Source: Dyella nitratireducens (GTDB lineage Bacteria; Pseudomonadota; Gammaproteobacteria; Xanthomonadales; Rhodanobacteraceae). Taken from it: a stretch of 64,000 nucleotides of DNA. The position numbers and the translations under genes were made by a program. Positions 1-64,000 of this stretch are shown piece after piece. The notes under the pieces are model-generated. The model searched no databases. It saw nothing but the letters and a program-made list of their open reading frames with translations, and had not been told where the DNA came from. The stretch spans positions 140,519 to 204,518 of the forward strand of contig NZ_BMJA01000002.1 in the NCBI RefSeq assembly GCF_014642835.1. Direction: 5' to 3'. The stretch's first letter is position 1; each line of letters begins with the position of its first letter.

Positions 1-1899
1 GCCGTAGACCTCGTTCAACGGCGCGACAGCTTGCTTGCCCTGGCTGGTAGTGGCTTCAAAGCGCAGTTCGTCTGTGGAGACGATGCGCATCCAATCCGTT
101 GCATTCGGAGTTGCTGCGGTGATGCGCGGCGCGGCTTGTGCGGGCGGCTCCGGATCCGGACCGGTGCCGTAGCCACCGTATTGCACGGCATGCGTCAGGC
201 CCTGGCCACCCAGCCGCGCCGCAAGCACCAACGGTCCGTAAAGCATGGCGATCTGGCTGTCATCGCCCGGTAGCGGCATGGTGTGAAGTTGCATCGGCAG
301 GTCGAGTTCGATCCGATCGCCATCGCGCCATTCGCGCCGCACGCTCAGGTAGCTGCCGGGCGATGCAAAGGTATCCAGCGTTTCGCCATTGATGCGTACG
401 TTTGCGTTGGAGCCGATCCAGGATGGAATGCGCAGATGCAGCGCGAACGGCTTCGATTGTGCAAGCTTGAGCTGCAGGCTGGTGCGCGGCTCGCGCGGGA
501 AGCGCGTGTCCTGGCGCAAGGTGACACCTTGCTGTGTCCAATTCAGCTCGGAAGGCACGAACAGGTTGACGTAGAGATCGCCACCGTCGTGGAAATAGAT
601 GTTGTCGTTGAAGCGCGCGAACTCTTCCGCTCCGGTGCCGGTGCAGCACCAGAATGAATCGGTAGGCGAGTTGTAGAACTTGTTGGCGCCCGCGCGCAGC
701 GCGTAGAAATAGAGCTTCAACCCGTCCGCATCCTGGGTGCCGAGGCGCGCGTTGTAGAGCGTGCGCTCGTAGTAATCGAAGGCGCGCGGGTCGCCGTTCC
801 AGGTGTAAACGTGGCGCGTGAGCTTCAACAAGTTATAGGCCACGCAGGATTCGGCGGTGTACAAACCGAGTTGACCCTTCAGGTCGCCAGGGCCGGTCTG
901 CCAGAACTCACCATTGCTGGAGCCGCCCGTGGCGTAGGTGCGGTGTTGCGTGACGGTTTCCCAGAAAAACTCGGCAACGCGCCGGTAGCGTGGTTCGCCG
1001 GTCAGTTCGTAGCGCCGTGCCGCACCGATGATCTTGGGAACTTGCGTGTTGGCGTGCAGCCCCTGCAATTGATCGCTGTAGGAGGCCAATGGATCGAACA
1101 GCGACGCCTGGTCGAAACGGTGCGCAGCATCGCGATAGCGCTCGTTGCCGGTGATCGCGTACAGCTCATACATGGAATCGTTGATGCCGCCATATTCCGT
1201 CTTGAGCATGTGCGCCATGTTGGCATCGGAAAAACCGTTGGCCCAGTGGACTATCCAGTCGCCCATGCCGGTGGCCACTTGCAGCGCTTGCTGATTGCCG
1301 GCAAGGCGATACATGTCGAGCATGCCGGCCTGGATCTTGTGGAGGGTGTAGAACGGCGCCCACACTTTTTGTCCGCTGCTCAGCCGATCGAAGAAGCTTT
1401 CAGGGAAAGCGCTGAGATAACCGTTCGGGCGTTGGCATGCGGCAAGCGCCTTCACCAGCTCGTCGCCGCGCGCCTTGAGCGCTTCGTCGCCGTTACTGGC
1501 ATAAGCCAATGCGCATGCAGACAGATAATGGCCGCCGGTGAAATGGCCGCGCAATTCGCAATCGGGTTTTTCCCAACCGCCCAGTGGCGTGGCGTGCGAG
1601 GCCAGGCCGGCTTGCAAGCGGAAGGTATGCACCAGCCGGTCGGTGGGCAGGCTTTGCAGGTAGCGGCTGTTGATGGCTGCTGCCCGCGTGAAATCGCTGT
1701 CCAGCAAGCGCACCTGGTTCAGCGCAAACGGCTGCACGCAGCGTACCGGCTGGTCGGGTATGGCCTGCTTGGATGTTGCTGCTGTTCCGGCCGGTTCGGC
1801 CAGATCGAAGGCGCGCAACCGCGGTGCTGCCATCGTTACGGCAAGGGCTGTTGCTGCGCCCTTGAGAAATCGCCTGCGTTGATCTGCCCCGTGTTGCAT
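1..1899 (-). CDS. Tat-exported GH127 (DUF1680) beta-L-arabinofuranosidase, 3' end cut by window
   Basis: The reading frame stays open from an ATG at 1899 to the window edge (633 codons seen; the stop lies outside). The N-terminus has a twin-arginine motif (RRRFLK, residues 9-14) and a hydrophobic stretch ending near AAPRLRA, so periplasmic export is expected. The body matches the GH127/DUF1680 family: an ESC motif near residues 350-352 and adjacent cysteines at 418-419 within FWCCTGTG. In the founding enzyme HypBA1 the equivalent Glu, Cys, Cys and Cys bind zinc, and the first Cys of the pair is the nucleophile. HypBA1 removes L-arabinofuranose from beta-1,2-arabinobiose attached to hydroxyproline. 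The gene sits 163 bp downstream of another exported glycosidase-like gene on the same strand, beyond a hydroxyproline catabolic operon. The family call is firm; the exact substrate is inferred. Confidence 0.88.
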   Translation of the reverse strand, partial: MQHGADQRRRFLKGAATALAVTMAAPRLRAFDLAEPAGTAATSKQAIPDQPVRCVQPFALNQVRLLDSDFTRAAAINSRYLQSLPTDRLVHTFRLQAGLASHATPLGGWEKPDCELRGHFTGGHYLSACALAYASNGDEALKARGDELVKALAACQRPNGYLSAFPESFFDRLSSGQKVWAPFYTLHKIQAGMLDMYRLAGNQQALQVATGMGDWIVHWANGFSDANMAHMLKTEYGGINDSMYELYAITGNERYRDAAHRFDQASLFDPLASYSDQLQGLHANTQVPKIIGAARRYELTGEPRYRRVAEFFWETVTQHRTYATGGSSNGEFWQTGPGDLKGQLGLYTAESCVAYNLLKLTRHVYTWNGDPRAFDYYERTLYNARLGTQDADGLKLYFYALRAGANKFYNSPTDSFWCCTGTGAEEFARFNDNIYFHDGGDLYVNLFVPSELNWTQQGVTLRQDTRFPREPRTSLQLKLAQSKPFALHLRIPSWIGSNANVRINGETLDTFASPGSYLSVRREWRDGDRIELDLPMQLHTMPLPGDDSQIAMLYGPLVLAARLGGQGLTHAVQYGGYGTGPDPEPPAQAAPRITAATPNATDWMRIVSTDELRFEATTSQGKQAVAPLNEVYG

Positions 1900-2062
1900 G
1901 CCGCTCCCCACACACTGGTAACCGCTAAGTCACGAATTGGTCGTACTAGTAATATTAAATCGTGATGGGCTTCATCCTGCCGCAGCAATCAACAAGACGT
2001 CTTGTGCCAATTGCTGCCTCTCCATGCGGAATTCTGCATAAACACGCCGTTATGGCGCTTAT

Positions 2063-4414
2063 TCAGGTGAAGCGCGCGTGCACGTGAATGCGCTGGCCGG
2101 GGCTGCCTTGCAGTTTCACGTCATCGCCATGCCAATCGGCAGCGGTGCCGTTCACCTGCACGGCGGCTAAAGCCTTGCCTGCCGGAACGCGCAAGCTCAA
2201 CCATAAGGTGGGAACGCCGCGGTCGGGCAGCGTCACGATGCCTTCGATCGTACTCTCGTCCGTGGCCCGCAGTTGAAACCCGGTACGGCCCCAGCGCGTG
2301 GGCGCGTCGCTTATGCGGATCGATTGCCCGCTGCCGATCCAGGCGCGTGGAATGGCACGCCCCAGATACAGGGTTTCGCCGGCACTGTCTTCGAACACCA
2401 GCATCCAGCGCAGCAGCAGCGGAATGGTGAGTTGCGCCGGCATGCAAAACAGCGGCATGCCGCCGGTGATATCCGACACTTCGCCGGCCGTCCAGCTTCC
2501 CGGCGTGTGCGCGTGATAGCGATGGGCGTATAGGAACAGCAGAAATTCGTCGATGCGGTTCAGGCGCAACAGCTGTTGCGCATAACCGTAGGAAATGAAA
2601 CCGAGAATGTCGCGGCTGTCCGGCGCTACCGGTGCGACGTTGGCCACGACGCCGATGCTGGTGGCGCCGTGGCCGCGCAGGCAGTCGATGACGAGGTGGC
2701 TGAGATCGCCGGGTAACACATCTGCTTGCAGCAGCTCGGAATAGGCGCGATGCGGCCATTGCTGTTCGCTCGGTTTCTCCTTGGCCAGCGATTCGCGGAA
2801 AGTGAGCGTTACGCCTGGCAACGGTCCGACGTAGGGTGGTTTGAGGTCATGGCGCACGTTGGCGCGCAGCGTGCGTTCCACTTGATGCGCAAGCAGGTCT
2901 GCACGCTGTTGCCACTGTGTTGGCTGGGAACTCCCGCCATGCGTTATCGCTTGCCACACTTGCGCGATATCGCGCAGGCCGCGCGCTGCCATGGCGCTGT
3001 TGGCGTAATAAGGTTTCCACCACAACGTGGGATCGGGAAACAGGCAGGCGTCCGATTCGTTCCAGCCATGAATCAAGCCGTAGCCTGGATCGCTGCTGGA
3101 TAATTGCAGGCTGGCATCATGTAATGCCAGCAATAGCTGCACCGTGGCTTCGATCTTGGCGCGATGCTTGTCGAGCAGCGCGCCATCACCGGTGTAGTGG
3201 AAATAACGCGCCAGCAGCGAGAGCGTTAGTCCAAATTGTCCGGTCTCCGCGCCGCGCATGTTGATCATGCCGTCCGGCTGCACGAAGTCGGTGAAGTATT
3301 CGTCCAACACCGCAGCGGCCTGTGCGAAACGTCCCCACTCCAGGTTTGCATAGAGCGAACTGGTGAAGGTGTCCTGGAAGCCGTCGTATTCGTTGCCGTA
3401 GTAGTCGCGATCCACCGCGCCATATTTCGGGTACGTACCATCCGGACGCACGATCAACTCGCGCGCGAAGGCGTGATGCACCATGTCGGTCCAACCAGCG
3501 GCAGGCACTTCAGCGATGCAGAGGTCAGCAAGTTCGGCCTGCCAATAATCGTGAAAGCGCAGCAGCGCAGCGTAGAACGCGGATGCATCCGGCGGCATCC
3601 GCCGCGGCGGGTAACTGGGATAGCTGTGGCCGTAGCTCACGTGAACCATCTTGCCGCGCTCGATGCGTGCGGTGCGATGCCAGGTCTGCACGACGAAGCG
3701 GTCCGTGGCGTCCACATCGGCAAACACCAGTACGTCGTACCAGCTTTGCTCATCGATGGGGATCACTTTGTGCACGGCCGGCAGCCAACCGCCAAGCAAG
3801 CCTTCGCGACGACGCGCGACGCGTTTTGGATCGTGCAAATCCGCAAACACCTGGTCGGTGTGATACGTGCGCGTGCTGCCGGAGGTGTAGACCGGCATCG
3901 TATCCGCGCATTGGCGCGTGCCCACAAAGGTGGTCCACGGCAGGCGGCCGTAGTAGTTCTCCGGATTGAGCTGGGCGGCGACTGGCGGCGCCGCACGCCG
4001 CACTTCGTCTTCCGCCGGTTCGCCGTGGCGCAACAAGTGATCGGCCAGCAAGTCTGCTTCGGCGAGCGCGATATCGGCGAGTTTCATGCCGAAGTAGGGC
4101 GTATCTGTTTCGGCGTAAACCGGTTCGGTGCGCTTGCCAAGCACGCATGCGTGATGGCCGTCGCTTAGTGTCAGTGTGCCATGCGGATCGCGCAAATCTT
4201 CGAATACCTGCCATGGTTGGCCGGCTGACGTGAAGCTTGTCTGCAGCGTGTGCCCTTGCAGCGACAAACCTTGCACAGGCACGCGTACCGGAGGAAGGGT
4301 GGCGCGTCGGGCTGGTGAAGCAGCCGTTGGTGTGGATTGGCTACGGCTTACGCCGTTCAGTCCGACCGCGGCGCCAGTGGCAGCCAGGCCCTGCAGAAAA
4401 CGTCGACGATCCAC
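2063..4414 (-). CDS. Tat-exported six-hairpin glycosidase-like protein, family not assigned
   Basis: This 783-residue protein starts at GTG 4414, with GAAGGGG about 10 bases upstream. It carries a Tat signal (DRRRFLQG, then AATGAAVGL). The first third, residues about 50-300, looks beta-rich. The middle, about residues 310-640, has the spaced aromatic and acidic helices of an (alpha/alpha)6 barrel, for example YGNEYDGFQDTF, ARYFHYTGDG and HGWNESDACLFPDP. A beta-rich C-terminal domain ends the protein. This layout is typical of six-hairpin glycosidases (GH78, GH95, GH127-like), but I cannot place it in a numbered family. Conserved acids in the NEYDGFQD and WNESD segments are candidate catalytic residues. 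It lies between an amino-acid permease and a GH127 enzyme, so it probably acts on a plant glycan. Glycosidase function is inferred, not proven. Confidence 0.72.
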   Translation of the reverse strand: MDRRRFLQGLAATGAAVGLNGVSRSQSTPTAASPARRATLPPVRVPVQGLSLQGHTLQTSFTSAGQPWQVFEDLRDPHGTLTLSDGHHACVLGKRTEPVYAETDTPYFGMKLADIALAEADLLADHLLRHGEPAEDEVRRAAPPVAAQLNPENYYGRLPWTTFVGTRQCADTMPVYTSGSTRTYHTDQVFADLHDPKRVARRREGLLGGWLPAVHKVIPIDEQSWYDVLVFADVDATDRFVVQTWHRTARIERGKMVHVSYGHSYPSYPPRRMPPDASAFYAALLRFHDYWQAELADLCIAEVPAAGWTDMVHHAFARELIVRPDGTYPKYGAVDRDYYGNEYDGFQDTFTSSLYANLEWGRFAQAAAVLDEYFTDFVQPDGMINMRGAETGQFGLTLSLLARYFHYTGDGALLDKHRAKIEATVQLLLALHDASLQLSSSDPGYGLIHGWNESDACLFPDPTLWWKPYYANSAMAARGLRDIAQVWQAITHGGSSQPTQWQQRADLLAHQVERTLRANVRHDLKPPYVGPLPGVTLTFRESLAKEKPSEQQWPHRAYSELLQADVLPGDLSHLVIDCLRGHGATSIGVVANVAPVAPDSRDILGFISYGYAQQLLRLNRIDEFLLFLYAHRYHAHTPGSWTAGEVSDITGGMPLFCMPAQLTIPLLLRWMLVFEDSAGETLYLGRAIPRAWIGSGQSIRISDAPTRWGRTGFQLRATDESTIEGIVTLPDRGVPTLWLSLRVPAGKALAAVQVNGTAADWHGDDVKLQGSPGQRIHVHARFT

Positions 4415-4474
4415 GCGATCAGCCCCTTCGAGAACGGTGATGCGTTGTCCCGTTCACTACAAAGAAATGGAAAT

Positions 4475-4543
4475 GGCCCGTGCACGTCTTGGGGAGGAGG
4501 CACCGGCGTGTTCGACCGGTGGAGGTGGTGCCGTGCACGGGCC
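4475..4543. repeat. Nested inverted repeat in the leader of the glycosidase-like gene
   Basis: Arms 4475-4486 and 4532-4543 are perfect 12-bp inverted repeats (GGCCCGTGCACG). Inside them CACCGG 4501-4506 pairs with CCGGTG 4516-4521. It lies 61-129 bases upstream of the GTG start at 4414 and could be an operator or a leader hairpin. It has no adjacent T-run, so a simple terminator is unlikely. The rest of the 4415-4777 spacer holds only the REP pair listed next. Confidence 0.6.
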
Positions 4544-4665
4544 TGTTGGCATGGTGCGACTGCCTTCTAGGGCGGTCTTGGCGATATGCCGCGGGTTGGA
4601 TGCGGATTTGGGCATAGTTGCCTTATGCCGCGAGGTTGCCAGGAAATCTGCCGTGTCTTCTGATT

Positions 4666-4744
4666 CGTCGCCCCGGCGAAAGCCGGGACCTGGCGATTTG
4701 CGGCTTTTTCAAGTCGCTGGGCCCCGGCTTTCGCCGGGGCGACG
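4666..4744. repeat. Family B REP-like pair (GC-rich variant)
   Basis: Two opposed copies of CGTCGCCCCGGCGAAAGCCG are present: 4666-4691, and 4713-4744 in reverse orientation. They form an inverted pair in the spacer between the permease and glycosidase genes. A single further copy of this variant lies at 8486-8517. Confidence 0.75.
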
Positions 4745-4777
4745 GATGAGGCCAGAACATAGGGTTATTACTTGCAT

Positions 4778-6214
4778 TTAGGATGCGGATTCGCGCACGG
4801 CCGCCACACCATCGCTGGATGCACTCAAGCGACTGTGATGCCGTCCATATCCGACATACACCAGCAGCCCAAGCAACAGCCATATCCCAAAACGCCAGTA
4901 CGTGATGTTGGGCAGGCCCCAAATCAGCCAGCAGGAAAAGCCCACGCCAATGATGGGTACCAGCGGTACCAGCGGCGTGCGGAAGGGGCGTTCCAATTCA
5001 GGACTGCGCCAACGCAGAACAGCTACCGCCGCGCAGATCACGATGAAGGCGCTGAGCACGCCGATGTTGACCAGCTTGGCGAGCTCATCCAGTGGAAACA
5101 GGCCGGAGGCGATCGCGGTCACGGCGCCGAGCAGCAGCGTGGTCCGGTGTGGTGTATGCCAGCGCGGATGCACCTTGGCGAACCATCCCGGCAGCAGACC
5201 GTCGCGCGACAACGCGAACCAGATGCGCGCACCGGCGAGCAGGTTGGCGAAGATCACGCTGGTGATGCCGCAGATCGATGCGAGCGAGATCGCCACCATC
5301 ACTTGCGGCAGGCCGATGGCGCTGAACGCGCTCGCCACCGGTGCGGGCGTATCCAGCGTGGTGTAAGGCACGATGCCGGTGAGTACCAGGCAGATGGCGA
5401 AATAGAGCAACATCGCAATGCCCAATGACAGCAGCACAGCGCGTGGCAGGTCGCGTTGCGGATGGCGTGATTCTTCCGCGGCGGTGGTGAGCATGTCGTA
5501 GCCGAACACCGCGAAGAACACCACCGCGGCACCGGTAACGACGCCGTGCACGCCAAATGGCATGAACGGGTGCCAGCGCTCCGGCTTCACATACGCAGCG
5601 CCTGCGATCACGATGCCAGCGGCGGCAGCGATCTTGATCGCCACGATGGCGGTGTTGAAACGCGCGCCCCATTGCATGCGCATCGCCAGCAAGGCGGTGA
5701 TGGCGAGCGACACGACCACGGCAGGAAGATTGAACAAGCGGCCCGGTGCGCTGCCGTAAGCGCCTTGCGCCCACACCGGTAGTGGAATGCCTGCCGCATC
5801 CAGCAGGGCTTGTACGTAGCCGGACCAGCCCACTGCGACGACGGCGGCGATCAAGGCGTATTCCAGCAATAGATCCCAGCCGATGACCCAGCCGGCGAAT
5901 TCGCCAAGCACCGCATAGCCATACGTGTATGCACTGCCCGATACGGGAATGAGTCCGGAGAATTCCGCATAACACAGTGCCGCTGCACCGCTGGCGATGC
6001 CTGCCAGCAGGAACGACAGCACCACGGCAGGTCCTGCCTGTGTCGCGGCTACGGTACCGGTCAACACGAAGATGCCGACACCGATGATGCCGCCGAGGCC
6101 GATCGCGGTGAGTTGCCACAAACCGAGCACGCGACGCAGCCCGCTGCGTTCGCCGGTTTCCTGTTGCATGGCCGCGACGGATTTGCGGCGGGTCATGTCG
6201 GTGATCAGGCTCAT
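4778..6214 (-). CDS. APC-family amino-acid permease
   Basis: This inner-membrane amino-acid/proton symporter of the APC superfamily has 478 residues and about 12 to 14 hydrophobic segments. The first helix carries the signature GLGGIIGVGIFVLTG (about residues 40-54), the unwound substrate-binding segment of APC transporters. Other family marks are PVSGSAYTYGY (about 97-107), EYALIAA and the FAVFGYDMLTTAAEE segment in TM6. The sequence most resembles the CAT/YfnA-type permeases. ATG 6214 has AGGGGAG about 8 bases upstream. Its position downstream of hydroxyproline catabolic genes and an exported peptidase suggests it imports hydroxyproline or related amino acids; this substrate is inferred from context only. 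Confidence 0.88.
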   Translation of the reverse strand: MSLITDMTRRKSVAAMQQETGERSGLRRVLGLWQLTAIGLGGIIGVGIFVLTGTVAATQAGPAVVLSFLLAGIASGAAALCYAEFSGLIPVSGSAYTYGYAVLGEFAGWVIGWDLLLEYALIAAVVAVGWSGYVQALLDAAGIPLPVWAQGAYGSAPGRLFNLPAVVVSLAITALLAMRMQWGARFNTAIVAIKIAAAAGIVIAGAAYVKPERWHPFMPFGVHGVVTGAAVVFFAVFGYDMLTTAAEESRHPQRDLPRAVLLSLGIAMLLYFAICLVLTGIVPYTTLDTPAPVASAFSAIGLPQVMVAISLASICGITSVIFANLLAGARIWFALSRDGLLPGWFAKVHPRWHTPHRTTLLLGAVTAIASGLFPLDELAKLVNIGVLSAFIVICAAVAVLRWRSPELERPFRTPLVPLVPIIGVGFSCWLIWGLPNITYWRFGIWLLLGLLVYVGYGRHHSRLSASSDGVAAVRESAS

Positions 6215-6300
6215 GTCAGGCTCCCCTTAAGGAATATCGAATACGCGAACTGCACTGATCTTGTGGCACGTTTCTTCAGAGCGCCTCGCAGTACCTCACC

Positions 6301-6466
6301 GTCATTCCGGCGAAAGCCGGAATCCAGTCTAAATAGGCGTCCGAGGGACACAACACCTTTTATGTTGAGTGCTGCGCACGGCGTATTCGAACTGGATTCC
6401 TCGCTCCTCAAAGCCGAGCACATCCATGTGCTCTCCCCGCGTACCGGCTTTCGCCGGAATGACGAC
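6301..6466. repeat. Family B REP-like inverted pair
   Basis: GTCATTCCGGCGAAAGCCGG begins at 6301 and its inverted copy lies at 6446-6466, about 120 bp apart. The 6215-6535 spacer otherwise shows no gene. The segment between the arms, 6327-6445, is unique in this window. Confidence 0.75.
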
Positions 6467-6535
6467 GGGGCAAGATTTCGGTTTCCCGAAACAGCTAGCT
6501 TCCGCCAATAGTGTTTTGAGAAAAGGGTGTTCCCC

Positions 6536-8338
6536 TCACTGCTGTGCATACGGCGACTTCCCACCATCCGCAATGAACTGATCGATCCGCTTGTGCAACA
6601 CAGGCAGTGGCACCGACCCCGTCAACAGCACCGCGTCATGGAACGCACGGATATCGAATTTATCTCCCAGTGCCTTTTCTGCCCGCGCACGATCTTCGCG
6701 TATCTCCAGTTCGCCGAGGTAATACGACAAAGCCTGCCCTGGCCACGCAATATAGCGATCCACCTCGGTGTCGATTTCATGCTCGGCCAACGCGGTGTTC
6801 TGGCGCAGATAGTCACGCGCCTGTTCGCGTGTCCAGTGCATGTGATGCAAGCCGGTATCCACCACCAGCCGCGCCGCGCGCCAAGCCTGGTAGCTCAGGT
6901 AACCGAACTGATCGTACGGCGTCTTGTACATGCCCATTTCCTGGCCCAGGTATTCGCAATACAAGGCCCAGCCTTCGCCATAGGCGGAGATGTAGGTGTA
7001 GCGGCGGAAGTCGGGCAGGCCCTTTAATTCGGCGGCCAGAGGCATCTGCAACGCATGGCCGGGCGAGGATTCGTGCAAGGTAAGCGCGGGCAGCGAATAG
7101 AGTGGGCGCGAGGGCAGATCGTAAGTGTTGACCAGATAAATGCCAGGGCCGCCGCGGCCGCCGGTATAGATCGGCGCGAGATCCGCAGGCACCGGTTTGA
7201 TCGTGAAGCGCTCACGCGGCAAGCGGCCGATGTAATTGCCCACCTTGCCGTCGACTTCCTTGGCAATCCAGGCGGCATCCTTCAGCAACTCATCCGGTGT
7301 CTTCGCATAGAAGCGCGGATCGGTACGCAGAAAGTGCAGGAAATCGGCAAAGCTGCCCTTGAAGCCGGTCTGCTTGATGATGGCCAGCATCTGTTGATGG
7401 ATGCTGGCCATTTCCTTCAAGCCCAGTGCATGGATCGCATCGGGGCTCATGTCCAGCGTGGTGAATTCCTGAATCCGCGACTGATAGAAAGCCTTGCCGT
7501 CAGGCTGGTCTTCAGCGGCCAGGGTGGTGCGTGCATGGGGGAGGTAGTCGTTGCGCATGAATGCCAGCAGCTTCGTATAGGCAGGAAGCACATCCTGCTG
7601 GATCTCTGCCAGCGCCTGTTTGCGCAAGTCGTCTTGCTGTGCGGCGGGGATGGTCGCCGGCATCTGCTTGAACGGCGTGTAGAACAGATTTTGTTCGCCC
7701 TGTGCGTCGGCGACGGCGGTGATCGATGAATCCTGCCCTTGCAGGATCACTTTCGGTTGCGTGAAACCGCGCGCCAATCCCAGGCGCATATTGGCGATCT
7801 GTTCGTCGAAGTAACGCGGAATGTCGTACAGCTTGCCGAGATAGTTCTGGTAATCCTTCGGGGTCACGAAGTTGCCGCGCGCACTGAAGCCCAGGTCACT
7901 CCAGAACGCCGAGTCGGCGTTGAACGGCATCTGCCAGGTCTGGAACTTCTGGTTCGCCAACAGTGTTTGGATCTGCTGCTTGTAGACCTCGTAGTTGAGC
8001 TGGTCTTCCTGGCTGAGTTTTGTCTCGGGTATGGCGTTAAGTTGAGTTAGTACGTCGGCCCAATAATGTTCGCGCATCGCCTGGGTGGTGGCGTCTACCT
8101 TTGGCAGATATGCAGCAGCCTTTCCGTTGCTGTCCTCGTCATCGCCGCCGGCGAATTGTTGTTGGCGCCATTGCCATTCGCGGGTGTAGAGGGCGTGGAA
8201 GGCTTGGGTGGCGTCTTGCTTGGGTGGATCTGCCTGTGCCGTGACGGATATCGCCGCGATGCTGCAGGCGATCACAAGTGTCTTTACTCGCGATTTCCAG
8301 GCGTGCAATGAAAGTATGTGTTCCCTTACGGCCGTCAT
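6536..8338 (-). CDS. Exported DUF885 family protein (HExxPGH peptidase-like)
   Basis: About 600 residues with a hydrophobic signal segment (VKTLVIACSIAAISVTAQA) and then a long helical DUF885 body. The DUF885 metal-site motif HESSPGH occurs about two thirds along, and a following GEGWALYCEYLG segment supplies a further Glu, as in HExxH-type peptidases. DUF885 proteins are poorly characterised, and some are annotated as dipeptidases. The frame is open upstream to 8464, but those extra codons read through a family B repeat (AVIPAKA, WIPAFAGMT) and are almost certainly not coding. Even the ATG at 8338 lies inside a repeat arm, and TTG 8308 just before the signal segment is an alternative. Between the hydroxyproline operon and a permease, it may release amino acids from peptides in the periplasm; that is inference. 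Confidence 0.85.
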   Translation of the reverse strand: MTAVREHILSLHAWKSRVKTLVIACSIAAISVTAQADPPKQDATQAFHALYTREWQWRQQQFAGGDDEDSNGKAAAYLPKVDATTQAMREHYWADVLTQLNAIPETKLSQEDQLNYEVYKQQIQTLLANQKFQTWQMPFNADSAFWSDLGFSARGNFVTPKDYQNYLGKLYDIPRYFDEQIANMRLGLARGFTQPKVILQGQDSSITAVADAQGEQNLFYTPFKQMPATIPAAQQDDLRKQALAEIQQDVLPAYTKLLAFMRNDYLPHARTTLAAEDQPDGKAFYQSRIQEFTTLDMSPDAIHALGLKEMASIHQQMLAIIKQTGFKGSFADFLHFLRTDPRFYAKTPDELLKDAAWIAKEVDGKVGNYIGRLPRERFTIKPVPADLAPIYTGGRGGPGIYLVNTYDLPSRPLYSLPALTLHESSPGHALQMPLAAELKGLPDFRRYTYISAYGEGWALYCEYLGQEMGMYKTPYDQFGYLSYQAWRAARLVVDTGLHHMHWTREQARDYLRQNTALAEHEIDTEVDRYIAWPGQALSYYLGELEIREDRARAEKALGDKFDIRAFHDAVLLTGSVPLPVLHKRIDQFIADGGKSPYAQQ

Positions 8339-8517
8339 TCCCGCGAAAGCGGGAATCCATTTTCGGGGATGTATCAAAGCAAGATGGATTGACCAGCATT
8401 CGCTGTTGAAAAGCGCCTCCGCTTTCGCGGGAATGACGGCCATGGAGGTAACTTTCATCATCACGAATGTCCTCAGGTACGGAAAGTCGCTGGGCCCCGG
8501 CGTTCGCCGGGGCGACG
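8334..8517. repeat. Family B composite repeat cluster
   Basis: Arms GTCATTCCCGCGAAAGCGGG (8334-8360) and GCTTTCGCGGGAATGAC (8421-8438) bracket a spacer. The 32-base spacer segment 8384-8415 recurs identically at 29364-29395, so arms and spacer move as one composite element. A GC-rich single copy follows at 8486-8517. Confidence 0.75.
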
Positions 8518-8527
8518 ATGGATAAAA

Positions 8528-10114
8528 CTATCCCTGGCCGATATCTCCATCCGTCCATCGCCCATCCACCAAGCGCTGCACGCCACCGGGATTGCGATTA
8601 CGCAACTCCACCGGCAATAGCGCCTCCGGCACATTGTCGTAACTGTGCAACGCACTGAAGCGCCGAATCGAAGCGGGCATGCCCACCGAGGTGAAACCAG
8701 GATTGCTGGTGCTCGGATACGGGCCGCCATGATTCATCGCGGCACTCACCGCAACACCGGTCGGCATTTTGTTGGCGATCAATCGGCCGACTTTGTTGCG
8801 CAGGATCGGCGCGAGCGCCAGCCATGCATCGTCATCGCTGCCATCCGCAGGGCGATAAATAGTGCCGGTGAGATTGCCTTCGAAGGAGGCCGCGATGCGT
8901 TGCATGGCCGGCAGGTCCGCCGCGCGAACGATCAGGCTGACGGGGCCAAACGCTTCCGCCTGCAAGCCTTCTGCATGCGCGAGGAAGGCATCGCCATCCA
9001 CATTGAGCAAAGTCGGCTGGAAGCGATAGCCTTCGCCCACGCTGCCACCTGTGAGCACTTGCGCACCCGCTGCACGCAAACCGTCCACCGCGTGCAGAAG
9101 GTTTTGCTGCACGCCGCGCGAGAACAACACCTTGGGTTCGGCTTGCGCAAACAGCTGCGTGGCGGCGACGACGAATGCGTCGCCTTGCTCGCCCTCGGGC
9201 ACGATTACGATGCCGGGATTGGTGCAGAACTGGCCGCTGCCCATCGTGCAGGATGCGAAGAACTCCTGCGCCAGCGCTTCGCCTCGTTCGGCCAGTACGC
9301 CCGGCAGCAGGAATACCGGATTGACGCTGGAGAGCTCCGCATAGATCGGCACGCCGGCCTTGTCCGCGGCAGCCTTGAGTGCAAGACCGCCCGTGCGGCT
9401 GCCGGTAAAGCCGATCGCACCCAGGCGCGCATCGCCCGCCCAGGCAAGGCCAAGCGCATTGTCGAAGTGATAAAGCATCTGCACCGCAGCGGCCGGCAAG
9501 CCTGCTTCGAGCAAGGCTGCATGTGCGAGTTGCGCCAGGCGTTGGCTGGTGGCCGGATGGGACGGATGCGCCTTGGCGATGACCGGATTGCGTGCCGCGA
9601 TCGCGGAGGCGAAATCGCTGCCGGCGATGGCGTTGAACGCGAACGGGAAATTGTTCGGTCCGAACACCAGCACGGGCTTGTTGAGCGGCGCGCGATGGGC
9701 GCGCAGACCGGCTTGCGTGTCGATCACCGGATCGGTCCATGCGTAATGACGCACGGCTTGTGCAGCGAGGCGCAACTGGTTGCTGGTGCGTGGCAGCTCC
9801 ACCGAACGCAGGCGAGGCTCGACCGGCAATGCGGTTTCCGCATGCGCCAATGCCACCAGGCAATCGCCATCGGCATCGATGGCGGCGGCGTAGCGTTCCA
9901 GAAAGTCGGCGATGCGCGAGGGAGATATTGTGCTCAATGCATCGGCTGCTTGCAGGGCAGCTTGCATTGCCGCTTCGATGTCTGCCTTGCCGCTGATGGG
10001 AAACGCAGGGCCGATCGCTTCGGCGCGTGCGGGATCTTCCGCACGAAAACTGCCGTGCGCATCTTGCGATGCGCACCAGCGTCCGCCGATCAGGACGTGT
10101 TCGAGCGTGCTCAT
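8528..10114 (-). CDS. lhpG: Alpha-ketoglutarate semialdehyde dehydrogenase (2,5-dioxovalerate dehydrogenase)
   Basis: This cytoplasmic NAD(P)-dependent aldehyde dehydrogenase has 528 residues. It oxidises alpha-ketoglutarate semialdehyde to 2-oxoglutarate, the last step of hydroxyproline breakdown. Motifs seen are the nucleotide-binding segment VFGPNNFPFAFN (about residues 150-161), GFTGSRTGG, the general-base Glu in YAELSSVNPVF and the nucleophile Cys in GSGQFCTNPG. The NPVF/FCTNPG pattern is typical of the KGSADH branch. The ATG lies 1 base past the stop of the deaminase gene, so it is the last gene of the hydroxyproline operon. Sugar-acid pathways also use this enzyme, but the neighbours point to hydroxyproline. 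Confidence 0.92.
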   Translation of the reverse strand: MSTLEHVLIGGRWCASQDAHGSFRAEDPARAEAIGPAFPISGKADIEAAMQAALQAADALSTISPSRIADFLERYAAAIDADGDCLVALAHAETALPVEPRLRSVELPRTSNQLRLAAQAVRHYAWTDPVIDTQAGLRAHRAPLNKPVLVFGPNNFPFAFNAIAGSDFASAIAARNPVIAKAHPSHPATSQRLAQLAHAALLEAGLPAAAVQMLYHFDNALGLAWAGDARLGAIGFTGSRTGGLALKAAADKAGVPIYAELSSVNPVFLLPGVLAERGEALAQEFFASCTMGSGQFCTNPGIVIVPEGEQGDAFVVAATQLFAQAEPKVLFSRGVQQNLLHAVDGLRAAGAQVLTGGSVGEGYRFQPTLLNVDGDAFLAHAEGLQAEAFGPVSLIVRAADLPAMQRIAASFEGNLTGTIYRPADGSDDDAWLALAPILRNKVGRLIANKMPTGVAVSAAMNHGGPYPSTSNPGFTSVGMPASIRRFSALHSYDNVPEALLPVELRNRNPGGVQRLVDGRWTDGDIGQG

Positions 10115-10115
10115 G

Positions 10116-11021
10116 TCAGACGGCCGGTTTGGTCGCGATGGCGTGATCGATGATCTTCAAGGCCATCTCGCGTTCGGCGCCTGCCACCGGCAAGCGCGGT
10201 GCGCGTACGCGCTCGCTGCCCATGCCGACTTTTTCCTGCACCAATTTGATCAGCTGCACGAAGGTCGGCACGGTGTCCAGGCGCAGCAGCGGCAGGAACC
10301 ACTTGTACAGCGCTTCGGCCGCCTTCGGACCACCGTCGCGGGCGAGTTCGTACAGCTTCACCGATTCCTTCGGATACGCATTCACCAGGCCGGCGATCCA
10401 GCCGACGGCGCCCATCGCCACGCCTTCGACGATGGCATCGTCCATGCCCACCAGCAGTTGCAGGCGATCGCCGAGCAAGGCGCGAATACCGGCGAAGCGG
10501 CGCACGTCGGCGGAGGATTCCTTCACCGCTTGCAGGTTGGAAAATTCACCGGCGAGTTCGGCGATTTGCGCGGGCGTGAAATCAGTCTTGTAGGCGACTG
10601 GGTTGTTGTAGAGCATGCAAGGCAGATCGGTGGCGGCGATCACCGCGCGCACGTGCGCGCCCATTTCGCGCCAATCCGTGGAATACACGTACGGCGGCAG
10701 CACCATCAGGCCGCCACAGCCGAGCGCTTTCGCTTCCTTGGCCAGCTTCACCGCTTCGCGTGTGGAAAGCGAAGCAATGCCGGGAATCACCGGTGCGCGG
10801 CCTTCCAGTGCTTTCACCAGCGTGCGCAGGATGTCGAGCTTTTCCTCGAAGCTCAGCGTGGCCGCTTCACCCAGCGAACCCAGCGGCACGATGCCACGGC
10901 AGCCGGCATCGATCAGTTGTTTGGCGTGGGTAGCAAGAAACGCGTGATCGACCTGGTCATCGGCGGTGAACGGCGTGGTGATGGCCGGCAAAACGCCATG
11001 CCACATGCTTGCGTTGCTCAT
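10116..11021 (-). CDS. lhpC: Delta1-pyrroline-4-hydroxy-2-carboxylate deaminase (DapA superfamily)
   Basis: This 301-residue class I aldolase-fold protein of the dihydrodipicolinate synthase superfamily converts pyrroline-4-hydroxy-2-carboxylate to alpha-ketoglutarate semialdehyde with release of ammonia. Visible marks are the substrate loop PLGSLGEAATLS (about residues 46-57), YNNPVAYKTD, and the Schiff-base lysine in LQAVKESSADVRR. The GSLGE in place of the GTTGE of true DapA argues against lysine biosynthesis. The start ATG overlaps the stop of the FAD subunit gene by 4 bases (ATGA, 11018-11021). The functional call rests mainly on operon context with the epimerase and dehydrogenase. Confidence 0.9.
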   Translation of the reverse strand: MSNASMWHGVLPAITTPFTADDQVDHAFLATHAKQLIDAGCRGIVPLGSLGEAATLSFEEKLDILRTLVKALEGRAPVIPGIASLSTREAVKLAKEAKALGCGGLMVLPPYVYSTDWREMGAHVRAVIAATDLPCMLYNNPVAYKTDFTPAQIAELAGEFSNLQAVKESSADVRRFAGIRALLGDRLQLLVGMDDAIVEGVAMGAVGWIAGLVNAYPKESVKLYELARDGGPKAAEALYKWFLPLLRLDTVPTFVQLIKLVQEKVGMGSERVRAPRLPVAGAEREMALKIIDHAIATKPAV

Positions 11022-12307
11022 GAGAAGGATCCTTCAGTTTCGGAGGAAGAAGCGAGTTCACCCAGCGATGCAAGCCGGGCAGGGAAAAGAGGCGGGCGTT
11101 GCCCGCTACGTGGAAAGAGGCCGAGTTCGGCCAAGGCGGTGCCGCATATGCGGCCCTGGCAGGCGCCCATGCCGCAGCGCGTGGCGAGCTTGGCGCTGCG
11201 TGCATCGTCGTAGTCTTTGAGTGCCTGCAGCGGTACGTCTTCGCAGCGGCAGATCAGGGTGTCTGGCTGGGCCAGATCGTGGATGTAGGGATCGAGCTTG
11301 AAGTGCTCGCGCAACGCGGCGGCGAACGTGCGTGCGTGGCGCTGTTGCCGAAGCAGGGATGCGTCGATGTCGGCACCCGCAGCCACCAAGCCTGCGATGC
11401 GGCCTTCCAGCCACGCGCAATCGCGTCCACCGATGCCGCAAAGTTCACCGGCTGCGTAGATGTTGGTGACGCTCGTGCGCTGTGAAGTGTCGACGTCGAC
11501 GCAGGGGTGGGCGCCTTCTTGTTTCATCGCGCAACCAAGCATCTGCGCGAGTTCCACGTTGGGCACGAGGCCATAGCCGATGGCGAGCTGGTCGCACTCG
11601 ATGCGTTGCGTACCATGCGGCCCGTCTATCTCGATCCGTTCCAGTGCGTGCTCGCCGAGCGCACGCGTCACGATGCTGCCGCAGTGATAGGGAATACCTG
11701 CCAGCTGACTGCGCAGCACGGCCGCTTGCAGCGCCTTGCCGGGCCAACGCCACAGCTTGCGTGCAAAACCATGCACGGCGGCGTCGCTCGCTTGCTCGTA
11801 AATACCCAGCACATGGGCGCCGTGCCGCTTCGCCGTGACTGCAGCGGCCAACAACAACGGGCCGCTCCCAGCGATCACGACACGGCGTCCGTCGAGCGGC
11901 CAGCCTTGCTTGACCAGCGCCTGCAATCCGCCTGCACCTGTTATGCCAGGCAAGGTCCAACCCGGAAACGGCAGCAGCAGTTCGCGTGCGCCGGTGGCAA
12001 GAATCAAGCTGCCATACGTGATGCGCCATCCTTCACGCTCGTTCTGCAGCAATAACGCGTTCTGTTCGGCAGCGATCACCTGCGTCTGCGGCATCCATGT
12101 CGCATGGGGATGATTCACCACCTCAGTGATGACACGCGCTGCTTGCCGCGGCCAGCCGTATCGGATGTCTTTGCGCCATACCTGGCCACCGGCCGCGCTT
12201 TGTGCATCGAGCCAGGCTACGCGTGCGCCCTGTGCGAGTGCAGCTTCTGCGGCAGCCAAACCTGCCGGCCCGGCGCCCACGATGACGATGTCGTAGCGCT
12301 TAGCCAT
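11018..12307 (-). CDS. Hydroxyproline dehydrogenase FAD/NAD(P)-type subunit with C-terminal BFD-like 2Fe-2S domain
   Basis: This 429-residue flavoprotein has an N-terminal dinucleotide fold (VGAGPAGLAAAEAAL, residues 10-24) and a second GSGPLLLAAA fold near residue 140. Its C-terminal domain has cysteines in ICRCEDV and GMGACQGRICG, which match the 2Fe-2S site of opine-oxidase/BFD-type subunits. Such proteins form heteromers with a small 2Fe-2S protein and a DadA-like subunit in D-hydroxyproline dehydrogenase. Here those two subunits are encoded immediately upstream with overlapping ends (8 bases with the small subunit). It probably passes electrons from D-hydroxyproline oxidation to the respiratory chain. 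Assignment is by family and context. Confidence 0.88.
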   Translation of the reverse strand: MAKRYDIVIVGAGPAGLAAAEAALAQGARVAWLDAQSAAGGQVWRKDIRYGWPRQAARVITEVVNHPHATWMPQTQVIAAEQNALLLQNEREGWRITYGSLILATGARELLLPFPGWTLPGITGAGGLQALVKQGWPLDGRRVVIAGSGPLLLAAAVTAKRHGAHVLGIYEQASDAAVHGFARKLWRWPGKALQAAVLRSQLAGIPYHCGSIVTRALGEHALERIEIDGPHGTQRIECDQLAIGYGLVPNVELAQMLGCAMKQEGAHPCVDVDTSQRTSVTNIYAAGELCGIGGRDCAWLEGRIAGLVAAGADIDASLLRQQRHARTFAAALREHFKLDPYIHDLAQPDTLICRCEDVPLQALKDYDDARSAKLATRCGMGACQGRICGTALAELGLFPRSGQRPPLFPARLASLGELASSSETEGSFS

Positions 12308-12542
12308 CGGTTACCACCTGCATGCCGTCACGCACAGACACCATGCACGAGCGTTGTTGTGCAATGCCATCGATCTGCACGCGGCATTCGAAACAGATGC
12401 CCATGCCGCAAAACGGTGCGCGCATGTGTCCGCTCACGGAGCGGCGAAACGGGCGTTGCGATTGCGCAATCGCTGCCGCCACGCTGATGCCCGCGGGTAC
12501 ATCGAGCGCGTGCCCATCAATATTGATCCGCACCTGCGTCAT
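12300..12542 (-). CDS. Small 2Fe-2S subunit of hydroxyproline dehydrogenase
   Basis: This 80-residue protein resembles the plant-type ferredoxin-like small subunits of heteromeric amino-acid and opine dehydrogenases. The cluster ligands are visible as CGMGICFEC (three Cys) plus a later Cys in QRSCMVSV. The start at 12542 is chosen because its ATGA overlaps the stop of the upstream dehydrogenase by 4 bases, as at two other joints of this operon. The frame is open further upstream, but that part lies inside the neighbouring gene. It bridges electrons between the two flavoprotein subunits. Confidence 0.87.
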   Translation of the reverse strand: MTQVRINIDGHALDVPAGISVAAAIAQSQRPFRRSVSGHMRAPFCGMGICFECRVQIDGIAQQRSCMVSVRDGMQVVTDG

Positions 12543-13642
12543 ACGCATGCCACCGCGCGTGCAGGATCGTAGGGGCGCGCATCGATCGCGGCGGCGCGTC
12601 CCAGCCACTGGTCAATCACCAATCGCGCACTGCCCAGCGAAGTCGTGATGCCCAAGCCTTCGTGACCGGCGGCAACCCAAACGTTGGTGTGTTCGGGTAC
12701 GCGTCCCAGATACGGCAGGCCATCGGCACTGACCGGGCGAAAGCCGGTCCAGATGCGCAGTGCGTCGAGCTGACGGAGTGCCGGCAGATAACGGAATGTG
12801 CGTTCCAGCATGCGCTGGATCATCGGCATCGACACCTGCGATGTCTCGCTACCGTATTCGCGCGATGAGCCGATCAGAATCTGTCCGGTCGGCCGCGGCT
12901 GGACGTTGAAGGCGACGCTGCTGTCCGCATCACCGTGTGCGCTGTCTGCGTAACCGAGTTCCAGCAATTGATGATGGATGAGGCCGGGGTAGCGATCGGT
13001 GATCACCAGATGCCCTTTGCGCGCGCGCATCGGCAGCTGCGGCAAGAGTTCGGGCAAGGCACAGCCGGTGGCGACCAGCACGCTGCCGGCCAGCGAGGTT
13101 TGATCATCAAGCTGCACACCCTGTTGGGTGATGGCGGTAACGCGTTGTGAATAAAGCAGCGCACCGCGAGCACGCGCACGATCAAGCAGATGGCGCGCCA
13201 TGCCCGGCGGATACACCACCGCTTCGCGCGCCACGTGCATGCCGCCTGCCAGACCGCGTTGCAGGGCAGGTTCGAGGCGATAGAGCTGTTCGCCGTCGAT
13301 CAGCTCGGCTTGTACGCCGACCGCTGCAAGGCGCGCGATTTTCTCTGGAATATGCGCGTATTCGGCGTCGCTGCTCGCAACCCACAAGGTGCCGCAGCGG
13401 TTGTATTCAATCTGCGCGACCTGGGTGAAGTCTTCCCACAAGCCCAGCGAATAATTCGCCAGCGCGAGCTCGGCCGGGTCGTCGTCCATCGCCACCAGGT
13501 GCCCCATGGCCGCTGCGGTGGCGCCGCCGCCGATCGGGCCAGGCTCGACGATGGCGACACGAAGACCCTGCTGGCTGGCGTAGTCCGCACATGCGGTACC
13601 GATGATGCCCGCGCCGACGATGATCAGGTCGTAGCTCTTCAC
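12539..13642 (-). CDS. DadA-like FAD catalytic subunit of D-hydroxyproline dehydrogenase
   Basis: This 367-residue D-amino-acid oxidase-fold protein has an N-terminal FAD motif [17 protein letters not shown] (about residues 9-25), a [11 protein letters not shown] segment, and a C-terminal [14 protein letters not shown] loop typical of DAO-family flavin contact. It should oxidise cis-4-hydroxy-D-proline to pyrroline-4-hydroxy-2-carboxylate. The start is GTG 13642, which overlaps the epimerase stop as GTGA. An earlier in-frame GTG at 13660 is possible but would break the 4-base coupling pattern of the operon. It sits directly between the epimerase and the 2Fe-2S subunit. Confidence 0.9.
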
Positions 13643-14580
13643 GCCGTACCGATACCCCACGCCAGCGGATCATTGCCATCGTCGATCAGCAATTGGCCTC
13701 GCGCGGTGATGTGCGCACTGCCGGTGATACGAGGCAACACGCCGCGCATACCCGGCGTGTATTGCGCTTCGAACACGCTGTCGAGAATGCCGGCTTGCCG
13801 CCACACCTGACCCGGCGCCAGTTTGCCGTCGGCAGCCAGGCAGGCCACTTTGGCGCAGGTGCCGGTGCCGCAGGGCGAGCGGTCGTAGGCCAGGCCGGGA
13901 CACAGCACGAAATTGCGCGCGTCGGCATCGGCTTGCGTGGAAGGTCCGTTGAGTTCGATATGGTCGATCTCACCATCGGCGCCGCGAATGTTGGCGGCTT
14001 CCAGCGCCAGGCGAATCGCTTCGGTGTACACCGTCAAGGCGCGCTGGTTGGCGAGCGTGAGCGGCAGCGGGCTGTCGTTGGTGATGAAGAACCAGTTGCC
14101 GCCCCAGGCGACGTCGCCTTTCACCTTGCCGTAGCCCGGCACATCCAGCGCGACATCCTTCGCGTGGCGATAGGCTTCCACGTTGTCGATCGACACGCGG
14201 CCATCGGCATGCAGTTCGATGCCGACCATGCCGACCGGTGTTTCGAGCTTGTGTTTGCCGGGTGCGATGCGCCCGAGATGATGCAGCGTGCGGATCAGGC
14301 CGATGGTGCCGTGGCCGCACATGCCTAGATAACCCACGTTGTTGAAATAGATCACGCCGGCGCAAGCGGATGGATCGGTCGGCTGCAATAGCAGCGCACC
14401 GACCATCGTGTCTGATCCACGAGGCTCGCAGGCAATCGCCTGGCGCCAATGGTCGTAGCGGCCGCGGAATAATTCGCGGCGCTCAGCCAGCGAGCCGTTG
14501 CCGAGATCCGGAAAACCGGCGAGTACCACCCGGGTGGGTTCTCCGCCGGTGTGCGAGTCGATGAAGTCGATGGTGTGCAT
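13639..14580 (-). CDS. lhpA: 4-hydroxyproline 2-epimerase (proline racemase family)
   Basis: This 313-residue PLP-independent epimerase interconverts trans-4-hydroxy-L-proline and cis-4-hydroxy-D-proline. Both catalytic cysteines are present: Cys88 in MCGHGTIG and about Cys237 in [12 protein letters not shown], which together with GGNWFF are the epimerase signatures. The S-P-C-G-T-G-T form separates hydroxyproline epimerases from dehydratase members that carry Thr instead of the first Cys. It is the first gene of the operon, with ATG 14580 and a weak AAGATG ribosome site. All later steps to 2-oxoglutarate are encoded directly downstream. Confidence 0.94.
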
Positions 14581-14637
14581 GGGCGCATCTTGGTCGTTGT
14601 GCGCTGCGATCGTCTAGAAGAGCTTGCAGAGTGAGAA

Positions 14638-14651
14638 TGCGGAATTTCGCA
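14638..14651. promoter_or_regulatory. Possible operator dyad upstream of the hydroxyproline operon
   Basis: TGCGGAATTTCGCA is a near-perfect 14-bp dyad, with a related TGCGGA at 14655-14660. It is 58 bases upstream of the epimerase start. Short dyads like this are typical of IclR- or GntR-type regulators, but no regulator gene is in the window and the site is inferred from symmetry alone. Confidence 0.3.
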
Positions 14652-15142
14652 CAATGCGGATGTGCCAGGATGGCAACGAATGCTGTCCTCACGGGCATGT
14701 AATCGATCCAAGCGGAATAGGGCGGCGATGCCGGATTTGGTAGGTTGGGGGACGACGTTAGGGTTTGCATGCCAACTTGCGATGCGGTGTTTGGCCCCTC
14801 CTGCGCTTGGCCTTCGGCCCGATTTGTGCTTGTCTAGCGAACTCTGCCGGCCGGCTTAAAGGAAGACGACAGGTGCTGTTGCTGCAAGCGAATCCCTTTC
14901 CCCGCACGACCGAGTCACTTCCTGCCCGAGGAAGCGAGTCCGGCATACGCGGCGATCGGGGCACGAACCGGCAGGATGTGACGCAACGGGTCTACCTGTG
15001 CGCGCCGGCCGCGTTCCGCGCCAGGCGCCTTGGCGGTTCCGGCCACAAGATCGTGATCGCAGCTCCTTGCGGTTGGGCCAGGCAGCGGCGCATCGCGCAT
15101 CGTCATCAACGCGTTGCGGAGGGTCTTTCCGGACTGGGTACT

Positions 15143-16084
15143 TTGACGGTGCTGCCGTCGTGGCAGGCCAAACTTTCATTCGATACGTCGCACTGGTTGC
15201 CTGCCATCAAGCTGCAAGCGCAGACGTATCGCGTGCCGATTATCGGCGGTTTGGGGTTGATGGCGGGTACGGCTGCGGTAGCGATTGGCGTTCATGCTTG
15301 GCATGCGCATGCGAACACATCGCTTGCGATGAAGCCGGTGAACATAGCGAAGCCGCTGGTCGCCGCTGCGCCTGCGCGACCGTCCGTTTTGTTTGCGGGC
15401 GTCACGGGCAACGCGGTGAGCGCACCCGTACGGCGAATCGCGCCGACCAAGCCGAAGCCATCACCCGCAACGACGCTTGGGCTTGCCGACGACGGCACCA
15501 TCGTCGTGGTGGCGGAACCACACGCCGTTCGTGCGGGTGGTTTCAATCTCGACATCACATCACCGGGCAGCCTGTGGGCCAAGGCCGGCGCGCGGTATCG
15601 CATCGATCCGGTGCTGATCTACGCGGTGGCATTGGTGGAAACACGTGGCACCCAGCCGGATGGTTCGGTGGCGCCCTGTCCGTGGGTGGTGCGCATCAAC
15701 GGCCACTTGCACAGCGGTTCGCGCGCAGAAACGGAACATGCGATCGAACTGGCCCATCTGCTGGCTGCGCCGGTACAGGATGTCGGCATCATGCAGGTGT
15801 ATTACCCGGTGCATCGCGATCTTGAACCCGATCCGATCGCCTTGCTCAATCCGGTGCGCAATATCGAGATCGGCACGCGCTTGTTGCGCAAGGCGATGAA
15901 TGAGAGTGGTGATCCGGTACTGCGCATTGGCTATTACCACAGCCATGATGCGACGCTGGCCCGTGGCTATGGGCAGTTGGTGCTGAGTGTGTACAAGGAA
16001 TTGAAGCTGGCAATGGGGCGCTCGCCGACCCAGGCGGTGGTGTTGGCATCGGCGAAGGCTGATGCGGGGCATGTGGCGATGTAG
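15143..16084 (+). CDS. Membrane-anchored lytic transglycosylase-like protein (SLT domain)
   Basis: About 313 residues. A membrane segment (VPIIGGLGLMAGTAAVAIGV) near residue 30 is followed by a low-complexity Pro/Ala linker. The C-terminal SLT-type domain begins at GSLWAKAGARYRIDP. The catalytic Glu is probably in ALVETRG, and the later VGIMQVYYP matches the GLMQ motif of goose-type lysozyme folds. It would cleave peptidoglycan from the periplasmic face. The start is uncertain. TTG 15143 leaves a short cytoplasmic tail before the membrane helix. An earlier GTG at 14873 has a good AAGGAAG site but would add a segment of non-coding appearance. The stop TAG is the first bases of a family A repeat. 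The 14581-15142 stretch shows no other gene. Confidence 0.7.
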   Translation: MTVLPSWQAKLSFDTSHWLPAIKLQAQTYRVPIIGGLGLMAGTAAVAIGVHAWHAHANTSLAMKPVNIAKPLVAAAPARPSVLFAGVTGNAVSAPVRRIAPTKPKPSPATTLGLADDGTIVVVAEPHAVRAGGFNLDITSPGSLWAKAGARYRIDPVLIYAVALVETRGTQPDGSVAPCPWVVRINGHLHSGSRAETEHAIELAHLLAAPVQDVGIMQVYYPVHRDLEPDPIALLNPVRNIEIGTRLLRKAMNESGDPVLRIGYYHSHDATLARGYGQLVLSVYKELKLAMGRSPTQAVVLASAKADAGHVAM

Positions 16085-16156
16085 GTTGGGGTGCAAACCC
16101 CAACATGGTCATGCGCGTGTAGACCGCGATGTTGGAGTCTGCACCCTAAACTACGC
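16081..16156. repeat. Family A double-hairpin repeat
   Basis: It begins GTAGGTTGGGGTGCAAAC and ends with a degenerate inverted arm (GTTGGAGTCTGCACCCTAAA). The left arm folds on itself (TTGGGGT/ACCCCAA). The TAG of its first bases is the stop codon of the preceding gene. Confidence 0.85.
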
Positions 16157-16175
16157 GTCTGTATCAGAGCGAGTT

Positions 16176-16243
16176 GTCATTCCGGCGAAGGCCGGAATCC
16201 ATGCTTCGCACTTGCCATGGATTCCGGCCTTCGCCGGAATGAC
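16176..16243. repeat. Family B REP-like inverted pair
   Basis: GTCATTCCGGCGAAGGCCGG and its inverted copy are separated by about 20 bases, giving a long cruciform-capable element. A closely similar copy lies at 60998-61065, including the ATGCTTCG spacer start. Confidence 0.85.
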
Positions 16244-16328
16244 GTCGGGCAGAAAATGCCTTGAGGCAAGTGCTCAACTTACTCCAGCCCTCCCCTGCAA
16301 GCGGGGGGAGTTGATCTCGACGCTATCG

Positions 16329-18290
16329 TCAATTCGCCTGCCCGCCTGGCCCGATGTTCTTCTCCAGAAACGCCTGCACATGCTGATACATATCAACGAT
16401 GTTCTTCTCGTTGTAAAACCCGTGACCTTCGCCTGATTTAGTCAGCCACTCGTATGGCTTGTGCGCAGCATCCAAGGCAGCGCGCATCGCCTTGGCTTGC
16501 GCGAAGGGTGCACGCTGGTCTTCCTCGCCATGAATCAGCAGGACCGGTACGTCGATCTTGTCGGCGAGCTTGTCCGGCGAATTGGCGGCCAGTTCGGCGG
16601 GGTCCTTGCCTATCGTTTGCTCCAGGTAGTTCTTGCCGAACGTGCTTTCATGGGTATCGCCTTTGTCGTACATCATGGCGAGGTCGTAGACGCCGGCGTA
16701 GCCAATGGCGCACTTGAACATGCCGGGTGCGCGAATCACCGTCATCATGGCCGAATAGCCGCCGAAGCTGGCGCCGAATACGCACACGCGCTTGGGGTCG
16801 GCAAAATGCTGGGCTTCGGCCCATTTCACGCCATCGATCAGATCCTGCTGGATGCGCGTGCCCCATTTGCCGTAGCCGTCTTGTGCGAAGGCAGGGCCGC
16901 GGCCGTTCGATCCGCGATAGTTGATTTGCAGCACCAGGTAGCCACGGCTGGCCAGAAACTGCGCGTCGTTGTCGAAGAACCAGGTATCGCTGATGTCGAT
17001 GGGGCCGCCGTGCGGCAGCAGCACCATGGGAAGGTCATTCATGGACCCACCCGGTGGAATCGTGAGAATCGCTTCCAGCGGAGTGCCGTCGCTGGCCTTG
17101 AAGTGCATGGGAATGCGTTCTCCCATCTTTGCCGGATCGATGCTGTCCGTTTCCGCAAACAGCTTCTGGATTTTCATGCGCTTGAAGTCGAACAGGTAGT
17201 ACGCGCCGGGATTGCGATCGCTGCTCACTTCGAACACCAGCATGTTGCCGTCTTCGCTGAAGCTGGAAAAATCGACGAATTCGCCCGGAAATTTCTTACT
17301 CAAGCCCTGGTAGATCTGCGCCAGTGGTTGCTTGGCATCGAGCATGGTTTCGTTGGGAATGCCGGTGGCTGATGCCGCAGCGAAAGGCACGCTCTGCGGC
17401 GTCCATTGAATGTGGTCGATGCTGCTGAAGTCATCCTTGGCCAGCAGTTGCGATTGAGCGCCATCCGCATCCGTCTGCACCAGCGCCATCGGGCCGCCCT
17501 TGGTGCTGGTGAGTGCGTAGAGGTGCTGCTTGTCCTGCGAAAACGTCAGTGGCACGAAGCGGCTGTCGTCCCCATTGTCGGCAAGCTGCACCCAGTGATC
17601 GTTCTGCTTGCGGTAGGTGACGTATTTATTGAGCTTGTTGACGCCGTAGGCATAGCGGGCATTGCCATCGGGATCCAGCGTGAAATCCATATCGCCCACG
17701 CCGATCTCGCCGATCATGTGGCGAATGCCCGTACCGGCATTCACGTCGTACAGCCAGCTATTGTTCTCATCCCCCCACATGTAGGTCTGCATGTAGAAGT
17801 GATCGTTGGCTTTCGGTGGCTTGCCGGCCACCAGGGCATAGCCTTCGTCGGTGCTGCGCGTCTGGCCGTGGGATTCCAGGCCCCATTCGCGGCTGAACAT
17901 GGCATCGATATGTTTGCCGTTGACGTCGGTAGCGATGATTTCGCCGAGCAATTCGGGGCGATCGAGCGAGCCCACGAACTTGGCCAGTTCGACCACCAGC
18001 CGGTCGTTTCCTACCCAATGGAGATCGGCCGGCAATTGAAATTTGGGCATCTTCAGCAGGCTTTTGACATGGCTCATGTCGTCGAGCTGATAGATCACCA
18101 CTGCATGGTCTTCACCCTGTTCCATGGCCACGGCCAGGTACTTGCCGTCCGGCGAGAGCTTGGGCAGTGAATAACCACCACGTTGCGCAAAAGCTTCCAC
18201 CGGTACCTGATCGCCTGCCAGCGCCACCGTGACAGGAAAAAACGCCACACAACATGCCGCCACGAGGGCGCGCACTCGTCCATTCCGCAT
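16329..18290 (-). CDS. Exported S9 family prolyl-oligopeptidase-like peptidase
   Basis: This 653-residue serine peptidase has a signal peptide (VRALVAACCVAFFPVTVALA), a beta-propeller region (about residues 40-390) and a C-terminal alpha/beta-hydrolase domain. The nucleophile is the Ser in GASFGGYSAM near residue 506. The Asp is in HGEEDQRAPF near 587 and the His in GEGHGFYNEKN near 620, the usual order of the S9 triad. The start is ATG 18290, with GGGGGACATGG just upstream. The frame is open further upstream, but that part overlaps the divergent lgt promoter and lacks coding character. It probably trims peptides in the periplasm. The gene is divergent from lgt. Confidence 0.9.
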   Translation of the reverse strand: MRNGRVRALVAACCVAFFPVTVALAGDQVPVEAFAQRGGYSLPKLSPDGKYLAVAMEQGEDHAVVIYQLDDMSHVKSLLKMPKFQLPADLHWVGNDRLVVELAKFVGSLDRPELLGEIIATDVNGKHIDAMFSREWGLESHGQTRSTDEGYALVAGKPPKANDHFYMQTYMWGDENNSWLYDVNAGTGIRHMIGEIGVGDMDFTLDPDGNARYAYGVNKLNKYVTYRKQNDHWVQLADNGDDSRFVPLTFSQDKQHLYALTSTKGGPMALVQTDADGAQSQLLAKDDFSSIDHIQWTPQSVPFAAASATGIPNETMLDAKQPLAQIYQGLSKKFPGEFVDFSSFSEDGNMLVFEVSSDRNPGAYYLFDFKRMKIQKLFAETDSIDPAKMGERIPMHFKASDGTPLEAILTIPPGGSMNDLPMVLLPHGGPIDISDTWFFDNDAQFLASRGYLVLQINYRGSNGRGPAFAQDGYGKWGTRIQQDLIDGVKWAEAQHFADPKRVCVFGASFGGYSAMMTVIRAPGMFKCAIGYAGVYDLAMMYDKGDTHESTFGKNYLEQTIGKDPAELAANSPDKLADKIDVPVLLIHGEEDQRAPFAQAKAMRAALDAAHKPYEWLTKSGEGHGFYNEKNIVDMYQHVQAFLEKNIGPGGQAN

Positions 18291-18435
18291 AGTCCATGTC
18301 CCCCGGTAACAAGTGATGTCCGGCGCGGCTTGGCACTCCCCCGAGTGGCCGCGCCGGCCGAGTGTAGCCAAGTCGCCGGAACCGGGGCAGTGTCCTTCCG
18401 CTAAACTGCGCCCTTTGGGTTTTATCGGTTATCCC

Positions 18436-19326
18436 ATGACGCAGCCTTTTGTCGTGCAGTTCAACCCGGTCGCCGTGAAGCTGGGGCCGATCCAGGTCCA
18501 CTGGTATGGACTGATGTACCTGCTCGGTTTCCTGGGGGGCTGGCTGCTGGGCGAGTACCGCCGCAAGCGCGGACGCTTGCCGGTCACCCGCGATGCGTTG
18601 GGCGACCTGATGTTCTACATGATGATGGGCATCATCCTGGGTGGTCGCATCTGGTACATGCTGTTCTATTACGCAGGCGGCAATCGCTGGATCTGGACCG
18701 ATCCGCTGGCCTTGTTCCGTGTGTGGGATGGTGGCATGAGTTTCCACGGCGGCCTGCTCGGCGTGCTGGCGGCGGGTCTGTGGTGGTCGCGCCGGCACAA
18801 GCTGCATTTCTTCGATACGGTGGATTTCGTGGCGCCGCTGGTGCCATTGGGCTTGGGGCTGGGACGTCTGGGCAACTTCATCAACGGTGAGTTGTGGGGC
18901 AAGCCGGGCGATGTGCCGTGGGCGATGATTTTCCCCAACGCGCGCGACGAAGACGCCGCGCTTGCCGCGAACGATCCGCACCTCACGCAACTCATGCAAC
19001 AGTTCAACGGCTTGCCGCGGCATCCCTCGCAGCTGTACGAGCTGGCGCTGGAAGGCGTGGTGATGTTTACCGTGCTATGGCTGGTGTCGATGAAGCCGCG
19101 CCCGCGTTATCTCATCTCCGGATTGTTCGCGCTGATGTACGGCTGCTTCCGCTTCGCGGTGGAATTCGTGCGCGTGCCGGATGTGCAGCTGGGTTATCTG
19201 GCGTGGGGCTGGCTCACGATGGGGCAAATACAGTCGCTGCCGTTGATCGTGATCGGCCTCTTTTTGCTGTGGCTTTCGCGCAAGGCACCGACGCTGGCGA
19301 AAGCGGAATCCGCGCCATCGGCGTAA
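18436..19326 (+). CDS. lgt: Prolipoprotein diacylglyceryl transferase
   Basis: This 296-residue inner-membrane enzyme transfers diacylglycerol from phosphatidylglycerol to the lipobox cysteine of prolipoproteins. Seven hydrophobic segments are visible. Signature motifs are [11 protein letters not shown] near the N-terminus (an essential His region) and [17 protein letters not shown] (about residues 135-151), the Lgt signature with its Arg, Asn and Glu. The HPSQLYE segment follows. The gene begins a co-directional set with thyA (10 bases downstream) and folA, an order common in related gammaproteobacteria. A later gene at 62964-63461 encodes one of its likely substrates. Confidence 0.97.
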
Positions 19327-19336
19327 GCTTGCACTT

Positions 19337-20131
19337 ATGAAACCGTATCTCGATCTGCTTCGCCACGTGCTGGAACATGGCGCCGAAAAAACCGATCGCA
19401 CCGGCACCGGCACGCGCAGCGTGTTCGGTTGGCAGCTGCGCTTCGATCTCAATGAAGGCTTTCCGCTCGTCACTACCAAGAAGTTGCACCTGAAGTCGAT
19501 CGTGCATGAGCTGATCTGGTTCCTGCAGGGCGATACCAACATCGCCTATTTGAAGGAAAACGGCGTCAGCATCTGGGACGAATGGGCGGACGAGCAGGGC
19601 GATCTCGGTCCGGTGTACGGCAAGCAGTGGCGTGCATGGCCGACGGCCGATGGTCGCGTGGTGGATCAGATCCGCTGGGTGGTGGAAGAGATCAAGCGCA
19701 ATCCGGATTCGCGCCGCTTGATCGTCAGTGCCTGGAATGTGGGCGAATTGCCGAAGATGGCGTTGATGCCTTGCCACGCGCTGTTCCAGTTCTACGTGGC
19801 GAACGGCAAGCTGAGTTGCCAGCTGTATCAGCGCTCCGGCGATATTTTTCTCGGGGTGCCATTCAACATCGCCAGCTATGCCTTGCTTACGCACATGATG
19901 GCGCAGGTATGCGGACTTGGCGTGGGTGATTTCGTGCACACGCTGGGTGATGCGCATCTGTACAACAATCATCTCGAGCAGGCGCGTCTGCAATTGACGC
20001 GCGAGCCGCGTGTGCTGCCGCGATTGACGCTCAATCCGCATGTGCAGTCGATTTTCGATTTCCGTTTCGAGGATGTGGTGATCGAGGATTACCATCCGCA
20101 TCCGGCGATCAAGGCACCGGTGGCGGTGTAA
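19337..20131 (+). CDS. thyA: Thymidylate synthase
   Basis: This 264-residue cytoplasmic enzyme methylates dUMP to dTMP with methylenetetrahydrofolate, yielding dihydrofolate. The length equals the E. coli enzyme. The nucleophilic Cys is in [12 protein letters not shown], and Arg-rich phosphate contacts are seen in DRTGTGT and [13 protein letters not shown]. The C-terminus IKAPVAV matches the family's conserved closing tail. It starts 10 bases after lgt and is followed by folA, which regenerates tetrahydrofolate from its product. An imperfect dyad (GGGATACCAAT with ATTGGCATCCC) lies in the 20132-20284 spacer. Confidence 0.97.
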
Positions 20132-20284
20132 ACGGCGGGGATACCAATGCCCGCTCAAGAACCTGCGAAAAAAGCTGGAATTGGCATCCCGGCCTGCGTG
20201 CCGATCCCACCGCAAACGCTATAATAGGCGGTCGGCCGGCCAAGCCCCGGTCTTTATGACAGTCACCGTTTCTTTGGAGCATCC

Positions 20285-20773
20285 ATGGCCATTTCGCTGA
20301 TCGCCGCCCTCGACGAGAACTTCGCTATTGGTCGCAAGGGCCAGCTTCCCTGGCATCTGCCGGACGATCTGAAATGGTTCAAGCAGCTGACCGTCGGCAA
20401 GCACGTGCTGATGGGCTACAACACCGCGGTGTCGATCGGCCGGCCGCTGCCTGACCGCGTCAACATGGTGCTGTCCAATCGCCATGAAGCACCTTTCCCT
20501 GGCCAGATCACGGTGCGCTCGATCGAAGAGGCGCAGGCGCGCTCCGACGGTACCGGCCTGATGGTGATCGGTGGCGGCAAGGTGTTCCACGATGCGCTGC
20601 CGATGGCGCAGCGCCTGTACCTCACCTGGGTAGGCGCGGCGGTGGATGGCGCCGATACGTTCTTCCCCGGCATCCATTTCACGGATTGGACCGAAGTCAA
20701 GCGCACCCACCACAAGAAGGATGCGCAGCACAGCTACGACTTCGATATGGTCGAGTACATCCGCACGCACTAA
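20285..20773 (+). CDS. folA: Dihydrofolate reductase
   Basis: This 162-residue NADPH-dependent reductase makes tetrahydrofolate. The N-terminus ISLIAALDENFAIGRKGQLPWHLPDD has the family's substrate loop (split here by family numbering as AIGRKGQLPWHLPDD), and Asp in LPDDLKWFK is the catalytic acid. The cofactor segment VIGGGKVFHDALP follows. ATG 20285 has TTTGGAGC upstream. It works in series with ThyA, and the Nudix/ThiE-like gene follows with no spacing. Confidence 0.96.
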   Translation: MAISLIAALDENFAIGRKGQLPWHLPDDLKWFKQLTVGKHVLMGYNTAVSIGRPLPDRVNMVLSNRHEAPFPGQITVRSIEEAQARSDGTGLMVIGGGKVFHDALPMAQRLYLTWVGAAVDGADTFFPGIHFTDWTEVKRTHHKKDAQHSYDFDMVEYIRTH

Positions 20774-21736
20774 GTGAGCGATACGTCCGGCAACATGCTG
20801 CATGTGATGGCCGGCGTGTTATGTGACACGCAGGGCAGGGTGCTGCTGGCGCAGCGTCCGGCAGGCAAACATCTCGCCGGTTTTTGGGAATTTCCCGGCG
20901 GCAAGCTGGAGCCGGGTGAAGCGCCGCGGCTCGCCCTGGTGCGCGAGTTGCGTGAAGAACTCGGTGTTCTGATCAAGCCGCAAGATGGCGTTCCCCTCGT
21001 CCGCATACCTTGGCACTACGGAGAGCGCGGCCTGCTGCTCGACGCTTGGCAATTCACCCATTGGCAGGGCACGCCTGCACCGCTGGAAGGGCAGGCACTG
21101 CGATGGCAGTTGCCATGGGAGGTCGACCTGGCCACGCTTGCGCCGGCGGATCGGCCCATCCTCCAGGCGCTGCGTCTGCCCGTGATTTACGCGATCACAC
21201 CTGCCGACGTGCCGCCGGAGCATGCCGATATGTGGTACGTGCGCATCGCCGAGGCGATGGAGCGTGGCGTCCGACTGATCCAGCTGCGGTTTCCTCTTTG
21301 GCCGATCGAGCACGTGCGCGCGTTAGCCGCGCGCTTGCAACCGCTGGCGCTTCACCACCAGGCGAATCTGCTACTCAACCGCGATATCGACGGCGCGCGG
21401 CAGCTTGGGGCAGGTATCGGCGTGCATCTGAAATCCGCGCAGTTGGATGAGCTTCTGGAGCGCCCCTTGCCGTGGTCGCAGCTGATCAGCGCCAGCTGTC
21501 ACGATGCGGCTCAGCTGTGCGTGAGCGTACATCTTGCTGATGTCGCGACACTCTCGCCGGTAGGCCCCACAGCGAGCCATCCTGGTACCCCCGCGCTCGG
21601 CTGGTCGCGCTTCCAGGCGCTCGCGCAGGCCACCCCACTGCCGGTCTATGCGTTGGGTGGCATGGCGCCCGCACTGGCCGATGAGGCGCGCAAGCACGGC
21701 GCCCAGGGCGTGGCAGGCATCGGCTCCTTTTGGTGA
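20774..21736 (+). CDS. MutT-type Nudix hydrolase fused to a ThiE-like domain
   Basis: This 320-residue fusion starts at GTG 20774, directly after the folA stop. Residues 1-130 form a MutT domain with a complete Nudix box (GGKLEPGEAP then RELREELGV), predicted to hydrolyse oxidised nucleotides such as 8-oxo-dGTP. Residues about 135-320 resemble thiamine-phosphate synthase (YAITP start, LLLNRD, GVHLKSAQL, YALGGMAPALADEARKHGAQGVAGI end). Several phosphate and pyrimidine contacts of true ThiE are altered or shortened, so the second domain may not make thiamine phosphate. The fusion is known in gamma- and betaproteobacteria; the role of the second half remains open. Confidence 0.88.
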   Translation: MSDTSGNMLHVMAGVLCDTQGRVLLAQRPAGKHLAGFWEFPGGKLEPGEAPRLALVRELREELGVLIKPQDGVPLVRIPWHYGERGLLLDAWQFTHWQGTPAPLEGQALRWQLPWEVDLATLAPADRPILQALRLPVIYAITPADVPPEHADMWYVRIAEAMERGVRLIQLRFPLWPIEHVRALAARLQPLALHHQANLLLNRDIDGARQLGAGIGVHLKSAQLDELLERPLPWSQLISASCHDAAQLCVSVHLADVATLSPVGPTASHPGTPALGWSRFQALAQATPLPVYALGGMAPALADEARKHGAQGVAGIGSFW

Positions 21737-21776
21737 ATGGCTTGCCGAGTCGCGCAGGCAGCGGTAGCGTGCAGCC

Positions 21777-22055
21777 ATGCGTATCGTCTATCGCGCCCAG
21801 AATCTGATTGATGCCCATCTGGTGAAGGATGCACTGGAGCATGCGGAAGTGCCCGCCTTCATCTCCGGCGAATACCTCACCGGCGGTGTTGGGCAGTTGC
21901 CCGCCCTGGATTACGTGGCGGTGTTGGTGCCGGATTCGAGCGTGGAGGCGGCCGAGCCTGTCGTGCGTGAGATCGATCATGCGCTGGCCGAGGCCAGGCT
22001 GGCGATCCGCGAGTTGGATGACGATCAGGACAGTTTGGTGCCGCAGCCTGGCTAG
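21777..22055 (+). CDS. DUF2007 small protein
   Basis: This 92-residue acidic protein has the DUF2007 core: RIVYRAQNLIDAHLVKDAL, then FISGEYLTGGVGQLPA and a V-rich strand. DUF2007 proteins are small PII-like folds thought to take part in signalling, and none of the motifs suggests an enzyme. It lies 40 bases after the Nudix-ThiE gene on the same strand, so it may be the last gene of the lgt-thyA-folA group. No specific function can be assigned. Confidence 0.82.
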   Translation: MRIVYRAQNLIDAHLVKDALEHAEVPAFISGEYLTGGVGQLPALDYVAVLVPDSSVEAAEPVVREIDHALAEARLAIRELDDDQDSLVPQPG

Positions 22056-22106
22056 TTAAGCGTGAGTGGGCTTCCGTATTTGTCCTGGGGACATATCTTG
22101 CCTTGT

Positions 22107-22134
22107 CGTCATTCCGGCTTTCGCCGGAATGACG
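22107..22134. repeat. Family B REP-like palindrome
   Basis: CGTCATTCCGGC and GCCGGAATGACG flank TTTC in a compact 28-bp perfect palindrome upstream of apt. Confidence 0.85.
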
Positions 22135-22210
22135 ACGATGAGATTGAGTATGAAAAGAAATGAGGTCTTTGGAATCTACGCATGAAAAATTTGATCACTG
22201 GAGCATTTGC

Positions 22211-22729
22211 ATGACCTCATTCGAGAACCTGATTCGTGCCGTACCGGATTTCCCGAAGCCAGGCGTCACGTTTCGCGATATCACCCCGCTGTTGGCCGAC
22301 GGCACCGCGTTCGCGAGCTGCATCGACGCGCTGATCGAGCCATGGCTGGACAGTGGCGTGAAGGCCGTGTGCGGTGTGGAATCGCGCGGTTTTATTTTTG
22401 CTGCCGCCATGGCGCAGAAGCTTGGCGCAGGGTTTATTCCTTTGCGCAAGCCGGGCAAGCTGCCGCCGCCGGTGATGCATGCGGATTACCAGCTTGAATA
22501 CGGTACCGATCGGTTGGAGGCACGTGTCGGCACCGTGCGCCAGGGCGAACGCGTGCTGCTGGTGGACGATGTGCTTGCAACCGGTGGCACGCTCGGCGCA
22601 GCACGCCATCTGCTTGGTCAGCTCGGTGCTGAGTTAGTAGGTGCCTCGGTGGTGATCGAGCTGCTGGCCTTGCAGGGCAGGGCGTTATGGCCGCAAGAGG
22701 TTCCGCTGCGCGCAGTACTGCACTACTAG
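22211..22729 (+). CDS. apt: Adenine phosphoribosyltransferase
   Basis: This 172-residue cytoplasmic enzyme salvages adenine to AMP using PRPP. The PRPP-binding motif VLLVDDVLATGGTL (about residues 117-130), GVESRGFIFAAAMA and FIPLRKPGKLP match Apt. The ATG 22211 is preceded by GGAG at suitable spacing. The frame is open upstream to 22160, but no better start is seen there. It is monocistronic, bounded by a family B repeat upstream and a family A repeat downstream. Confidence 0.96.
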   Translation: MTSFENLIRAVPDFPKPGVTFRDITPLLADGTAFASCIDALIEPWLDSGVKAVCGVESRGFIFAAAMAQKLGAGFIPLRKPGKLPPPVMHADYQLEYGTDRLEARVGTVRQGERVLLVDDVLATGGTLGAARHLLGQLGAELVGASVVIELLALQGRALWPQEVPLRAVLHY

Positions 22730-22739
22730 TGCATGCATC

Positions 22740-22812
22740 GTAGGTTGAGGTGCAAACCCCAACATCGCTATGTTTGGGCACATGCCGTGTTGGGGTTTGC
22801 ACCCCAACCTAC
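22740..22812. repeat. Family A double-hairpin repeat
   Basis: A near-intact copy: left arm GTAGGTTGAGGTGCAAAC and right arm GGGGTTTGCACCCCAACC. It lies between the convergent apt and DUF3501 genes. The right end, read on the minus strand, supplies the TAG stop codon of the DUF3501 gene. Confidence 0.9.
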
Positions 22813-23417
22813 GTGAAATCCGCGGCCAATGTTTTGCGTAACGCCTCTGAAAAAGTGACTTGTTTGCGCATCCCCGAATGCATGGATGCGAGCGTCACCG
22901 CCGCACCCGTCTTCCAATCCTTGATCATCCCGTCATCCAGCTCAAACCGCAGAAAATGCACCGCCGCGGTCTTTTCTTCCGTGCTGCGGTCCATGTCCTC
23001 ATCCGCCACCGCAGTCACCGGCGCGTGTCCTGCAACGGCCAATACGATGTCGTGTTCAATGCCGGTCAGCCGTGCCAGTTCGCGTCTGCGCTCCTCGACA
23101 TCTTCGTATTCCACGAACAACGTGGCCTTGAGATTCTTGCCGTCCGGAATCAGCGGGTTGTAAGCCTCCAGCTCATCGTTGATGCCGCTTGCTTCGAAGA
23201 TGCGCTCGATACGCAGCATCTCCTGCACTTGATACTGGATGGTGAGCCGATCCTCGAACACAAACGTGAGATGCTCGCCGAGGTGCACGATGCGGCTTTT
23301 CTTGTGCGCCATCACGCGGGCGCGAAATTCGTTGCGCTGCGCGGCATAGGCTTCGAGCGTAAGCAGATCGTGGCGCTGCAGTTTGTTCATGATGTGAGTT
23401 GAAGGTGGCGTGTTCAT
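22809..23417 (-). CDS. DUF3501 family protein
   Basis: This 202-residue soluble protein is of the DUF3501 type: MNKLQRHDLLTLEAY start, then HLTFVFEDRLTIQYQVQEML, EELEAYNPLIPDG-like core (here DELEAYNPLIPDGKNL) and a charged C-terminus. ATG 23417 lies 8 bases after the stop of the Fe-S gene; ATG 23390 is an alternative start. DUF3501 genes are conserved next to rubrerythrin and CCG-domain Fe-S proteins in many bacteria, as here. The biochemical role is unknown, and an oxidative-stress link is inferred from the partners. Confidence 0.88.
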   Translation of the reverse strand: MNTPPSTHIMNKLQRHDLLTLEAYAAQRNEFRARVMAHKKSRIVHLGEHLTFVFEDRLTIQYQVQEMLRIERIFEASGINDELEAYNPLIPDGKNLKATLFVEYEDVEERRRELARLTGIEHDIVLAVAGHAPVTAVADEDMDRSTEEKTAAVHFLRFELDDGMIKDWKTGAAVTLASMHSGMRKQVTFSEALRKTLAADFT

Positions 23418-23425
23418 GGCGGTTG

Positions 23426-24769
23426 TCAGATGCCGTAGGCCTTGCGTAACAGACTCAACGGATGTTCCGCTGCAGGTTTGTCGCCCAGTCCGTGCGCGAT
23501 ATGGTTGCCGGCCATCGGGCAATCGCTGGTAAAGTGCGTGGCTTCGGCTTGCGTGACGCGGTTTTCCACCGGTTTGGCGAGTTTGCGCGACAGCGCATAG
23601 GTTTTGTGCTTAACGCCGTAAGTGCCGTCGTGGCCGGAGCAGCGTTCGATGGTGGTGATCTCCGTATCCGGCACCAACTGCAGGATGTCGGCCGTCTTCG
23701 GGCCGATCTTCTGTACACGCTGATGGCAGGGAACTTGCCAGGCAATCCTGCCCAGCGATTGCTTGAAGTCGGTAACGAGCAAGCCGGCCTTGTGGCGTTC
23801 GGCCAGGTACTCGAAAGGATCGAAGAAACGATCGCGCACCAGCGCCACCTCTTCGTCGTCCGGAAACATCAGCGGCAGCTCCTGCTTGAACATCAGTACG
23901 CAGGATGGAATGGCCGCCGTGAAATCCCAGCCTTCGCGTGCCATCTTGGCGAGCACCGGGATATTGCGCTCTTTGTACTTGCGCACGGTTTCCAGGTCGC
24001 CCAGCTCGAACTTGGGCATGCCGCAGCAGCTTTCCTGCTCGACCAAACGCGTTGGGATCACGTTGTGTTTGAGCACCGCGGCAAGGTCTTCCACCACGCC
24101 AGGCTCGGCGTGGTCGCAATAGCACGTGGCGAAGATAGCGATCTTGCCGCGGGTACGTCCGGCGGGTTTTGCATCGCCTACGCCGTCGAGCTTGCGCAAG
24201 CGCTTGCGGGCTGTGGGTATGTGATAAGTGGGCACGCGCGCTTGCGTATCCACATCCATGGTTTTCTCAAGCAGCTTGCGTGCGGTCTTGTTCTTGTTCG
24301 CCGCATTGATGGTTTGCACCACGACCGGAATCGACGCGAGTTTGCCGACGGCACGTGTGTTGGAAAGGATTCGCGCAGACATCGGCGCGCCATGCTCACG
24401 GAAATCGACGGCTTTGGCGCGCAGCATCAGGTGCGGAAAATCCACGTTCCACGGATGCGGCGGCACGTAGGGGCATTTGGTGAGATAGCAAAGGTCGCAC
24501 AGATAGCACTGCTCCGTGACCTTGGCGTAGTCGCTTTTCTTTACGCCATCGATTTCCATCGACGCGGATTCGTCGATCAGGTCGAACAGCGTAGGGAACG
24601 CATGGCAAAGACTGACGCAGCGGCGGCAGCCGTGGCAGATGTTGAAGACGCGTTCGAGTTCGGCATCGAGCGATGCGCGATCCCAGAATTCAGGGTTCAA
24701 CCAATCCAAAGGATGGCGGGTGGGTGCTTCGAGACTGCCTTCGCGCGTGGTGCCGATGGGGTCTGCCAT
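23426..24769 (-). CDS. Heterodisulfide reductase-like Fe-S protein (CCG domain)
   Basis: This 447-residue protein has two N-terminal 4Fe-4S motifs ([11 protein letters not shown] near residue 45 and [14 protein letters not shown] near 89). Two CCG-type cysteine domains follow ([12 protein letters not shown] and, further on, VPCHQRVQ with ERCSGHDG). This layout is that of GlpC/HdrD-like electron carriers. It lies between rubrerythrin and DUF3501 genes on the same strand, with a hairpin in the 61-base gap after rubrerythrin. It probably passes electrons to or from the rubrerythrin; the electron donor is not evident. Confidence 0.9.
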
Positions 24770-24795
24770 GGGGTTCCGTCTCTGCCACGATGAAA

Positions 24796-24821
24796 GCCCT
24801 CTCCCCGGAGGGGGAGAGGGC
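24796..24821. other. Intercistronic hairpin between rubrerythrin and Fe-S genes
   Basis: A perfect 11-bp stem (GCCCTCTCCCC/GGGGAGAGGGC) with a GGAG loop lies downstream of the rubrerythrin stop. No T-run follows, so it may be an RNA-stabilising or attenuating element rather than a full terminator. Confidence 0.6.
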
Positions 24822-24830
24822 GCTAAAGCA

Positions 24831-25250
24831 TCAAGCGAGTTCGTTCAACGATTTCTGGAATCGATTCGCATGCGAGCGTTCCGCTTTCGCCAGTGTCTCG
24901 AACCAGTCGGCCACTTCATCGAAACCTTCGTCGCGCGCCGTCTTGGCCATGCCCGGATACATGTCAGTGTATTCGTGGGTTTCGCCCGCGATGGCGCTTT
25001 GCAGATTTTCCTTGGTGGGACCGAACGGCTTGCCGGTAGCCGGGTCGCCGCATTGCTCGAGATATTCCAGATGGCCGTGGGCGTGGCCGGTTTCGCCTTC
25101 CGCGGTGGAGCGGAACACGGCGGATACGTCGTTGTAGCCTTCCACATCGGCCTTCGATGCGAAGTAGAGATACCGGCGGTTGGCCATGGATTCGCCGGCG
25201 AATGCGTCTTTCAGATTCTGCTCCGTCTTGGAGCCTTTCAGCTTGCTCAT
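24831..25250 (-). CDS. Rubrerythrin (short form without rubredoxin domain)
   Basis: This 139-residue di-iron protein reduces peroxide. It is a four-helix bundle with carboxylate/His ligands visible in [48 protein letters not shown] and [12 protein letters not shown]. The C-terminal rubredoxin Cys4 domain of classical rubrerythrins is absent, so electrons must come from a separate carrier, plausibly the Fe-S protein encoded next. It is the first gene of a three-gene minus-strand cluster. The spacer 25251-25617 holds hairpins and a family A repeat, listed separately. Confidence 0.92.
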
Positions 25251-25439
25251 GACATCACCTCGTGGCGTTGGGCTTGAGAGGGAAATGCAGAGGGACCTGA
25301 CGGTCGACGCCTCGAGCGTAGTCTCAGTTAGGACGATTATGAAATTGATTGTTCTTATGAAGTTGATTGATTGAGACTATGGCTGCTGGTGTCGACGATG
25401 TGTGACGACATCGAGAAGTGCGTTGTCATTCGCGCGCAC

Positions 25440-25468
25440 AAAAAAACCGGACGGCGAAAACCGTCCGG
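25440..25468 (-). terminator. Intrinsic terminator, strongest on the minus strand
   Basis: An 8-bp stem CCGGACGG/CCGTCCGG (25447-25454 and 25461-25468) is followed on the minus strand by seven or more T residues. With the hairpin at 25571-25592 it brackets a family A repeat. Confidence 0.75.
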
Positions 25469-25490
25469 CCTTTTGATCTCCGAAAGTCAC

Positions 25491-25565
25491 GTAGGTTGGG
25501 GTGCAAACCTCAACATTGTCATGTCGATTAGAACGGCAATGTTGGGGTTTGCACCCCAACCTACA
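25491..25565. repeat. Family A double-hairpin repeat
   Basis: A full-length copy with both arms intact apart from one change (ACCTCAAC on the left). It lies between two terminator hairpins downstream of the M1 aminopeptidase gene. Confidence 0.9.
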
Positions 25566-25592
25566 AAAAGCCGGATAGCAAAAACTATCCGG
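25565..25592 (-). terminator. Intrinsic terminator of the M1 aminopeptidase gene
   Basis: An 8-bp stem CCGGATAG/CTATCCGG (25571-25578 and 25585-25592) is followed on the minus strand by CTTTTTG. It lies 26 bases after the aminopeptidase stop. Confidence 0.85.
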
Positions 25593-25617
25593 TTCTTTCA
25601 CTTTCGACCACGAATGC

Positions 25618-28302
25618 TCAGCGCAATATTGCAGCAGAGTCCTGCTTGGCCTTGAGCGCCGCACACAGCAAGATCTGCTCGCGCGTCTGCGCCAACCCGC
25701 GATCCGCGCCGGCCAGGTCCTTCAAGCGTGGCTTGAAGTAAGTGTCCAGGCGATCGGCCTCGGCCGTGGAACAGCCGCCACCACCGGCGAGACGCGGCAC
25801 GAAGCCACTGGCGAAACTGCCGGTGCGTCCCAGCACCTGGTCGTAGTGCGCCGTGAACCATTGCCACAACGCATCGCGTGCTGCTGGTGTGTCACGGCCA
25901 CCGCGCAAGATGGCAGCCATCTCGCCGACCTTCACCTGTTTGGTAATCGCGAAATCACGCGCCTCGTTCGCCAGCTCCGGCGTATTTGCCGCGCTGAGCG
26001 CAGCGAGCATGGCGTTGCGCAATGCTGGATCGGTGGTGCGGGGCAGTTCCGCGATCAAGGCATCCACGGCGGGCTTGCCGCGTTCCTGCACGGCGACGGC
26101 GAGTGCGTCGCCGAGCAGATCCGGATCGGCCGCAGCGAGATTCAGACTGCCATCCTGTTTCTTCGACAAGGCAGCATCGCCTTGCTTCAGCAAGGCAGTA
26201 CGTACTTCGGGAACATTGAAGTCGAGTGCCAGCGCGTGCGCGAGTGTGGTGCGCAGAAGGCTGTCGCCGTCAGCCTCGCCTGCCTTGCGCTGGTAGCCAA
26301 GCTGCTCCATGCGGGGCAGGTAGGCCTTCGTTACCCAGTCGGCAATGGCGGTGCGCTGAGCATCGGTGTTGGCTTCATAGCGGTAGATCCACATCACCGT
26401 ACTGAGGGGCGCCACCGCTACTTCACGCGTTTTCGCCGTGGCAAGCGGCTGGAGCGCGGTGAGCACATCGCTGGCATCCAAATCACCACGGCGGAAGCCG
26501 GCGTCGATGCTATCGGCATAGGCGAGCTGTTCGCCATCGTTCAATGCGTCAACGTGCTTGGTGAGGTCAGCCCATGCCGGCTTCGACATGCTGAAGCGAT
26601 AGTAGCCGCGCGCATTCGCGTTCGGCATCACCCAGGCGGACGTGCCAGCATCTGCCAACACCATCGTGCCCTCGGGCTTGTCGAGCATTTCGCACTGGGT
26701 CTTGCTGCTACTGGTTGTGCCATAGCGCACGCACACCGGAATACCCCACACGCGTGTAGCATCGCCCGTGCTGCCGATCGGCAGGTAGCGGCCCTGGCTC
26801 AGGTGCAGGATGGTCTTGCCACCTTCATGTTCCAGCGTCGTTTGAACGTAGGGCACGCCGGCCTGATTGAGAAAGCTGTCGAAGGCTTGCTTGAACGCCG
26901 TGCCCTGATTCGCCGTGGTGGCGATCGCGTCGATCAGGTCGTCGGCCGTGGCATTGCCGAATTTGTGCTGCTGAATATAGGCGCGCATACCCTTCTGGAA
27001 CACATCCTCACCAACGTAGCCCTCGAACATGCCGAGCACCGCGGCACCCTTGCGATAGGTGATGTTGTCGAACGCGGTTTCGATGTCGCCGATGCCGGTG
27101 ATCGGTTGGCGGATCTTGCGTGCGCTGACCAGGCTGTCGTTCTCCATGGCGTTCTCGGCAGCAGCGATGCGATCCAGATCGGCACGGTATTCCGGATGCA
27201 CCTTCATCGTTACCTTCTGTTGCATCCAGGTCGCGAAGGCTTCGTTGAGCCACAGATCGTCCCACCAGGCCAGCGTCACGGTGTCACCCGTCCATTGGTG
27301 CGCAAGCTCATGCGCGGTGACGTTGAAGGAATCGCGTACGTTTTTCGTCGGTGATTGCGGGTCGAGCAGCAGGAACCAGTCGCGGAACGTGACCAGGCCC
27401 GGGTTTTCCATCGCGCCTGCAGAAAAATCCGGTGCCGCAAGCAGATCGAGCTTGCCGAATGGATAGCCGAATCCGTAATAGTTCTCCAGTGTGTGGATAA
27501 TGCTCGGCGTTTCGCTCAGTACATGCTGCATGCGATGGCCTTCACCCTGCGTGGCGACGCCGCGCAGTGGTAGCGGCTCGCTGCGGTAGCTGTCCGCCGT
27601 AATGGTCGGGCCGTTGACGACATCCCACGGACCCACGGCGAACGCGACCAGATACGTAGGCAGCGGCTGCGTACGGGCGAATTGCAAGGTTTTCCATGCG
27701 CCCCCGGCTGGTGTTTCGCTGATTTGGCTGGTATTGGCGACGCCGGTGAGCGCCGACGGAATGGTCAGTGCGATGTCGTACGGTGTCTTGAAATCCGGTT
27801 CGTCGAAGCCGGGGAAGGCGAAGCGCGCGCTGACCGGTTCCATCTGCGTCATCGCATACGGGGTGCCGGCGTGATTGACCTTGTAAAGACCTTGCAGCTG
27901 TTGATTGAGCGGTGCGGTGTAGTCGAGAGTGAGGGTGATCGTCTGCGGCTGCAGCACATTGCCCAAATCGACGCGTGCAACACCTGCTTTCATATCAACC
28001 GTCACGTACTTGCCGGCATGCTGACGGCCACTTGCATCAGTGATGGTGACCTTGCCTACGTTGAGGTCGCGGCCGTTGATCCAGATGTGGTCGGCTGCTT
28101 GCTTCAGTGCGAGCTTGATGGTGGTGGTGCCTGTGAAATCCTGCTGCGCCGGATCCACCTTGAAGGCGAGCTGGTACGACTCCGGTGCCGCCCAGCGAGG
28201 CAGTCTGCCGTGCGGTACGCCATCTGCCGGCGTGGCGGCGATAGCGGCGCCGCAGCATGCGGCAAGCGCGGTCAGGACGAGGGATTGGGCAAGACGATGC
28301 AC
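25618..28302 (-). CDS. Exported M1 family zinc aminopeptidase
   Basis: This 894-residue gluzincin has a signal peptide (LAQSLVLTALAACCGAAIAA), so it acts in the periplasm or at the surface. The exopeptidase motif AGAMENPGL is near residue 294. The zinc site HELAHQW is near 328, with the second Glu in WLNEAFATW. A long helical ERAP1-like C-terminal domain follows. The start is GTG 28302 because AGGAGG lies 7 bases upstream; an in-frame start at 28332 would put that ribosome site inside the gene. Two consecutive terminators lie downstream. It releases N-terminal amino acids from peptides. The exact subfamily is not clear. Confidence 0.95.
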   Translation of the reverse strand: MHRLAQSLVLTALAACCGAAIAATPADGVPHGRLPRWAAPESYQLAFKVDPAQQDFTGTTTIKLALKQAADHIWINGRDLNVGKVTITDASGRQHAGKYVTVDMKAGVARVDLGNVLQPQTITLTLDYTAPLNQQLQGLYKVNHAGTPYAMTQMEPVSARFAFPGFDEPDFKTPYDIALTIPSALTGVANTSQISETPAGGAWKTLQFARTQPLPTYLVAFAVGPWDVVNGPTITADSYRSEPLPLRGVATQGEGHRMQHVLSETPSIIHTLENYYGFGYPFGKLDLLAAPDFSAGAMENPGLVTFRDWFLLLDPQSPTKNVRDSFNVTAHELAHQWTGDTVTLAWWDDLWLNEAFATWMQQKVTMKVHPEYRADLDRIAAAENAMENDSLVSARKIRQPITGIGDIETAFDNITYRKGAAVLGMFEGYVGEDVFQKGMRAYIQQHKFGNATADDLIDAIATTANQGTAFKQAFDSFLNQAGVPYVQTTLEHEGGKTILHLSQGRYLPIGSTGDATRVWGIPVCVRYGTTSSSKTQCEMLDKPEGTMVLADAGTSAWVMPNANARGYYRFSMSKPAWADLTKHVDALNDGEQLAYADSIDAGFRRGDLDASDVLTALQPLATAKTREVAVAPLSTVMWIYRYEANTDAQRTAIADWVTKAYLPRMEQLGYQRKAGEADGDSLLRTTLAHALALDFNVPEVRTALLKQGDAALSKKQDGSLNLAAADPDLLGDALAVAVQERGKPAVDALIAELPRTTDPALRNAMLAALSAANTPELANEARDFAITKQVKVGEMAAILRGGRDTPAARDALWQWFTAHYDQVLGRTGSFASGFVPRLAGGGGCSTAEADRLDTYFKPRLKDLAGADRGLAQTREQILLCAALKAKQDSAAILR

Positions 28303-28445
28303 AGCGGAGCCTCCTACGGCACTTAAAAGCAATCACGCTAGGTAGCGTAGGACGTTTGCCACAGTGCCAAAAGACATATTCCTATGAATTTGGCCGCGCA
28401 TCCCACCTAAGCTGATCAGGAACTTATTCACGAGCGAGCCCGTTG

Positions 28446-29192
28446 ATGCCCGAACAGCGACTGTCGTCCGCCCACCTATTCATGCAGCACCTTCACGTTG
28501 TCGTGTTGGAAGACGATGCCGCACTTCGTCAGCAGATTCTTCTCCCTGCGTTGCGCAGGCATGGCTTTGCGGTGCAGGGCGCTGCATGCGCCGCCGAGCT
28601 GTATCGGCACATGCTGGCGCGGTCGTTCGACATCGCGGTGCTCGGCATAGGCTTGGATCACGATAGTGGTCTTGCGGTCACGCAGCATCTGCGCGGGATG
28701 TCGGAGATCGGTATCGTCGTACTCACCGGCGATGCGGATCGGGAGCGGCATACTTATGCATTGAACGCCGGCGCGGATATCTGCTTGACCAAGCCGGTCG
28801 ATGTAAAGGTGTTGTCGGCAACCCTGCAAAGCTTGGCACGCCGACTGATGCGGCGCGTATCGCGAGTTGATGATCATGCCACGACCGCACACGGCTGGCG
28901 GCTGGACGCCGGTGGTTGGCGATTGGTGTCACCGTATGGCAAAGCAGTTGCACTGACCTCGTCCGAGCAGTGCGTGGTAACGCTGCTCGCGCAGCAGAAA
29001 GGCCAGCCGGTACCGCGCGAATCGCTCATCCGCAGCCTGAGCCATCGGGCCGAAGAGTTCGACCCGCATCGGCTTGAAATGATGGTGCATCGCTTGCGCA
29101 GAAAAGTGCTGGCACAGACCGGCGAGCGCTTGCCGCTGCTTGCTGCGCGTGGGGTGGGATATCTGCTTTCCTGCGAAATAGGCGGCCAGTAG
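28446..29192 (+). CDS. OmpR/PhoB-type response regulator lacking the phospho-accepting Asp
   Basis: This 248-residue regulator has a receiver domain (about residues 16-130) and a winged-helix DNA-binding domain (about 150-245, with LTSSEQCVVTLLAQQKGQPV, RRKVLAQTG and RGVGYLL). The acidic pair in VVVLEDDAALR, the Thr in VVLTGD and the Lys in CLTKPVD are kept. The position of the phosphorylated Asp is Gly (VLGIGLDHDSG, near residue 67). It should therefore act without classical phosphorylation. No histidine kinase is nearby. The next gene is the giant adhesin on the same strand, and a phased pentamer array suited to this DNA-binding fold lies between them. ATG 28446 is preferred to an overlapping TTG 28443. 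Confidence 0.88.
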   Translation: MPEQRLSSAHLFMQHLHVVVLEDDAALRQQILLPALRRHGFAVQGAACAAELYRHMLARSFDIAVLGIGLDHDSGLAVTQHLRGMSEIGIVVLTGDADRERHTYALNAGADICLTKPVDVKVLSATLQSLARRLMRRVSRVDDHATTAHGWRLDAGGWRLVSPYGKAVALTSSEQCVVTLLAQQKGQPVPRESLIRSLSHRAEEFDPHRLEMMVHRLRRKVLAQTGERLPLLAARGVGYLLSCEIGGQ

Positions 29193-29250
29193 CCTGATCG
29201 GGTTTGGGGTGAATCCTGATATATCGCTGCGTTTTTTAGACCATTGTGCT

Positions 29251-29414
29251 GTCATTCCTGCGAAAAGCGGGACGTAGCGCGCAGCGCGGAACATGTCCGA
29301 AGGATGGCCCCGGAGCGGTGCGCAGAGCGAATCATCTGCCCTCGCTTTTTGCATCAGGGCAACATGGATTGACCAGCATTCGCTGTTGAAAAGCGTGCCG
29401 CTTTTTCGGGAACG
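29251..29414. repeat. Family B composite repeat, divergent copy
   Basis: Outer arms GTCATTCCTGCGAAAAGCGG (from 29251) and GCTTTTTCGGGAACGAC (to about 29414) enclose a spacer whose 29364-29395 part is identical to 8384-8415. The arms have drifted, and about 80 extra bases sit in the left half. Confidence 0.65.
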
Positions 29415-29676
29415 ACGGCAGTGAGGGAACTCGTACTTTCATGGGCAACCTGCGCAGTAATCACAGGTTCTTCTCACCACGGTTGACAGCCGTTTGTCAT
29501 TCGGCGTGACGCTAATGTAGTGCTGTTTTGTCAGGGAATAACTCGGCTTGTTGCTCATGAAAGCCTGCAGTGATCTGCCAGATGAAGGCGAGATATCGCA
29601 TTTGCCGCGATTGCAACTAAGCCATAGCAACGCTTTCGCGTTTCATGCGTTGCAGCAACCCCGCACGCGGTTGATG

Positions 29677-29730
29677 GTGAGAAAAGTGAGGATTCGTGAG
29701 TTTGGTGAATTTCACGTGAGTTTTCGTGAG
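29677..29730 (+). promoter_or_regulatory. Helically phased array of GTGAG pentamers upstream of the adhesin gene
   Basis: GTGAG occurs at 29677, 29686, 29696, 29716 and 29726, and GTGAA at 29705, so six pentamers recur every 9 to 11 bases, one per helical turn. The array ends 186 bases before the adhesin start. OmpR/PhoB-type winged helices bind tandem direct repeats with about 10 to 11-base spacing, and such a regulator is encoded just upstream. The remaining 29193-29916 spacer holds the repeat listed above and no convincing gene. Function is inferred from the pattern. Confidence 0.5.
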
Positions 29731-29916
29731 TGAACCACTCGTCGCGAATCAAGATGCTTTTGCCAAAACACATTCCCGGTCTTTAGTGGATCAAGCATCG
29801 ACAGGGATTACACGGACAGCAGAGCCGCGGGGATTTCACCGGCATCCATACCTCGGCGCGCACGTCACCGCACGTGTGTTCTGCGTCATCTACTCGCATG
29901 GAGAGGGCAATAAGGC

Positions 29917-32900
29917 ATGAACAAGATCTACAGCAAAGTCTGGAACGCATCGCTAGGACAGATCGTGGTGGCTTCGGAACTGGCCAGCTGCAAAACCGGC
30001 ACGGGTGGTGCTGGCAGCAAGGGGCATTCCGGTGTTGCGCTGATCAAGCTTTCGCTGGCGATCATGCTTGGCCTGGGATTGGCGCCAAAGGCGGCGTTGG
30101 CGGGTAGTGCTTGCGGCGGAGTGTTCGCCGCCCCGCCTGTGGCTGGCGGGTTTGATGCCTTCGCGTGTGGCGACGACGCAAATGCCTCTGGCGATTACAG
30201 CGTGGCAGTAGGCAATCAGTCGTCGGCGCAGGGTGAATATGCTATTGCGCTGGGTTATTCGTCGTCTGCTGATAGCGATGGCAGCCTGGCCATTGGCCAT
30301 GATGCGAAAGCCGCCGCAACGAACAGTACGGCGATCGGCGAAAAGAGCCGTGCATCCGGGCAGAACAGCACCGCGTTGGGTGCTGAGAGCAGGGCGACCG
30401 GTGCAAACAGCAGCGCCTTCGGCTGGAGGAGTCAAGCCTCCGGCCAAAACAGCGTCGCTTTGGGTGCAGGCTCCATCGCGTCGGAGAACGACACCGTATC
30501 CGTTGGCAGCGACAACCTTCAACGCCGCATCACCAACGTAGACGCTGGCGTCAATGACACCGACGCCGTGAACGTGTCGCAGTTGCGCGACCTTGGCGAC
30601 AGCCTTAGTGATGCGCAGCATTACTTCAAAGCCAGCGGCATGAACGATGACAGCGATGATGCGCGCGTCGAAGGTGACTTGGCTGTAGCTGCGGGTGCCA
30701 ACGCGCAAGCAACCAAGAACGCCACAACCGCGATCGGCGCTGAAGCCATAGCTGACGGTATTGGCAGTACCGCGATGGGCCAAGGCAGCATGGCGTTCGG
30801 TGATGCGTCGGTTGCCGTGGGACAAAGTGCGCAATCGTGGGGCCTCGGTAACACGGCCTTGGGCGCATCCGCTGTGGCCGATGCTGATCAGGCGGCAACG
30901 GCACTGGGTGCACTTGCTCAAGCATCGGGCGATGGCTCCACGGCCATCGGTGGTGCAGCCTACAGTGTTGGCCCCGGTAGCCTGGCCGCTGGGTTCAATG
31001 CTACAAGCGTCGGCGAAGCGTCAGTGGCGTTGGGTGCCTACAGCGAAGCTGTGGGGCAATACGCCATGGCAATGGGTAGAAGCAGCCTTGCAACCGGCGA
31101 TCGCAGCATCGCGCAAGGTTATCAGAGCCAAGCGAACGGTTACGGCAGTATCGCTATCGGCGAAAGTGCTCAGGCCAGCTATTCGAACAACGTTGCTATT
31201 GGTTCGGGCTCCAACGCGGACAACTTATTGGCCACTGCCGTGGGTGGCGGCGCATCTGCTACCGGTCACGGCACGCTGGCTGTCGGTTCGGGAGCCTGGG
31301 CGCTTGGCGACAAAGCTACGGCACTCGGTGCTGACGCAGGCAGCGAGCATGCCGTCGATCAAATCACAGCCGTTGGTTACAACGCCGTAGCTAACGGCGA
31401 GCGTGGCATCGCGATCGGTGCCGACAGCTTTGTTGAAGCCGATGCCAACAACGGTATCGCGCTCGGCACCCAGAGCAGAAGTAATGCACATCATGGCACG
31501 GCCATTGGCGACAGCAGCAAGGTGGACTTTGGCGCCGCGGGTGCCGTGGCACTGGGCGCCAATTCCCTTGCGGATCGCGCAAACACCGTGTCGGTTGGTT
31601 CGGCTGGCAACGAACGTCAGATCACCAACGTCGCAGCGGGTACGGAAGCCACCGATGCGGTGAACAAATCGCAGCTTGATGCGCTGGCCGGCCAGGTCGG
31701 CGATGGCAACAAGTACTTCATCGCCAATGGTGAAGGGGAGTTCTCGCTGGACGACGCCCTCGCCGCAGGTGATTTCGCCGTTGCCGCGGGAAGTTCGAGT
31801 TACGCTGGAGGCGATCGCTCGATTGCAGTGGGTAGGAAGAGCGAGGCGACGGCCAATGGCGCGATAGCGCTGGGCGCGGGTAGCCATGCCCAAGGCGTCA
31901 GCAGCGTTGCTGTGGGTGAAGTGGCTGGCGCTGGCGGCTCGTTCGCCGCTTCGCTGGGCTTCGATGCACAGGCAGCTGCTCTGGGTAGCACCGCGGTCGG
32001 CGCATTCTCGCGTGCCAATGGCGAGGAGAGCACGGCGCTCGGCGATAACAGCAACGCTTTTGGCGTGCGGTCCATTGCCGCCGGTTATGCCAGCCAGGCC
32101 AGTGGCGATGCGTCCAGCGCATTCGGCGGAGACAGCCAGGCAGGGGAGTTCGCCACAGCGCTGGGTCATGGCAGCCAGGCAACCGGTATTGGCAGCACGG
32201 CACTTGGAGCTGGGAGCCAGGCGTCGCAAGACGGCAGCATGGCCCTGGGCGTGCAGAGCGTGTCTGCCGGCTTGAACAGCCTGGCATTGGGTAATGGAAC
32301 CCAGAGCTTAGGTATAGGCAGCATCGGCATCGGCCAATTTGCCGTGAGTACAGGCGATGGCTCTATTGCTATCGGCACCGAATATATGGTGGACGGAGGA
32401 TTCGGCATCCCTCAGCCGACGCGAGCCTCAGGCGTCAACGCCGTGGCCCTCGGCGGTGGGGCGATTTCCTCGGGTCTGAATGCAGTGGCCCTCGGTGCGG
32501 CTTCGCAGGCATATCACGACAATTCGGTAGCGCTAGGCTTTGGCTCGGCTACCGACCGTGACAACTCGGTTTCGGTTGGCATGCAGTCCAATCAACGCCA
32601 GATCACCAATGTGGCTGCCGGTACAGAAGGCACGGATGCAGTGAACCTGGATCAGCTCAATGCCGCTGTGGGTGATGGCACTACCAATAAGTACTTCAAG
32701 GCCAGCGGTGACGAATTTCTGTTCGATGACGCGCTGCTGGATGGCGCGCATACCACTGCGGCAGGCGCAGGCAGTGTTGCGGGTGCAGACCAGGCTTCCG
32801 CCTTTGGTTATCGAGCCGCGGCTACTGGCCTGAATTCGACGGCAGTAGGCAACAATGCCACGGCCAGCGAAGACCACGCTGTATCTGTCGGCAGCGATAG

Positions 32901-35900
32901 CACGGCAAGCGGCAGATATGCCTCGGCGTTTGGTGCCTCCGCGACGGCAGCTGGGAATTTCTCTACCGCCTTGGGCGCAGGTAGTGCGGCCGCCGATGAT
33001 GCGACGGCAATCGGTACGGATGCTGTTGCAAGCGGCGACGCTGGCATTTCTGTTGGCCTGCGGGCGAGTAGTCGTGGTGAGCAAGCTATTGCGATTGGCA
33101 CGGATGCTTATGCAAATGGCGATGGCAGCATTGTGCTGGGTGGAACTTACGTGCCGCCGCCGGGTGATTTCGGTTTCCTCGACGCTGCACAGGCCTATGG
33201 ACGCAACGCCGTTGCCATCGGCGGAAGTGCTTTCGTTTCCGGCGACAACAGCATGGCCATTGGCGCAGCCTCGCAAGCGTATGCTAACAATGCCGTCGCA
33301 CTAGGTGCGGAATCTCAAGCAACCAGAGATAACACGGTGTCAGTTGGCTACGCTGGCGGCGAACGTCAGATCACCAACGTAGCAGCCGGCACGGAAGGCA
33401 CGGACGCGGTCAACAAGAACCAGTTGGACGAAGTGGCCAGCAATGTCGGAGCTGCCACCAAATACTTCAAGGCGGCAGGCGATCAAGGCGTAGGCGTGTT
33501 CGACGATGCGATTGCTGCGGGCGATTATTCAGTTGCCGCGGGTAGTTCCAGCTACGCCAGCGGCGATCGCTCTGTAGCAGTGGGCAAGAACAGCAATGCT
33601 ATGGCTACGGGTGCGATAGCGCTGGGTGCGGACAGTTACGCCGATGGCATGCAGTCCATTGCTGCGGGTTACGCCAGTCAAACCAGCGGCAACGGAGCCA
33701 GTGCATTCGGCGGACAAAGTCAGGCCGCCGCGTCTGCGACAGCCATGGGTTATAGCAGCCAGGCAGAGGGTGAGTTCAGTCTTGCTACCGGCTTTGGCGC
33801 CAGCAGTGCAGGCGGCGGAAGTGCAGCCATGGGTACCTATAGCAGTGCCGAAGCCGACTACAGCATGGCTTTGGGTACTTTCAGCACGGCGCGCGGTGAA
33901 AACAGCATCGCAACTGGTTTCAATAGCCTTGCCAAAGGCGACGATAGCATTGCCGTTGGCCATACTGCATCGACATTCGGTCGTCGCAGTACTGCGATTG
34001 GTTATCTCAGCGCGGCTCAAGGCGATGACAGCATCGCGCTGGGAGGCGGTAGCTTTGCTTTCGGCGACAGCAGCGTTGCACATGGCCTCAATGCATGGGC
34101 GGGTAGCGACAACAGCATCGCCATCGGTCGCGAAAGCCGGGTTGGTGGTTTTGGTGCTCCGGAAAGCCTGAATTCTGTCGCGATTGGAGCATGGGCCCAG
34201 GTTACCGCCGAGAATGCGGTTGCCCTTGGTGCAAACTCATACACCGATCGTGACAACACAGTCTCGGTGGGCAGTGCTGATAACGAACGCCAGATCACCA
34301 ACGTTGCTGCCGGCACGCAAGGTACCGATGCGGTGAACCTGGATCAGCTCACCGCCGCGGTGGGCGATGGCAGCACCAACCGCTACTTCAAAGCTACGGG
34401 CAATGGCGTCGATGATGTTGTCATCAAAGATGGCAGTGAATTTGCCACCGCTGCCGGTGCTGGCAGTTATGCCGACGGCTTTGGTGTATCCGCTTTTGGT
34501 ACCGGAGCCACGGTGATCGGTGATCAATCCACTTCGATTGGCTACAGCAGTTCAGTGATTGGTACGCAGAGTGTGGCGGTGGGTAGCAATAACAGCGTCA
34601 CTGGTGATCACTCCATTGCCATCGGCAACTCGCATCAGGTATCGGGCAGCGGCGTAGCCGCTATCGGAAACCAGGCCGATATCAACAGCGATGGGGCCAG
34701 TACGCTGGGTCAATCCAACTACGTAGGCACCCATTCAGCCGATGCCGTCGCTTTGGGTGCCCTGGCGGCCGTGGGCAATAGCTCCGCCAACGGCATCGCT
34801 GTCGGCACCTTTGCCACCGTCGGCAATAACGCTCAGAACTCGATCGCAATGGGTACGCTCAGTTACGTCGGTTCGGAGTTCTCGGTTGCCATTGGTGGCA
34901 TGGCAATAGACAACGAACAGTTCGACATCAGGAACACAGCGGTCACCGGTGAACAGGGTGTGGCCATCGGCGGCGGTGCGCAGGTCGCAGGCGATTTTGG
35001 CGCGGCCCTTGGCAACTTCAGCACGGTGACGGCCAACAATGCCGTGGCACTGGGCGCCCGCTCGCTTGCTGATCGCGATAACAGCGTGTCAGTGGGACGT
35101 GTCGGTAACGAACGCCAGATCACCAACCTCGCGGCCGGTACGGAAGCCACTGACGCGGTGAACAAGTCGCAGCTCGATGCGGTAGCCAGCCAGATCGGCG
35201 GAAGCAGCAAGTACTTCAAGGCCAACGGCGACAGCAACGACGACGCGATTGCCCAAGGCGACTACGCCACTGCCGCCGGCTCGAGCAGCTATGCCGAGGG
35301 CTTCGGTGCATCGGCTTTCGGTAGCGGCGCGAATGCGCTTGGCGATTACAGCATCGCCAGCGGTTATGGGAGCCTTGCTCTGGGTAGCAATGCGGTGGCG
35401 CAAGGTGCAAACAGCCAGGCGAATGGTGGTCAATCCATCGCCATTGGCGCCAACAGCATGTCCAACGGCAATTTCGGTGTTGGCGTAGGCGCAAACAGCC
35501 AGGTGGATGGTTTTGGTTCGACCGCCATTGGCGGTCTGGCGCGAGTCGATGGGCCATTCAGCGTCGCCGTGGGCTTCACCTCCTATGCGAACGGCACCTT
35601 CAGCACCGCTCTCGGCAATTCAGCCGTTGCCAACGATATCGCAACGGCTGTGGGCAGCTTCAGCTTCGCCGATGATGCAGGCAGCGCGGTGGGTGCCTTT
35701 GCGTCGGCTGGCCAGATAGCTGTTGCAGTGGGCAATGACAGCTCCGCTGCGCAGGGCAGTGTGGCCGTGGGTTGGAATGCGCAGGCTGAAGGCCTCGCTA
35801 GCACCGCACTGGGCAAATCGGCGGTCGCCAGCGGTGAACAGAGCACGGCGGTGGGTGAGTCGGCGTTGGCTAGTGACAGCTTCTCGACGGCGCTCGGTTC

Positions 35901-38742
35901 GCAAGCCCAGGCTACGGCAACCAGCACGGCACTTGGCGCAGCTTCCAAGGCATCTGGCGTCTTTTCCAGTGCGATGGGTCTAGGCGCCGTCGCCTCGGGC
36001 GCAAGCAGCACGGCGATAGGTGGCGGTTCGTTAGCGTCCGGAACCTTATCTGTAGCGTTGGGTGGGAGCGCAAGCGCTTATCTCGATCAAGCGACAAGCA
36101 TCGGTGCGGCAAGTTCGAGCAGAGGCATCGAGAGTATCGCCATCGGTTATAGCGCGACCGCCGAGTGGAGTGCGGACAATGCCGTCGCCTTGGGCTCCTA
36201 TGCCTATGCGGGGTCGGCGAATAGCACGGCCATCGGCGATAGCAGCGCTGTGTCCCAGAATGCCAATGGCGCCGTCGCACTGGGCGCGGGCTCTTATGCG
36301 GACCGTGCCAATACGGTATCGGTGGGTGCTGCTTCGGAGTGGACAGACACTTGGGGTACCAAGCACGACGCCATGACACGCCAGATCACCAACGTCGCGG
36401 CCGGTACGGAAGGCACCGATGCGGTGAACGTGGATCAGCTCAATGCCGCCGTAGGCGATGGCAGCACCAACCGCTATTTCAAGGCAGATGGCAAGGGCGA
36501 CGGCACTGACGATGCCATGGCCAGCGGCATGCTGGCCATAGCTAGCGGTGCCAATGCAAAGGCGTCGGCGGCTGGTGCGGTGGCAATCGGTGCAAGCAGC
36601 CAGGCCAATGGAATCAATTCGACGGCGGTGGGCAACACCGCACAAAGCAATGGCCTATTAAGCGCAGCTGTGGGCTTCAGGGCAACCGCAAGTGGTGATG
36701 CCAGCACCGCCATCGGTTCTTTGGCTGTTGCGAACGATTCTGCCACTGCTCTGGGCGCCAGCAGTCAAGCGGATGAAGAGGGCAGTGCATTGGGTGCCGG
36801 TGCGTTGGCTGGTCAGCGGGGCGTTGCCGTGGGCAACGACAGCAGCGCTGATCTGGGTGGTGTGGCCGTCGGTGTAAGCACGATTGCAAGCGCAAACGGC
36901 ACGGCGATCGGCACCGAAAGCTGGGCGACCGGCGCCATGGCAACCGCATTGGGCTACAACAGCTACGGTACCGGCGACAACACCGTGGCGCTTGGCAGCA
37001 ATGCCAGAGCCACCGCAGACAACAGTGTGGCTCTGGGTCAAGGCTCGCTGGCCGATCGTGCAAATACGGTGTCGGTTGGTGCAGCACACGATTGGCAGGA
37101 TGCGACCGGCACGCACAAGGCCATCGATCGCCAGATCACCAATGTGGCCGCTGGCACGCAGGGCACCGATGCGGTGAACGTGGATCAGCTCACCGCCGCG
37201 GTGGGCGATGGCAGCACCAACCGTTACTTCAAGGCTGGCGGTAACAACGATGGCACGGATGACGCCATCGCGAGCGGCACATTGGCTGTGGCCAGTGGAG
37301 CCAAGGCGAATGCTTCGAACGATGGTGCAGTAGCGCTTGGTGCGTTTAGTGGCGCAAGTGGGGCGAATAGTGTCGCCCTTGGTTACAACGCCAGGGCGAT
37401 CGGCAATAACAGCCTGGCCCTGGGGGCGCAAAGTGAGAGCAGCCACTTCAATAGCGTGGCTCTTGGCAGCGGCAGTGTTACCGATCGTAGTAACTCCATA
37501 TCGGTAGGTAACAGCAACCTTCAGCGTCAAATCACCAATGTCGCCGCCGGCACAGCCGATACCGATGCGGTCAACGTCGCCCAGCTCAAGAAGGTCGGCC
37601 TGGTGGACGGCAACGGCAATATCATCTCGGCTGTTACGTATGACGAAGGCAGCAATGAGAGTGCAGTGACGTTTGGTAACTCCTCACAAGGTGGTACCAC
37701 GCTGCGCAACGTTGCCGCGGGGATGAGCGATACCGATGCCGTGAACGTCGCCCAGTACAAGTCTCTGGCTGACACCATCGGTGGTGGTGCTGCGGTGGGT
37801 GCCAACGGCATGATCGCCCAGCCACAGTTCAACATCATGGGCGGCAGCTACAACAACGTAGGTGATGCCTTCGGTGCAGTGAACACGGCACTGGGTTCGC
37901 TGGATTCGCGTGTGACTAATCTGGAGAGCAATGGCGGTCCTGGTGGCGGCAATGGTATTCCGGTTGGAACAGGCGATGGTCTGCCCGTTGGCAGCGGCAG
38001 CCATGCGGATGGCAGGAACGATGTCGCCGTCGGCACAGGTTCCGCTGTCAACGCTCCGAACGGCACCTCGCTGGGCAACAACACGCAGGTCGCCACAACG
38101 GCTGACAATGCTGTTTCGGTAGGTGCCGATAGCAGCGTTGCGGCCACATCCGGCACCGCCGTCGGCCAAGGCAGCTCGGTCACCGCGTCCAATGCCGTGG
38201 CATTGGGTGCCGGTTCCGTCGCGGATCAGGAGAACACGGTGTCCGTGGGCAATACTGACCAGCAGCGTCGCGTGACGAACATGGTTGACGGTGTGGCAGC
38301 AACCGACGCGGCGACGGTGGGCCAGGTCACCCAGTTCACGCAAAACGCGATCAACGCCGCGCAGAGCTATGCCGATGCAGGTGACGCGCAAACGCTAAGT
38401 GCAGCCAACGCCTATACCGACCAGAAAGTTTCGAACTTGGTCACCAACGACAATTTCAATGCCTTCAAGGATTCGGTGAACAACCAGTTCCATGCGGTCA
38501 ATCAACGCTTGAATCGTGTCGGTGCAATGGGTGCAGCGATGGCTGGCATGGCGGGTGCCATTGCTGCGGCACCGGGTACCGACAACCGCGTCAGTGCGGC
38601 GGCAGGTACTTATGGTGGAGAGAACGCATTGTCGGTCGGTTTCTCGCGTCGCCTGCCAGGTAACGGTGCCGTGTTGGTCGGCGGCTCGGTGGCTGGCGGT
38701 GGTGAAGCCAGCGGCACGGTTGGCGTCAGCTTCGGTTGGTAA
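29917..38742 (+). CDS. Giant YadA-like trimeric autotransporter adhesin
   Basis: This 2941-residue surface adhesin (type Vc secretion) opens with an extended signal peptide region (MNKIYSKVWNASLGQ, VVASELA) and a hydrophobic core ending near ALAGSACGG. The passenger is almost wholly YadA-head repeats of 14 to 15 residues (AVALG..S.A...STA pattern) forming left-handed beta-rolls. Ten neck or neck-like motifs (RQITNVAAGTEGTDAVN and variants) start at about 30523, 31615, 32596, 33364, 34288, 35113, 36379, 37129, 37525 and 38266, with a shorter one at 37708. Most are followed by KYFKA or RYFKA, which starts the next module. The two necks at 36379 and 37129 are preceded by extra inserts (WTDTWGTKHDAM and WQDATGTHKAI). 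The C-terminus is a coiled coil (AINAAQSYADAGDAQTL) and a membrane anchor ending in VGVSFGW. GGAGAGGG precedes the ATG. Confidence 0.96.
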   Translation: MNKIYSKVWNASLGQIVVASELASCKTGTGGAGSKGHSGVALIKLSLAIMLGLGLAPKAALAGSACGGVFAAPPVAGGFDAFACGDDANASGDYSVAVGNQSSAQGEYAIALGYSSSADSDGSLAIGHDAKAAATNSTAIGEKSRASGQNSTALGAESRATGANSSAFGWRSQASGQNSVALGAGSIASENDTVSVGSDNLQRRITNVDAGVNDTDAVNVSQLRDLGDSLSDAQHYFKASGMNDDSDDARVEGDLAVAAGANAQATKNATTAIGAEAIADGIGSTAMGQGSMAFGDASVAVGQSAQSWGLGNTALGASAVADADQAATALGALAQASGDGSTAIGGAAYSVGPGSLAAGFNATSVGEASVALGAYSEAVGQYAMAMGRSSLATGDRSIAQGYQSQANGYGSIAIGESAQASYSNNVAIGSGSNADNLLATAVGGGASATGHGTLAVGSGAWALGDKATALGADAGSEHAVDQITAVGYNAVANGERGIAIGADSFVEADANNGIALGTQSRSNAHHGTAIGDSSKVDFGAAGAVALGANSLADRANTVSVGSAGNERQITNVAAGTEATDAVNKSQLDALAGQVGDGNKYFIANGEGEFSLDDALAAGDFAVAAGSSSYAGGDRSIAVGRKSEATANGAIALGAGSHAQGVSSVAVGEVAGAGGSFAASLGFDAQAAALGSTAVGAFSRANGEESTALGDNSNAFGVRSIAAGYASQASGDASSAFGGDSQAGEFATALGHGSQATGIGSTALGAGSQASQDGSMALGVQSVSAGLNSLALGNGTQSLGIGSIGIGQFAVSTGDGSIAIGTEYMVDGGFGIPQPTRASGVNAVALGGGAISSGLNAVALGAASQAYHDNSVALGFGSATDRDNSVSVGMQSNQRQITNVAAGTEGTDAVNLDQLNAAVGDGTTNKYFKASGDEFLFDDALLDGAHTTAAGAGSVAGADQASAFGYRAAATGLNSTAVGNNATASEDHAVSVGSDSTASGRYASAFGASATAAGNFSTALGAGSAAADDATAIGTDAVASGDAGISVGLRASSRGEQAIAIGTDAYANGDGSIVLGGTYVPPPGDFGFLDAAQAYGRNAVAIGGSAFVSGDNSMAIGAASQAYANNAVALGAESQATRDNTVSVGYAGGERQITNVAAGTEGTDAVNKNQLDEVASNVGAATKYFKAAGDQGVGVFDDAIAAGDYSVAAGSSSYASGDRSVAVGKNSNAMATGAIALGADSYADGMQSIAAGYASQTSGNGASAFGGQSQAAASATAMGYSSQAEGEFSLATGFGASSAGGGSAAMGTYSSAEADYSMALGTFSTARGENSIATGFNSLAKGDDSIAVGHTASTFGRRSTAIGYLSAAQGDDSIALGGGSFAFGDSSVAHGLNAWAGSDNSIAIGRESRVGGFGAPESLNSVAIGAWAQVTAENAVALGANSYTDRDNTVSVGSADNERQITNVAAGTQGTDAVNLDQLTAAVGDGSTNRYFKATGNGVDDVVIKDGSEFATAAGAGSYADGFGVSAFGTGATVIGDQSTSIGYSSSVIGTQSVAVGSNNSVTGDHSIAIGNSHQVSGSGVAAIGNQADINSDGASTLGQSNYVGTHSADAVALGALAAVGNSSANGIAVGTFATVGNNAQNSIAMGTLSYVGSEFSVAIGGMAIDNEQFDIRNTAVTGEQGVAIGGGAQVAGDFGAALGNFSTVTANNAVALGARSLADRDNSVSVGRVGNERQITNLAAGTEATDAVNKSQLDAVASQIGGSSKYFKANGDSNDDAIAQGDYATAAGSSSYAEGFGASAFGSGANALGDYSIASGYGSLALGSNAVAQGANSQANGGQSIAIGANSMSNGNFGVGVGANSQVDGFGSTAIGGLARVDGPFSVAVGFTSYANGTFSTALGNSAVANDIATAVGSFSFADDAGSAVGAFASAGQIAVAVGNDSSAAQGSVAVGWNAQAEGLASTALGKSAVASGEQSTAVGESALASDSFSTALGSQAQATATSTALGAASKASGVFSSAMGLGAVASGASSTAIGGGSLASGTLSVALGGSASAYLDQATSIGAASSSRGIESIAIGYSATAEWSADNAVALGSYAYAGSANSTAIGDSSAVSQNANGAVALGAGSYADRANTVSVGAASEWTDTWGTKHDAMTRQITNVAAGTEGTDAVNVDQLNAAVGDGSTNRYFKADGKGDGTDDAMASGMLAIASGANAKASAAGAVAIGASSQANGINSTAVGNTAQSNGLLSAAVGFRATASGDASTAIGSLAVANDSATALGASSQADEEGSALGAGALAGQRGVAVGNDSSADLGGVAVGVSTIASANGTAIGTESWATGAMATALGYNSYGTGDNTVALGSNARATADNSVALGQGSLADRANTVSVGAAHDWQDATGTHKAIDRQITNVAAGTQGTDAVNVDQLTAAVGDGSTNRYFKAGGNNDGTDDAIASGTLAVASGAKANASNDGAVALGAFSGASGANSVALGYNARAIGNNSLALGAQSESSHFNSVALGSGSVTDRSNSISVGNSNLQRQITNVAAGTADTDAVNVAQLKKVGLVDGNGNIISAVTYDEGSNESAVTFGNSSQGGTTLRNVAAGMSDTDAVNVAQYKSLADTIGGGAAVGANGMIAQPQFNIMGGSYNNVGDAFGAVNTALGSLDSRVTNLESNGGPGGGNGIPVGTGDGLPVGSGSHADGRNDVAVGTGSAVNAPNGTSLGNNTQVATTADNAVSVGADSSVAATSGTAVGQGSSVTASNAVALGAGSVADQENTVSVGNTDQQRRVTNMVDGVAATDAATVGQVTQFTQNAINAAQSYADAGDAQTLSAANAYTDQKVSNLVTNDNFNAFKDSVNNQFHAVNQRLNRVGAMGAAMAGMAGAIAAAPGTDNRVSAAAGTYGGENALSVGFSRRLPGNGAVLVGGSVAGGGEASGTVGVSFGW

Positions 38743-38750
38743 CGAGATAG

Positions 38751-38778
38751 CGCACCTTTCTTTCCGGAGAAAGGTGCG
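38751..38778 (+). terminator. Hairpin after the adhesin gene
   Basis: A 10-bp stem CGCACCTTTC/GAAAGGTGCG with an 8-base loop lies 8 bases after the adhesin stop. The T-run behind it is short, so termination may be partial. A second hairpin (TCCGGAGC/GCTCCGGA, 38839-38861) precedes the protease ribosome site. Confidence 0.55.
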
Positions 38779-38881
38779 CGTCTTCCGATGTCATGCGACA
38801 TGGCAAGAGCCCATGGTTCGCGCCATTCGTTACTCCAATCCGGAGCGGGGAAAGCTCCGGACCCACTTCAAGGAATCATGC

Positions 38882-40819
38882 ATGAAGTCATTTCAGTACT
38901 TGCGCATTGGCGCAGTCGCAGCAGCACTAACGCTGGTTATCCCGGTGCTTCAGGCCGCAGACACCACATCGTTGCCCACCAAATATCTTGCTGTCAAAAA
39001 AGCAGATCAAAGCTACGAGGGTTTCATCGTCACCTATAAAAATGGTTCGACGGAGCGCAACAGCAGCACGGCCGCGATGCAGAAGGTGAATGCGGCCATT
39101 GGCCGTACCGGGTTGAACAAGGCCACGATGTCGTCAAATGTCGTCTCGACACCCGCTGTTTCGGCGTCTTACAAGCGCAAGCTCGCGGTGGGCTCAGATC
39201 TCATACATACCTCGCGCAAGCTCAGTCAGAGCGAAGCCAATACGTTGATGGCGGAGATCGCAGCCGATCCGGCCGTGGCATACGTCCAGCCGGATTACAG
39301 GATGTATGCCGTGCGAGACATCAAGGCGCCTGCTAGCATGGCCAAACCCACGGATGCGCCTGCTGATCCGTTCGCTCCGAACGATCCGGACTACGCGAAT
39401 TATCAATGGAACTTCTCGAATGCGATTGGTGGCGCCAATGTCAACAACGCGTGGAATATCGCTGATGGCACAGGTGTGACCGTCGCTGTCATTGACACGG
39501 GTATCACGAAACATCCGGATCTGGATACATCGCTGGGTGACGCAGGCTACGATTTCATTGAGAGTGCGGCCATATCCGGTCGCCCTACCGACGGTACTGC
39601 ACCGGGTGGCTGGGATCTGGGTGACTGGACGACCACGGGCCAGTGCTACAGGGCGTCCCCGGCAGAAGGCAGCAGTTGGCATGGCACCAACGTGGCGGGC
39701 GTGATTGGTGAGCTTACTAACAATAGTGTGGGCATGGCCGGCATTGCCTACAACGCCAAGGTGTTGCCCATACGTGTACTCGGTCATTGCGGTGGTACGG
39801 ACTCGGATATCTCCGACGCGATCGTATGGGCCTCTGGCGGCCATGTGGATGGCGTGCCGGACAACACGCATCCGGCGCAAGTCATCAGCATGAGCCTCGG
39901 TGGTGCACAGCCGTGCAGCCCTGAAGTAGCGGAATATCAAGCTATTCAAGACGCCATCAGCCGCGGCGTTGCCGTGGTGGTAGCCGCAGGCAATGACAAT
40001 GAAGACGTATCAAACGCTACTCCCGCCAGCTGTCCTGGTGTGATTGCCGTAGCATCCAATGGTATTACCGGCAAGCGTGCGTTCTATTCCAACTACGGGA
40101 CCGGTATCACGATCTCGGCACCGGGCGGCGGCATCTACCAAAACGATGCATCCTCCGGTCAGCAAGCCAATCCCGAAGGCTTCGTCTGGGCCGCCATCAA
40201 CCCAGGTACGGAAGGGCCTCTCGATGCTGACCCGGTCACATCGTATGAGGGCATGGCAGGTACTTCCCAAGCAACTCCGCATGTCACCGGTACGGTGGCA
40301 ATGATGATTAGTGCTGCAAGGGAAGCAGGCCTATCGGATCCCACTCCTGCTCAGATTCACGACATTCTGGCGAAGTCGGCTCGTCCATTCCCAGTTGTGG
40401 AAGATCAGCAGATCGGCACTGGCATCCTCGACGCTTATGCGGCGGTCAACATGGTGGTGAACGGTGATGGCAATGGCGGTGGTGGCGATGATCCATCCAT
40501 TCTATTGACCAAGGGAACGCTCCTGCCTGGACAGAGCGCCACGAGTGGAAGCATCCTGTATTCGATCGATGTGCCAGCAGGCGCCAAGACCTTGAACCTA
40601 CGCACGCTTGGTGGCACAGGTAATGTAGCGCTGTACGTGAAGGCGGGCAGTGCTCCGGCTGCGGATGGCAGCAATGCCGACTTCAAGTCCGTCAAGCCGG
40701 GCACCAGCGAAGCCGTAGTCATTCAAACTCCGCAGGCCACCACCTATTACCTTCGCGTGGCTCCGCAACAGGGCAGCAGCTTCAGCAATATTTCGGTGCT
40801 GGCCGACTACAACCCGTAA
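38882..40819 (+). CDS. Secreted S8 (subtilisin-like) protease with C-terminal PPC domain
   Basis: This 645-residue extracellular serine protease has a signal peptide (LRIGAVAAALTLVIPVLQA) and an inhibitor-like propeptide (about residues 25-140). The S8 catalytic domain has Asp205 in AVIDTG, His267 in SSWHGTNVAG and Ser462 in MAGTSQATPH. A Gly-rich linker (GDGNGGGGDD) leads to a C-terminal beta-sandwich of the bacterial pre-peptidase (PPC) type. AAGGA lies 7 bases before ATG 38882. The frame is open far upstream, but that part lies within the adhesin gene. It follows the adhesin by 139 bases and might process surface proteins; no direct evidence for that is visible. A strong terminator follows. 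Confidence 0.94.
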   Translation: MKSFQYLRIGAVAAALTLVIPVLQAADTTSLPTKYLAVKKADQSYEGFIVTYKNGSTERNSSTAAMQKVNAAIGRTGLNKATMSSNVVSTPAVSASYKRKLAVGSDLIHTSRKLSQSEANTLMAEIAADPAVAYVQPDYRMYAVRDIKAPASMAKPTDAPADPFAPNDPDYANYQWNFSNAIGGANVNNAWNIADGTGVTVAVIDTGITKHPDLDTSLGDAGYDFIESAAISGRPTDGTAPGGWDLGDWTTTGQCYRASPAEGSSWHGTNVAGVIGELTNNSVGMAGIAYNAKVLPIRVLGHCGGTDSDISDAIVWASGGHVDGVPDNTHPAQVISMSLGGAQPCSPEVAEYQAIQDAISRGVAVVVAAGNDNEDVSNATPASCPGVIAVASNGITGKRAFYSNYGTGITISAPGGGIYQNDASSGQQANPEGFVWAAINPGTEGPLDADPVTSYEGMAGTSQATPHVTGTVAMMISAAREAGLSDPTPAQIHDILAKSARPFPVVEDQQIGTGILDAYAAVNMVVNGDGNGGGGDDPSILLTKGTLLPGQSATSGSILYSIDVPAGAKTLNLRTLGGTGNVALYVKAGSAPAADGSNADFKSVKPGTSEAVVIQTPQATTYYLRVAPQQGSSFSNISVLADYNP

Positions 40820-40839
40820 CAGCCATTTGTGCTGTCGAA

Positions 40840-40868
40840 AGCCCTGGCTTTATGCCAGGGCTTTTTTT
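40840..40868 (+). terminator. Intrinsic terminator of the first S8 protease gene
   Basis: A 9-bp stem AGCCCTGGC/GCCAGGGCT is followed by seven T residues, 20 bases after the stop. The rest of the 40869-41242 spacer shows no gene. It holds an imperfect hairpin near 41120-41152 and the leader shared with the protease stump. Confidence 0.9.
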
Positions 40869-41242
40869 CATCCATATATCTGGCAATCCCATTTCATTGC
40901 ACGCAATGAGTGCATTGCCTACTCAAGTAGAGTGTTTGTAGTACAAGCCATTGTTCACTTGTATTACTGACTTTTATGAGGCTGTGCTCATAGCATCGAC
41001 CCGTACCAGGCAGAAATCGGCCTTGGTTTCCAGCTCCGTTTGCTTTGGGAGTTGGGTAATTTCAGATACACGCCATCTGCGATCCCATCGTTTGCAAGAC
41101 AAGCATTTCATCAGGTTTGGTTTCCTTCCTTGTTTACGAAGAAAGGAAACGGGATTGAGTCGTTGACTCAATCCGTTTGTGGGGAATCCGGGATAACCGC
41201 CGTATTGGCTCAAGAGCCCATTCAAGACAAGGAGAAACGCAT

Positions 41243-42826
41243 ATGAAGTCGTTTTCCACTTTTCGCTATACAGCACTGATGGCAGCCATGTTGTTGATCA
41301 TGCCTGCCACCCACGCCACGGGTATGCAGCAGCCAACAATCTCGAAGATGTCGGCCGTAGGTAGTCAGGAGACTGATGCCTATGACAAATTCATCGTCTC
41401 CTACCGCGAGGGCAGTGGTATTCGCAACAATCCCACGGAAGTGGTGAAGGATGTCCAATTTGCGATAACGACCTCTGGCGTCGATCGCGTAACGTCAAGC
41501 TCTAAGGCGGATGCCCAGCCGCTAACCGTCATCTACAAGCGCAAGCTTGGCGTAGGTGCCGAACTGGTTCAGACCTCGCACAAGCTCGATATGGCGGAGG
41601 CCAATGCGTTGATGCAAAAAATCGCAACGAACCCCGATGTGGTTTATGTAGAGCCTGATCGGAAATTGCGTATCGATGAAGTGAGCCTGCCGACTTTTCC
41701 GTCGTTCCGCGCGGACCTTGGCAGCAAGGCATCTTCTATTGCACCGTTGGTATTCAACCCAGATGACCCTTACTACCAGAACGATCGTCAATGGAATTTT
41801 CGTTGGCCTGGCATTAGTAGCGCGAACATCGACCATGCGTGGGACTTGGCAGATGGCACCGGTGTTACGGTAGTCGTTATAGACACAGGTATGGCGCCAA
41901 ACCCTGATAGCAACGATGACTTCGTGTGCGAGGGATATAACTTTTCGAAGGATGATGCCGACTATGGAAAGAGGTGTGGATGGGATCCGGGCCATCCCCG
42001 AGGAACTAGCTTTGGACCCAGTAGTTGGCATGGCACTAAAGTAGCGGGAATCATCAACGCTAGAACCAACAATGGAATGGGTTTGGCGGGCGTGGCCTAT
42101 GGCGCCAAATTGATACCACTTCGTACCGCTGCCTATGACGGCGCTTATGATTCCGACATCAGCGATTCGATCGAATGGGCATCAGGTGGTCATGTGGATG
42201 GATTTGACGACATCGAGCGCCCGGCTCAGGTCATCAACATAAGCATTGGAAGTTACTTCACCAATCCATGCGCGACGCCCAACGTGATCGGCCTAGCCGT
42301 GCAGCGTGCGATAGCCCGTAATGTGGTTCTTGTCGCTTCCGCTGGCAATGAAAGCAGAAATAGCAGTGATCCCAACGACCCCACCTTTCGCGGTTACCAC
42401 CTGCCCTCTACCTGTCCCGGCGTCATCGCCGTTGCTGCCACGGATTATTCTGGCAATCGAGCCGTGTACTCCAACTATGGCGCAGCAGTGGCGCTAGCGG
42501 TACCTGCCGGGGATGGCATTGGAAACCCTGAGCAGATGTACTACGAATGGTCTTGGATGCTAAGCAATTCGGGCGAGTATGAGCCCGTCCAGGACACTGT
42601 GCCGAAAATCGCTCCCGATGCCGGAACGTCATACGCAGCGCCGTTGGTCACAGGTACCGTGGCGCTTATGATCAGCGCTCGACAGCGCGAAGGGCTTCCC
42701 TCCGCTACGCCTGCTCAAATCAGGGACTGGCTGACCAGTAGTACAGACCCCATTACGCCGGATAAGCCCATCGGCAGCGGGGTTTTGGATGCCCATAAGG
42801 CTGTGGTGACTGCGATCACGAAATGA
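41243..42826 (+). CDS. Secreted S8 (subtilisin-like) protease without PPC domain
   Basis: This 527-residue paralogue of the preceding protease has a signal peptide (YTALMAAMLLIMPATHATG), a propeptide to about residue 150, and the triad Asp214 (VVIDTGMAP), His263 (SSWHGTKVAG) and Ser463 (DAGTSYAAPLVTG). It ends right after the catalytic domain (GVLDAHKAVVTAITK), lacking the C-terminal beta domain of its neighbour. AAGGAGA precedes ATG 41243. Sequence identity to the first protease is moderate, so the duplication is old. The leader and signal region are nearly repeated at 42983-43130, which shows a later partial duplication. A terminator lies 108 bases after the stop. Confidence 0.93.
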   Translation: MKSFSTFRYTALMAAMLLIMPATHATGMQQPTISKMSAVGSQETDAYDKFIVSYREGSGIRNNPTEVVKDVQFAITTSGVDRVTSSSKADAQPLTVIYKRKLGVGAELVQTSHKLDMAEANALMQKIATNPDVVYVEPDRKLRIDEVSLPTFPSFRADLGSKASSIAPLVFNPDDPYYQNDRQWNFRWPGISSANIDHAWDLADGTGVTVVVIDTGMAPNPDSNDDFVCEGYNFSKDDADYGKRCGWDPGHPRGTSFGPSSWHGTKVAGIINARTNNGMGLAGVAYGAKLIPLRTAAYDGAYDSDISDSIEWASGGHVDGFDDIERPAQVINISIGSYFTNPCATPNVIGLAVQRAIARNVVLVASAGNESRNSSDPNDPTFRGYHLPSTCPGVIAVAATDYSGNRAVYSNYGAAVALAVPAGDGIGNPEQMYYEWSWMLSNSGEYEPVQDTVPKIAPDAGTSYAAPLVTGTVALMISARQREGLPSATPAQIRDWLTSSTDPITPDKPIGSGVLDAHKAVVTAITK

Positions 42827-42933
42827 CGCCAAGTGTGCACAAGTTGGTTCATACGCTCCCTATCACTGAAATCGCTTTATACAACGTTAAACCGCAAGCT
42901 AGTCCAGTTTGTCTTTAGCTGACCAAGTGCAGC

Positions 42934-42961
42934 AAAGGTGGCGCCATTGCGCCACCTTTTT
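42934..42961 (+). terminator. Intrinsic terminator of the second S8 protease gene
   Basis: An 11-bp stem AAAGGTGGCGC/GCGCCACCTTT with a CATT loop runs into TTTTT. Confidence 0.85.
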
Positions 42962-42982
42962 ATGAAATATGTTGCGCCAGCT

Positions 42983-43130
42983 CAATCTGTTTGTGGGGAA
43001 TCCGGGATAACCGTCTCTTTGGCTAAAGAGCTCACTAACGATAAGGAAAAGTGTGTATGAAGTCGTTTTCCACCTTTCGCCATACAGCACTGACAGAAGC
43101 GATGTTGTTGATCATGCCTGCTGTCCATGC
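42983..43130 (+). repeat. Partial tandem duplicate of the protease leader and signal-peptide region
   Basis: This stretch is closely similar to 41170-41315. Shared segments include GGGGAATCCGGGATAACCG in the leader, and ATGAAGTCGTTTTCCAC with GATGTTGTTGATCATGCC in the coding part. It marks a recent copy of the region that launches the S8 proteases. Confidence 0.8.
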
Positions 43131-43296
43131 CACAAGCACAGTTTCTCCGTCTGCCAACTACATCGCCGCAAGTCAGGCGGACCAGACGTATGACCGCTTC
43201 ATCGTGACGTATAAAGATGGCACGACTCAGCGCGTTAACAGTACAAGGTACAGCCAAAACCTTTGCACAATTTTCAAGGAGGATCGTATCGTATGA
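43057..43296 (+). pseudogene. N-terminal stump of a third S8 protease
   Basis: The frame of 79 residues encodes a signal peptide like that of the second protease (KSFSTFRHTALTEAMLLIMPA). The first propeptide strand follows (DQTYDRFIVTYKDGTTQRVNS, here quoted as two parts: DQTYDRF and IVTYKDGTT), which is more like the first protease. Homology stops near 43240, so the whole catalytic domain is missing. AAGGA precedes ATG 43057. The frame ends TGA at 43294-43296, overlapping the ATG of the next gene (ATGA). It is either a deletion remnant or a small secreted peptide. Confidence 0.75.
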
Positions 43297-43775
43297 AAGC
43301 GAAGAAAATCCCGTTGATCGTATTGGCGTTAGCTGCTGGCATTATGGGCTGTTAAGCGATCGCACAGACGCGCTATTTCTCTTTTGTAACGGCAAATCAT
43401 CCCCAGGCTGGGATGGACGCAACTACATTTGGTACCCACGAATTTGTCATAGCAGCTGATCCAATATTGGCGCGGCAAATTGAGTCTATTATTCACTATT
43501 CAGACTTGCACAGAGGCCTAGTGCATGTACAAGGAAAGATCGTACGCGGTCGGGTTGCTTATAACGAAGAGTACCCATTTCATCTTGATCCAGATTCCAT
43601 CACTCTATTCAAGGATGGCGTCAAGCAATGCGATGCAAGCGCGTTTGAAGTCGAAGACAACATAGAACGTATGGGTGTGCCGAACAGCGGATTTTTGGCG
43701 GACGGTCACTGGTGTCCTCATTCATTGCGCTTCATAAGAGAGATCGTATACCCGTTTCCTTCCGCACGTCATTAG
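43293..43775 (+). pseudogene. BP74-like secreted protein gene interrupted by TAA, copy 1
   Basis: From ATG 43293 (AAGGAGG 10 bases upstream) the frame encodes MKAKKIPLIVLALAAGIMGC. It then meets TAA at 43353-43355 and continues open to 43775. The later part contains FGTHEFVIAADP, KIVRGRVAYNEEYPFHLD, CDASAFEVEDNIERMGVP, GHWCPHSLRFIREI. These motifs resemble bacterial proteins annotated as BP74-related or calmodulin-binding, a recollection not checked by search. Apart from the one stop the gene is intact. Base composition is clearly more AT-rich than the surroundings, which suggests transfer. Confidence 0.65.
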
Positions 43776-43847
43776 AGTGCTTGTACGTTGCCCGTACAGC
43801 CTACAAGGAACGGCAAGAACCTTAGCCTTCTTTCTGAGGAGAAAGTC

Positions 43848-44357
43848 ATGAAAGGGCAAAAAATGCTATTGATGACATTGGCTTCAGCCATTGCGGCGAC
43901 AAGTTTTTCGGGTGCGGTGCAAGCGCAGGCGCGTTATTTCTCTTTTGTTAGGCCAAATGATCCCATTTCATCGGATGATTAACATAATGGCAGTGGTTTC
44001 ATTTCGTTTGCGCCGCATGAATTTGTCATTGAGGTCGATGATCCAGTGCTGGCAATGAAAATAGAAAATATTATTAACAATAAAATCGGTCCTAATGATC
44101 CGGTGCATTTAAAAGGAAAAGTCGTTCGTGGAAGGGTTGCTTACAATGAAGAATACGCCTTTCACCTAGACCCTAAATCCATTGAGCTAATCAGTCATAC
44201 AATCGAAGTTTGCTCTGCGACCGCATTTTTAGTCGAGGAACATCTGGACCGTGTCGGCGTGCCCGTCGATGAATTTTTAAAGGATGGCGAGTGGTGTCCC
44301 TGGGATGCCCGCTTTGTAAGGGAGATCAAATACCCGTTTCCTAATCCATCGAAATAG
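43848..44357 (+). pseudogene. BP74-like secreted protein gene interrupted by TAA, copy 2
   Basis: From ATG 43848 (GAGGAGA upstream) the frame encodes a signal peptide (LLMTLASAIAATSFSGAVQAQ) and RYFSFVRPNDPISSDD. It then hits TAA at 43980-43982 and reads on to 44357. The later part has APHEFVIEVDDPVLA, KVVRGRVAYNEEYAFHLD, FLVEEHLDRVGVP and GEWCPWDARFVREIKYP, clearly paralogous to copy 1. The stop is at a different place from that in copy 1. It is AT-rich like its neighbour. Either both copies are early pseudogenes or the stops are read through. Confidence 0.68.
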
Positions 44358-44452
44358 CAGCGTGTTCGCCATAAATGAAGAATAAATCAGAGCATCCCTA
44401 GGGCGCGGTACGCCACAGGCAATAGCGCATGATTGAAGGCTCAACATAATCG

Positions 44453-44478
44453 CGCTTATGTCGAACTCGACATAAGCG
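44453..44478. repeat. Perfect 11-bp inverted repeat beside a transposase remnant
   Basis: CGCTTATGTCG and CGACATAAGCG flank AACT. It lies 28 bases before the IS66-like fragment. It might be a recombination site or element end, or a simple operator. The 44358-44452 segment shows nothing else recognisable. Confidence 0.6.
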
Positions 44479-44505
44479 AAAAACTGGATGTTTTGTTGGG
44501 CTTAG

Positions 44506-44706
44506 CTCGTTGCCCAACACATCGGTACCATGCAAAGTTTGTTGATGACCTGCCGGCTGCAGGCCATCAATTCGTACACCTATCTGGTCGACGTACTACA
44601 GTGCATCGACCGCCATCCGGCGCGAGTGGACGTTTTCCGCCGAGCATCGTTCTACGCTCCCCAACTCGGGGCGGAGACGGCAGAATCCGTGAAGCCATCG
44701 CTGTAG
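44506..44706 (+). pseudogene. IS66-family transposase C-terminal remnant
   Basis: One frame reads AQHIGTMQSLLMTCRLQ, INSYTYLVDVLQ and CIDRHPARV before drifting and ending TAG 44704-44706. This is the conserved C-terminal segment of IS66 TnpC transposases (HVG..QSL..TCRL...DPYTYLVDVLQR). All upstream domains are missing. It marks an old insertion at the edge of the AT-rich accessory block and next to oxyR. Confidence 0.75.
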
Positions 44707-44824
44707 CAACCGACTTGGGTTGTTGAAGGCCTAGTGCTCCTGCGCCGGGCTTTTTTTAATGGGAAGGTACCGGCTAAGGGCAATCAGGACTTGCATTGCT
44801 AAAATCGATCGCTATGATAGAAAT

Positions 44825-44843
44825 TAATAGATGTCATCTATTA
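44825..44843 (+). promoter_or_regulatory. OxyR-type binding site upstream of oxyR
   Basis: TAATAGATGTCATCTATTA is a 19-bp perfect dyad. It contains ATAG-N7-CTAT (44827-44841) with T and A at the inner positions, matching the published E. coli OxyR half-site pattern ATAGntnnnanCTAT. It ends 8 bases before the oxyR ATG, so autorepression is likely. Confidence 0.7.
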
Positions 44844-44851
44844 TTTAGTCC

Positions 44852-45796
44852 ATGAACCTGCGCGACCTCCACTACCTCGTCTCCCTCGCCGAACACCGCC
44901 ATTTCGGGCGTGCAGCGGAAGCCTGCTTCGTCAGCCAGCCCACGCTCTCCACGCAAATCAAGAAGCTGGAAGACGAGCTGGGTGTCGCGCTGGTGGAGCG
45001 GACACCGCGCAAGGTGTTGCTCACCGAAGTCGGCCGTGACATCGCCAATCGCGCGCGCGAGGTGCTCAACGAAATCGAGCAGATCAAGAGCATCGCCCGC
45101 CGCACGGTCGACCCTGAATCGGGTACGGTACGCCTGGGGATCTTCCCCACGCTTGGTCCTTATCTGCTGCCACACGTGATTCCTAGCGTGCGCGAGCGTT
45201 TTCCACGCCTGGAGTTGCTGCTGGTCGAGGAGAAAACCGAAGTCGTGCTGCATCGCTTGCGCGAAGGGAAGCTCGACGCTGGCATCCTCGCCTTGCCCAT
45301 TCACGACGACAACCTGCACGCGGAATTGCTGTTCGAAGAGCCTTTTCTGCTGGCGGTACCGCAGTCGCATCCGTTGGCGAAGCGTCCGTCGCTGAAGCTC
45401 AACGATCTGTCGGATCAGAGTTTGCTGCTGCTCGAAGATGGCCACTGTCTGCGCGACCAAGCGCTGGAGGTTTGCCATATGGCCGGTGCAGGCGAAAAGA
45501 GCGGTTTTCGCGCGACCAGCCTGGAAACCCTACGCCAGATGGTGGCCGCCAATGTGGGCATCACGCTGTTGCCTACGCTGGCGGTGAAACCGCCGGTGGC
45601 GCCGGCGCCGAATCTGCAACTGGTGGAATTCAGCGGCCATGCGCCGAGCCGACGTATCGCGATGGTGTGGCGCAAGAGTTCGGCGATGAGCGGTTTCCTG
45701 AAGCAGCTTGCGGAAGTGTTCAAGCATCTGCCGCATGATTTGCTCGATCCGCACAGTGCGGCGACAGCATCGGCGAAGCGGCGGCGGGTGGCTTGA
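44852..45796 (+). CDS. oxyR: Hydrogen-peroxide-sensing LysR-type regulator OxyR
   Basis: This 314-residue LysR-family activator has an N-terminal winged helix-turn-helix ([33 protein letters not shown]). The effector domain carries both redox cysteines in the exact family positions, Cys199 (EDGHCLRDQ) and Cys208 (LEVCHMAG), which form the activating disulfide. It controls peroxide defences. A canonical OxyR box lies immediately upstream. prmC starts 44 bases downstream. The rubrerythrin cluster in the same window could be one of its targets, but no OxyR box was noticed there. Confidence 0.96.
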
Positions 45797-45840
45797 CGCC
45801 AGCTTGCCTTGGCAGACGCAGTACGCGCCGGCTATGCGAT

Positions 45841-46707
45841 ATGACCCCCAACACGCCTGATATACGTCGCGCACTCAACGAAGCCACGCAACGCCTCAGC
45901 GACCGCGTGGATGCGGAGGTGTTGCTTGCCTACGCCTTGAGTAAACCGCGCAGCTGGTTGATTGCCCATGCCACCGATCTGCTCTCGCCCGATCACGCCG
46001 CCGCTTACGCCGTGCTTATCGAACAGCGTGAAGCAGGCGAGCCCGTCGCCTATATCACCGGCCGGCGCGGCTTCTGGTCGCTCGATCTGGAAGTAACGCC
46101 TGCCACGCTTATTCCTCGTCCGGAAACTGAATTGCTGGTCGAGCTGGCGCTGGAACGTCTGCCCATCCAACAGGCATGCCAAGCGCTGGATCTGGGTACG
46201 GGTTCCGGTGCGATTGCTCTGGCTATCGCGCACGAACGTCCGATGACGCAGCTTGTTGCTACCGATGCGAGCATCGATGCACTTACCGTGGCGCAACACA
46301 ATGCACGGCGCCATCACATCGGCAATATCCATTTCATTCACGGCGATTGGTTTGCCCCGCTGGATGATCGCCGCTTCGACCTCATCGTTTCCAATCCACC
46401 TTATATCGCAACCGGTGACTTGCATTTGCAGCAGGGTGATTTACGTTTCGAACCCATGAGTGCACTCGTGTCGGGAAACGATGGTCTCGATGATATTCGC
46501 CGCATCGTGCGTGATGCCGGTCTTCACCTTGTGCCAGGCGGATGGTTGTTGTTTGAGCACGGTTGGCGTCAAGGTGATGCAGCGCGTGCACTGCTTCGCG
46601 ACGCAGGTTTCGTGGAGCTTTCAACGGCACGCGACCTTGAACAACGCGATCGCGTGAGCATGGGACGTTGGCCAGTCAGTGGCGGTTGTGATTCACCACA
46701 AAGTTAG
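45841..46707 (+). CDS. prmC: Release factor glutamine methyltransferase
   Basis: This 288-residue cytoplasmic SAM-dependent enzyme methylates the GGQ glutamine of peptide chain release factors. An N-terminal helical domain (to about residue 75) is followed by the methyltransferase fold with [16 protein letters not shown] (motif I) and the catalytic VSNPPYIA (about residues 182-189), which contacts the glutamine. FIPRPETE-type motif is present as [15 protein letters not shown] 45841 is used. It is co-directional with oxyR. Confidence 0.95.
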
Positions 46708-46792
46708 GCGTAGACTCAAGCCACTGAAGGGGCCCGGATTCCATCGGTGCATTCGGGCATGAACACATAACGTTTATCCCGGATGTGCCGCC

Positions 46793-49105
46793 ATGAATCG
46801 TCGTGTTGCTGCTGTCCATGTGTGTGTGCCCCGTTACCTGCCGCACGTGATTCGTCTGCTGATGATCTCTCTGGCCACACCTGCGGCGATGGCGCAGACA
46901 AGTACGCCGCCCGCATCATCAAGCACCACGGCACCTTCTTCTTCGAGCAGCGACAAGCAGACCGTCACCTTGAATGAGGTGATGGTGACGGCCAACCGCC
47001 GCCGCGAACCGGAACGCGAGGTGCCCATGCACGTCGATACGGTGCAGGCCGCCACGTTGCAGCAACTCGGTGCGAAGAACCTCAACGACTACGTGTCGTA
47101 TCAACCCGGTGTGTTTTTCGCGAGCGCAGGGGGGGCGGGGCAGGGTGAACTGGTAATGCGCGGCGTGTCGACCGGCAACCAGACCAGCCCAACTGTGTCG
47201 CTGTATATCGATGACGTGCCAGTGGGTGGCAGTACCGCGTATGCGGCATCGGCGACGTTTCTGTTTGATCCGGCCTTGCTCGATCTGGATCACATCGAAT
47301 TCCTGTATGGCCCGCAGGGCACGCTGTATGGCGCAGGTTCCATGGGCGGCCTGGTGAAATACGTAACGGTCAAGCCCGATCTCAGCGGTTTTTCGGGCAA
47401 CGTAGGTGGTGACGTCTCCAACACCAATCGCGGTGGCACCAGTTATTCTGAGCATGCGTCGGTCAATCTTCCGCTGGTCAAAGACAAGGTTGCCCTGCGC
47501 GCATCCGTGGTGGATCAACACATCACCGGCGTGTATCGCGCGGTAGGTGAAACACCGGCCGGCGGTGCAGATCGCACGCATACCAAAGGCGCGCGCCTGC
47601 AACTGGAAATCGATCCCATCGACAAGCTCACGTTGAATGTGACCGCCATGGCGCAAAAGATCATGGCGGATGGTTTGTCGATGGGTGATTTCAATCTGCA
47701 AGGGCAGCCGATTTCGGGTGGCCCGTACAATCGTGCGCTCAATCACCGCGAACCGTTTACGCAGACCTTGCAGCTCTACTCCTTCCATGCCGGTTATGAC
47801 TTTGATTGGGCAACGGTGGACTGGATCAGTGCGTATCAGGATTTCGTCAACCACAGCGTGCAGGACTATCCGGATTCATTCCTGGGACTGTTGAACCAGA
47901 TCGGCCCCTTGTTCGGGGTGAATCAGCCGCTCAGCTCGCTGTATGTCGATTCGCAGTACACCGTGCATAAAGCGTCGCAGGAAATCCGTGTGACGTCGAA
48001 AAAGAACCAGACGTTCGATTGGCTATTTGGCGTATGGCTGAATCGTGAGGACGTGTGGGAGCAATACGTGCTGCAAGGCGACAACGTACCGCCGCCCGGC
48101 ACGGCGCCGCTGATTGCACAAGCCGTTGATTCCCGGTTCGAGGAATACGCCGGTTACGGCGATCTCACCTGGCACATCAACCCGACGCTCGATCTCACCG
48201 TGGGCGCGCGCGCCAGCGGCAATACCCAGACGCTTTCCAACTTTGAGGATGGTGCATTTGCCGGAAGCCAGGGAGGCTTTCGCGAGCACGTTAAAGATCA
48301 GGACGTAACCAAGATGGTCACGTTGAGTTGGCGTCCCACCAGCACGGACAACTTCTACATGCGCGCATCCACGGGCTACCGGCCGGGTGGTTTGCAGGCG
48401 CCACTGCAGAGCACGCTGCTGGTACCCAATCCCAATGCGACCAGCACGTTCGGTTCCGACAACCTGGAAAGCTACGAACTCGGCTACAAGGGCAGCTATC
48501 TGGATCACCACTTGAACGTGGGTCTCGATGGCTATGATATCGAATGGCATCACATGCAGCTCTATACCTACACCTTGGGCAATACGATCATTCAGAACGC
48601 GGGTGACGCGCGCATCAAGGGTATCGAGATGCAGGGTAACTATTCCAATGGGCCATGGGAGCTCGGCGCATCAGGTACATACACGGATGCATTCACCGAC
48701 AACGGCGCACCACAACTCGGCATTCAACCCGATGCTCGGTTGCCGTATTCGGCGCGATGGGCGGGCACGGTAAGCGGCAAATACAAGTTCATCGTGGCCG
48801 GAACGGATGCCTACATCGGCGCCGTGGTGCGTGGTTCAAGTCGTCGCAACGCTGGTTTCGACGGCGATACCAGCGACCCGAACTTCAAGCTACCGGGCTT
48901 CATGTTTCTTGATCTCAATGTCGGCGTGAATTTGCGAGGCGGTGCGAACGTGGATTTCTACGTGCGCAACGTGACGAATCGACAGGTGCCGATTGGTACG
49001 TTGAACGATGAGGCGGTGAATTTCCTCGCCACGGTGGGTGGCCCGATGCTGGTGCAGATGTCGACACCGCGAACGGTGGGAATGGCGTTCAACGTGCCGT
49101 TCTGA
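46793..49105 (+). CDS. TonB-dependent outer-membrane receptor
   Basis: This 770-residue receptor has a signal peptide (RLLMISLATPAAMAQ), a Ser/Thr-rich linker and a TonB box-like VTLNEVMVTANRR (about residues 57-69). A plug domain contains YGPQGTLYGAGSMGG, and a 22-strand barrel ends in GMAFNVPF with terminal Phe. It takes up an unknown ligand, using TonB energy. Barrel features such as FLYGPQGTLYG and FYVRNVTNRQ are general to the family and do not show a substrate; no sigma/anti-sigma pair or substrate genes are adjacent. It converges on a small minus-strand gene. Confidence 0.93.
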   Translation: MNRRVAAVHVCVPRYLPHVIRLLMISLATPAAMAQTSTPPASSSTTAPSSSSSDKQTVTLNEVMVTANRRREPEREVPMHVDTVQAATLQQLGAKNLNDYVSYQPGVFFASAGGAGQGELVMRGVSTGNQTSPTVSLYIDDVPVGGSTAYAASATFLFDPALLDLDHIEFLYGPQGTLYGAGSMGGLVKYVTVKPDLSGFSGNVGGDVSNTNRGGTSYSEHASVNLPLVKDKVALRASVVDQHITGVYRAVGETPAGGADRTHTKGARLQLEIDPIDKLTLNVTAMAQKIMADGLSMGDFNLQGQPISGGPYNRALNHREPFTQTLQLYSFHAGYDFDWATVDWISAYQDFVNHSVQDYPDSFLGLLNQIGPLFGVNQPLSSLYVDSQYTVHKASQEIRVTSKKNQTFDWLFGVWLNREDVWEQYVLQGDNVPPPGTAPLIAQAVDSRFEEYAGYGDLTWHINPTLDLTVGARASGNTQTLSNFEDGAFAGSQGGFREHVKDQDVTKMVTLSWRPTSTDNFYMRASTGYRPGGLQAPLQSTLLVPNPNATSTFGSDNLESYELGYKGSYLDHHLNVGLDGYDIEWHHMQLYTYTLGNTIIQNAGDARIKGIEMQGNYSNGPWELGASGTYTDAFTDNGAPQLGIQPDARLPYSARWAGTVSGKYKFIVAGTDAYIGAVVRGSSRRNAGFDGDTSDPNFKLPGFMFLDLNVGVNLRGGANVDFYVRNVTNRQVPIGTLNDEAVNFLATVGGPMLVQMSTPRTVGMAFNVPF

Positions 49106-49113
49106 TGCGAACG

Positions 49114-49149
49114 CTGGAGTTGCCCGGGCTTGGAGTAGGGCAACTCCAG
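49114..49149. terminator. Strong hairpin between convergent genes
   Basis: A perfect 12-bp stem CTGGAGTTGCCC/GGGCAACTCCAG with a 12-base loop lies just after the receptor stop. A second small hairpin (GCGCAAT/ATTGCGC) is at 49159-49177. There is no clear T-run, so it may terminate weakly or stabilise RNA ends. Confidence 0.5.
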
Positions 49150-49191
49150 CAGCAGAGCGCGCAATACGGGATTGCGCTGTAGGTTTAACCA

Positions 49192-49470
49192 CTACCTCGG
49201 CGGATCGACGACGATGCGGCCGAGCTTGCCGATTTCATGGCCCTTTTTATCGAGCCCCACCAATTCCACTTGGTTGCCAGTCGGGCAGTTGTTGGGAATG
49301 GTTGCTTCCAGTTTGTTGCCGCTCAAGGTCTGAACCATGGCGGTTTGATGGTAGTTGCTATTGTTCAGCCTGAAATCGATCTCGCTGATGGTGTTCATGT
49401 CTTCACCTGTGAGCGTGATCTTTGCACCAGGCTTAGCGTGGCTTGGATTTACCGTAGCGTTGGTTGCCAT
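49192..49470 (-). CDS. Small IPT/TIG-like single-domain protein
   Basis: This 92-residue protein has no signal peptide or membrane segment. The sequence (NPSHAKPGAKITLTGEDM, then EATIPNNCPTGNQVELV) has the pattern of one IPT/TIG immunoglobulin-like domain, usually found as a module within larger surface or regulatory proteins. AAGGA lies 8 bases before ATG 49470. An 11-bp hairpin lies in its leader. Neighbours give no functional hint, and the role is unknown. Confidence 0.72.
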   Translation of the reverse strand: MATNATVNPSHAKPGAKITLTGEDMNTISEIDFRLNNSNYHQTAMVQTLSGNKLEATIPNNCPTGNQVELVGLDKKGHEIGKLGRIVVDPPR

Positions 49471-49491
49471 AGTGGTGTCCTTGTCTCAGGT

Positions 49492-49519
49492 GCATGCTTG
49501 GCGGGAATGCCAAGCATGC
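49492..49519 (-). promoter_or_regulatory. Leader hairpin upstream of the IPT/TIG-like gene
   Basis: A perfect 11-bp stem GCATGCTTGGC/GCCAAGCATGC with a 6-base loop ends 22 bases upstream of ATG 49470. It may be an operator or an RNA leader structure. Confidence 0.45.
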
Positions 49520-49604
49520 GAGCAGTACCACCCTGGTTATAAAACATGCGTCAACGCGGAGTGAGACAAGGGTTTGGCGTGTGATGTCCATCGCAAAACA
49601 GCGT

Positions 49605-52205
49605 TCAATGCCCGGTTCCGCTCACCTGCTTGGGCGGTTTGATCGCATACAACAACGCCGGCAAAAAGATAAACGTCGCCAGCAACACCGCCACCAGACT
49701 CACCAGCAACATGCCGCCCATGCTGGCCATGCCCAAGTCATGCGACAGCGCCAATGAACCGAACGCGGTGCCCGTCGTGAGCGCAGAGAACAGCACGGCA
49801 CGTGCCGAAGCAGAACTCACGAAACGCCGCATGCCCGCGCGCCAGTTCATCACGAAGTACACATTGAACGACACGCCCACACCCAGCAGCAGCGGCAGCG
49901 CGATGATGTTGGCGTAATTCACGGCCATGCCCAATGCGCGCGCGAGCAACGCCGTCAGCAACGCCGACATGCCCAGCGTCAGCAGCACGATGCCGGCATC
50001 TTTCAGGCGACGAATCACCAGCATCAGTACGATGGCGATGGCGATGATGGCCAGCGTGGCTGCGAATTTGAATGCCTGCATGATGGTATCGGCCGAGGCG
50101 ATGGTGGTCACGGCAGGGCCACCTGCTTCAGGAGCAACACGTTGCACCGCTTCCACGAACTTGCGCAGACCGCTCGTATCCTGCTCGCTGACCGTGGGTG
50201 ATACCTGGATGCGTACCTGGCCGTTCGGGCTGACCCAATCGCGCTTGATCGAATCGGGCAGCGACTGCAGCGTGACACCTTGCGCGTTCAGGGCATTGCG
50301 CAGGCTATCCAGTTGCTTGGGCAGGAAGCGGCTCACCGCTTCGTTCATCATCATCAGCCGGTCGTCGGGCGCCTTGGCGAGTTTTTGCAAAGCTCCCTCG
50401 ATGCTCTGCAGCGGCGAATCGGCCGTCATTTCCGGCTTGGCGTCGTTGATGGCATCCAGCGTGTCGCTGATCGCCGAGCGCAAGGCTTGCGGCGTGACCG
50501 GTGGCGCGGACGGATCGACATCCAGCGACGGCAGCATCAGCACCTGTGCCTGGTTGAGCTGATCGAGCGATGCTTGCTGATTGGCCGGTACGAAGGTGGC
50601 GGCGGAAATCACCGTAGATACTTCCGGCAGCTTCGACAGCTTGTCCGTCAGCGTGCGTGCGGTGTCCAGGTTGGGCACCATGATGTTGATGTTGAACGGG
50701 TTGGTGACCGGGTTATCGGCCAAGCTGCGCAGCGTGCGCATCGGTTCGGAATTCGGGTCCTGCGTATTGAGCGGATTGGCGTCGAACGGCATGCGCACGC
50801 CCGCGATAAAGCCGACGATGCCAAGCACGGCGAACACGATCAGCACTGGCTTGTGGTGGCAATGCAGGAAAGAATCGAGTTTCGGCCCGAACGGCAACGA
50901 CAGCTCCCTGCTTTGGCGCGCGGGCTTGGCCAAGCTCAACAACGCCGGCAGCAGCGTGAGCGTGCATACCAGCGCAATACCCATGCCCACGCCTGCAATG
51001 GTGCCCAGTTCCGCCACGCCGACGAAGCTGGTGGGCGAGAACGCGAGGAATCCGCAGGCGGTTGCTGCTGCCGCGACGGCGATCTGATTGCCGGATACGC
51101 GCGCGCCTTCGGCGAGCGCCTTGTCGATGTCATCGTGCAGCATGCGTTGTTCGCGCAGGCGCACCGCGAACTGGATGCCGAAGTCCACCGCCAAGCCGAC
51201 GAACAGCACCGCAAACGCCACCGAGATCACGTTCAGCGTGCCCACGGCCACGGCGGCAAAACCGACCGTGAGCGCAAAGCCCACCAGCAGCGTGATCAGG
51301 ATCGGCACGATGCGGCGGAACGAATGCATCGCCAGATACAGCCACAGCGCAAGCAGGAACAGGCTGACCACGGTGCTGGCCACAATGCCCTTGGTGAGGG
51401 CGCCGAATTGCACGTCGGCCAGCGCGACCGAACCGGTGTAGTCGACATGCACGCGGCCGGCTTTCACGTCCGGCAAGTCTTTGGCGATGCGTTCCAATGT
51501 TTGTGTCGCGGCCAAGCCTGGTTGCAGCGAGCCGTCTTCCAGTACCGGATGGGTGAGTACGAAGGTGGCGTTCTGCGGCTGTTGTGTGATGTCCGAACCC
51601 AGCAGGCTTTGCCACGACAGCGGCGTGGGGTGGCCATCCGCCGCGTTGTTCAAGACCTGGGTCAACTGATCCAGTGCGGGTTTATACGGGGAAAGGTCGG
51701 CGTGCTGGATGCGTACGCCGGCTGCCATCAGCGATACGCCGTTCAACAGACCGCGTGCCGATGGGTCGGCTGCCAGCGGACCCAGCAGCGGCTGCGCGTT
51801 CATCAGGGAACCGAGCATCTTGCTCAAATCATCCGGACCGAGCAGCAGCAGACCTTCCTGATGGAAGAAGGGATCGGCGTCGGGACGGCTCACGTCGATG
51901 AAGTGTTTCTTGTCCGCGGCCAGCGCCTTGGCCAATGCGGCGGCTGTCTCGTCGGATTCCTCCGGCGTGTCGCCGCGCACCACCACCGCGAGCACATTGT
52001 TGAATTGGGGGAATTCCTTGTCGAAGGCCATGGCGTGCTGGCGCCACGGCAGCGTGCTGGCGAACAGGTTGTCGGTATTGGTATCCACGCCCAATCGCCC
52101 GGCGGCGATCCATAGGCTGACGCCGGCCAGTGCGAAGAACACCAGCACCACGGCCAAGGCGTAGCGCCGGCAGAATTGGACTAGTCGGACGATGAACTCG
52201 GTCAC
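49605..52205 (-). CDS. hpnN: Hopanoid-associated RND/MMPL transporter HpnN
   Basis: This 866-residue inner-membrane RND exporter has two repeats of six helices with large periplasmic loops. The start RLVQFCRRYALAVVLVFF, GVDTNTDNLFASTLPWR and FDKEFPQFNN are characteristic of HpnN, which moves hopanoids to the outer membrane. A pair of helices with FVGLAVDFGIQFAVRLRE carries the Asp typical of the proton relay. GTG 52205 has GAGGAG 11 bases upstream. dxs, the entry enzyme for isoprenoid precursors needed for hopanoids, lies upstream on the same strand after a 228-base gap with a repeat. No other hpn genes are in view. Confidence 0.92.
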   Translation of the reverse strand: MTEFIVRLVQFCRRYALAVVLVFFALAGVSLWIAAGRLGVDTNTDNLFASTLPWRQHAMAFDKEFPQFNNVLAVVVRGDTPEESDETAAALAKALAADKKHFIDVSRPDADPFFHQEGLLLLGPDDLSKMLGSLMNAQPLLGPLAADPSARGLLNGVSLMAAGVRIQHADLSPYKPALDQLTQVLNNAADGHPTPLSWQSLLGSDITQQPQNATFVLTHPVLEDGSLQPGLAATQTLERIAKDLPDVKAGRVHVDYTGSVALADVQFGALTKGIVASTVVSLFLLALWLYLAMHSFRRIVPILITLLVGFALTVGFAAVAVGTLNVISVAFAVLFVGLAVDFGIQFAVRLREQRMLHDDIDKALAEGARVSGNQIAVAAAATACGFLAFSPTSFVGVAELGTIAGVGMGIALVCTLTLLPALLSLAKPARQSRELSLPFGPKLDSFLHCHHKPVLIVFAVLGIVGFIAGVRMPFDANPLNTQDPNSEPMRTLRSLADNPVTNPFNINIMVPNLDTARTLTDKLSKLPEVSTVISAATFVPANQQASLDQLNQAQVLMLPSLDVDPSAPPVTPQALRSAISDTLDAINDAKPEMTADSPLQSIEGALQKLAKAPDDRLMMMNEAVSRFLPKQLDSLRNALNAQGVTLQSLPDSIKRDWVSPNGQVRIQVSPTVSEQDTSGLRKFVEAVQRVAPEAGGPAVTTIASADTIMQAFKFAATLAIIAIAIVLMLVIRRLKDAGIVLLTLGMSALLTALLARALGMAVNYANIIALPLLLGVGVSFNVYFVMNWRAGMRRFVSSASARAVLFSALTTGTAFGSLALSHDLGMASMGGMLLVSLVAVLLATFIFLPALLYAIKPPKQVSGTGH

Positions 52206-52346
52206 GGGCCGGATGGCTCCTCAAGCCGTGTATGAAAAATGTTAAGGATAGTGCATAACGCGCAGCTTTCTCTTAGGCGTAGGTAACTACCGCATTTTCT
52301 TGAGGGCGAAACGGGCATGGGACAACCCGGTTTGCGATGCAGCCAG

Positions 52347-52417
52347 GTAGGTTGGGGTGCAAACCCCAACATGAGGACGATGGGCATGGCGACGTTGGGG
52401 TTTGCACCCCAACCTAC
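52347..52417. repeat. Family A double-hairpin repeat
   Basis: The cleanest copy: arms GTAGGTTGGGGTGCAAAC and GTTTGCACCCCAACCTAC are exact inverted repeats, with a central ATGAGGACGATGGGCATGGC. It lies between dxs and hpnN, 16 bases from the dxs stop. Confidence 0.93.
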
Positions 52418-52433
52418 TGTGCTCTAGGGGGAA

Positions 52434-54224
52434 TCAGGCGCTTGCCAGATTCAGCGCCACCGCCTGCGGAAAGCGGCCCCGGATCGCCTTGCGGATCCCT
52501 GGCAAATCCAGTCCGGCCTTGCTCAACACTTCCTCGCGGCTGCCGTGCTCCAGGTAGGCATCCGGCAGGCCCAGATGCAGGATCGGCACGGTCACGCCAT
52601 GTGCTGCCAGGCATTCGGCCACGGCCGAGCCCGCGCCGCCAGCGATGGCGTTGTCCTCGATGGTCACGAAGGCGTCGTGGTTGTTTGCCAGTTCCAGCAG
52701 CAACGTTTCATCCAGCGGCTTCACGAAGCGCATGTTGACCAGGGTGGCATCGATTTCGGTGGCGATTTCAGTAGCCGGGGCGAGCATGGCGCCGAAGCTC
52801 AGGATCGCCAGCCGACGACCGCGGCGGCGGACATCCGCCTTGCCGATCGGCAGCGTATCCAGCGTCTTGCGTACCGCCACGCCGGGACCGCCGCCGCGCG
52901 GGTAGCGAATCGCCGCCGGCCCGGGATGATGGAAACCAGTGCTCAACATCAGACGGCATTCGTCTTCGTCGGCAGGCGCCATGATCAGCATGTTCGGCAG
53001 GCAGCGCAGAAAGCTCAGGTCAAAACTGCCCGCATGCGTGGCGCCATCCGGACCGACCACGCCAGCGCGGTCAATGGCGAAAGTGACATCCAGATTCTGC
53101 AACGCCACGTCGTGGATGGCCTGGTCGTAGGCGCGCTGCAAAAAGGTGGAATAGATCGCCACCACCGGTTTGGCGCCTTCGCAGGCCATGCCGGCGGCGA
53201 GCGTCACCGCGTGCGGCTCGGCGATGGCCACGTCGAAGTACCGGTCAGGATATGCCTGGGAAAAATGCACCAATCCCGAGCCTTCGCGCATTGCGGGCGT
53301 GATGCCGAACAGGCGCGCGTCCGCCGCAGCCATGTCGCACAGCCAGTCACTGAACACGTCGCTGTAGGTGAGTTTGGCTGCGCCCGTTTTCTTCACCACG
53401 CCAGCCTGCGGATCGAACGGGCTTACCGCGTGATATTCGATCTGCGCCTGTTCCGCCGGTGCATAACCCTTGCCCTTGGTGGTGATCACGTGAAGCAGTT
53501 GCGGACCTTTCGCATCTTTCAGCGTGTGCAGCACTTCCAGCAGCTTCGGCACGTCGTGGCCGTCGATGGGGCCGGTGTAGTGGAAGCCCAGTTCCTCGAA
53601 CATGGTGCTGGGTACTGCCACGCTGTCGTCGCGTTTTTCCAGGCGTTTGGCCAGGCCGCCTACGTTTTCGCTGATCGACATGCCGTTGTCGTTGAGCACC
53701 ACCAGCAGGTTCGCGCTGAGGTCGCCGGCATGATCAAGCGCCTCGAACGCCATGCCGGCGGTCATCGCGCCATCGCCGATCACCGCCACGAACTTGCGCG
53801 TTTCACCCTTGTGCTGCGCAGCGATCGCCATGCCCAGCGCGGCGGAAATCGACGTGGAGGAATGGCCCACGCCGAAAGTGTCGTACTCGCTTTCCTCGCG
53901 GCGCGGGAATGGCGCCAGGCCACCTTTTTTCTTGATGGTGGTGATGCGATCGCGGCGGCCGGTGAGGATCTTGTGTGGGTAGCATTGGTGGCCGACGTCC
54001 CAGATCAGCCGATCGTGCGGTGTGTCGAACACGTAGTGCAGCGCGACGGTCAGCTCTACCACGCCGAGGCCTGCACCGAAATGGCCGCCGGAGCTGGCTA
54101 CCGCTTCAATCAGGTAGCGGCGCAGTTCGTCGGCGACAGTGGGAAGCTGATCGTCGGGGATGCAGCGTAGGTCGGCGGGGGACTGGATGGACGCGAGATG
54201 CGGGAAGCGGGAGAGATCGATCAT
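52434..54224 (-). CDS. dxs: 1-deoxy-D-xylulose-5-phosphate synthase
   Basis: This 596-residue thiamine-diphosphate enzyme condenses pyruvate and glyceraldehyde 3-phosphate, the first step of the MEP isoprenoid route. Motifs seen are [30 protein letters not shown], the cofactor motif [19 protein letters not shown] with [13 protein letters not shown] following, and [15 protein letters not shown]. The ATG 54224 gives the start [10 protein letters not shown], similar to Xanthomonas enzymes; the frame opens further upstream without a better signal. The length is slightly shorter than E. coli Dxs. A hairpin lies upstream, between this gene and the HNH gene. Confidence 0.96.
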
Positions 54225-54255
54225 CCGCGTATTGTGCGCCCTCTCGCCGCTTTTT

Positions 54256-54280
54256 CCCCTCTCCTCCAATAGGAGAGGGG
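54256..54280. other. CCCCTCTCCT hairpin between HNH nuclease and dxs genes
   Basis: A perfect 10-bp stem (CCCCTCTCCT/AGGAGAGGGG) with a 5-base loop. On the plus strand it is preceded, not followed, by five T residues, so it does not fit a minus-strand terminator. It resembles the hairpin at 24796-24821. Confidence 0.55.
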
Positions 54281-54290
54281 GCGTGCGGTG

Positions 54291-54890
54291 CTACACCAAC
54301 GCCTCGCGCCGATGCCGCGGCAGATGGCTCACCAGAAACTCCATCTGGTCCGCCAGAATGTTGCGGTTGGAGAGAATCAAATGCTCCACCCAGCTCGGCC
54401 GGTACGGCACTGCCAGCAGCGGCATGTTGGCTTCCTGCGGCGTGCGGTTGCCTTTCTTCAAGTTGCAGGCCAGGCAGGCGCTGACCACGTTTTCCCACTC
54501 GTCGCGGCCGCGTTTGGAAATGGGCAGCACGTGGTCGCGGGTCAGTTCGCTGCGGCTGAAGCGAACGCCGCAGTACATGCACAGGTAGCGGTCACGGCTG
54601 AACAAGGCGACGTTGGTCAGGGCCGGGGCGGGGTCGATGGCGTGGTCATGGCAGTGACCACGGCTGGCGACGATAGGATGCAGCTCGATACGACTTTGCA
54701 CGCCCAAGTGCCGGTTGTGGCCGCCGTGCACGGTGAGGCAAGGGTCGCCAAGGGTCCAGGCCACGGCGTCCCGGACATAAAGGCATACCGCGTCCTGCCA
54801 GCTGATCCAGTCAAGAATCCGGCCCGCGGCATCCAGTGACAGTACCCGGGTCGAGTTCAGGTCGGCCCTATGTGGCACTTCCATAAGCAT
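54291..54890 (-). CDS. HNH endonuclease family protein
   Basis: This 199-residue protein has a C-terminal HNH fold: zinc-binding CMYCGVRFS (about residues 105-113), catalytic RDHVLPISKRG, WENVVSACLACNLKKGNRT. The N-terminal half (VLSLDAAGRILDWISWQDA) matches the widespread housekeeping subgroup found near chromosomal genes in proteobacteria, not a clear restriction or phage partner. GAAGGA precedes ATG 54890. No methylase or phage genes are nearby. The cellular role is not known. Confidence 0.9.
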   Translation of the reverse strand: MLMEVPHRADLNSTRVLSLDAAGRILDWISWQDAVCLYVRDAVAWTLGDPCLTVHGGHNRHLGVQSRIELHPIVASRGHCHDHAIDPAPALTNVALFSRDRYLCMYCGVRFSRSELTRDHVLPISKRGRDEWENVVSACLACNLKKGNRTPQEANMPLLAVPYRPSWVEHLILSNRNILADQMEFLVSHLPRHRREALV

Positions 54891-55147
54891 GCGTTTCGTC
54901 CTTCACCTATAAGCGAAAGAGCGTCTTTCTATGCAATGGCGCTCGGTTTTTCCGCAGCATAGAACAAATTCATTGCAAATCGCATGCAATCCGTTGAGGT
55001 CTTCTGACGGAAAACCGGGGCAAAGTGCCAACTCGCCCCGGCTTTGGCGCGCTGATATAGTGGTTGTTCATCTGTAGACCCGACGCCGGGCTTGGGAGGG
55101 GGAGCCGTGGGTGGCGACCCCGGCACGGCGGGGCAGAGGTAATTAAC

Positions 55148-55909
55148 GTGGCTGAAGTACTTTTCTACGAGCGTCCGGTTCCGCTGAACCGCACCGTCCA
55201 CAAGGATCTGCGCATCAAGGGGCTGCAGAACCTCAAGTTCGCACACAACGTGCATTCCGTGCCGCTGACCTGCTCGGAATTCCCCATCACTGCCCGCGAC
55301 ATCCCGATCCTGTTCGCCGGCCCCGACGAAGGCAACGCCGGTCCGATGGCACTGCTGGGTTTGCGCCAGAACGAGAATCTGTACCTCGACGACGCCGGGC
55401 AGTGGGCACAGGGCGTGTACATTCCGGCCTTCGTCCGCCGCTATCCATTCGTGCTGGCCGAGAAGCCGCCGGGCGCGGAAGGCGACGACTTCACCGTGTT
55501 CCTCGATGAAGCGTATGAAGGCTTCAACAGCGCCGAAGGCGAGCGCCTGTTCAAGGAAGACGGCACCGAAAGCGACATGCTGAAGAACGCCGTGAACTTC
55601 CTCGGCGAATTCCAGCAGCACGTGGCGCGTACCAAGCAGCTGATGGAAGATCTGCGCAAGCACGACCTGCTCGAGCCGCGCAACATCCGCCTGGAGCGCA
55701 ACGGCAACGTGATCAACCTCAATGGCCTGTACGTGGTCAGCGAGGAAAAGCTGCGTAAGCTCGACGCGGAAACCACGCACCGTTTCCTCACCGATGGCAC
55801 CCTGGGCTGGATCTACGCCCACCTGCTGTCGCTGATGAACATCGATCGCGTGGGCCAGCGTCTGGCGCTGCGCGAGGAAGCCGAGGCGGCTAACGCGACC
55901 AAGAATTGA
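55148..55909 (+). CDS. SapC family protein
   Basis: This 253-residue protein matches the SapC family, named after a Campylobacter S-layer gene: EVLFYERPVPLNRTVHKDL start, HNVHSVPLTCSEFPI, and a NGLYVVSEEKL segment near the end. No signal peptide is visible. GTG 55148 is chosen because GAGG lies upstream and the frame before it lacks similarity. SapC members in Xanthomonadales are often next to TonB receptors and sugar-uptake genes, but not here. The 54891-55147 spacer holds its probable promoter region. A strong terminator follows. The molecular role is unknown. Confidence 0.9.
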   Translation: MAEVLFYERPVPLNRTVHKDLRIKGLQNLKFAHNVHSVPLTCSEFPITARDIPILFAGPDEGNAGPMALLGLRQNENLYLDDAGQWAQGVYIPAFVRRYPFVLAEKPPGAEGDDFTVFLDEAYEGFNSAEGERLFKEDGTESDMLKNAVNFLGEFQQHVARTKQLMEDLRKHDLLEPRNIRLERNGNVINLNGLYVVSEEKLRKLDAETTHRFLTDGTLGWIYAHLLSLMNIDRVGQRLALREEAEAANATKN

Positions 55910-55937
55910 TTGGCTGTTTCATAGCGATCATGAAAAA

Positions 55938-55962
55938 GCCACCCATATCGGGTGGCTTTTTT
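55938..55962 (+). terminator. Intrinsic terminator of the SapC-family gene
   Basis: A 7-bp stem GCCACCC/GGGTGGC with an ATATC loop is followed by six T residues. AAAAA on the other side makes it usable on the minus strand also. Confidence 0.92.
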
Positions 55963-56026
55963 GTAGGTTGGGGTGCAAACCCCAACGCTGCCATCGCCAC
56001 GAGCATGGCGATGTTGGAATCTAAGG
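55963..56026. repeat. Family A repeat, right arm degenerate
   Basis: The left arm GTAGGTTGGGGTGCAAAC is intact; the right arm has decayed to ATGTTGGAATCTAAG. The element starts right after the terminator T-run and reaches the stop of the cytochrome gene. Confidence 0.75.
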
Positions 56027-56470
56027 TTTCGTTGCCACGCTTTGCGGATGCATCGCAGCCACATCCGCCGCCGTGATGTTGTTCGTGTAGTGATTACCAA
56101 AATGCGTGCGCACGTAATTGATCACCTCGGCAATCTGCTCGTCGGTGAGCATCGTGTCCCTGAAGAAATTCTTGCGATCCGCAGGTCGTTCGGCGAACGA
56201 CGGCATGTCATGCCGGCCGAACAGAATCACTGCAGCCATGTATTGCGGTGATGCCAGTTTCGGATTGTTCGCCAGTGCCGGATACGTCCCTGCACCGGTT
56301 GCCCCCTTGGCGTCAGGCATATGACAGCCTTGGCAAATAGCGTGGAAGATCGCTTCGCCATTTGCTGTTTTGAGCGAGTCGTAGGTGTAGAACGTGCTAT
56401 CCGAAGTCTGTGCGACGGCGTTGCCCGTTCCGGCAAGCAACAGCACAACGATAAAAAGCAGCTGCTTCAT
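56021..56470 (-). CDS. Periplasmic mono-haem cytochrome c
   Basis: This 149-residue c-type cytochrome has a signal peptide (QLLFIVVLLLAGTGNAVAQ), one haem site CQGCH (near residue 52) and a distal Met candidate in HDMPSF. ATG 56470 has AGGAGG 7 bases upstream and overlaps the stop of the amine oxidase gene (ATGA, 56467-56470), so the two are translationally coupled. It probably accepts electrons from that flavoenzyme. Its stop codon lies in the decayed end of a family A repeat. Confidence 0.92.
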   Translation of the reverse strand: MKQLLFIVVLLLAGTGNAVAQTSDSTFYTYDSLKTANGEAIFHAICQGCHMPDAKGATGAGTYPALANNPKLASPQYMAAVILFGRHDMPSFAERPADRKNFFRDTMLTDEQIAEVINYVRTHFGNHYTNNITAADVAAMHPQSVATKP

Positions 56471-58074
56471 GCTGCACCTCCTGCCACAACCCGCTGATGA
56501 AGCCGGGCAATCACATCCATCGCTGACGTCACGGCGCCTTCCTGCCACGCAGGCAAATAGGAGGCATGTTCACCCGCAAGGGCGATGCGTCCATCGATCT
56601 GGCATAGATTGTCGTAATGCTTCGCGCGCAATTCATCCGTCCAGGTCGCAAAACAGCCCAGGGTGAATGGCGCACGATGCCATGCCACAGCGACACCGTT
56701 TTCGAATTCCTGTTTGTACTGTGGGTGAATCTGGCTCCCGTATTCCACCGCTCTGCGCACGCGTTCTTCCGGCGGCATGGCCGTGAACTGATAAGCATCC
56801 AGGCCATAGAGATAGGCACCAAGCAGCACACCCTTGCCCTTGCGGTTGAAATCGTTGCTCGGGTAGCTGATGGTGTTGATCGGCAGATCGGTCATGGTGA
56901 CGCCGCCGTAGATGTCCTCGTCTTCTTCCCAGAAACGGCGCTTGAACTGCAAGCCGATTTTCACGGAAGCGGCATAAGGTACCGCGCCGATCGCTGCAGC
57001 CATCGGCGCGCTCACGTTCATGGGAATCTGGCTAAGGATGGAAAGCGGAATGGTGCAGATGCACCAGTCTGCATGCGCTGTTTGGATGTGGCCCGAACGA
57101 CGTGCATCTTCGTAGCTGACGGTGACGCCATGCTCGTCCTGGTGGATGGCAGTCACTTTGGCGTTGTAGCGGATCACGCCGTCCAGTTGGCGCCCGAAAG
57201 CTTCGCCAATGCGTCCCATGCCGCCGACGGGTTGGAACAACGTGGTCTGGAATTCGTAGTTTTCGCCGTCGGCAAGGCCCGACCACAAGCGCGAACTGAG
57301 CACATCGTGCAATTGCAGCGGTTGCGAATCCAACGGTTTTGCTGACAGTCCGCCGCCGGGTTCTTTGTCGTAGCCGCGGCGATTACTGGCGCTGTGGCCG
57401 GCGACGTAGGCGTAATGGTCGTTCAGTGCCCCCCACCGGCGTAGCGAGTCGAGCAGCAGCGCCTGGTCTTCCTTGGTAACTTGCGCCTCGAGCTTGCCTT
57501 GCTGCGTGACCTTGGCCAACAACTCGGCGATATGCCCGCGGTAATCCGCATTGATGGCGCGGTACCGTTGTGGCTTGCCGCCAAAAGCCTGCGCGCTGTG
57601 GAGGTAGGCGTTGTAGTTGACCTGCACGAACGACTCGAGCGGTATGCCGAGTTTCTTGCAGTAATCGAGCAAGCCGCGATGGTGGTAAGGAATGCGCCAT
57701 GGGCCCGGATTGATATACAGCCCACGCTCGAACTGGCAGTGCTGGGTGAAGCCACCCAGTTCGGTATAGGTATCCCCGCCGCGCAGCGTCCAGTTGCGGC
57801 CGCCGGGGCGCTGGTTGTATTCGAGTACCTGCACTTTGTATCCGGCCTGGCGGAGCTCATACGCCGCCACCATGCCGGCCAGCCCCGCGCCGAGAATCAG
57901 CACGGAGGTACCGCGTGGTGCGCCCTGAAGTACAGGCGCACCTTTGTACGGCGACTCGGCTGCCAGGCCAAGCCGATTCATCACCGCATACATCGCCGCC
58001 CCGCCCGCGCTGAGCCCGATCAGGCGCAGCAGATCACGACGCGTCATCGAAAGCTGGGAGTCTTCCCCTTGCAT
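56467..58074 (-). CDS. Tat-exported flavin amine oxidase-type dehydrogenase
   Basis: This 535-residue FAD enzyme of the monoamine oxidase superfamily has an N-terminal Tat motif (TRRDLLRLIG), so it works folded in the periplasm. The FAD fold is seen in LILGAGLAGMVAAYELRQAG (about residues 59-78) and EYNQRPGGRNWTLRGGD. The C-terminal AGEHASYLPAWQEGAVTSA binds flavin. The gene is ATGA-coupled to a cytochrome c gene. This arrangement recalls NicA2 and similar enzymes that pass electrons to a cytochrome c rather than to oxygen. The amine substrate cannot be told from sequence. Confidence 0.92.
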   Translation of the reverse strand: MQGEDSQLSMTRRDLLRLIGLSAGGAAMYAVMNRLGLAAESPYKGAPVLQGAPRGTSVLILGAGLAGMVAAYELRQAGYKVQVLEYNQRPGGRNWTLRGGDTYTELGGFTQHCQFERGLYINPGPWRIPYHHRGLLDYCKKLGIPLESFVQVNYNAYLHSAQAFGGKPQRYRAINADYRGHIAELLAKVTQQGKLEAQVTKEDQALLLDSLRRWGALNDHYAYVAGHSASNRRGYDKEPGGGLSAKPLDSQPLQLHDVLSSRLWSGLADGENYEFQTTLFQPVGGMGRIGEAFGRQLDGVIRYNAKVTAIHQDEHGVTVSYEDARRSGHIQTAHADWCICTIPLSILSQIPMNVSAPMAAAIGAVPYAASVKIGLQFKRRFWEEDEDIYGGVTMTDLPINTISYPSNDFNRKGKGVLLGAYLYGLDAYQFTAMPPEERVRRAVEYGSQIHPQYKQEFENGVAVAWHRAPFTLGCFATWTDELRAKHYDNLCQIDGRIALAGEHASYLPAWQEGAVTSAMDVIARLHQRVVAGGAA

Positions 58075-58206
58075 TGCCTGCCCCTTGTCATCGAGCTGTC
58101 AGCTCAGCGCATCCAGGGCGGTGGGGACAGTGACATAAGGCATGCATCGCCGCAGAACATTCCCTCTCTTCATCACGGAGAGGGCGAATTTCGCAGAAAG
58201 CGTAGA

Positions 58207-58230
58207 TTGGGTTAGCGCAGCGTAACCCAA
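58207..58230. repeat. Short palindromic repeat (TTGGGTTA/TAACCCAA)
   Basis: An 8-bp stem extended by CGC/GCG pairs lies after the GNAT stop. Flanks GTAGA and CCTGC resemble the ends of family A, so it may be a related mini-element. A weaker hairpin CCCTCTC/GAGAGGG lies at 58162-58184. Confidence 0.6.
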
Positions 58231-58241
58231 CCTGCACCAGT

Positions 58242-58715
58242 TCAATGCATCGGCTTCGCCATCCGCAACAAATCCAGGTTGTACCCCGCCGCCTCATACA
58301 GCGCGCGCGCGCGTTCATTGCCTGGAAACACCGCCAGCGTCACCAACTGACACTGATGTTCGCGTGCCCAGCCCTCCGCATGCTCGATCAGCGCCTTGCC
58401 CACACCCTGGCCTTCGTGGCGCGGTGCAACGGCAAGATCGGAGATGTGGCAGTTGTAGCGCCCGGTGAAGTAGTCCTGGGTTTTCTGGAGGTGGATGAAG
58501 CCCACGCGATCGCCGTCGTCGTTTTCGGCCACGAAGACGTAGCTGTTGGAGGGCTGGTCATCCAGGTGGCGGCTGAGGTCCTTGCGAATACCTTCAATAC
58601 ATTCGTGCCGCTTGCGCCAGGTAGGCAGGGTGAAATCCACGAAGCGTGGAACCAGGCCGAGGATAAAGTCGTCGTCATCCTCGGCCAGACGAATAAGAAA
58701 AGTGGTGTCGCTCAT
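58242..58715 (-). CDS. GNAT family N-acetyltransferase
   Basis: This 157-residue acetyltransferase has the acetyl-CoA motif A in ISDLAVAPRHEGQGVGKALIEHAE (R/Q-x-x-G-x-G/A as HEGQGVGKAL) and motif B in FPGNERARALYEAAGYN. It moves an acetyl group from acetyl-CoA to an unidentified amine or protein N-terminus. ATG 58715 (MSDTTFLIRLAED) is preferred; the frame is open to 58760 but those extra residues look non-coding. No operon partner is evident. Confidence 0.9.
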   Translation of the reverse strand: MSDTTFLIRLAEDDDDFILGLVPRFVDFTLPTWRKRHECIEGIRKDLSRHLDDQPSNSYVFVAENDDGDRVGFIHLQKTQDYFTGRYNCHISDLAVAPRHEGQGVGKALIEHAEGWAREHQCQLVTLAVFPGNERARALYEAAGYNLDLLRMAKPMH

Positions 58716-58831
58716 GCGTCGGCCGGTCAATAAGAACGGGTAGGTCGGTTCTACACCCAACAGGGTTGTGGGTGGAAGACCCTGTCGTATATCTCACGCC
58801 TTTGGTGCCAAGCGAAAGCTCGCCGGTGTCT

Positions 58832-58861
58832 GCTCCCGCCCCTGCAAGCAGGGGCGGGAGC
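58832..58861. other. Long hairpin between ester hydrolase and GNAT genes
   Basis: A perfect 14-bp stem GCTCCCGCCCCTGC/GCAGGGGCGGGAGC around AA lies 21 bases after the stop of the minus-strand hydrolase gene. The stem is strong but lacks a T-run. Confidence 0.6.
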
Positions 58862-58881
58862 GGTTCTTCGGAGTAGGGAAA

Positions 58882-60843
58882 TTATTCGCCGATAACCGGC
58901 AGCGAGATGTAGCTCGCCTGCTCACCCGAGTGATAAACCCGCTGCGTCGCCTTCTGATAATCCGCCGGCTGGGCGAAAAAGATATTCGGCACGAAGGTTT
59001 GCGGATTGCGGTCGTACAGCGGGAACCAGCTCGATTGCACCTGCACCATCACGCGATGGCCGGGCAGGAACACATGATTCGCAGCCGGCAGGTCGAAGCG
59101 GTAGGCCAGTGGCTGGTTGGCGGCGAGCGGTTTGGGGTTGTCGTAGCCTTCACGATAGCGGCCGCGGAAGATGTCCATCGATACGGCCAGCTGAAAGCCG
59201 CCCATCTCCGGCTGCTCGGCCATCTGGTCGGGATACACGTCGATCAGCTTCACCACCCAGTCGCTGTCCGTGCCGCTGGTGGATGCCACCAGGTGCACTA
59301 CCGGTGCGCCGGCAATCGTCAGTGGCTGTGTGAGCACATCGGAGACATAGGTGAGCACGTCCGTGCGACCGGAGGCTTCGCGCTGGTCATCCACCAGCCA
59401 CTGCGACCAGGTGAGGCCGTTGTCGTAACCGATCGGTTGGATCGGGCGTGCGCGGAATGGTACGGGGTGGGCGGGATCGGACATGTATTCGTCATAGGCG
59501 CTGCCGCTGCCCGGCGCACTGAAGCCAAGCTTGTTATCCGCCACCAGGTACAACGGGCGGCTCTTCACGTTGCAGCCCTGCTCGCAGGCCAGCGGCCAAT
59601 GGCTCAGGCGCTGCCATTGATTGCTGCCGGTCTGATAGGCGGTGACCGGTGCGATGTCCGCCTTGGGTGCACCGTCCTTCAAGTACTGCGCCAGATACGG
59701 CCGCAGGATGTGTTCGCGGAAATACTTGGCGGTGTCGCTGCCGAAGTGGATCGCGCCGAGCGAGCTGGCTTCGTCGATTTCCTGGCCGTGATGCCAGGGA
59801 CCCATCACCAGCTTCACCATGTCGCCGTTCTTGTCCTTCGGCTTGATGGCGCGATACACGGCAAGCGCGCCGTAGATGTCTTCCTGGTCCCACAAGCTGT
59901 GCACCAGCATGGTCGGCACTTTTAGCGGTTGTCCGGCGAGTACCTTGTCGACCGCCTGCTCGCTCCAGAAGGAGTCATAGGCCGGGTGCGCGGTGACCTT
60001 GTTCCAGAAACCCAACTGCTCCATGCCGTACTGCTTGCCCATGTTGCCGGCGGAGACGTAGTGCATGAACAAATCGTACTCATCGTGATAGTTGGTCCAC
60101 CACTTGTAGGTGTTGTCGCGGCTGGCCGACTGCTCATAGATGTAAGACATGTTCTGCTGGCGGAACGCACCGTGGTGGAACCAGTCGTCACCCATCCAGC
60201 CATCCACCATCGGGTTCATCGGCACGGCCACTTTCAGCGCCGGATGCGGATTCACCAGTGACATCAGCGGCTCGAAGCCGTCGTAGGAAATGCCGATGGT
60301 GCCGACTTTGCCGTTCGATTCCGGCACGTTCTTCACCAGCCAGTCGATGGTGTCGTAGGTATCGGTGGCATCGTCGACCGGTGTCGGATTGAGCGGGCCG
60401 TGCACCGGCCGGTTCATCACGTAATCGCCTTCGGAACCGTACTTGCCGCGGATGTCCTGGATCACGCGGATGTAGCCGTCTTCCACGATCACGTCGGTGG
60501 CGTTGTCGTAGCCTTCCAGCATCGGGCCAAGATGGCCGCTCATGACGTGATGCGTAAGTTCCTTGGCATCGTACGGCGTACGTGTGAGCACGATGCCGGC
60601 GTGATGCGCGCCTTTGGGAATCAGGATCACCGTATTGAGCTTGACGCCATCGCGCATCGGAATCTTCACGTCGCGCTCGACGTAGTCGAAGCTTTCGCTG
60701 GCAGGCTTGAATTGCGCCGGCGTTTCGCTGGGGTAATTGGGGTATTGCGGCTTTGGCGTGTCGTCCATGGCCGATGCGGCGCCGCTCAGGCTGAGCAGCA
60801 GGGCAAGCAGGGCGGGTTTGATCCCGCGTACAGCGATCTTCAT
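58882..60843 (-). CDS. Exported CocE/NonD hydrolase, alpha-amino-acid ester hydrolase-like
   Basis: This 653-residue periplasmic serine hydrolase of the S15/CocE group has a signal peptide (KPALLALLLSLSGAASA). The nucleophile Ser is in GISYDGF (near residue 186). Asp is in SLWDQEDIYGA, and His in GPWHHGQE. A C-terminal jelly-roll domain follows (VSDVLTQPLTIAGAPVVHL). Length, the GxSYxGF motif and the SLWDQED loop fit the alpha-amino-acid ester hydrolases known from Xanthomonas and Acetobacter, which act on beta-lactam antibiotics in vitro. Natural substrate is unknown. A terminator-like hairpin follows. Confidence 0.88.
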   Translation of the reverse strand: MKIAVRGIKPALLALLLSLSGAASAMDDTPKPQYPNYPSETPAQFKPASESFDYVERDVKIPMRDGVKLNTVILIPKGAHHAGIVLTRTPYDAKELTHHVMSGHLGPMLEGYDNATDVIVEDGYIRVIQDIRGKYGSEGDYVMNRPVHGPLNPTPVDDATDTYDTIDWLVKNVPESNGKVGTIGISYDGFEPLMSLVNPHPALKVAVPMNPMVDGWMGDDWFHHGAFRQQNMSYIYEQSASRDNTYKWWTNYHDEYDLFMHYVSAGNMGKQYGMEQLGFWNKVTAHPAYDSFWSEQAVDKVLAGQPLKVPTMLVHSLWDQEDIYGALAVYRAIKPKDKNGDMVKLVMGPWHHGQEIDEASSLGAIHFGSDTAKYFREHILRPYLAQYLKDGAPKADIAPVTAYQTGSNQWQRLSHWPLACEQGCNVKSRPLYLVADNKLGFSAPGSGSAYDEYMSDPAHPVPFRARPIQPIGYDNGLTWSQWLVDDQREASGRTDVLTYVSDVLTQPLTIAGAPVVHLVASTSGTDSDWVVKLIDVYPDQMAEQPEMGGFQLAVSMDIFRGRYREGYDNPKPLAANQPLAYRFDLPAANHVFLPGHRVMVQVQSSWFPLYDRNPQTFVPNIFFAQPADYQKATQRVYHSGEQASYISLPVIGE

Positions 60844-60997
60844 GGTGACTCCCCTTGGGATGAGCCTCCCTAGACTAGCGGGAATGCTAAGGAATTACGC
60901 AGGACGTAGGTCGGGGTTTGCATTCTGAGATCGCGCCAGTTGTTTTATGGCAGCCAAAGTGTCGCTGATCGCGAAAAGAAGGCAGTCTTGCCTCACC

Positions 60998-61065
60998 GTC
61001 ATTCCGGCGAAGGCCGGAATCCATGCTTCGTACTGGCGATGGATTCCGGCCTTCGCCGGAATGAC
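60998..61065. repeat. Family B REP-like inverted pair
   Basis: GTCATTCCGGCGAAGGCCGG with its inverted copy. The arrangement and spacer are nearly those at 16176-16243. The rest of the 60844-61166 spacer holds the terminator listed next and no gene. Confidence 0.85.
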
Positions 61066-61119
61066 GGTGAGGAACGTGTCGAACTGATTAGCTGGTTCAC
61101 AGCTTTCCGCGATCAAAAT

Positions 61120-61149
61120 AAAAACGCCCGGAGTTCTCCGGGCGTTTTT
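61120..61149 (-). terminator. Intrinsic terminator of the acyl-CoA dehydrogenase gene
   Basis: An 8-bp stem CGCCCGGA/TCCGGGCG (61125-61132 and 61137-61144) is flanked by five A on the left and five T on the right. It lies 18 bases after the minus-strand stop and can work in both directions. Confidence 0.9.
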
Positions 61150-61166
61150 GCAGAGCGCATGCAGCT

Positions 61167-62942
61167 TTATGCAATCGCCGGAAGCGTATCGATCCCCGCT
61201 TCGATTGCCGCCTTGTGCATATGCGTACGCGGCAACAGGCGCGCAAAGTAAAACGCCGCCGCATCCCGCTTCGCCTGCTTGAACGCCTGCTGCTGCGTAC
61301 TTTGCCCCAGCGCCGCAACCGCGCGCGCCCAGAAATAGGCAAGCGTGATGTAGCCGCTGTAATAGAGATAGTCCGTGGCGGCAGCGCCAAGTTCTTCCGG
61401 ATTGGACTGGATACGTTGCGCCAGCTTCATTGTCAGTTCGCCCCATTCCTTGGCGAGCGCGCCGAGCGGGCCGATGTACGGCTTCAAGGCTTCATCGGTT
61501 GCATGCTGTTTGCAGAACGCCCCAACTTCACCCAGGAAATGCTGCAGGCCCACACCCTTGAGCTGGAGGATCTTACGGCCCAGCAGGTCAGCAGCCTGGA
61601 TGCCGGTGGTGCCTTCGTACAGCGTGATGATGCGTGCGTCGCGCACGAACTGTTCGACGCCGTTCTCCACGATGAAGCCGTGGCCGCCATACACCTGCAG
61701 CGCTTCCTTGGTGCACTCCTGTGCAAGCTCGGTGACCAGGCCTTTGGCGATCGGAATCAGGAAGGCAAGCAGTTCGCTGGCCTTCTGCCGCTGTGCTTCA
61801 TCGGCGCCGCGCGCTTCGATATCGGTTTGCAGCGCGGCGTACAGCAGCAGCATGCGCGAGCCTTCCACGAACGCGCGCTGGGTCAGCAGCATGCGGCGCA
61901 CATCCGGTTGCACCAGCAGGTTATCGGCGGGCTTGTCCGGGAATTTCGCACCGGACAGCGAACGCGACTGCAGGCGCTCGCGGGCGTAGTTGAGGCTGTT
62001 CTGCCACGCGCGTTCGGCAAGCGCGAGCCCTTGCACGCCCACCGACAGGCGTGCGGCATTCATCATGGTGAACATCGCCGCCAGGCCCTTGTGCGGCTGG
62101 CCGATGAGGAAGCCTTCCGCTTCGTCGAAGTTCATCACGCAGGTGGCGGAGCCGCGAATACCCATCTTGTGCTCGATGGCGCCCGCGTACACGTTGTTGC
62201 GCTCACCGACCGAGCCCGCACCGTTCACCTTGAACTTCGGCACGATGAACATGGAGATGCCGCGGCTGCCGGCTGGCGCATCGGGCAAGCGCGCGAGCAC
62301 CAGGTGGATGATGTTTTCAGCCAGGTCGTGATCACCCGCGCTGATGAAGATCTTGGTGCCGGTGATCTTGTAGCTGCCGTTGGCGCCAGGTTCTGCACGC
62401 GTTTTCAAGAGACCCAGGTCGGAACCGGCCTGTGGTTCGGTCAGGCACATGGTGCCGGTCCATTGGCCGGCGACGATGGGCTTGAGATAGATGTGCTTCT
62501 GGTCTTCCGTGCCGTGCAGTTCCAGCGCATGGCAGGCGCCTTCGGAGAGCAGTGGGTACAAGCTCCACGACAGGTTGCCGGATTGGAACAGCTCGGTCGT
62601 GGCAACACCCAACACGGAGGGCAGCGCTTGCCCGCCAAACTCCTCCGCCATGGTGAGTCCGGCCCAGCCGCCCTCGGCAAATTGCTTGAACGCTTCCTTG
62701 AAGCCCTTGGGCGTGGTGACGGTACGGTTGGCCTTGTCGTAATGGCAGCCTTCTTCGTCGCCGGGTGCATTGGTCGGCGCCAACACCTGTTCGCTCAACC
62801 GGCCGGCTTCTTCCAGCACGGCATCGAGCAGGTCGCGCGTGTGGCCGTCGCCCCCTTGCAGCTTGGTCAGTGCGGTTTCGGCGCCGAGCACGTCGAAAAG
62901 TGCAAAGCGCTGATCATCAAGCGGGGCCTTGTAGAGCGTCAT
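61167..62942 (-). CDS. Acyl-CoA dehydrogenase with C-terminal extension
   Basis: This 591-residue FAD enzyme makes the first double bond in acyl-CoA breakdown. Family signatures are CLTEPQAGSDLG (about residues 166-177), KITGTKIFISAGDHD, YGGHGFIVENG and the C-terminal catalytic-Glu segment ITLYEGTTGIQ. The extra 120-residue tail (LGRKILQLKGVG onward) is typical of the long DmdC/AcdA-like ACADs. ATG 62942 is used. It stands alone on the minus strand, 21 bases downstream of a lipoprotein gene. The chain-length preference cannot be read from the sequence. Confidence 0.95.
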   Translation of the reverse strand: MTLYKAPLDDQRFALFDVLGAETALTKLQGGDGHTRDLLDAVLEEAGRLSEQVLAPTNAPGDEEGCHYDKANRTVTTPKGFKEAFKQFAEGGWAGLTMAEEFGGQALPSVLGVATTELFQSGNLSWSLYPLLSEGACHALELHGTEDQKHIYLKPIVAGQWTGTMCLTEPQAGSDLGLLKTRAEPGANGSYKITGTKIFISAGDHDLAENIIHLVLARLPDAPAGSRGISMFIVPKFKVNGAGSVGERNNVYAGAIEHKMGIRGSATCVMNFDEAEGFLIGQPHKGLAAMFTMMNAARLSVGVQGLALAERAWQNSLNYARERLQSRSLSGAKFPDKPADNLLVQPDVRRMLLTQRAFVEGSRMLLLYAALQTDIEARGADEAQRQKASELLAFLIPIAKGLVTELAQECTKEALQVYGGHGFIVENGVEQFVRDARIITLYEGTTGIQAADLLGRKILQLKGVGLQHFLGEVGAFCKQHATDEALKPYIGPLGALAKEWGELTMKLAQRIQSNPEELGAAATDYLYYSGYITLAYFWARAVAALGQSTQQQAFKQAKRDAAAFYFARLLPRTHMHKAAIEAGIDTLPAIA

Positions 62943-62963
62943 GGCGGGATCCTTCGTAGAGCG

Positions 62964-63461
62964 TTAGCGATACGTGTTGGGGACGCCGGGAACCGGCGAG
63001 AGGAACGAGTTGCTGTTGAACGGGAAATCACGCGGATTCTTGTTGTCCGGGTGGTCTTCCAGATTGGGCATGCAGTGCACGACACCATTCACCACGTAGG
63101 GCAGGGAACCGGAGCTGCCTTTGGCGGCCACGGCTTGCAAGGCCTGGCTCATGGCCGGTGTCGGCAGTACTTCCACCTGCACCACGTCGCCGGCAAAAGA
63201 GGGGACATCCAGGTCGAACGTCTTATGCACCCGCACCGGAATACCTTGCGCGACCTGCAAGCTGCCTTCGATCGATTGGTAATTCATGCCGGTGTAGCTG
63301 TTGTTCTGGAAGCGAAGGGTGAGCTGCCAGGCGCCATCGGGCTGCACGTGCATCTGCTGGATGGTGATGGTGGGCGGGAACACGCTTTGCCGTTGCGGTC
63401 CGCAGGCCGTCAGCAGGATTGCCAGCAGCGATAAGGCCAGTCCGTGGAGCAGTCGTTTCAT
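62964..63461 (-). CDS. Lipoprotein of unknown function
   Basis: This 165-residue protein has a type II signal peptide with lipobox LTAC (cleavage before Cys20) and then a beta-rich domain (ITIQQMHVQPDGAWQLTLRF). It is probably anchored in the inner face of the outer membrane after Lgt modification. The fold pattern, with a strand-rich QLTLRFQNNSYTGMNYQSIE segment, loosely recalls LEA14/WHy-type domains, but that is only an impression. The acyl-CoA dehydrogenase gene follows after 21 bases, so the two may share a transcript. Confidence 0.82.
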   Translation of the reverse strand: MKRLLHGLALSLLAILLTACGPQRQSVFPPTITIQQMHVQPDGAWQLTLRFQNNSYTGMNYQSIEGSLQVAQGIPVRVHKTFDLDVPSFAGDVVQVEVLPTPAMSQALQAVAAKGSSGSLPYVVNGVVHCMPNLEDHPDNKNPRDFPFNSNSFLSPVPGVPNTYR

Positions 63462-63630
63462 GGAAGCACCTCAAACGATTGTTTGAATATAACAGGGAAT
63501 GGGATGGGTGGAATGGGGTCGTGCAGCACGCAAAACGTTTGAAACGAAATGGTCGCATGCGGTTCCCAAGGTCACACAGAGCAGGCATCATTACTGGCTG
63601 CGCTCACTCTCTTTCCAACTACGGTCATCC

Positions 63631-64000
63631 ATGTCCCGTCGCATCGTTGCTCGCCGCTCACCCATCCACGGCAATGGCGTATTTGCCGTTGCTCCCATCC
63701 AGAAAGGTGAGGAAATCATCGAATACAAGGGCACGCTCATGACCCATGACGAAGCCGACGAGATGTACGGCGACGGTGGCGAAACGGGGCATACCTTCCT
63801 GTTCACGCTCAACGAGGAGTACATCCTCGACGCCAACCGCAAGGGCAATGTCGCGCGCTGGATCAACCACAGCTGCGCCCCCAACTGCGTGGCATTCGTG
63901 ATCGAGAATGAAAAAGGCAACCTGCGCAAGGACAAGGTGATCATCGAAGCCAGGCGCAACATCAAGGCCGGCGAAGAGCTCACCTACGATTACGGCATCG
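63631..64000 (+). CDS. SET-domain protein-lysine methyltransferase, 5' part (cut by window end)
   Basis: The frame from ATG 63631 runs off the window (123 complete codons). It has the canonical SET-domain order: GNGVFAVAPIQKGEEIIEY at the N-terminus, the SAM/knot motif RWINHSCAPNC and GEELTYDYG at the edge. SET proteins methylate lysines, and bacterial members are small and poorly studied. The gene is divergent from the lipoprotein gene. It may extend by a short tail beyond the window. Confidence 0.9.
   Translation, partial: MSRRIVARRSPIHGNGVFAVAPIQKGEEIIEYKGTLMTHDEADEMYGDGGETGHTFLFTLNEEYILDANRKGNVARWINHSCAPNCVAFVIENEKGNLRKDKVIIEARRNIKAGEELTYDYGI

Follow-up and report, generated by a model that had tools for sequence, protein, structure and literature searches.

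In Xanthomonas euvesicatoria, the enzymes XeHypAA, XeHypBA2 and XeHypBA1 remove the sugars of Ara4-Hyp (Hyp, hydroxyproline) in a stepwise manner, the xehypBA2-AA genes are under HrpX and induced in planta, and a prolyl oligopeptidase gene lies beside xehypAA, according to the available portions of the paper describing this system (PMC6085000). The same portions state that L-arabinose is not usable by X. euvesicatoria and that deletion mutants are still pathogenic; the authors ask why the organism keeps arabinose-stripping enzymes and suggest that they may now be useless. The words "epimerase" and "TonB" do not occur in the text of that paper. In Bifidobacterium longum, hypBA1-hypBA2-hypAA also remove Hyp arabino-oligosaccharides stepwise, with an ABC importer (PMC7263609, in the part available) and with use of the released sugar (PMC6085000). 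In Shewanella and relatives, as far as the accessible text of PMC5343134 goes, predicted HypR regulons unite Hyp catabolism, peptidases, a TonB-dependent transporter and Hyp-protein breakdown. Neighborhood work on the proline racemase superfamily describes the identical Hyp pathway and places 4JUU, an X. campestris protein, among the 4R-hydroxyproline 2-epimerases; no word starting with "glycosid" occurs in the portion of that paper available (PMC4113996).

Here we describe a locus at one end of a 64-kb window (the whole stretch of Dyella nitratireducens DNA analyzed, 64,000 nucleotides) that joins a full Hyp pathway to a DUF885 protein, a permease, a Tat-exported 783-aa protein and a GH146-type enzyme. 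It resembles the X. euvesicatoria system in possessing a GH146 enzyme, which there acts on Hyp-linked arabinose, and in its neighboring peptidase gene. Unlike that system, the window's locus gave no GH121 or GH43 match, and its GH146 shares about 39% identity with an XeHypBA1-like protein. It differs from B. longum in its Hyp catabolism, which the available part of PMC7263609 does not mention, and from Shewanella, where the target is collagen and HypR is of the GntR type (PMC5343134, in part), in its glycosidases and its PAS-AraC candidate regulator.

Gene content and layout of the locus

The ORF list and profile searches recovered all ten consecutive minus-strand genes that a preliminary description had placed at 1–14580. 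The Hyp operon is headed by a trans-4-hydroxyproline 2-epimerase (13639–14580; NCBIfam NF010577, 447 bits against a cut-off of 442) whose best PDB relative is 4juu (E 4e-150). Next come three subunits assigned by family and position to a cis-4-hydroxy-D-proline oxidase: an FAD (DAO-type) subunit (12539–13660; Pfam DAO, 226 bits), a 2Fe-2S subunit (12300–12608; Fer2_4, 75 bits), the true start of which is probably near 12542–12548, and a pyridine-nucleotide-disulphide-type subunit, OXalpha (11018–12307; Pyr_redox_2, 106 bits). A DHDPS-family protein (10116–11021; 202 bits) and an aldehyde dehydrogenase (8528–10114; Aldedh, 144 bits), which reached no NCBIfam equivalog cut-off, are predicted from position to be the pyrroline-4-hydroxy-2-carboxylate deaminase and the 2-oxoglutarate semialdehyde dehydrogenase. 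The proposal of a complete route from trans-4-hydroxyproline to 2-oxoglutarate is thus borne out by an epimerase above its cut-off and by oxidase, deaminase and dehydrogenase families adjoining in order, with substrates predicted. A search of the window's genome with the C-terminal family of L-arabinose isomerase returned no match, in line with Hyp being the food.

Overlaps of 4 to 8 bases had been reported among the six Hyp genes; this is correct for OXalpha/deaminase (4 bases) and 2Fe-2S/OXalpha (8 bases), but deaminase and dehydrogenase are separated by a 1-base gap. By ORF coordinates the remaining two overlaps depend on the start codon, being 22 and 70 bases with the longest ORFs and 4 with internal starts. 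Larger gaps precede the permease (321 bases), the 783-aa gene (363) and the GH146 gene (151), and we therefore do not treat the ten genes as one unbroken operon. A generic scan returned 0 promoter-like sites and 12 terminators, compared with 13.1 in shuffles.

The DUF885 protein (6536–8464, minus strand; Pfam DUF885, 524 bits) is a probable exported peptidase, its translation showing by eye an HESSPGH motif and a signal-like segment; the true start is likely downstream of the longest-ORF start. A literature search on DUF885 found nothing useful. The APC-type amino-acid permease (4778–6214, minus strand; AA_permease_2, 170 bits) is the probable Hyp importer. A TonB-dependent receptor gene lies outside the window, downstream of the GH146 gene and in the same direction, at about C2:137288–140365.

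The GH146 gene (1–1911, minus strand), whose product opens with an RR signal-like segment, is truncated at the window start; the ORF ends at G000:C2:140465 and encodes about 654 aa as a whole. It had been described as a GH127 enzyme, which holds for the Pfam catalytic-domain family (Beta-AFase-like_GH127_cat, 390 bits), but its nearest solved relatives mark it as a GH146-type beta-L-arabinofuranosidase: it scores 354 bits against 5opj, 226–227 against 8k7x/8k7y and 53–101 against GH127 entries, the assignment being one of bit scores against solved structures, among which 8qf8, with 5opj, carries the GH146 label. The more specific label of GH127 HypBA1 was discarded, since B. longum HypBA1 scored 53 bits, over a portion of the chain only. 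Glu-x-Cys and Cys-Cys residues, presumably the metal/catalytic residues, align with those of 5opj, the closest solved relative, which we take to be BT0349. The available text of PMC10850190 describes these residues as conserved in a GH146 member and BT0349, a GH146, as acting on arabinan-derived sugars.

The 783-aa protein (2063–4414, minus strand) had been singled out as an exported glycosidase-like protein without a family, and this description stands. Its TAT signal, below cut-off in Pfam and above cut-off in NCBIfam, is the only family match in these two collections, and neither sequence nor profile searches of the PDB returned a match. An AlphaFold model built from 57 sequences reached a pLDDT of 88.8 and a pTM of 0.90 (single-sequence prediction, pLDDT 39). 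Foldseek with this model gave 8iwf as the top match (E 4e-9, TMq 0.42) and many six-hairpin glycosidases, so that, on the predicted fold, the protein is a candidate for a new family of (alpha/alpha)6 glycoside hydrolases. Its acidic residues E453, D455 and E645 are conserved and are candidates for a catalytic role.

Linkage of glycosidase and hydroxyproline genes

Rarity of glycosidase genes adjacent to Hyp genes in relatives had been set beforehand as the observation that would count against a common function. The opposite was found in 197 genomes of the family, which are related, so that counts are not independent: a close GH146 occurs in 23, and in 21 of these the epimerase gene is no more than 15 kb away. 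Of the remaining two, one has the GH146 on a different contig and one has no epimerase; G093 possesses GH146 and the operator-like site described below, with the epimerase absent. None of eight distant GH127/146 matches in the same 197 genomes was within 15 kb of an epimerase gene, and the 783-aa gene, present in 15 genomes, had the epimerase within 12 kb in every instance. The module was found in Dyella, Rhodanobacter and Luteibacter, and its loci in relatives frequently include an M24 peptidase (17/22) and sometimes GH27 (8/22). Genus g14 of the survey was not taken for Xanthomonas, since in an alignment its epimerase is clearly unlike the X. campestris one. Neighboring genes were called by codon score and tblastn, since longest-ORF calling was misled by long antisense ORFs. 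Conservation across several genera, together with the operator, rules out chance adjacency.

An alternative is that the Hyp genes are there for free Hyp or peptides of collagen type, and that the glycosidases are directed at pectic arabinan or another wall polymer with arabinose, their position beside the Hyp genes having unrelated reasons. A close GH146 is absent from 48 of 70 genomes with the epimerase, HypR regulons of Shewanella contain collagenases and prolidases (PMC5343134, in the part available), and BT0349 is active on arabinan-derived sugars (PMC10850190, likewise); set against this are the linkage kept across genera, the operator in common, and a Xanthomonas locus with homologues of enzymes proven on Hyp-arabinosides. 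No collagenase family was detected among 23 neighbor and window proteins scanned. We regard this alternative as improbable; plain collagen scavenging, which the glycosidases fit poorly, was rejected on the same scan.

A shared operator-like site and a candidate regulator

A 17-bp palindrome, described by a matrix of 16 sites from epimerase promoters of other genera, matches three minus-strand positions in the locus, and these are the top three of the 64-kb window. Sites upstream of the epimerase gene (14637–14653, TGTGCGAAATTCCGCAT, 25.0 bits) and of the GH146 gene (2024–2040, TATGCAGAATTCCGCAT, 29.7 bits) match the pattern exactly, and a weaker site upstream of the 783-aa gene (4600–4616, TATGCCCAAATCCGCAT, 19.5 bits) has 2 mismatches; the best score over 20 shuffled windows was 18.9 bits. 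The whole genome (5.68 Mb) contains two exact matches, those at GH146 and the epimerase, to a pattern that was itself drawn up from these sites. Single-mismatch sites occur at two other places: within a coding ORF that we take to be glmM-like, and upstream of a gene whose product looks exported. Separate regulation of the two gene sets had also been named as evidence against the reading; none was found, and the common 17-bp site predicts joint control of epimerase and GH146.

For the survey we used a matrix derived from 26 sites upstream of epimerase genes and a threshold of 18 bits, which random 300-bp windows reached in 17 of 6686 cases. A site of at least 18 bits precedes GH146 in 17 of 20 family loci (absent in 3). 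For the 783-aa gene the counts are 4 of 14 in the family (absent in 10) and 32 of 35 in Xanthomonadaceae. In Xanthomonadaceae, no operator was found directly upstream of GH146 (0/15), GH121 (0/21), DPP IV (0/25 and 0/13) or GH35-like genes (0/25), and one of 34 receptor genes was preceded by one. With the operator at the 783-aa gene yet not immediately ahead of GH146, GH121 or DPP IV, a single regulon is less sure in Xanthomonadaceae.

A PAS-AraC gene is present in 20 of 22 module loci and is divergent from the epimerase gene in most relatives; in the window's genome it lies outside the locus, with a 2-mismatch site upstream. The PAS-AraC regulator is most likely the protein that binds the 17-bp operator. 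A literature search on this regulator found nothing. In Stakelama (locus L117), a GntR-FCD gene was seen near an epimerase-like gene.

Xanthomonas loci

In X. phaseoli (CP094243) the Hyp operon, M24, DUF885, DPP IV, the 783-aa gene, GH121, GH43 and GH146 all lie within about 43 kb, and this locus includes homologues of the extensin-arabinoside enzymes XeHypBA1/BA2/AA, plus receptors. In X. euvesicatoria (L105) the 783-aa gene, a receptor, GH121 (6m5a, E 9e-212) and a 528-aa GH43 stand in a row. M24 and DPP IV are absent from the window's locus, as are GH121 and GH43, so that removal of Ara3/Ara4 is unexplained there unless the 783-aa enzyme acts. The occurrence of Hyp genes in one locus with stripping enzymes, together with the common upstream site in the window's family, suggests an answer to the question posed in PMC6085000: Hyp is the food and the enzymes uncover it.

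Proposed function and alternatives

We think it likely that the locus is a co-regulated system for scavenging plant hydroxyproline-rich glycoproteins, extensin-type and relatives, with Hyp as food. From the gene content, linkage and shared site that are observed, and the glycosidase-like predicted fold, we infer substrate, transport steps, operator binding and induction by Hyp as follows. Glycopeptides would enter the periplasm via the TonB receptor, where exported GH146 and the putative 783-aa glycosidase would cut off arabinose joined to Hyp, along with other sugars. Hyp or short Hyp peptides would then be freed by exported peptidases (DUF885 in this locus, DUF885 with dipeptidyl peptidase IV in Xanthomonas) and taken in by the permease, and the epimerase, three-subunit oxidase, deaminase and dehydrogenase would convert Hyp to 2-oxoglutarate. 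The PAS-AraC regulator, acting on the 17-bp operator, would turn the parts of the locus on together.

The original proposal of extensin scavenging gains support from linkage and the common upstream site, but extensin is too narrow, as other hydroxyproline-rich glycoproteins fit. The same mechanism might be directed mainly at arabinogalactan-proteins (AGPs) or at further Hyp glycoproteins, such as lectins and arabinosylated peptides, and not at extensin. Relatives carry GH27 and GH35/42-like genes, and beta-Araf occurs in AGPs too (PMC10850190, in the part available); GH43, GH121 and GH146 of Xanthomonas, on the other hand, fit extensin Ara4-Hyp step by step, and we hold this possibility to be appreciable but the less likely one. 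That the glycosidases are plant-interaction factors with a secondary link to Hyp genes is very improbable: it would suit the HrpX regulation and in planta induction of xehypBA2-AA and a PIP-box-like match upstream of X. phaseoli GH121 (also seen in 30 of 200 shuffles), but not the retained pathogenicity of deletion mutants (PMC6085000, in part), nor a module in Dyella, Rhodanobacter and Luteibacter and a 783-aa gene in Acidobacteria.

If Hyp-glycoprotein scavenging is correct, the locus would correspond, on the plant side, to the predicted collagen-hydroxyproline regulon of Shewanella and would offer a soil route for turnover of a major wall protein. It also provides an operator, a possible regulator for it and a protein that may represent a new glycosidase family. 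We lean slightly towards a broader reading, in which the published Xanthomonas enzymes for extensin arabinosides form, together with the GH146 of the window, a single Hyp-scavenging system, at least partly under one PAS-AraC-type switch, with the sugar as waste and Hyp as nutrient. On this reading the 783-aa protein would also be the first member of a new glycoside hydrolase family, which acts on the glycans of hydroxyproline-rich proteins and ranges from Xanthomonadales to Acidobacteria and sphingomonads. Among the Acidobacteria loci, the operator was found in 0 of 30 and flanking Hyp genes in 5 of 30.

Gene content of the hydroxyproline locus

Scans of open reading frames, Pfam and NCBIfam recovered all ten consecutive minus-strand genes of the preliminary description, running from position 14580 down to the start of the window (positions 140519–204518 of contig C2 in the 5.68 Mb, 14-contig genome). 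The trans-4-hydroxyproline (Hyp) genes come first, in the order epimerase (13639–14580), DAO-type oxidase subunit, 2Fe-2S subunit, Pyr_redox subunit, DHDPS-family deaminase and aldehyde dehydrogenase, and are followed by DUF885, an APC permease, a Tat-exported protein of 783 aa with no assigned family (2063–4414) and a GH127/GH146-domain protein (1–1911, cut by the window start). The last gene ends outside the window at C2:140465, and a TonB-dependent receptor is next on the same strand. The preliminary description had called its product a GH127 enzyme; the GH127/GH146 domain is present, but the protein is, judged by comparison, GH146-type. The window locus lacks an M24 peptidase, the best match in the genome being 36% identical, and genes for GH27 and DPP IV are present elsewhere in the genome. 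The gap preceding the 783-aa gene (4415–4777) holds a GC-rich, REP-like inverted repeat that may divide transcription units. An S9-family serine peptidase (16329–18371), with no match to the DPP IV N-domain, lies on the same strand just past a divergent SLT-domain gene (14765–16084).

Linkage of glycosidase and hydroxyproline genes

Three window proteins served as queries for the co-occurrence search that had been proposed for GH127 and epimerase genes, made in 197 Rhodanobacteraceae genomes sampled evenly from a larger group. The epimerase was found in 70 genomes and the GH protein in 30 (both at E 1e-40); at E 1e-10, 15 genomes encode the 783-aa protein. All 15 carry the 783-aa gene 8.7–11.7 kb from the epimerase, 14 of them in the same orientation. 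Close GH146 homologs (≥61% identity) occur in 23 genomes, and in 21 of these the gene lies 7.4–14.1 kb from the epimerase (20 on the same strand), which bears out the predicted adjacency; of the other two, one has its epimerase on another contig and one has none. None of the eight distant homologs (≤40% identity) is near an epimerase: two are on another contig, five are in genomes without an epimerase and one is 722 kb away. Co-occurrence across the 197 genomes gives a Fisher p of 1.8e-10, uncorrected for kinship, and because the counted genomes are kin these counts are not independent events. A close GH146 is missing from 48 of the 70 genomes with an epimerase; the Hyp operon is thus the commoner unit, to which some genomes add the glycosidase module (GH146 and/or the 783-aa gene).

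Using tblastn, we compared 22 module loci (21 with the Hyp operon) with 18 plain Hyp loci; the M24, GH27 and PAS-AraC queries came from one of the 22 module loci. The receptor was found in 18/22 module versus 1/18 plain loci, DUF885 in 21/22 versus 8/18, GH27 in 8/22 versus 0/18, the M24 peptidase in 17/22 versus 10/18, and PAS-AraC, a candidate regulator gene, in 20/22 versus 15/18. Pfam agrees on these accessory families in the representatives scanned.

Predicted fold of the 783-aa protein

The 783-aa protein matches no Pfam or NCBIfam family and no PDB profile. A structure model built from an alignment of 57 sequences, each at least 51% identical to it (pLDDT 88.8, pTM 0.90), is placed by Foldseek among (alpha/alpha)6 glycosidases; the best 50 of 287 matches include rhamnosidases, GH94-type phosphorylases, GH116, GH127, GH121 and GH146. 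Among these 50 the best E is 4e-9 (TMq 0.42), the top TMq 0.44 and identities 8–14%, with GH121 6m5a at E 5e-5 and GH146 8qf8 at E 1.4e-4. Residues E453, D455 and E645 are invariant in the alignment and are candidates for catalytic residues. We read the protein as the putative founder of a new family of glycoside hydrolases.

A shared upstream site and its candidate regulator

An alignment of the sequences preceding the epimerase, taken from 25 loci and the window (26 sources), revealed a single conserved block, a 17-bp palindrome and putative operator with consensus TGTGCCGAATTCCGCAT, some 55–75 bases ahead of the epimerase and mostly between it and a divergent PAS-AraC gene. With a matrix from these 26 sites (≥18 bits, ≤300 bases upstream), the operator precedes the epimerase in 21/21 module and 18/18 plain loci, which are partly the training set, GH146 in 17/20 module loci and the 783-aa gene in 4/14; random 300-base windows carry such a site in 17 of 6686 cases. 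In module loci it precedes DUF885 once in 21, the receptor in 0/18, the permease in 0/21, and M24, GH27, the deaminase, the dehydrogenase and an oxidase subunit (OXalpha) in none. In one module locus (L055), whose genome has no epimerase match, GH146 is still preceded by an operator-like site scoring 23.3 bits. In another locus (L047) GH146 is reduced to a 44-residue trace at 5568–5699, behind an operator-like site at 5850, as if the gene had decayed.

Exact matches to TRTGCVRAATTCCGCAT, a pattern drawn up once the window sites were already known, number two in the whole D. nitratireducens genome, before the epimerase and before GH146. Allowing up to two mismatches gives 17 hits at 14 places (palindromes count twice), compared with 6 for the reversed control; the 17 include one site preceding the 783-aa gene and another immediately upstream of PAS-AraC. 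A matrix built on 16 sites from other genera provides a fairer test: within the 64-kb window the three locus sites take its top three ranks, at 29.7, 25.0 and 19.5 bits, the third barely exceeding the best of 20 shuffles (18.9). In Rhodanobacteraceae at least two units, and probably three, thus seem to respond to one regulator. From gene position we infer that PAS-AraC binds the operator. In D. nitratireducens its gene is on another contig (C3:507692–508387), with a two-mismatch operator-like site upstream at C3:508522, and its product is 77% identical to the PAS-AraC divergent from the epimerase in relatives. A single-mismatch site at C3:112065 (position 6065 of locus L177), about 235 bases upstream of the gene for an exported-looking 467-aa protein, could mark an additional regulon member.

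Distribution of the 783-aa gene

A scan of a genome collection with the 783-aa protein alignment gave 150 relatives. The best 80 comprise 9 from Rhodanobacteraceae, 36 from Xanthomonadaceae (one a Lysobacterales MAG), 30 from Acidobacteria, 4 from Alphaproteobacteria and 1 from Shewanella. Neighbors were counted in 10-kb flanks and are lower bounds, several contigs ending early. The 36 Xanthomonadaceae loci have a receptor in at least 34, DPP IV in at least 27, a GH35/42-like protein in at least 26, DUF885 in at least 24, GH121 and GH43 in at least 21 each and GH146 in at least 15. All six Hyp gene types matched upstream on the same contig in 8/8 Xanthomonadaceae genomes for which the next stretch was fetched. 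In X. phaseoli CP094243 about 43 kb spans PAS-AraC and the epimerase through GH146, with the Hyp genes, M24, two DUF885, DPP IV, GH35-like and a divergent S53 protease, then the 783-aa gene, receptor, GH121, GH43, a second DPP IV, a second receptor and GH146; certain of these genes may be broken, since several matches are fragmented. In Xanthomonadaceae the operator precedes the 783-aa gene in 32/35 cases, a receptor in 1/34, and GH146 (0/15), GH121 (0/21), GH35-like (0/25) and DPP IV (0/25 and 0/13) in none.

The acidobacterial loci have Hyp genes in at least 5 of 30, and DPP IV and GH146/127 in at least 12 each. An epimerase-family protein is encoded in 22/30 acidobacterial genomes and in all 41 genomes behind the loci from Xanthomonadaceae, Alphaproteobacteria and Shewanella (38–41% identity in the latter two groups). 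The operator was found in 0/30 in Acidobacteria and 0/5 in Alphaproteobacteria plus Shewanella. Close to the 783-aa gene, a DUF5695 protein of about 950 aa turns up repeatedly (L117, L121 and others; at least 11/30 acidobacterial loci). In Shewanella fodinae (L135) the 783-aa gene (61%) has no other module protein matched nearby.

Relation to characterized extensin-arabinoside enzymes

According to PMC6085000, the stepwise stripping of Ara4-Hyp in X. euvesicatoria is the work of GH43, GH121 and GH127/146 enzymes, the organism is unable to use L-arabinose, and a triple deletion leaves its pathogenicity unaltered; why it possesses the enzymes is posed there as a question, and an adjacent prolyl oligopeptidase gene is broken. 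We favor the answer that the sugar would be stripped to reach Hyp, because the glycosidase genes accompany a Hyp operon, prolyl-type peptidases and, in Rhodanobacteraceae, a shared upstream site. Sugar removal would expose the Hyp backbone, and Hyp would serve as a source of carbon and nitrogen. The L-arabinose isomerase C-terminal family, covering one arabinose route, has no match in the D. nitratireducens genome. This logic parallels the Shewanella HypR regulons that include collagenases (PMC5343134). Judged by titles, abstract openings and selected passages, searches of the open-access literature listed no paper tying Hyp catabolism to GH146/GH121 glycosidases in a single locus; this literature does contain a predicted 4-hydroxyproline dipeptidase in Xanthomonas (PMC6718126) and a prediction of extensin deglycosylation by GH127 in Latescibacteria (PMC4454575).

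Several observations count against this reading. The window GH146 is 39% identical to likely orthologs of XeHypBA1, arabinan sugars are the described target of BT0349, a related GH146 (PMC10850190), and the L055 genome retains GH146 and an operator-like site but no epimerase. The published X. euvesicatoria set includes GH121 and GH43, whereas the window locus has neither. In X. euvesicatoria locus L105, whose contig begins at the 783-aa gene and whose epimerase is on another contig, the genes next in line encode a receptor, a GH121 enzyme matching PDB 6m5a (E 9e-212) and a GH43 of 528 aa; GH146 in X. arboricola (L098) has 791 aa. XeHypAA and XeHypBA1 measure 528 and 791 aa (PMC6085000), and from length, family and order we infer that the GH43 and GH146 genes correspond to the published ones. 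Also against it, the operator does not directly precede the Xanthomonadaceae homologs of the published enzymes, and xehypBA2-AA is under HrpX control (PMC6085000). Ahead of GH121 in X. phaseoli lies a PIP-box-like sequence (L157:708–731), of a kind also occurring in 30 of 200 locus shuffles, which agrees with the HrpX control reported for xehypBA2.
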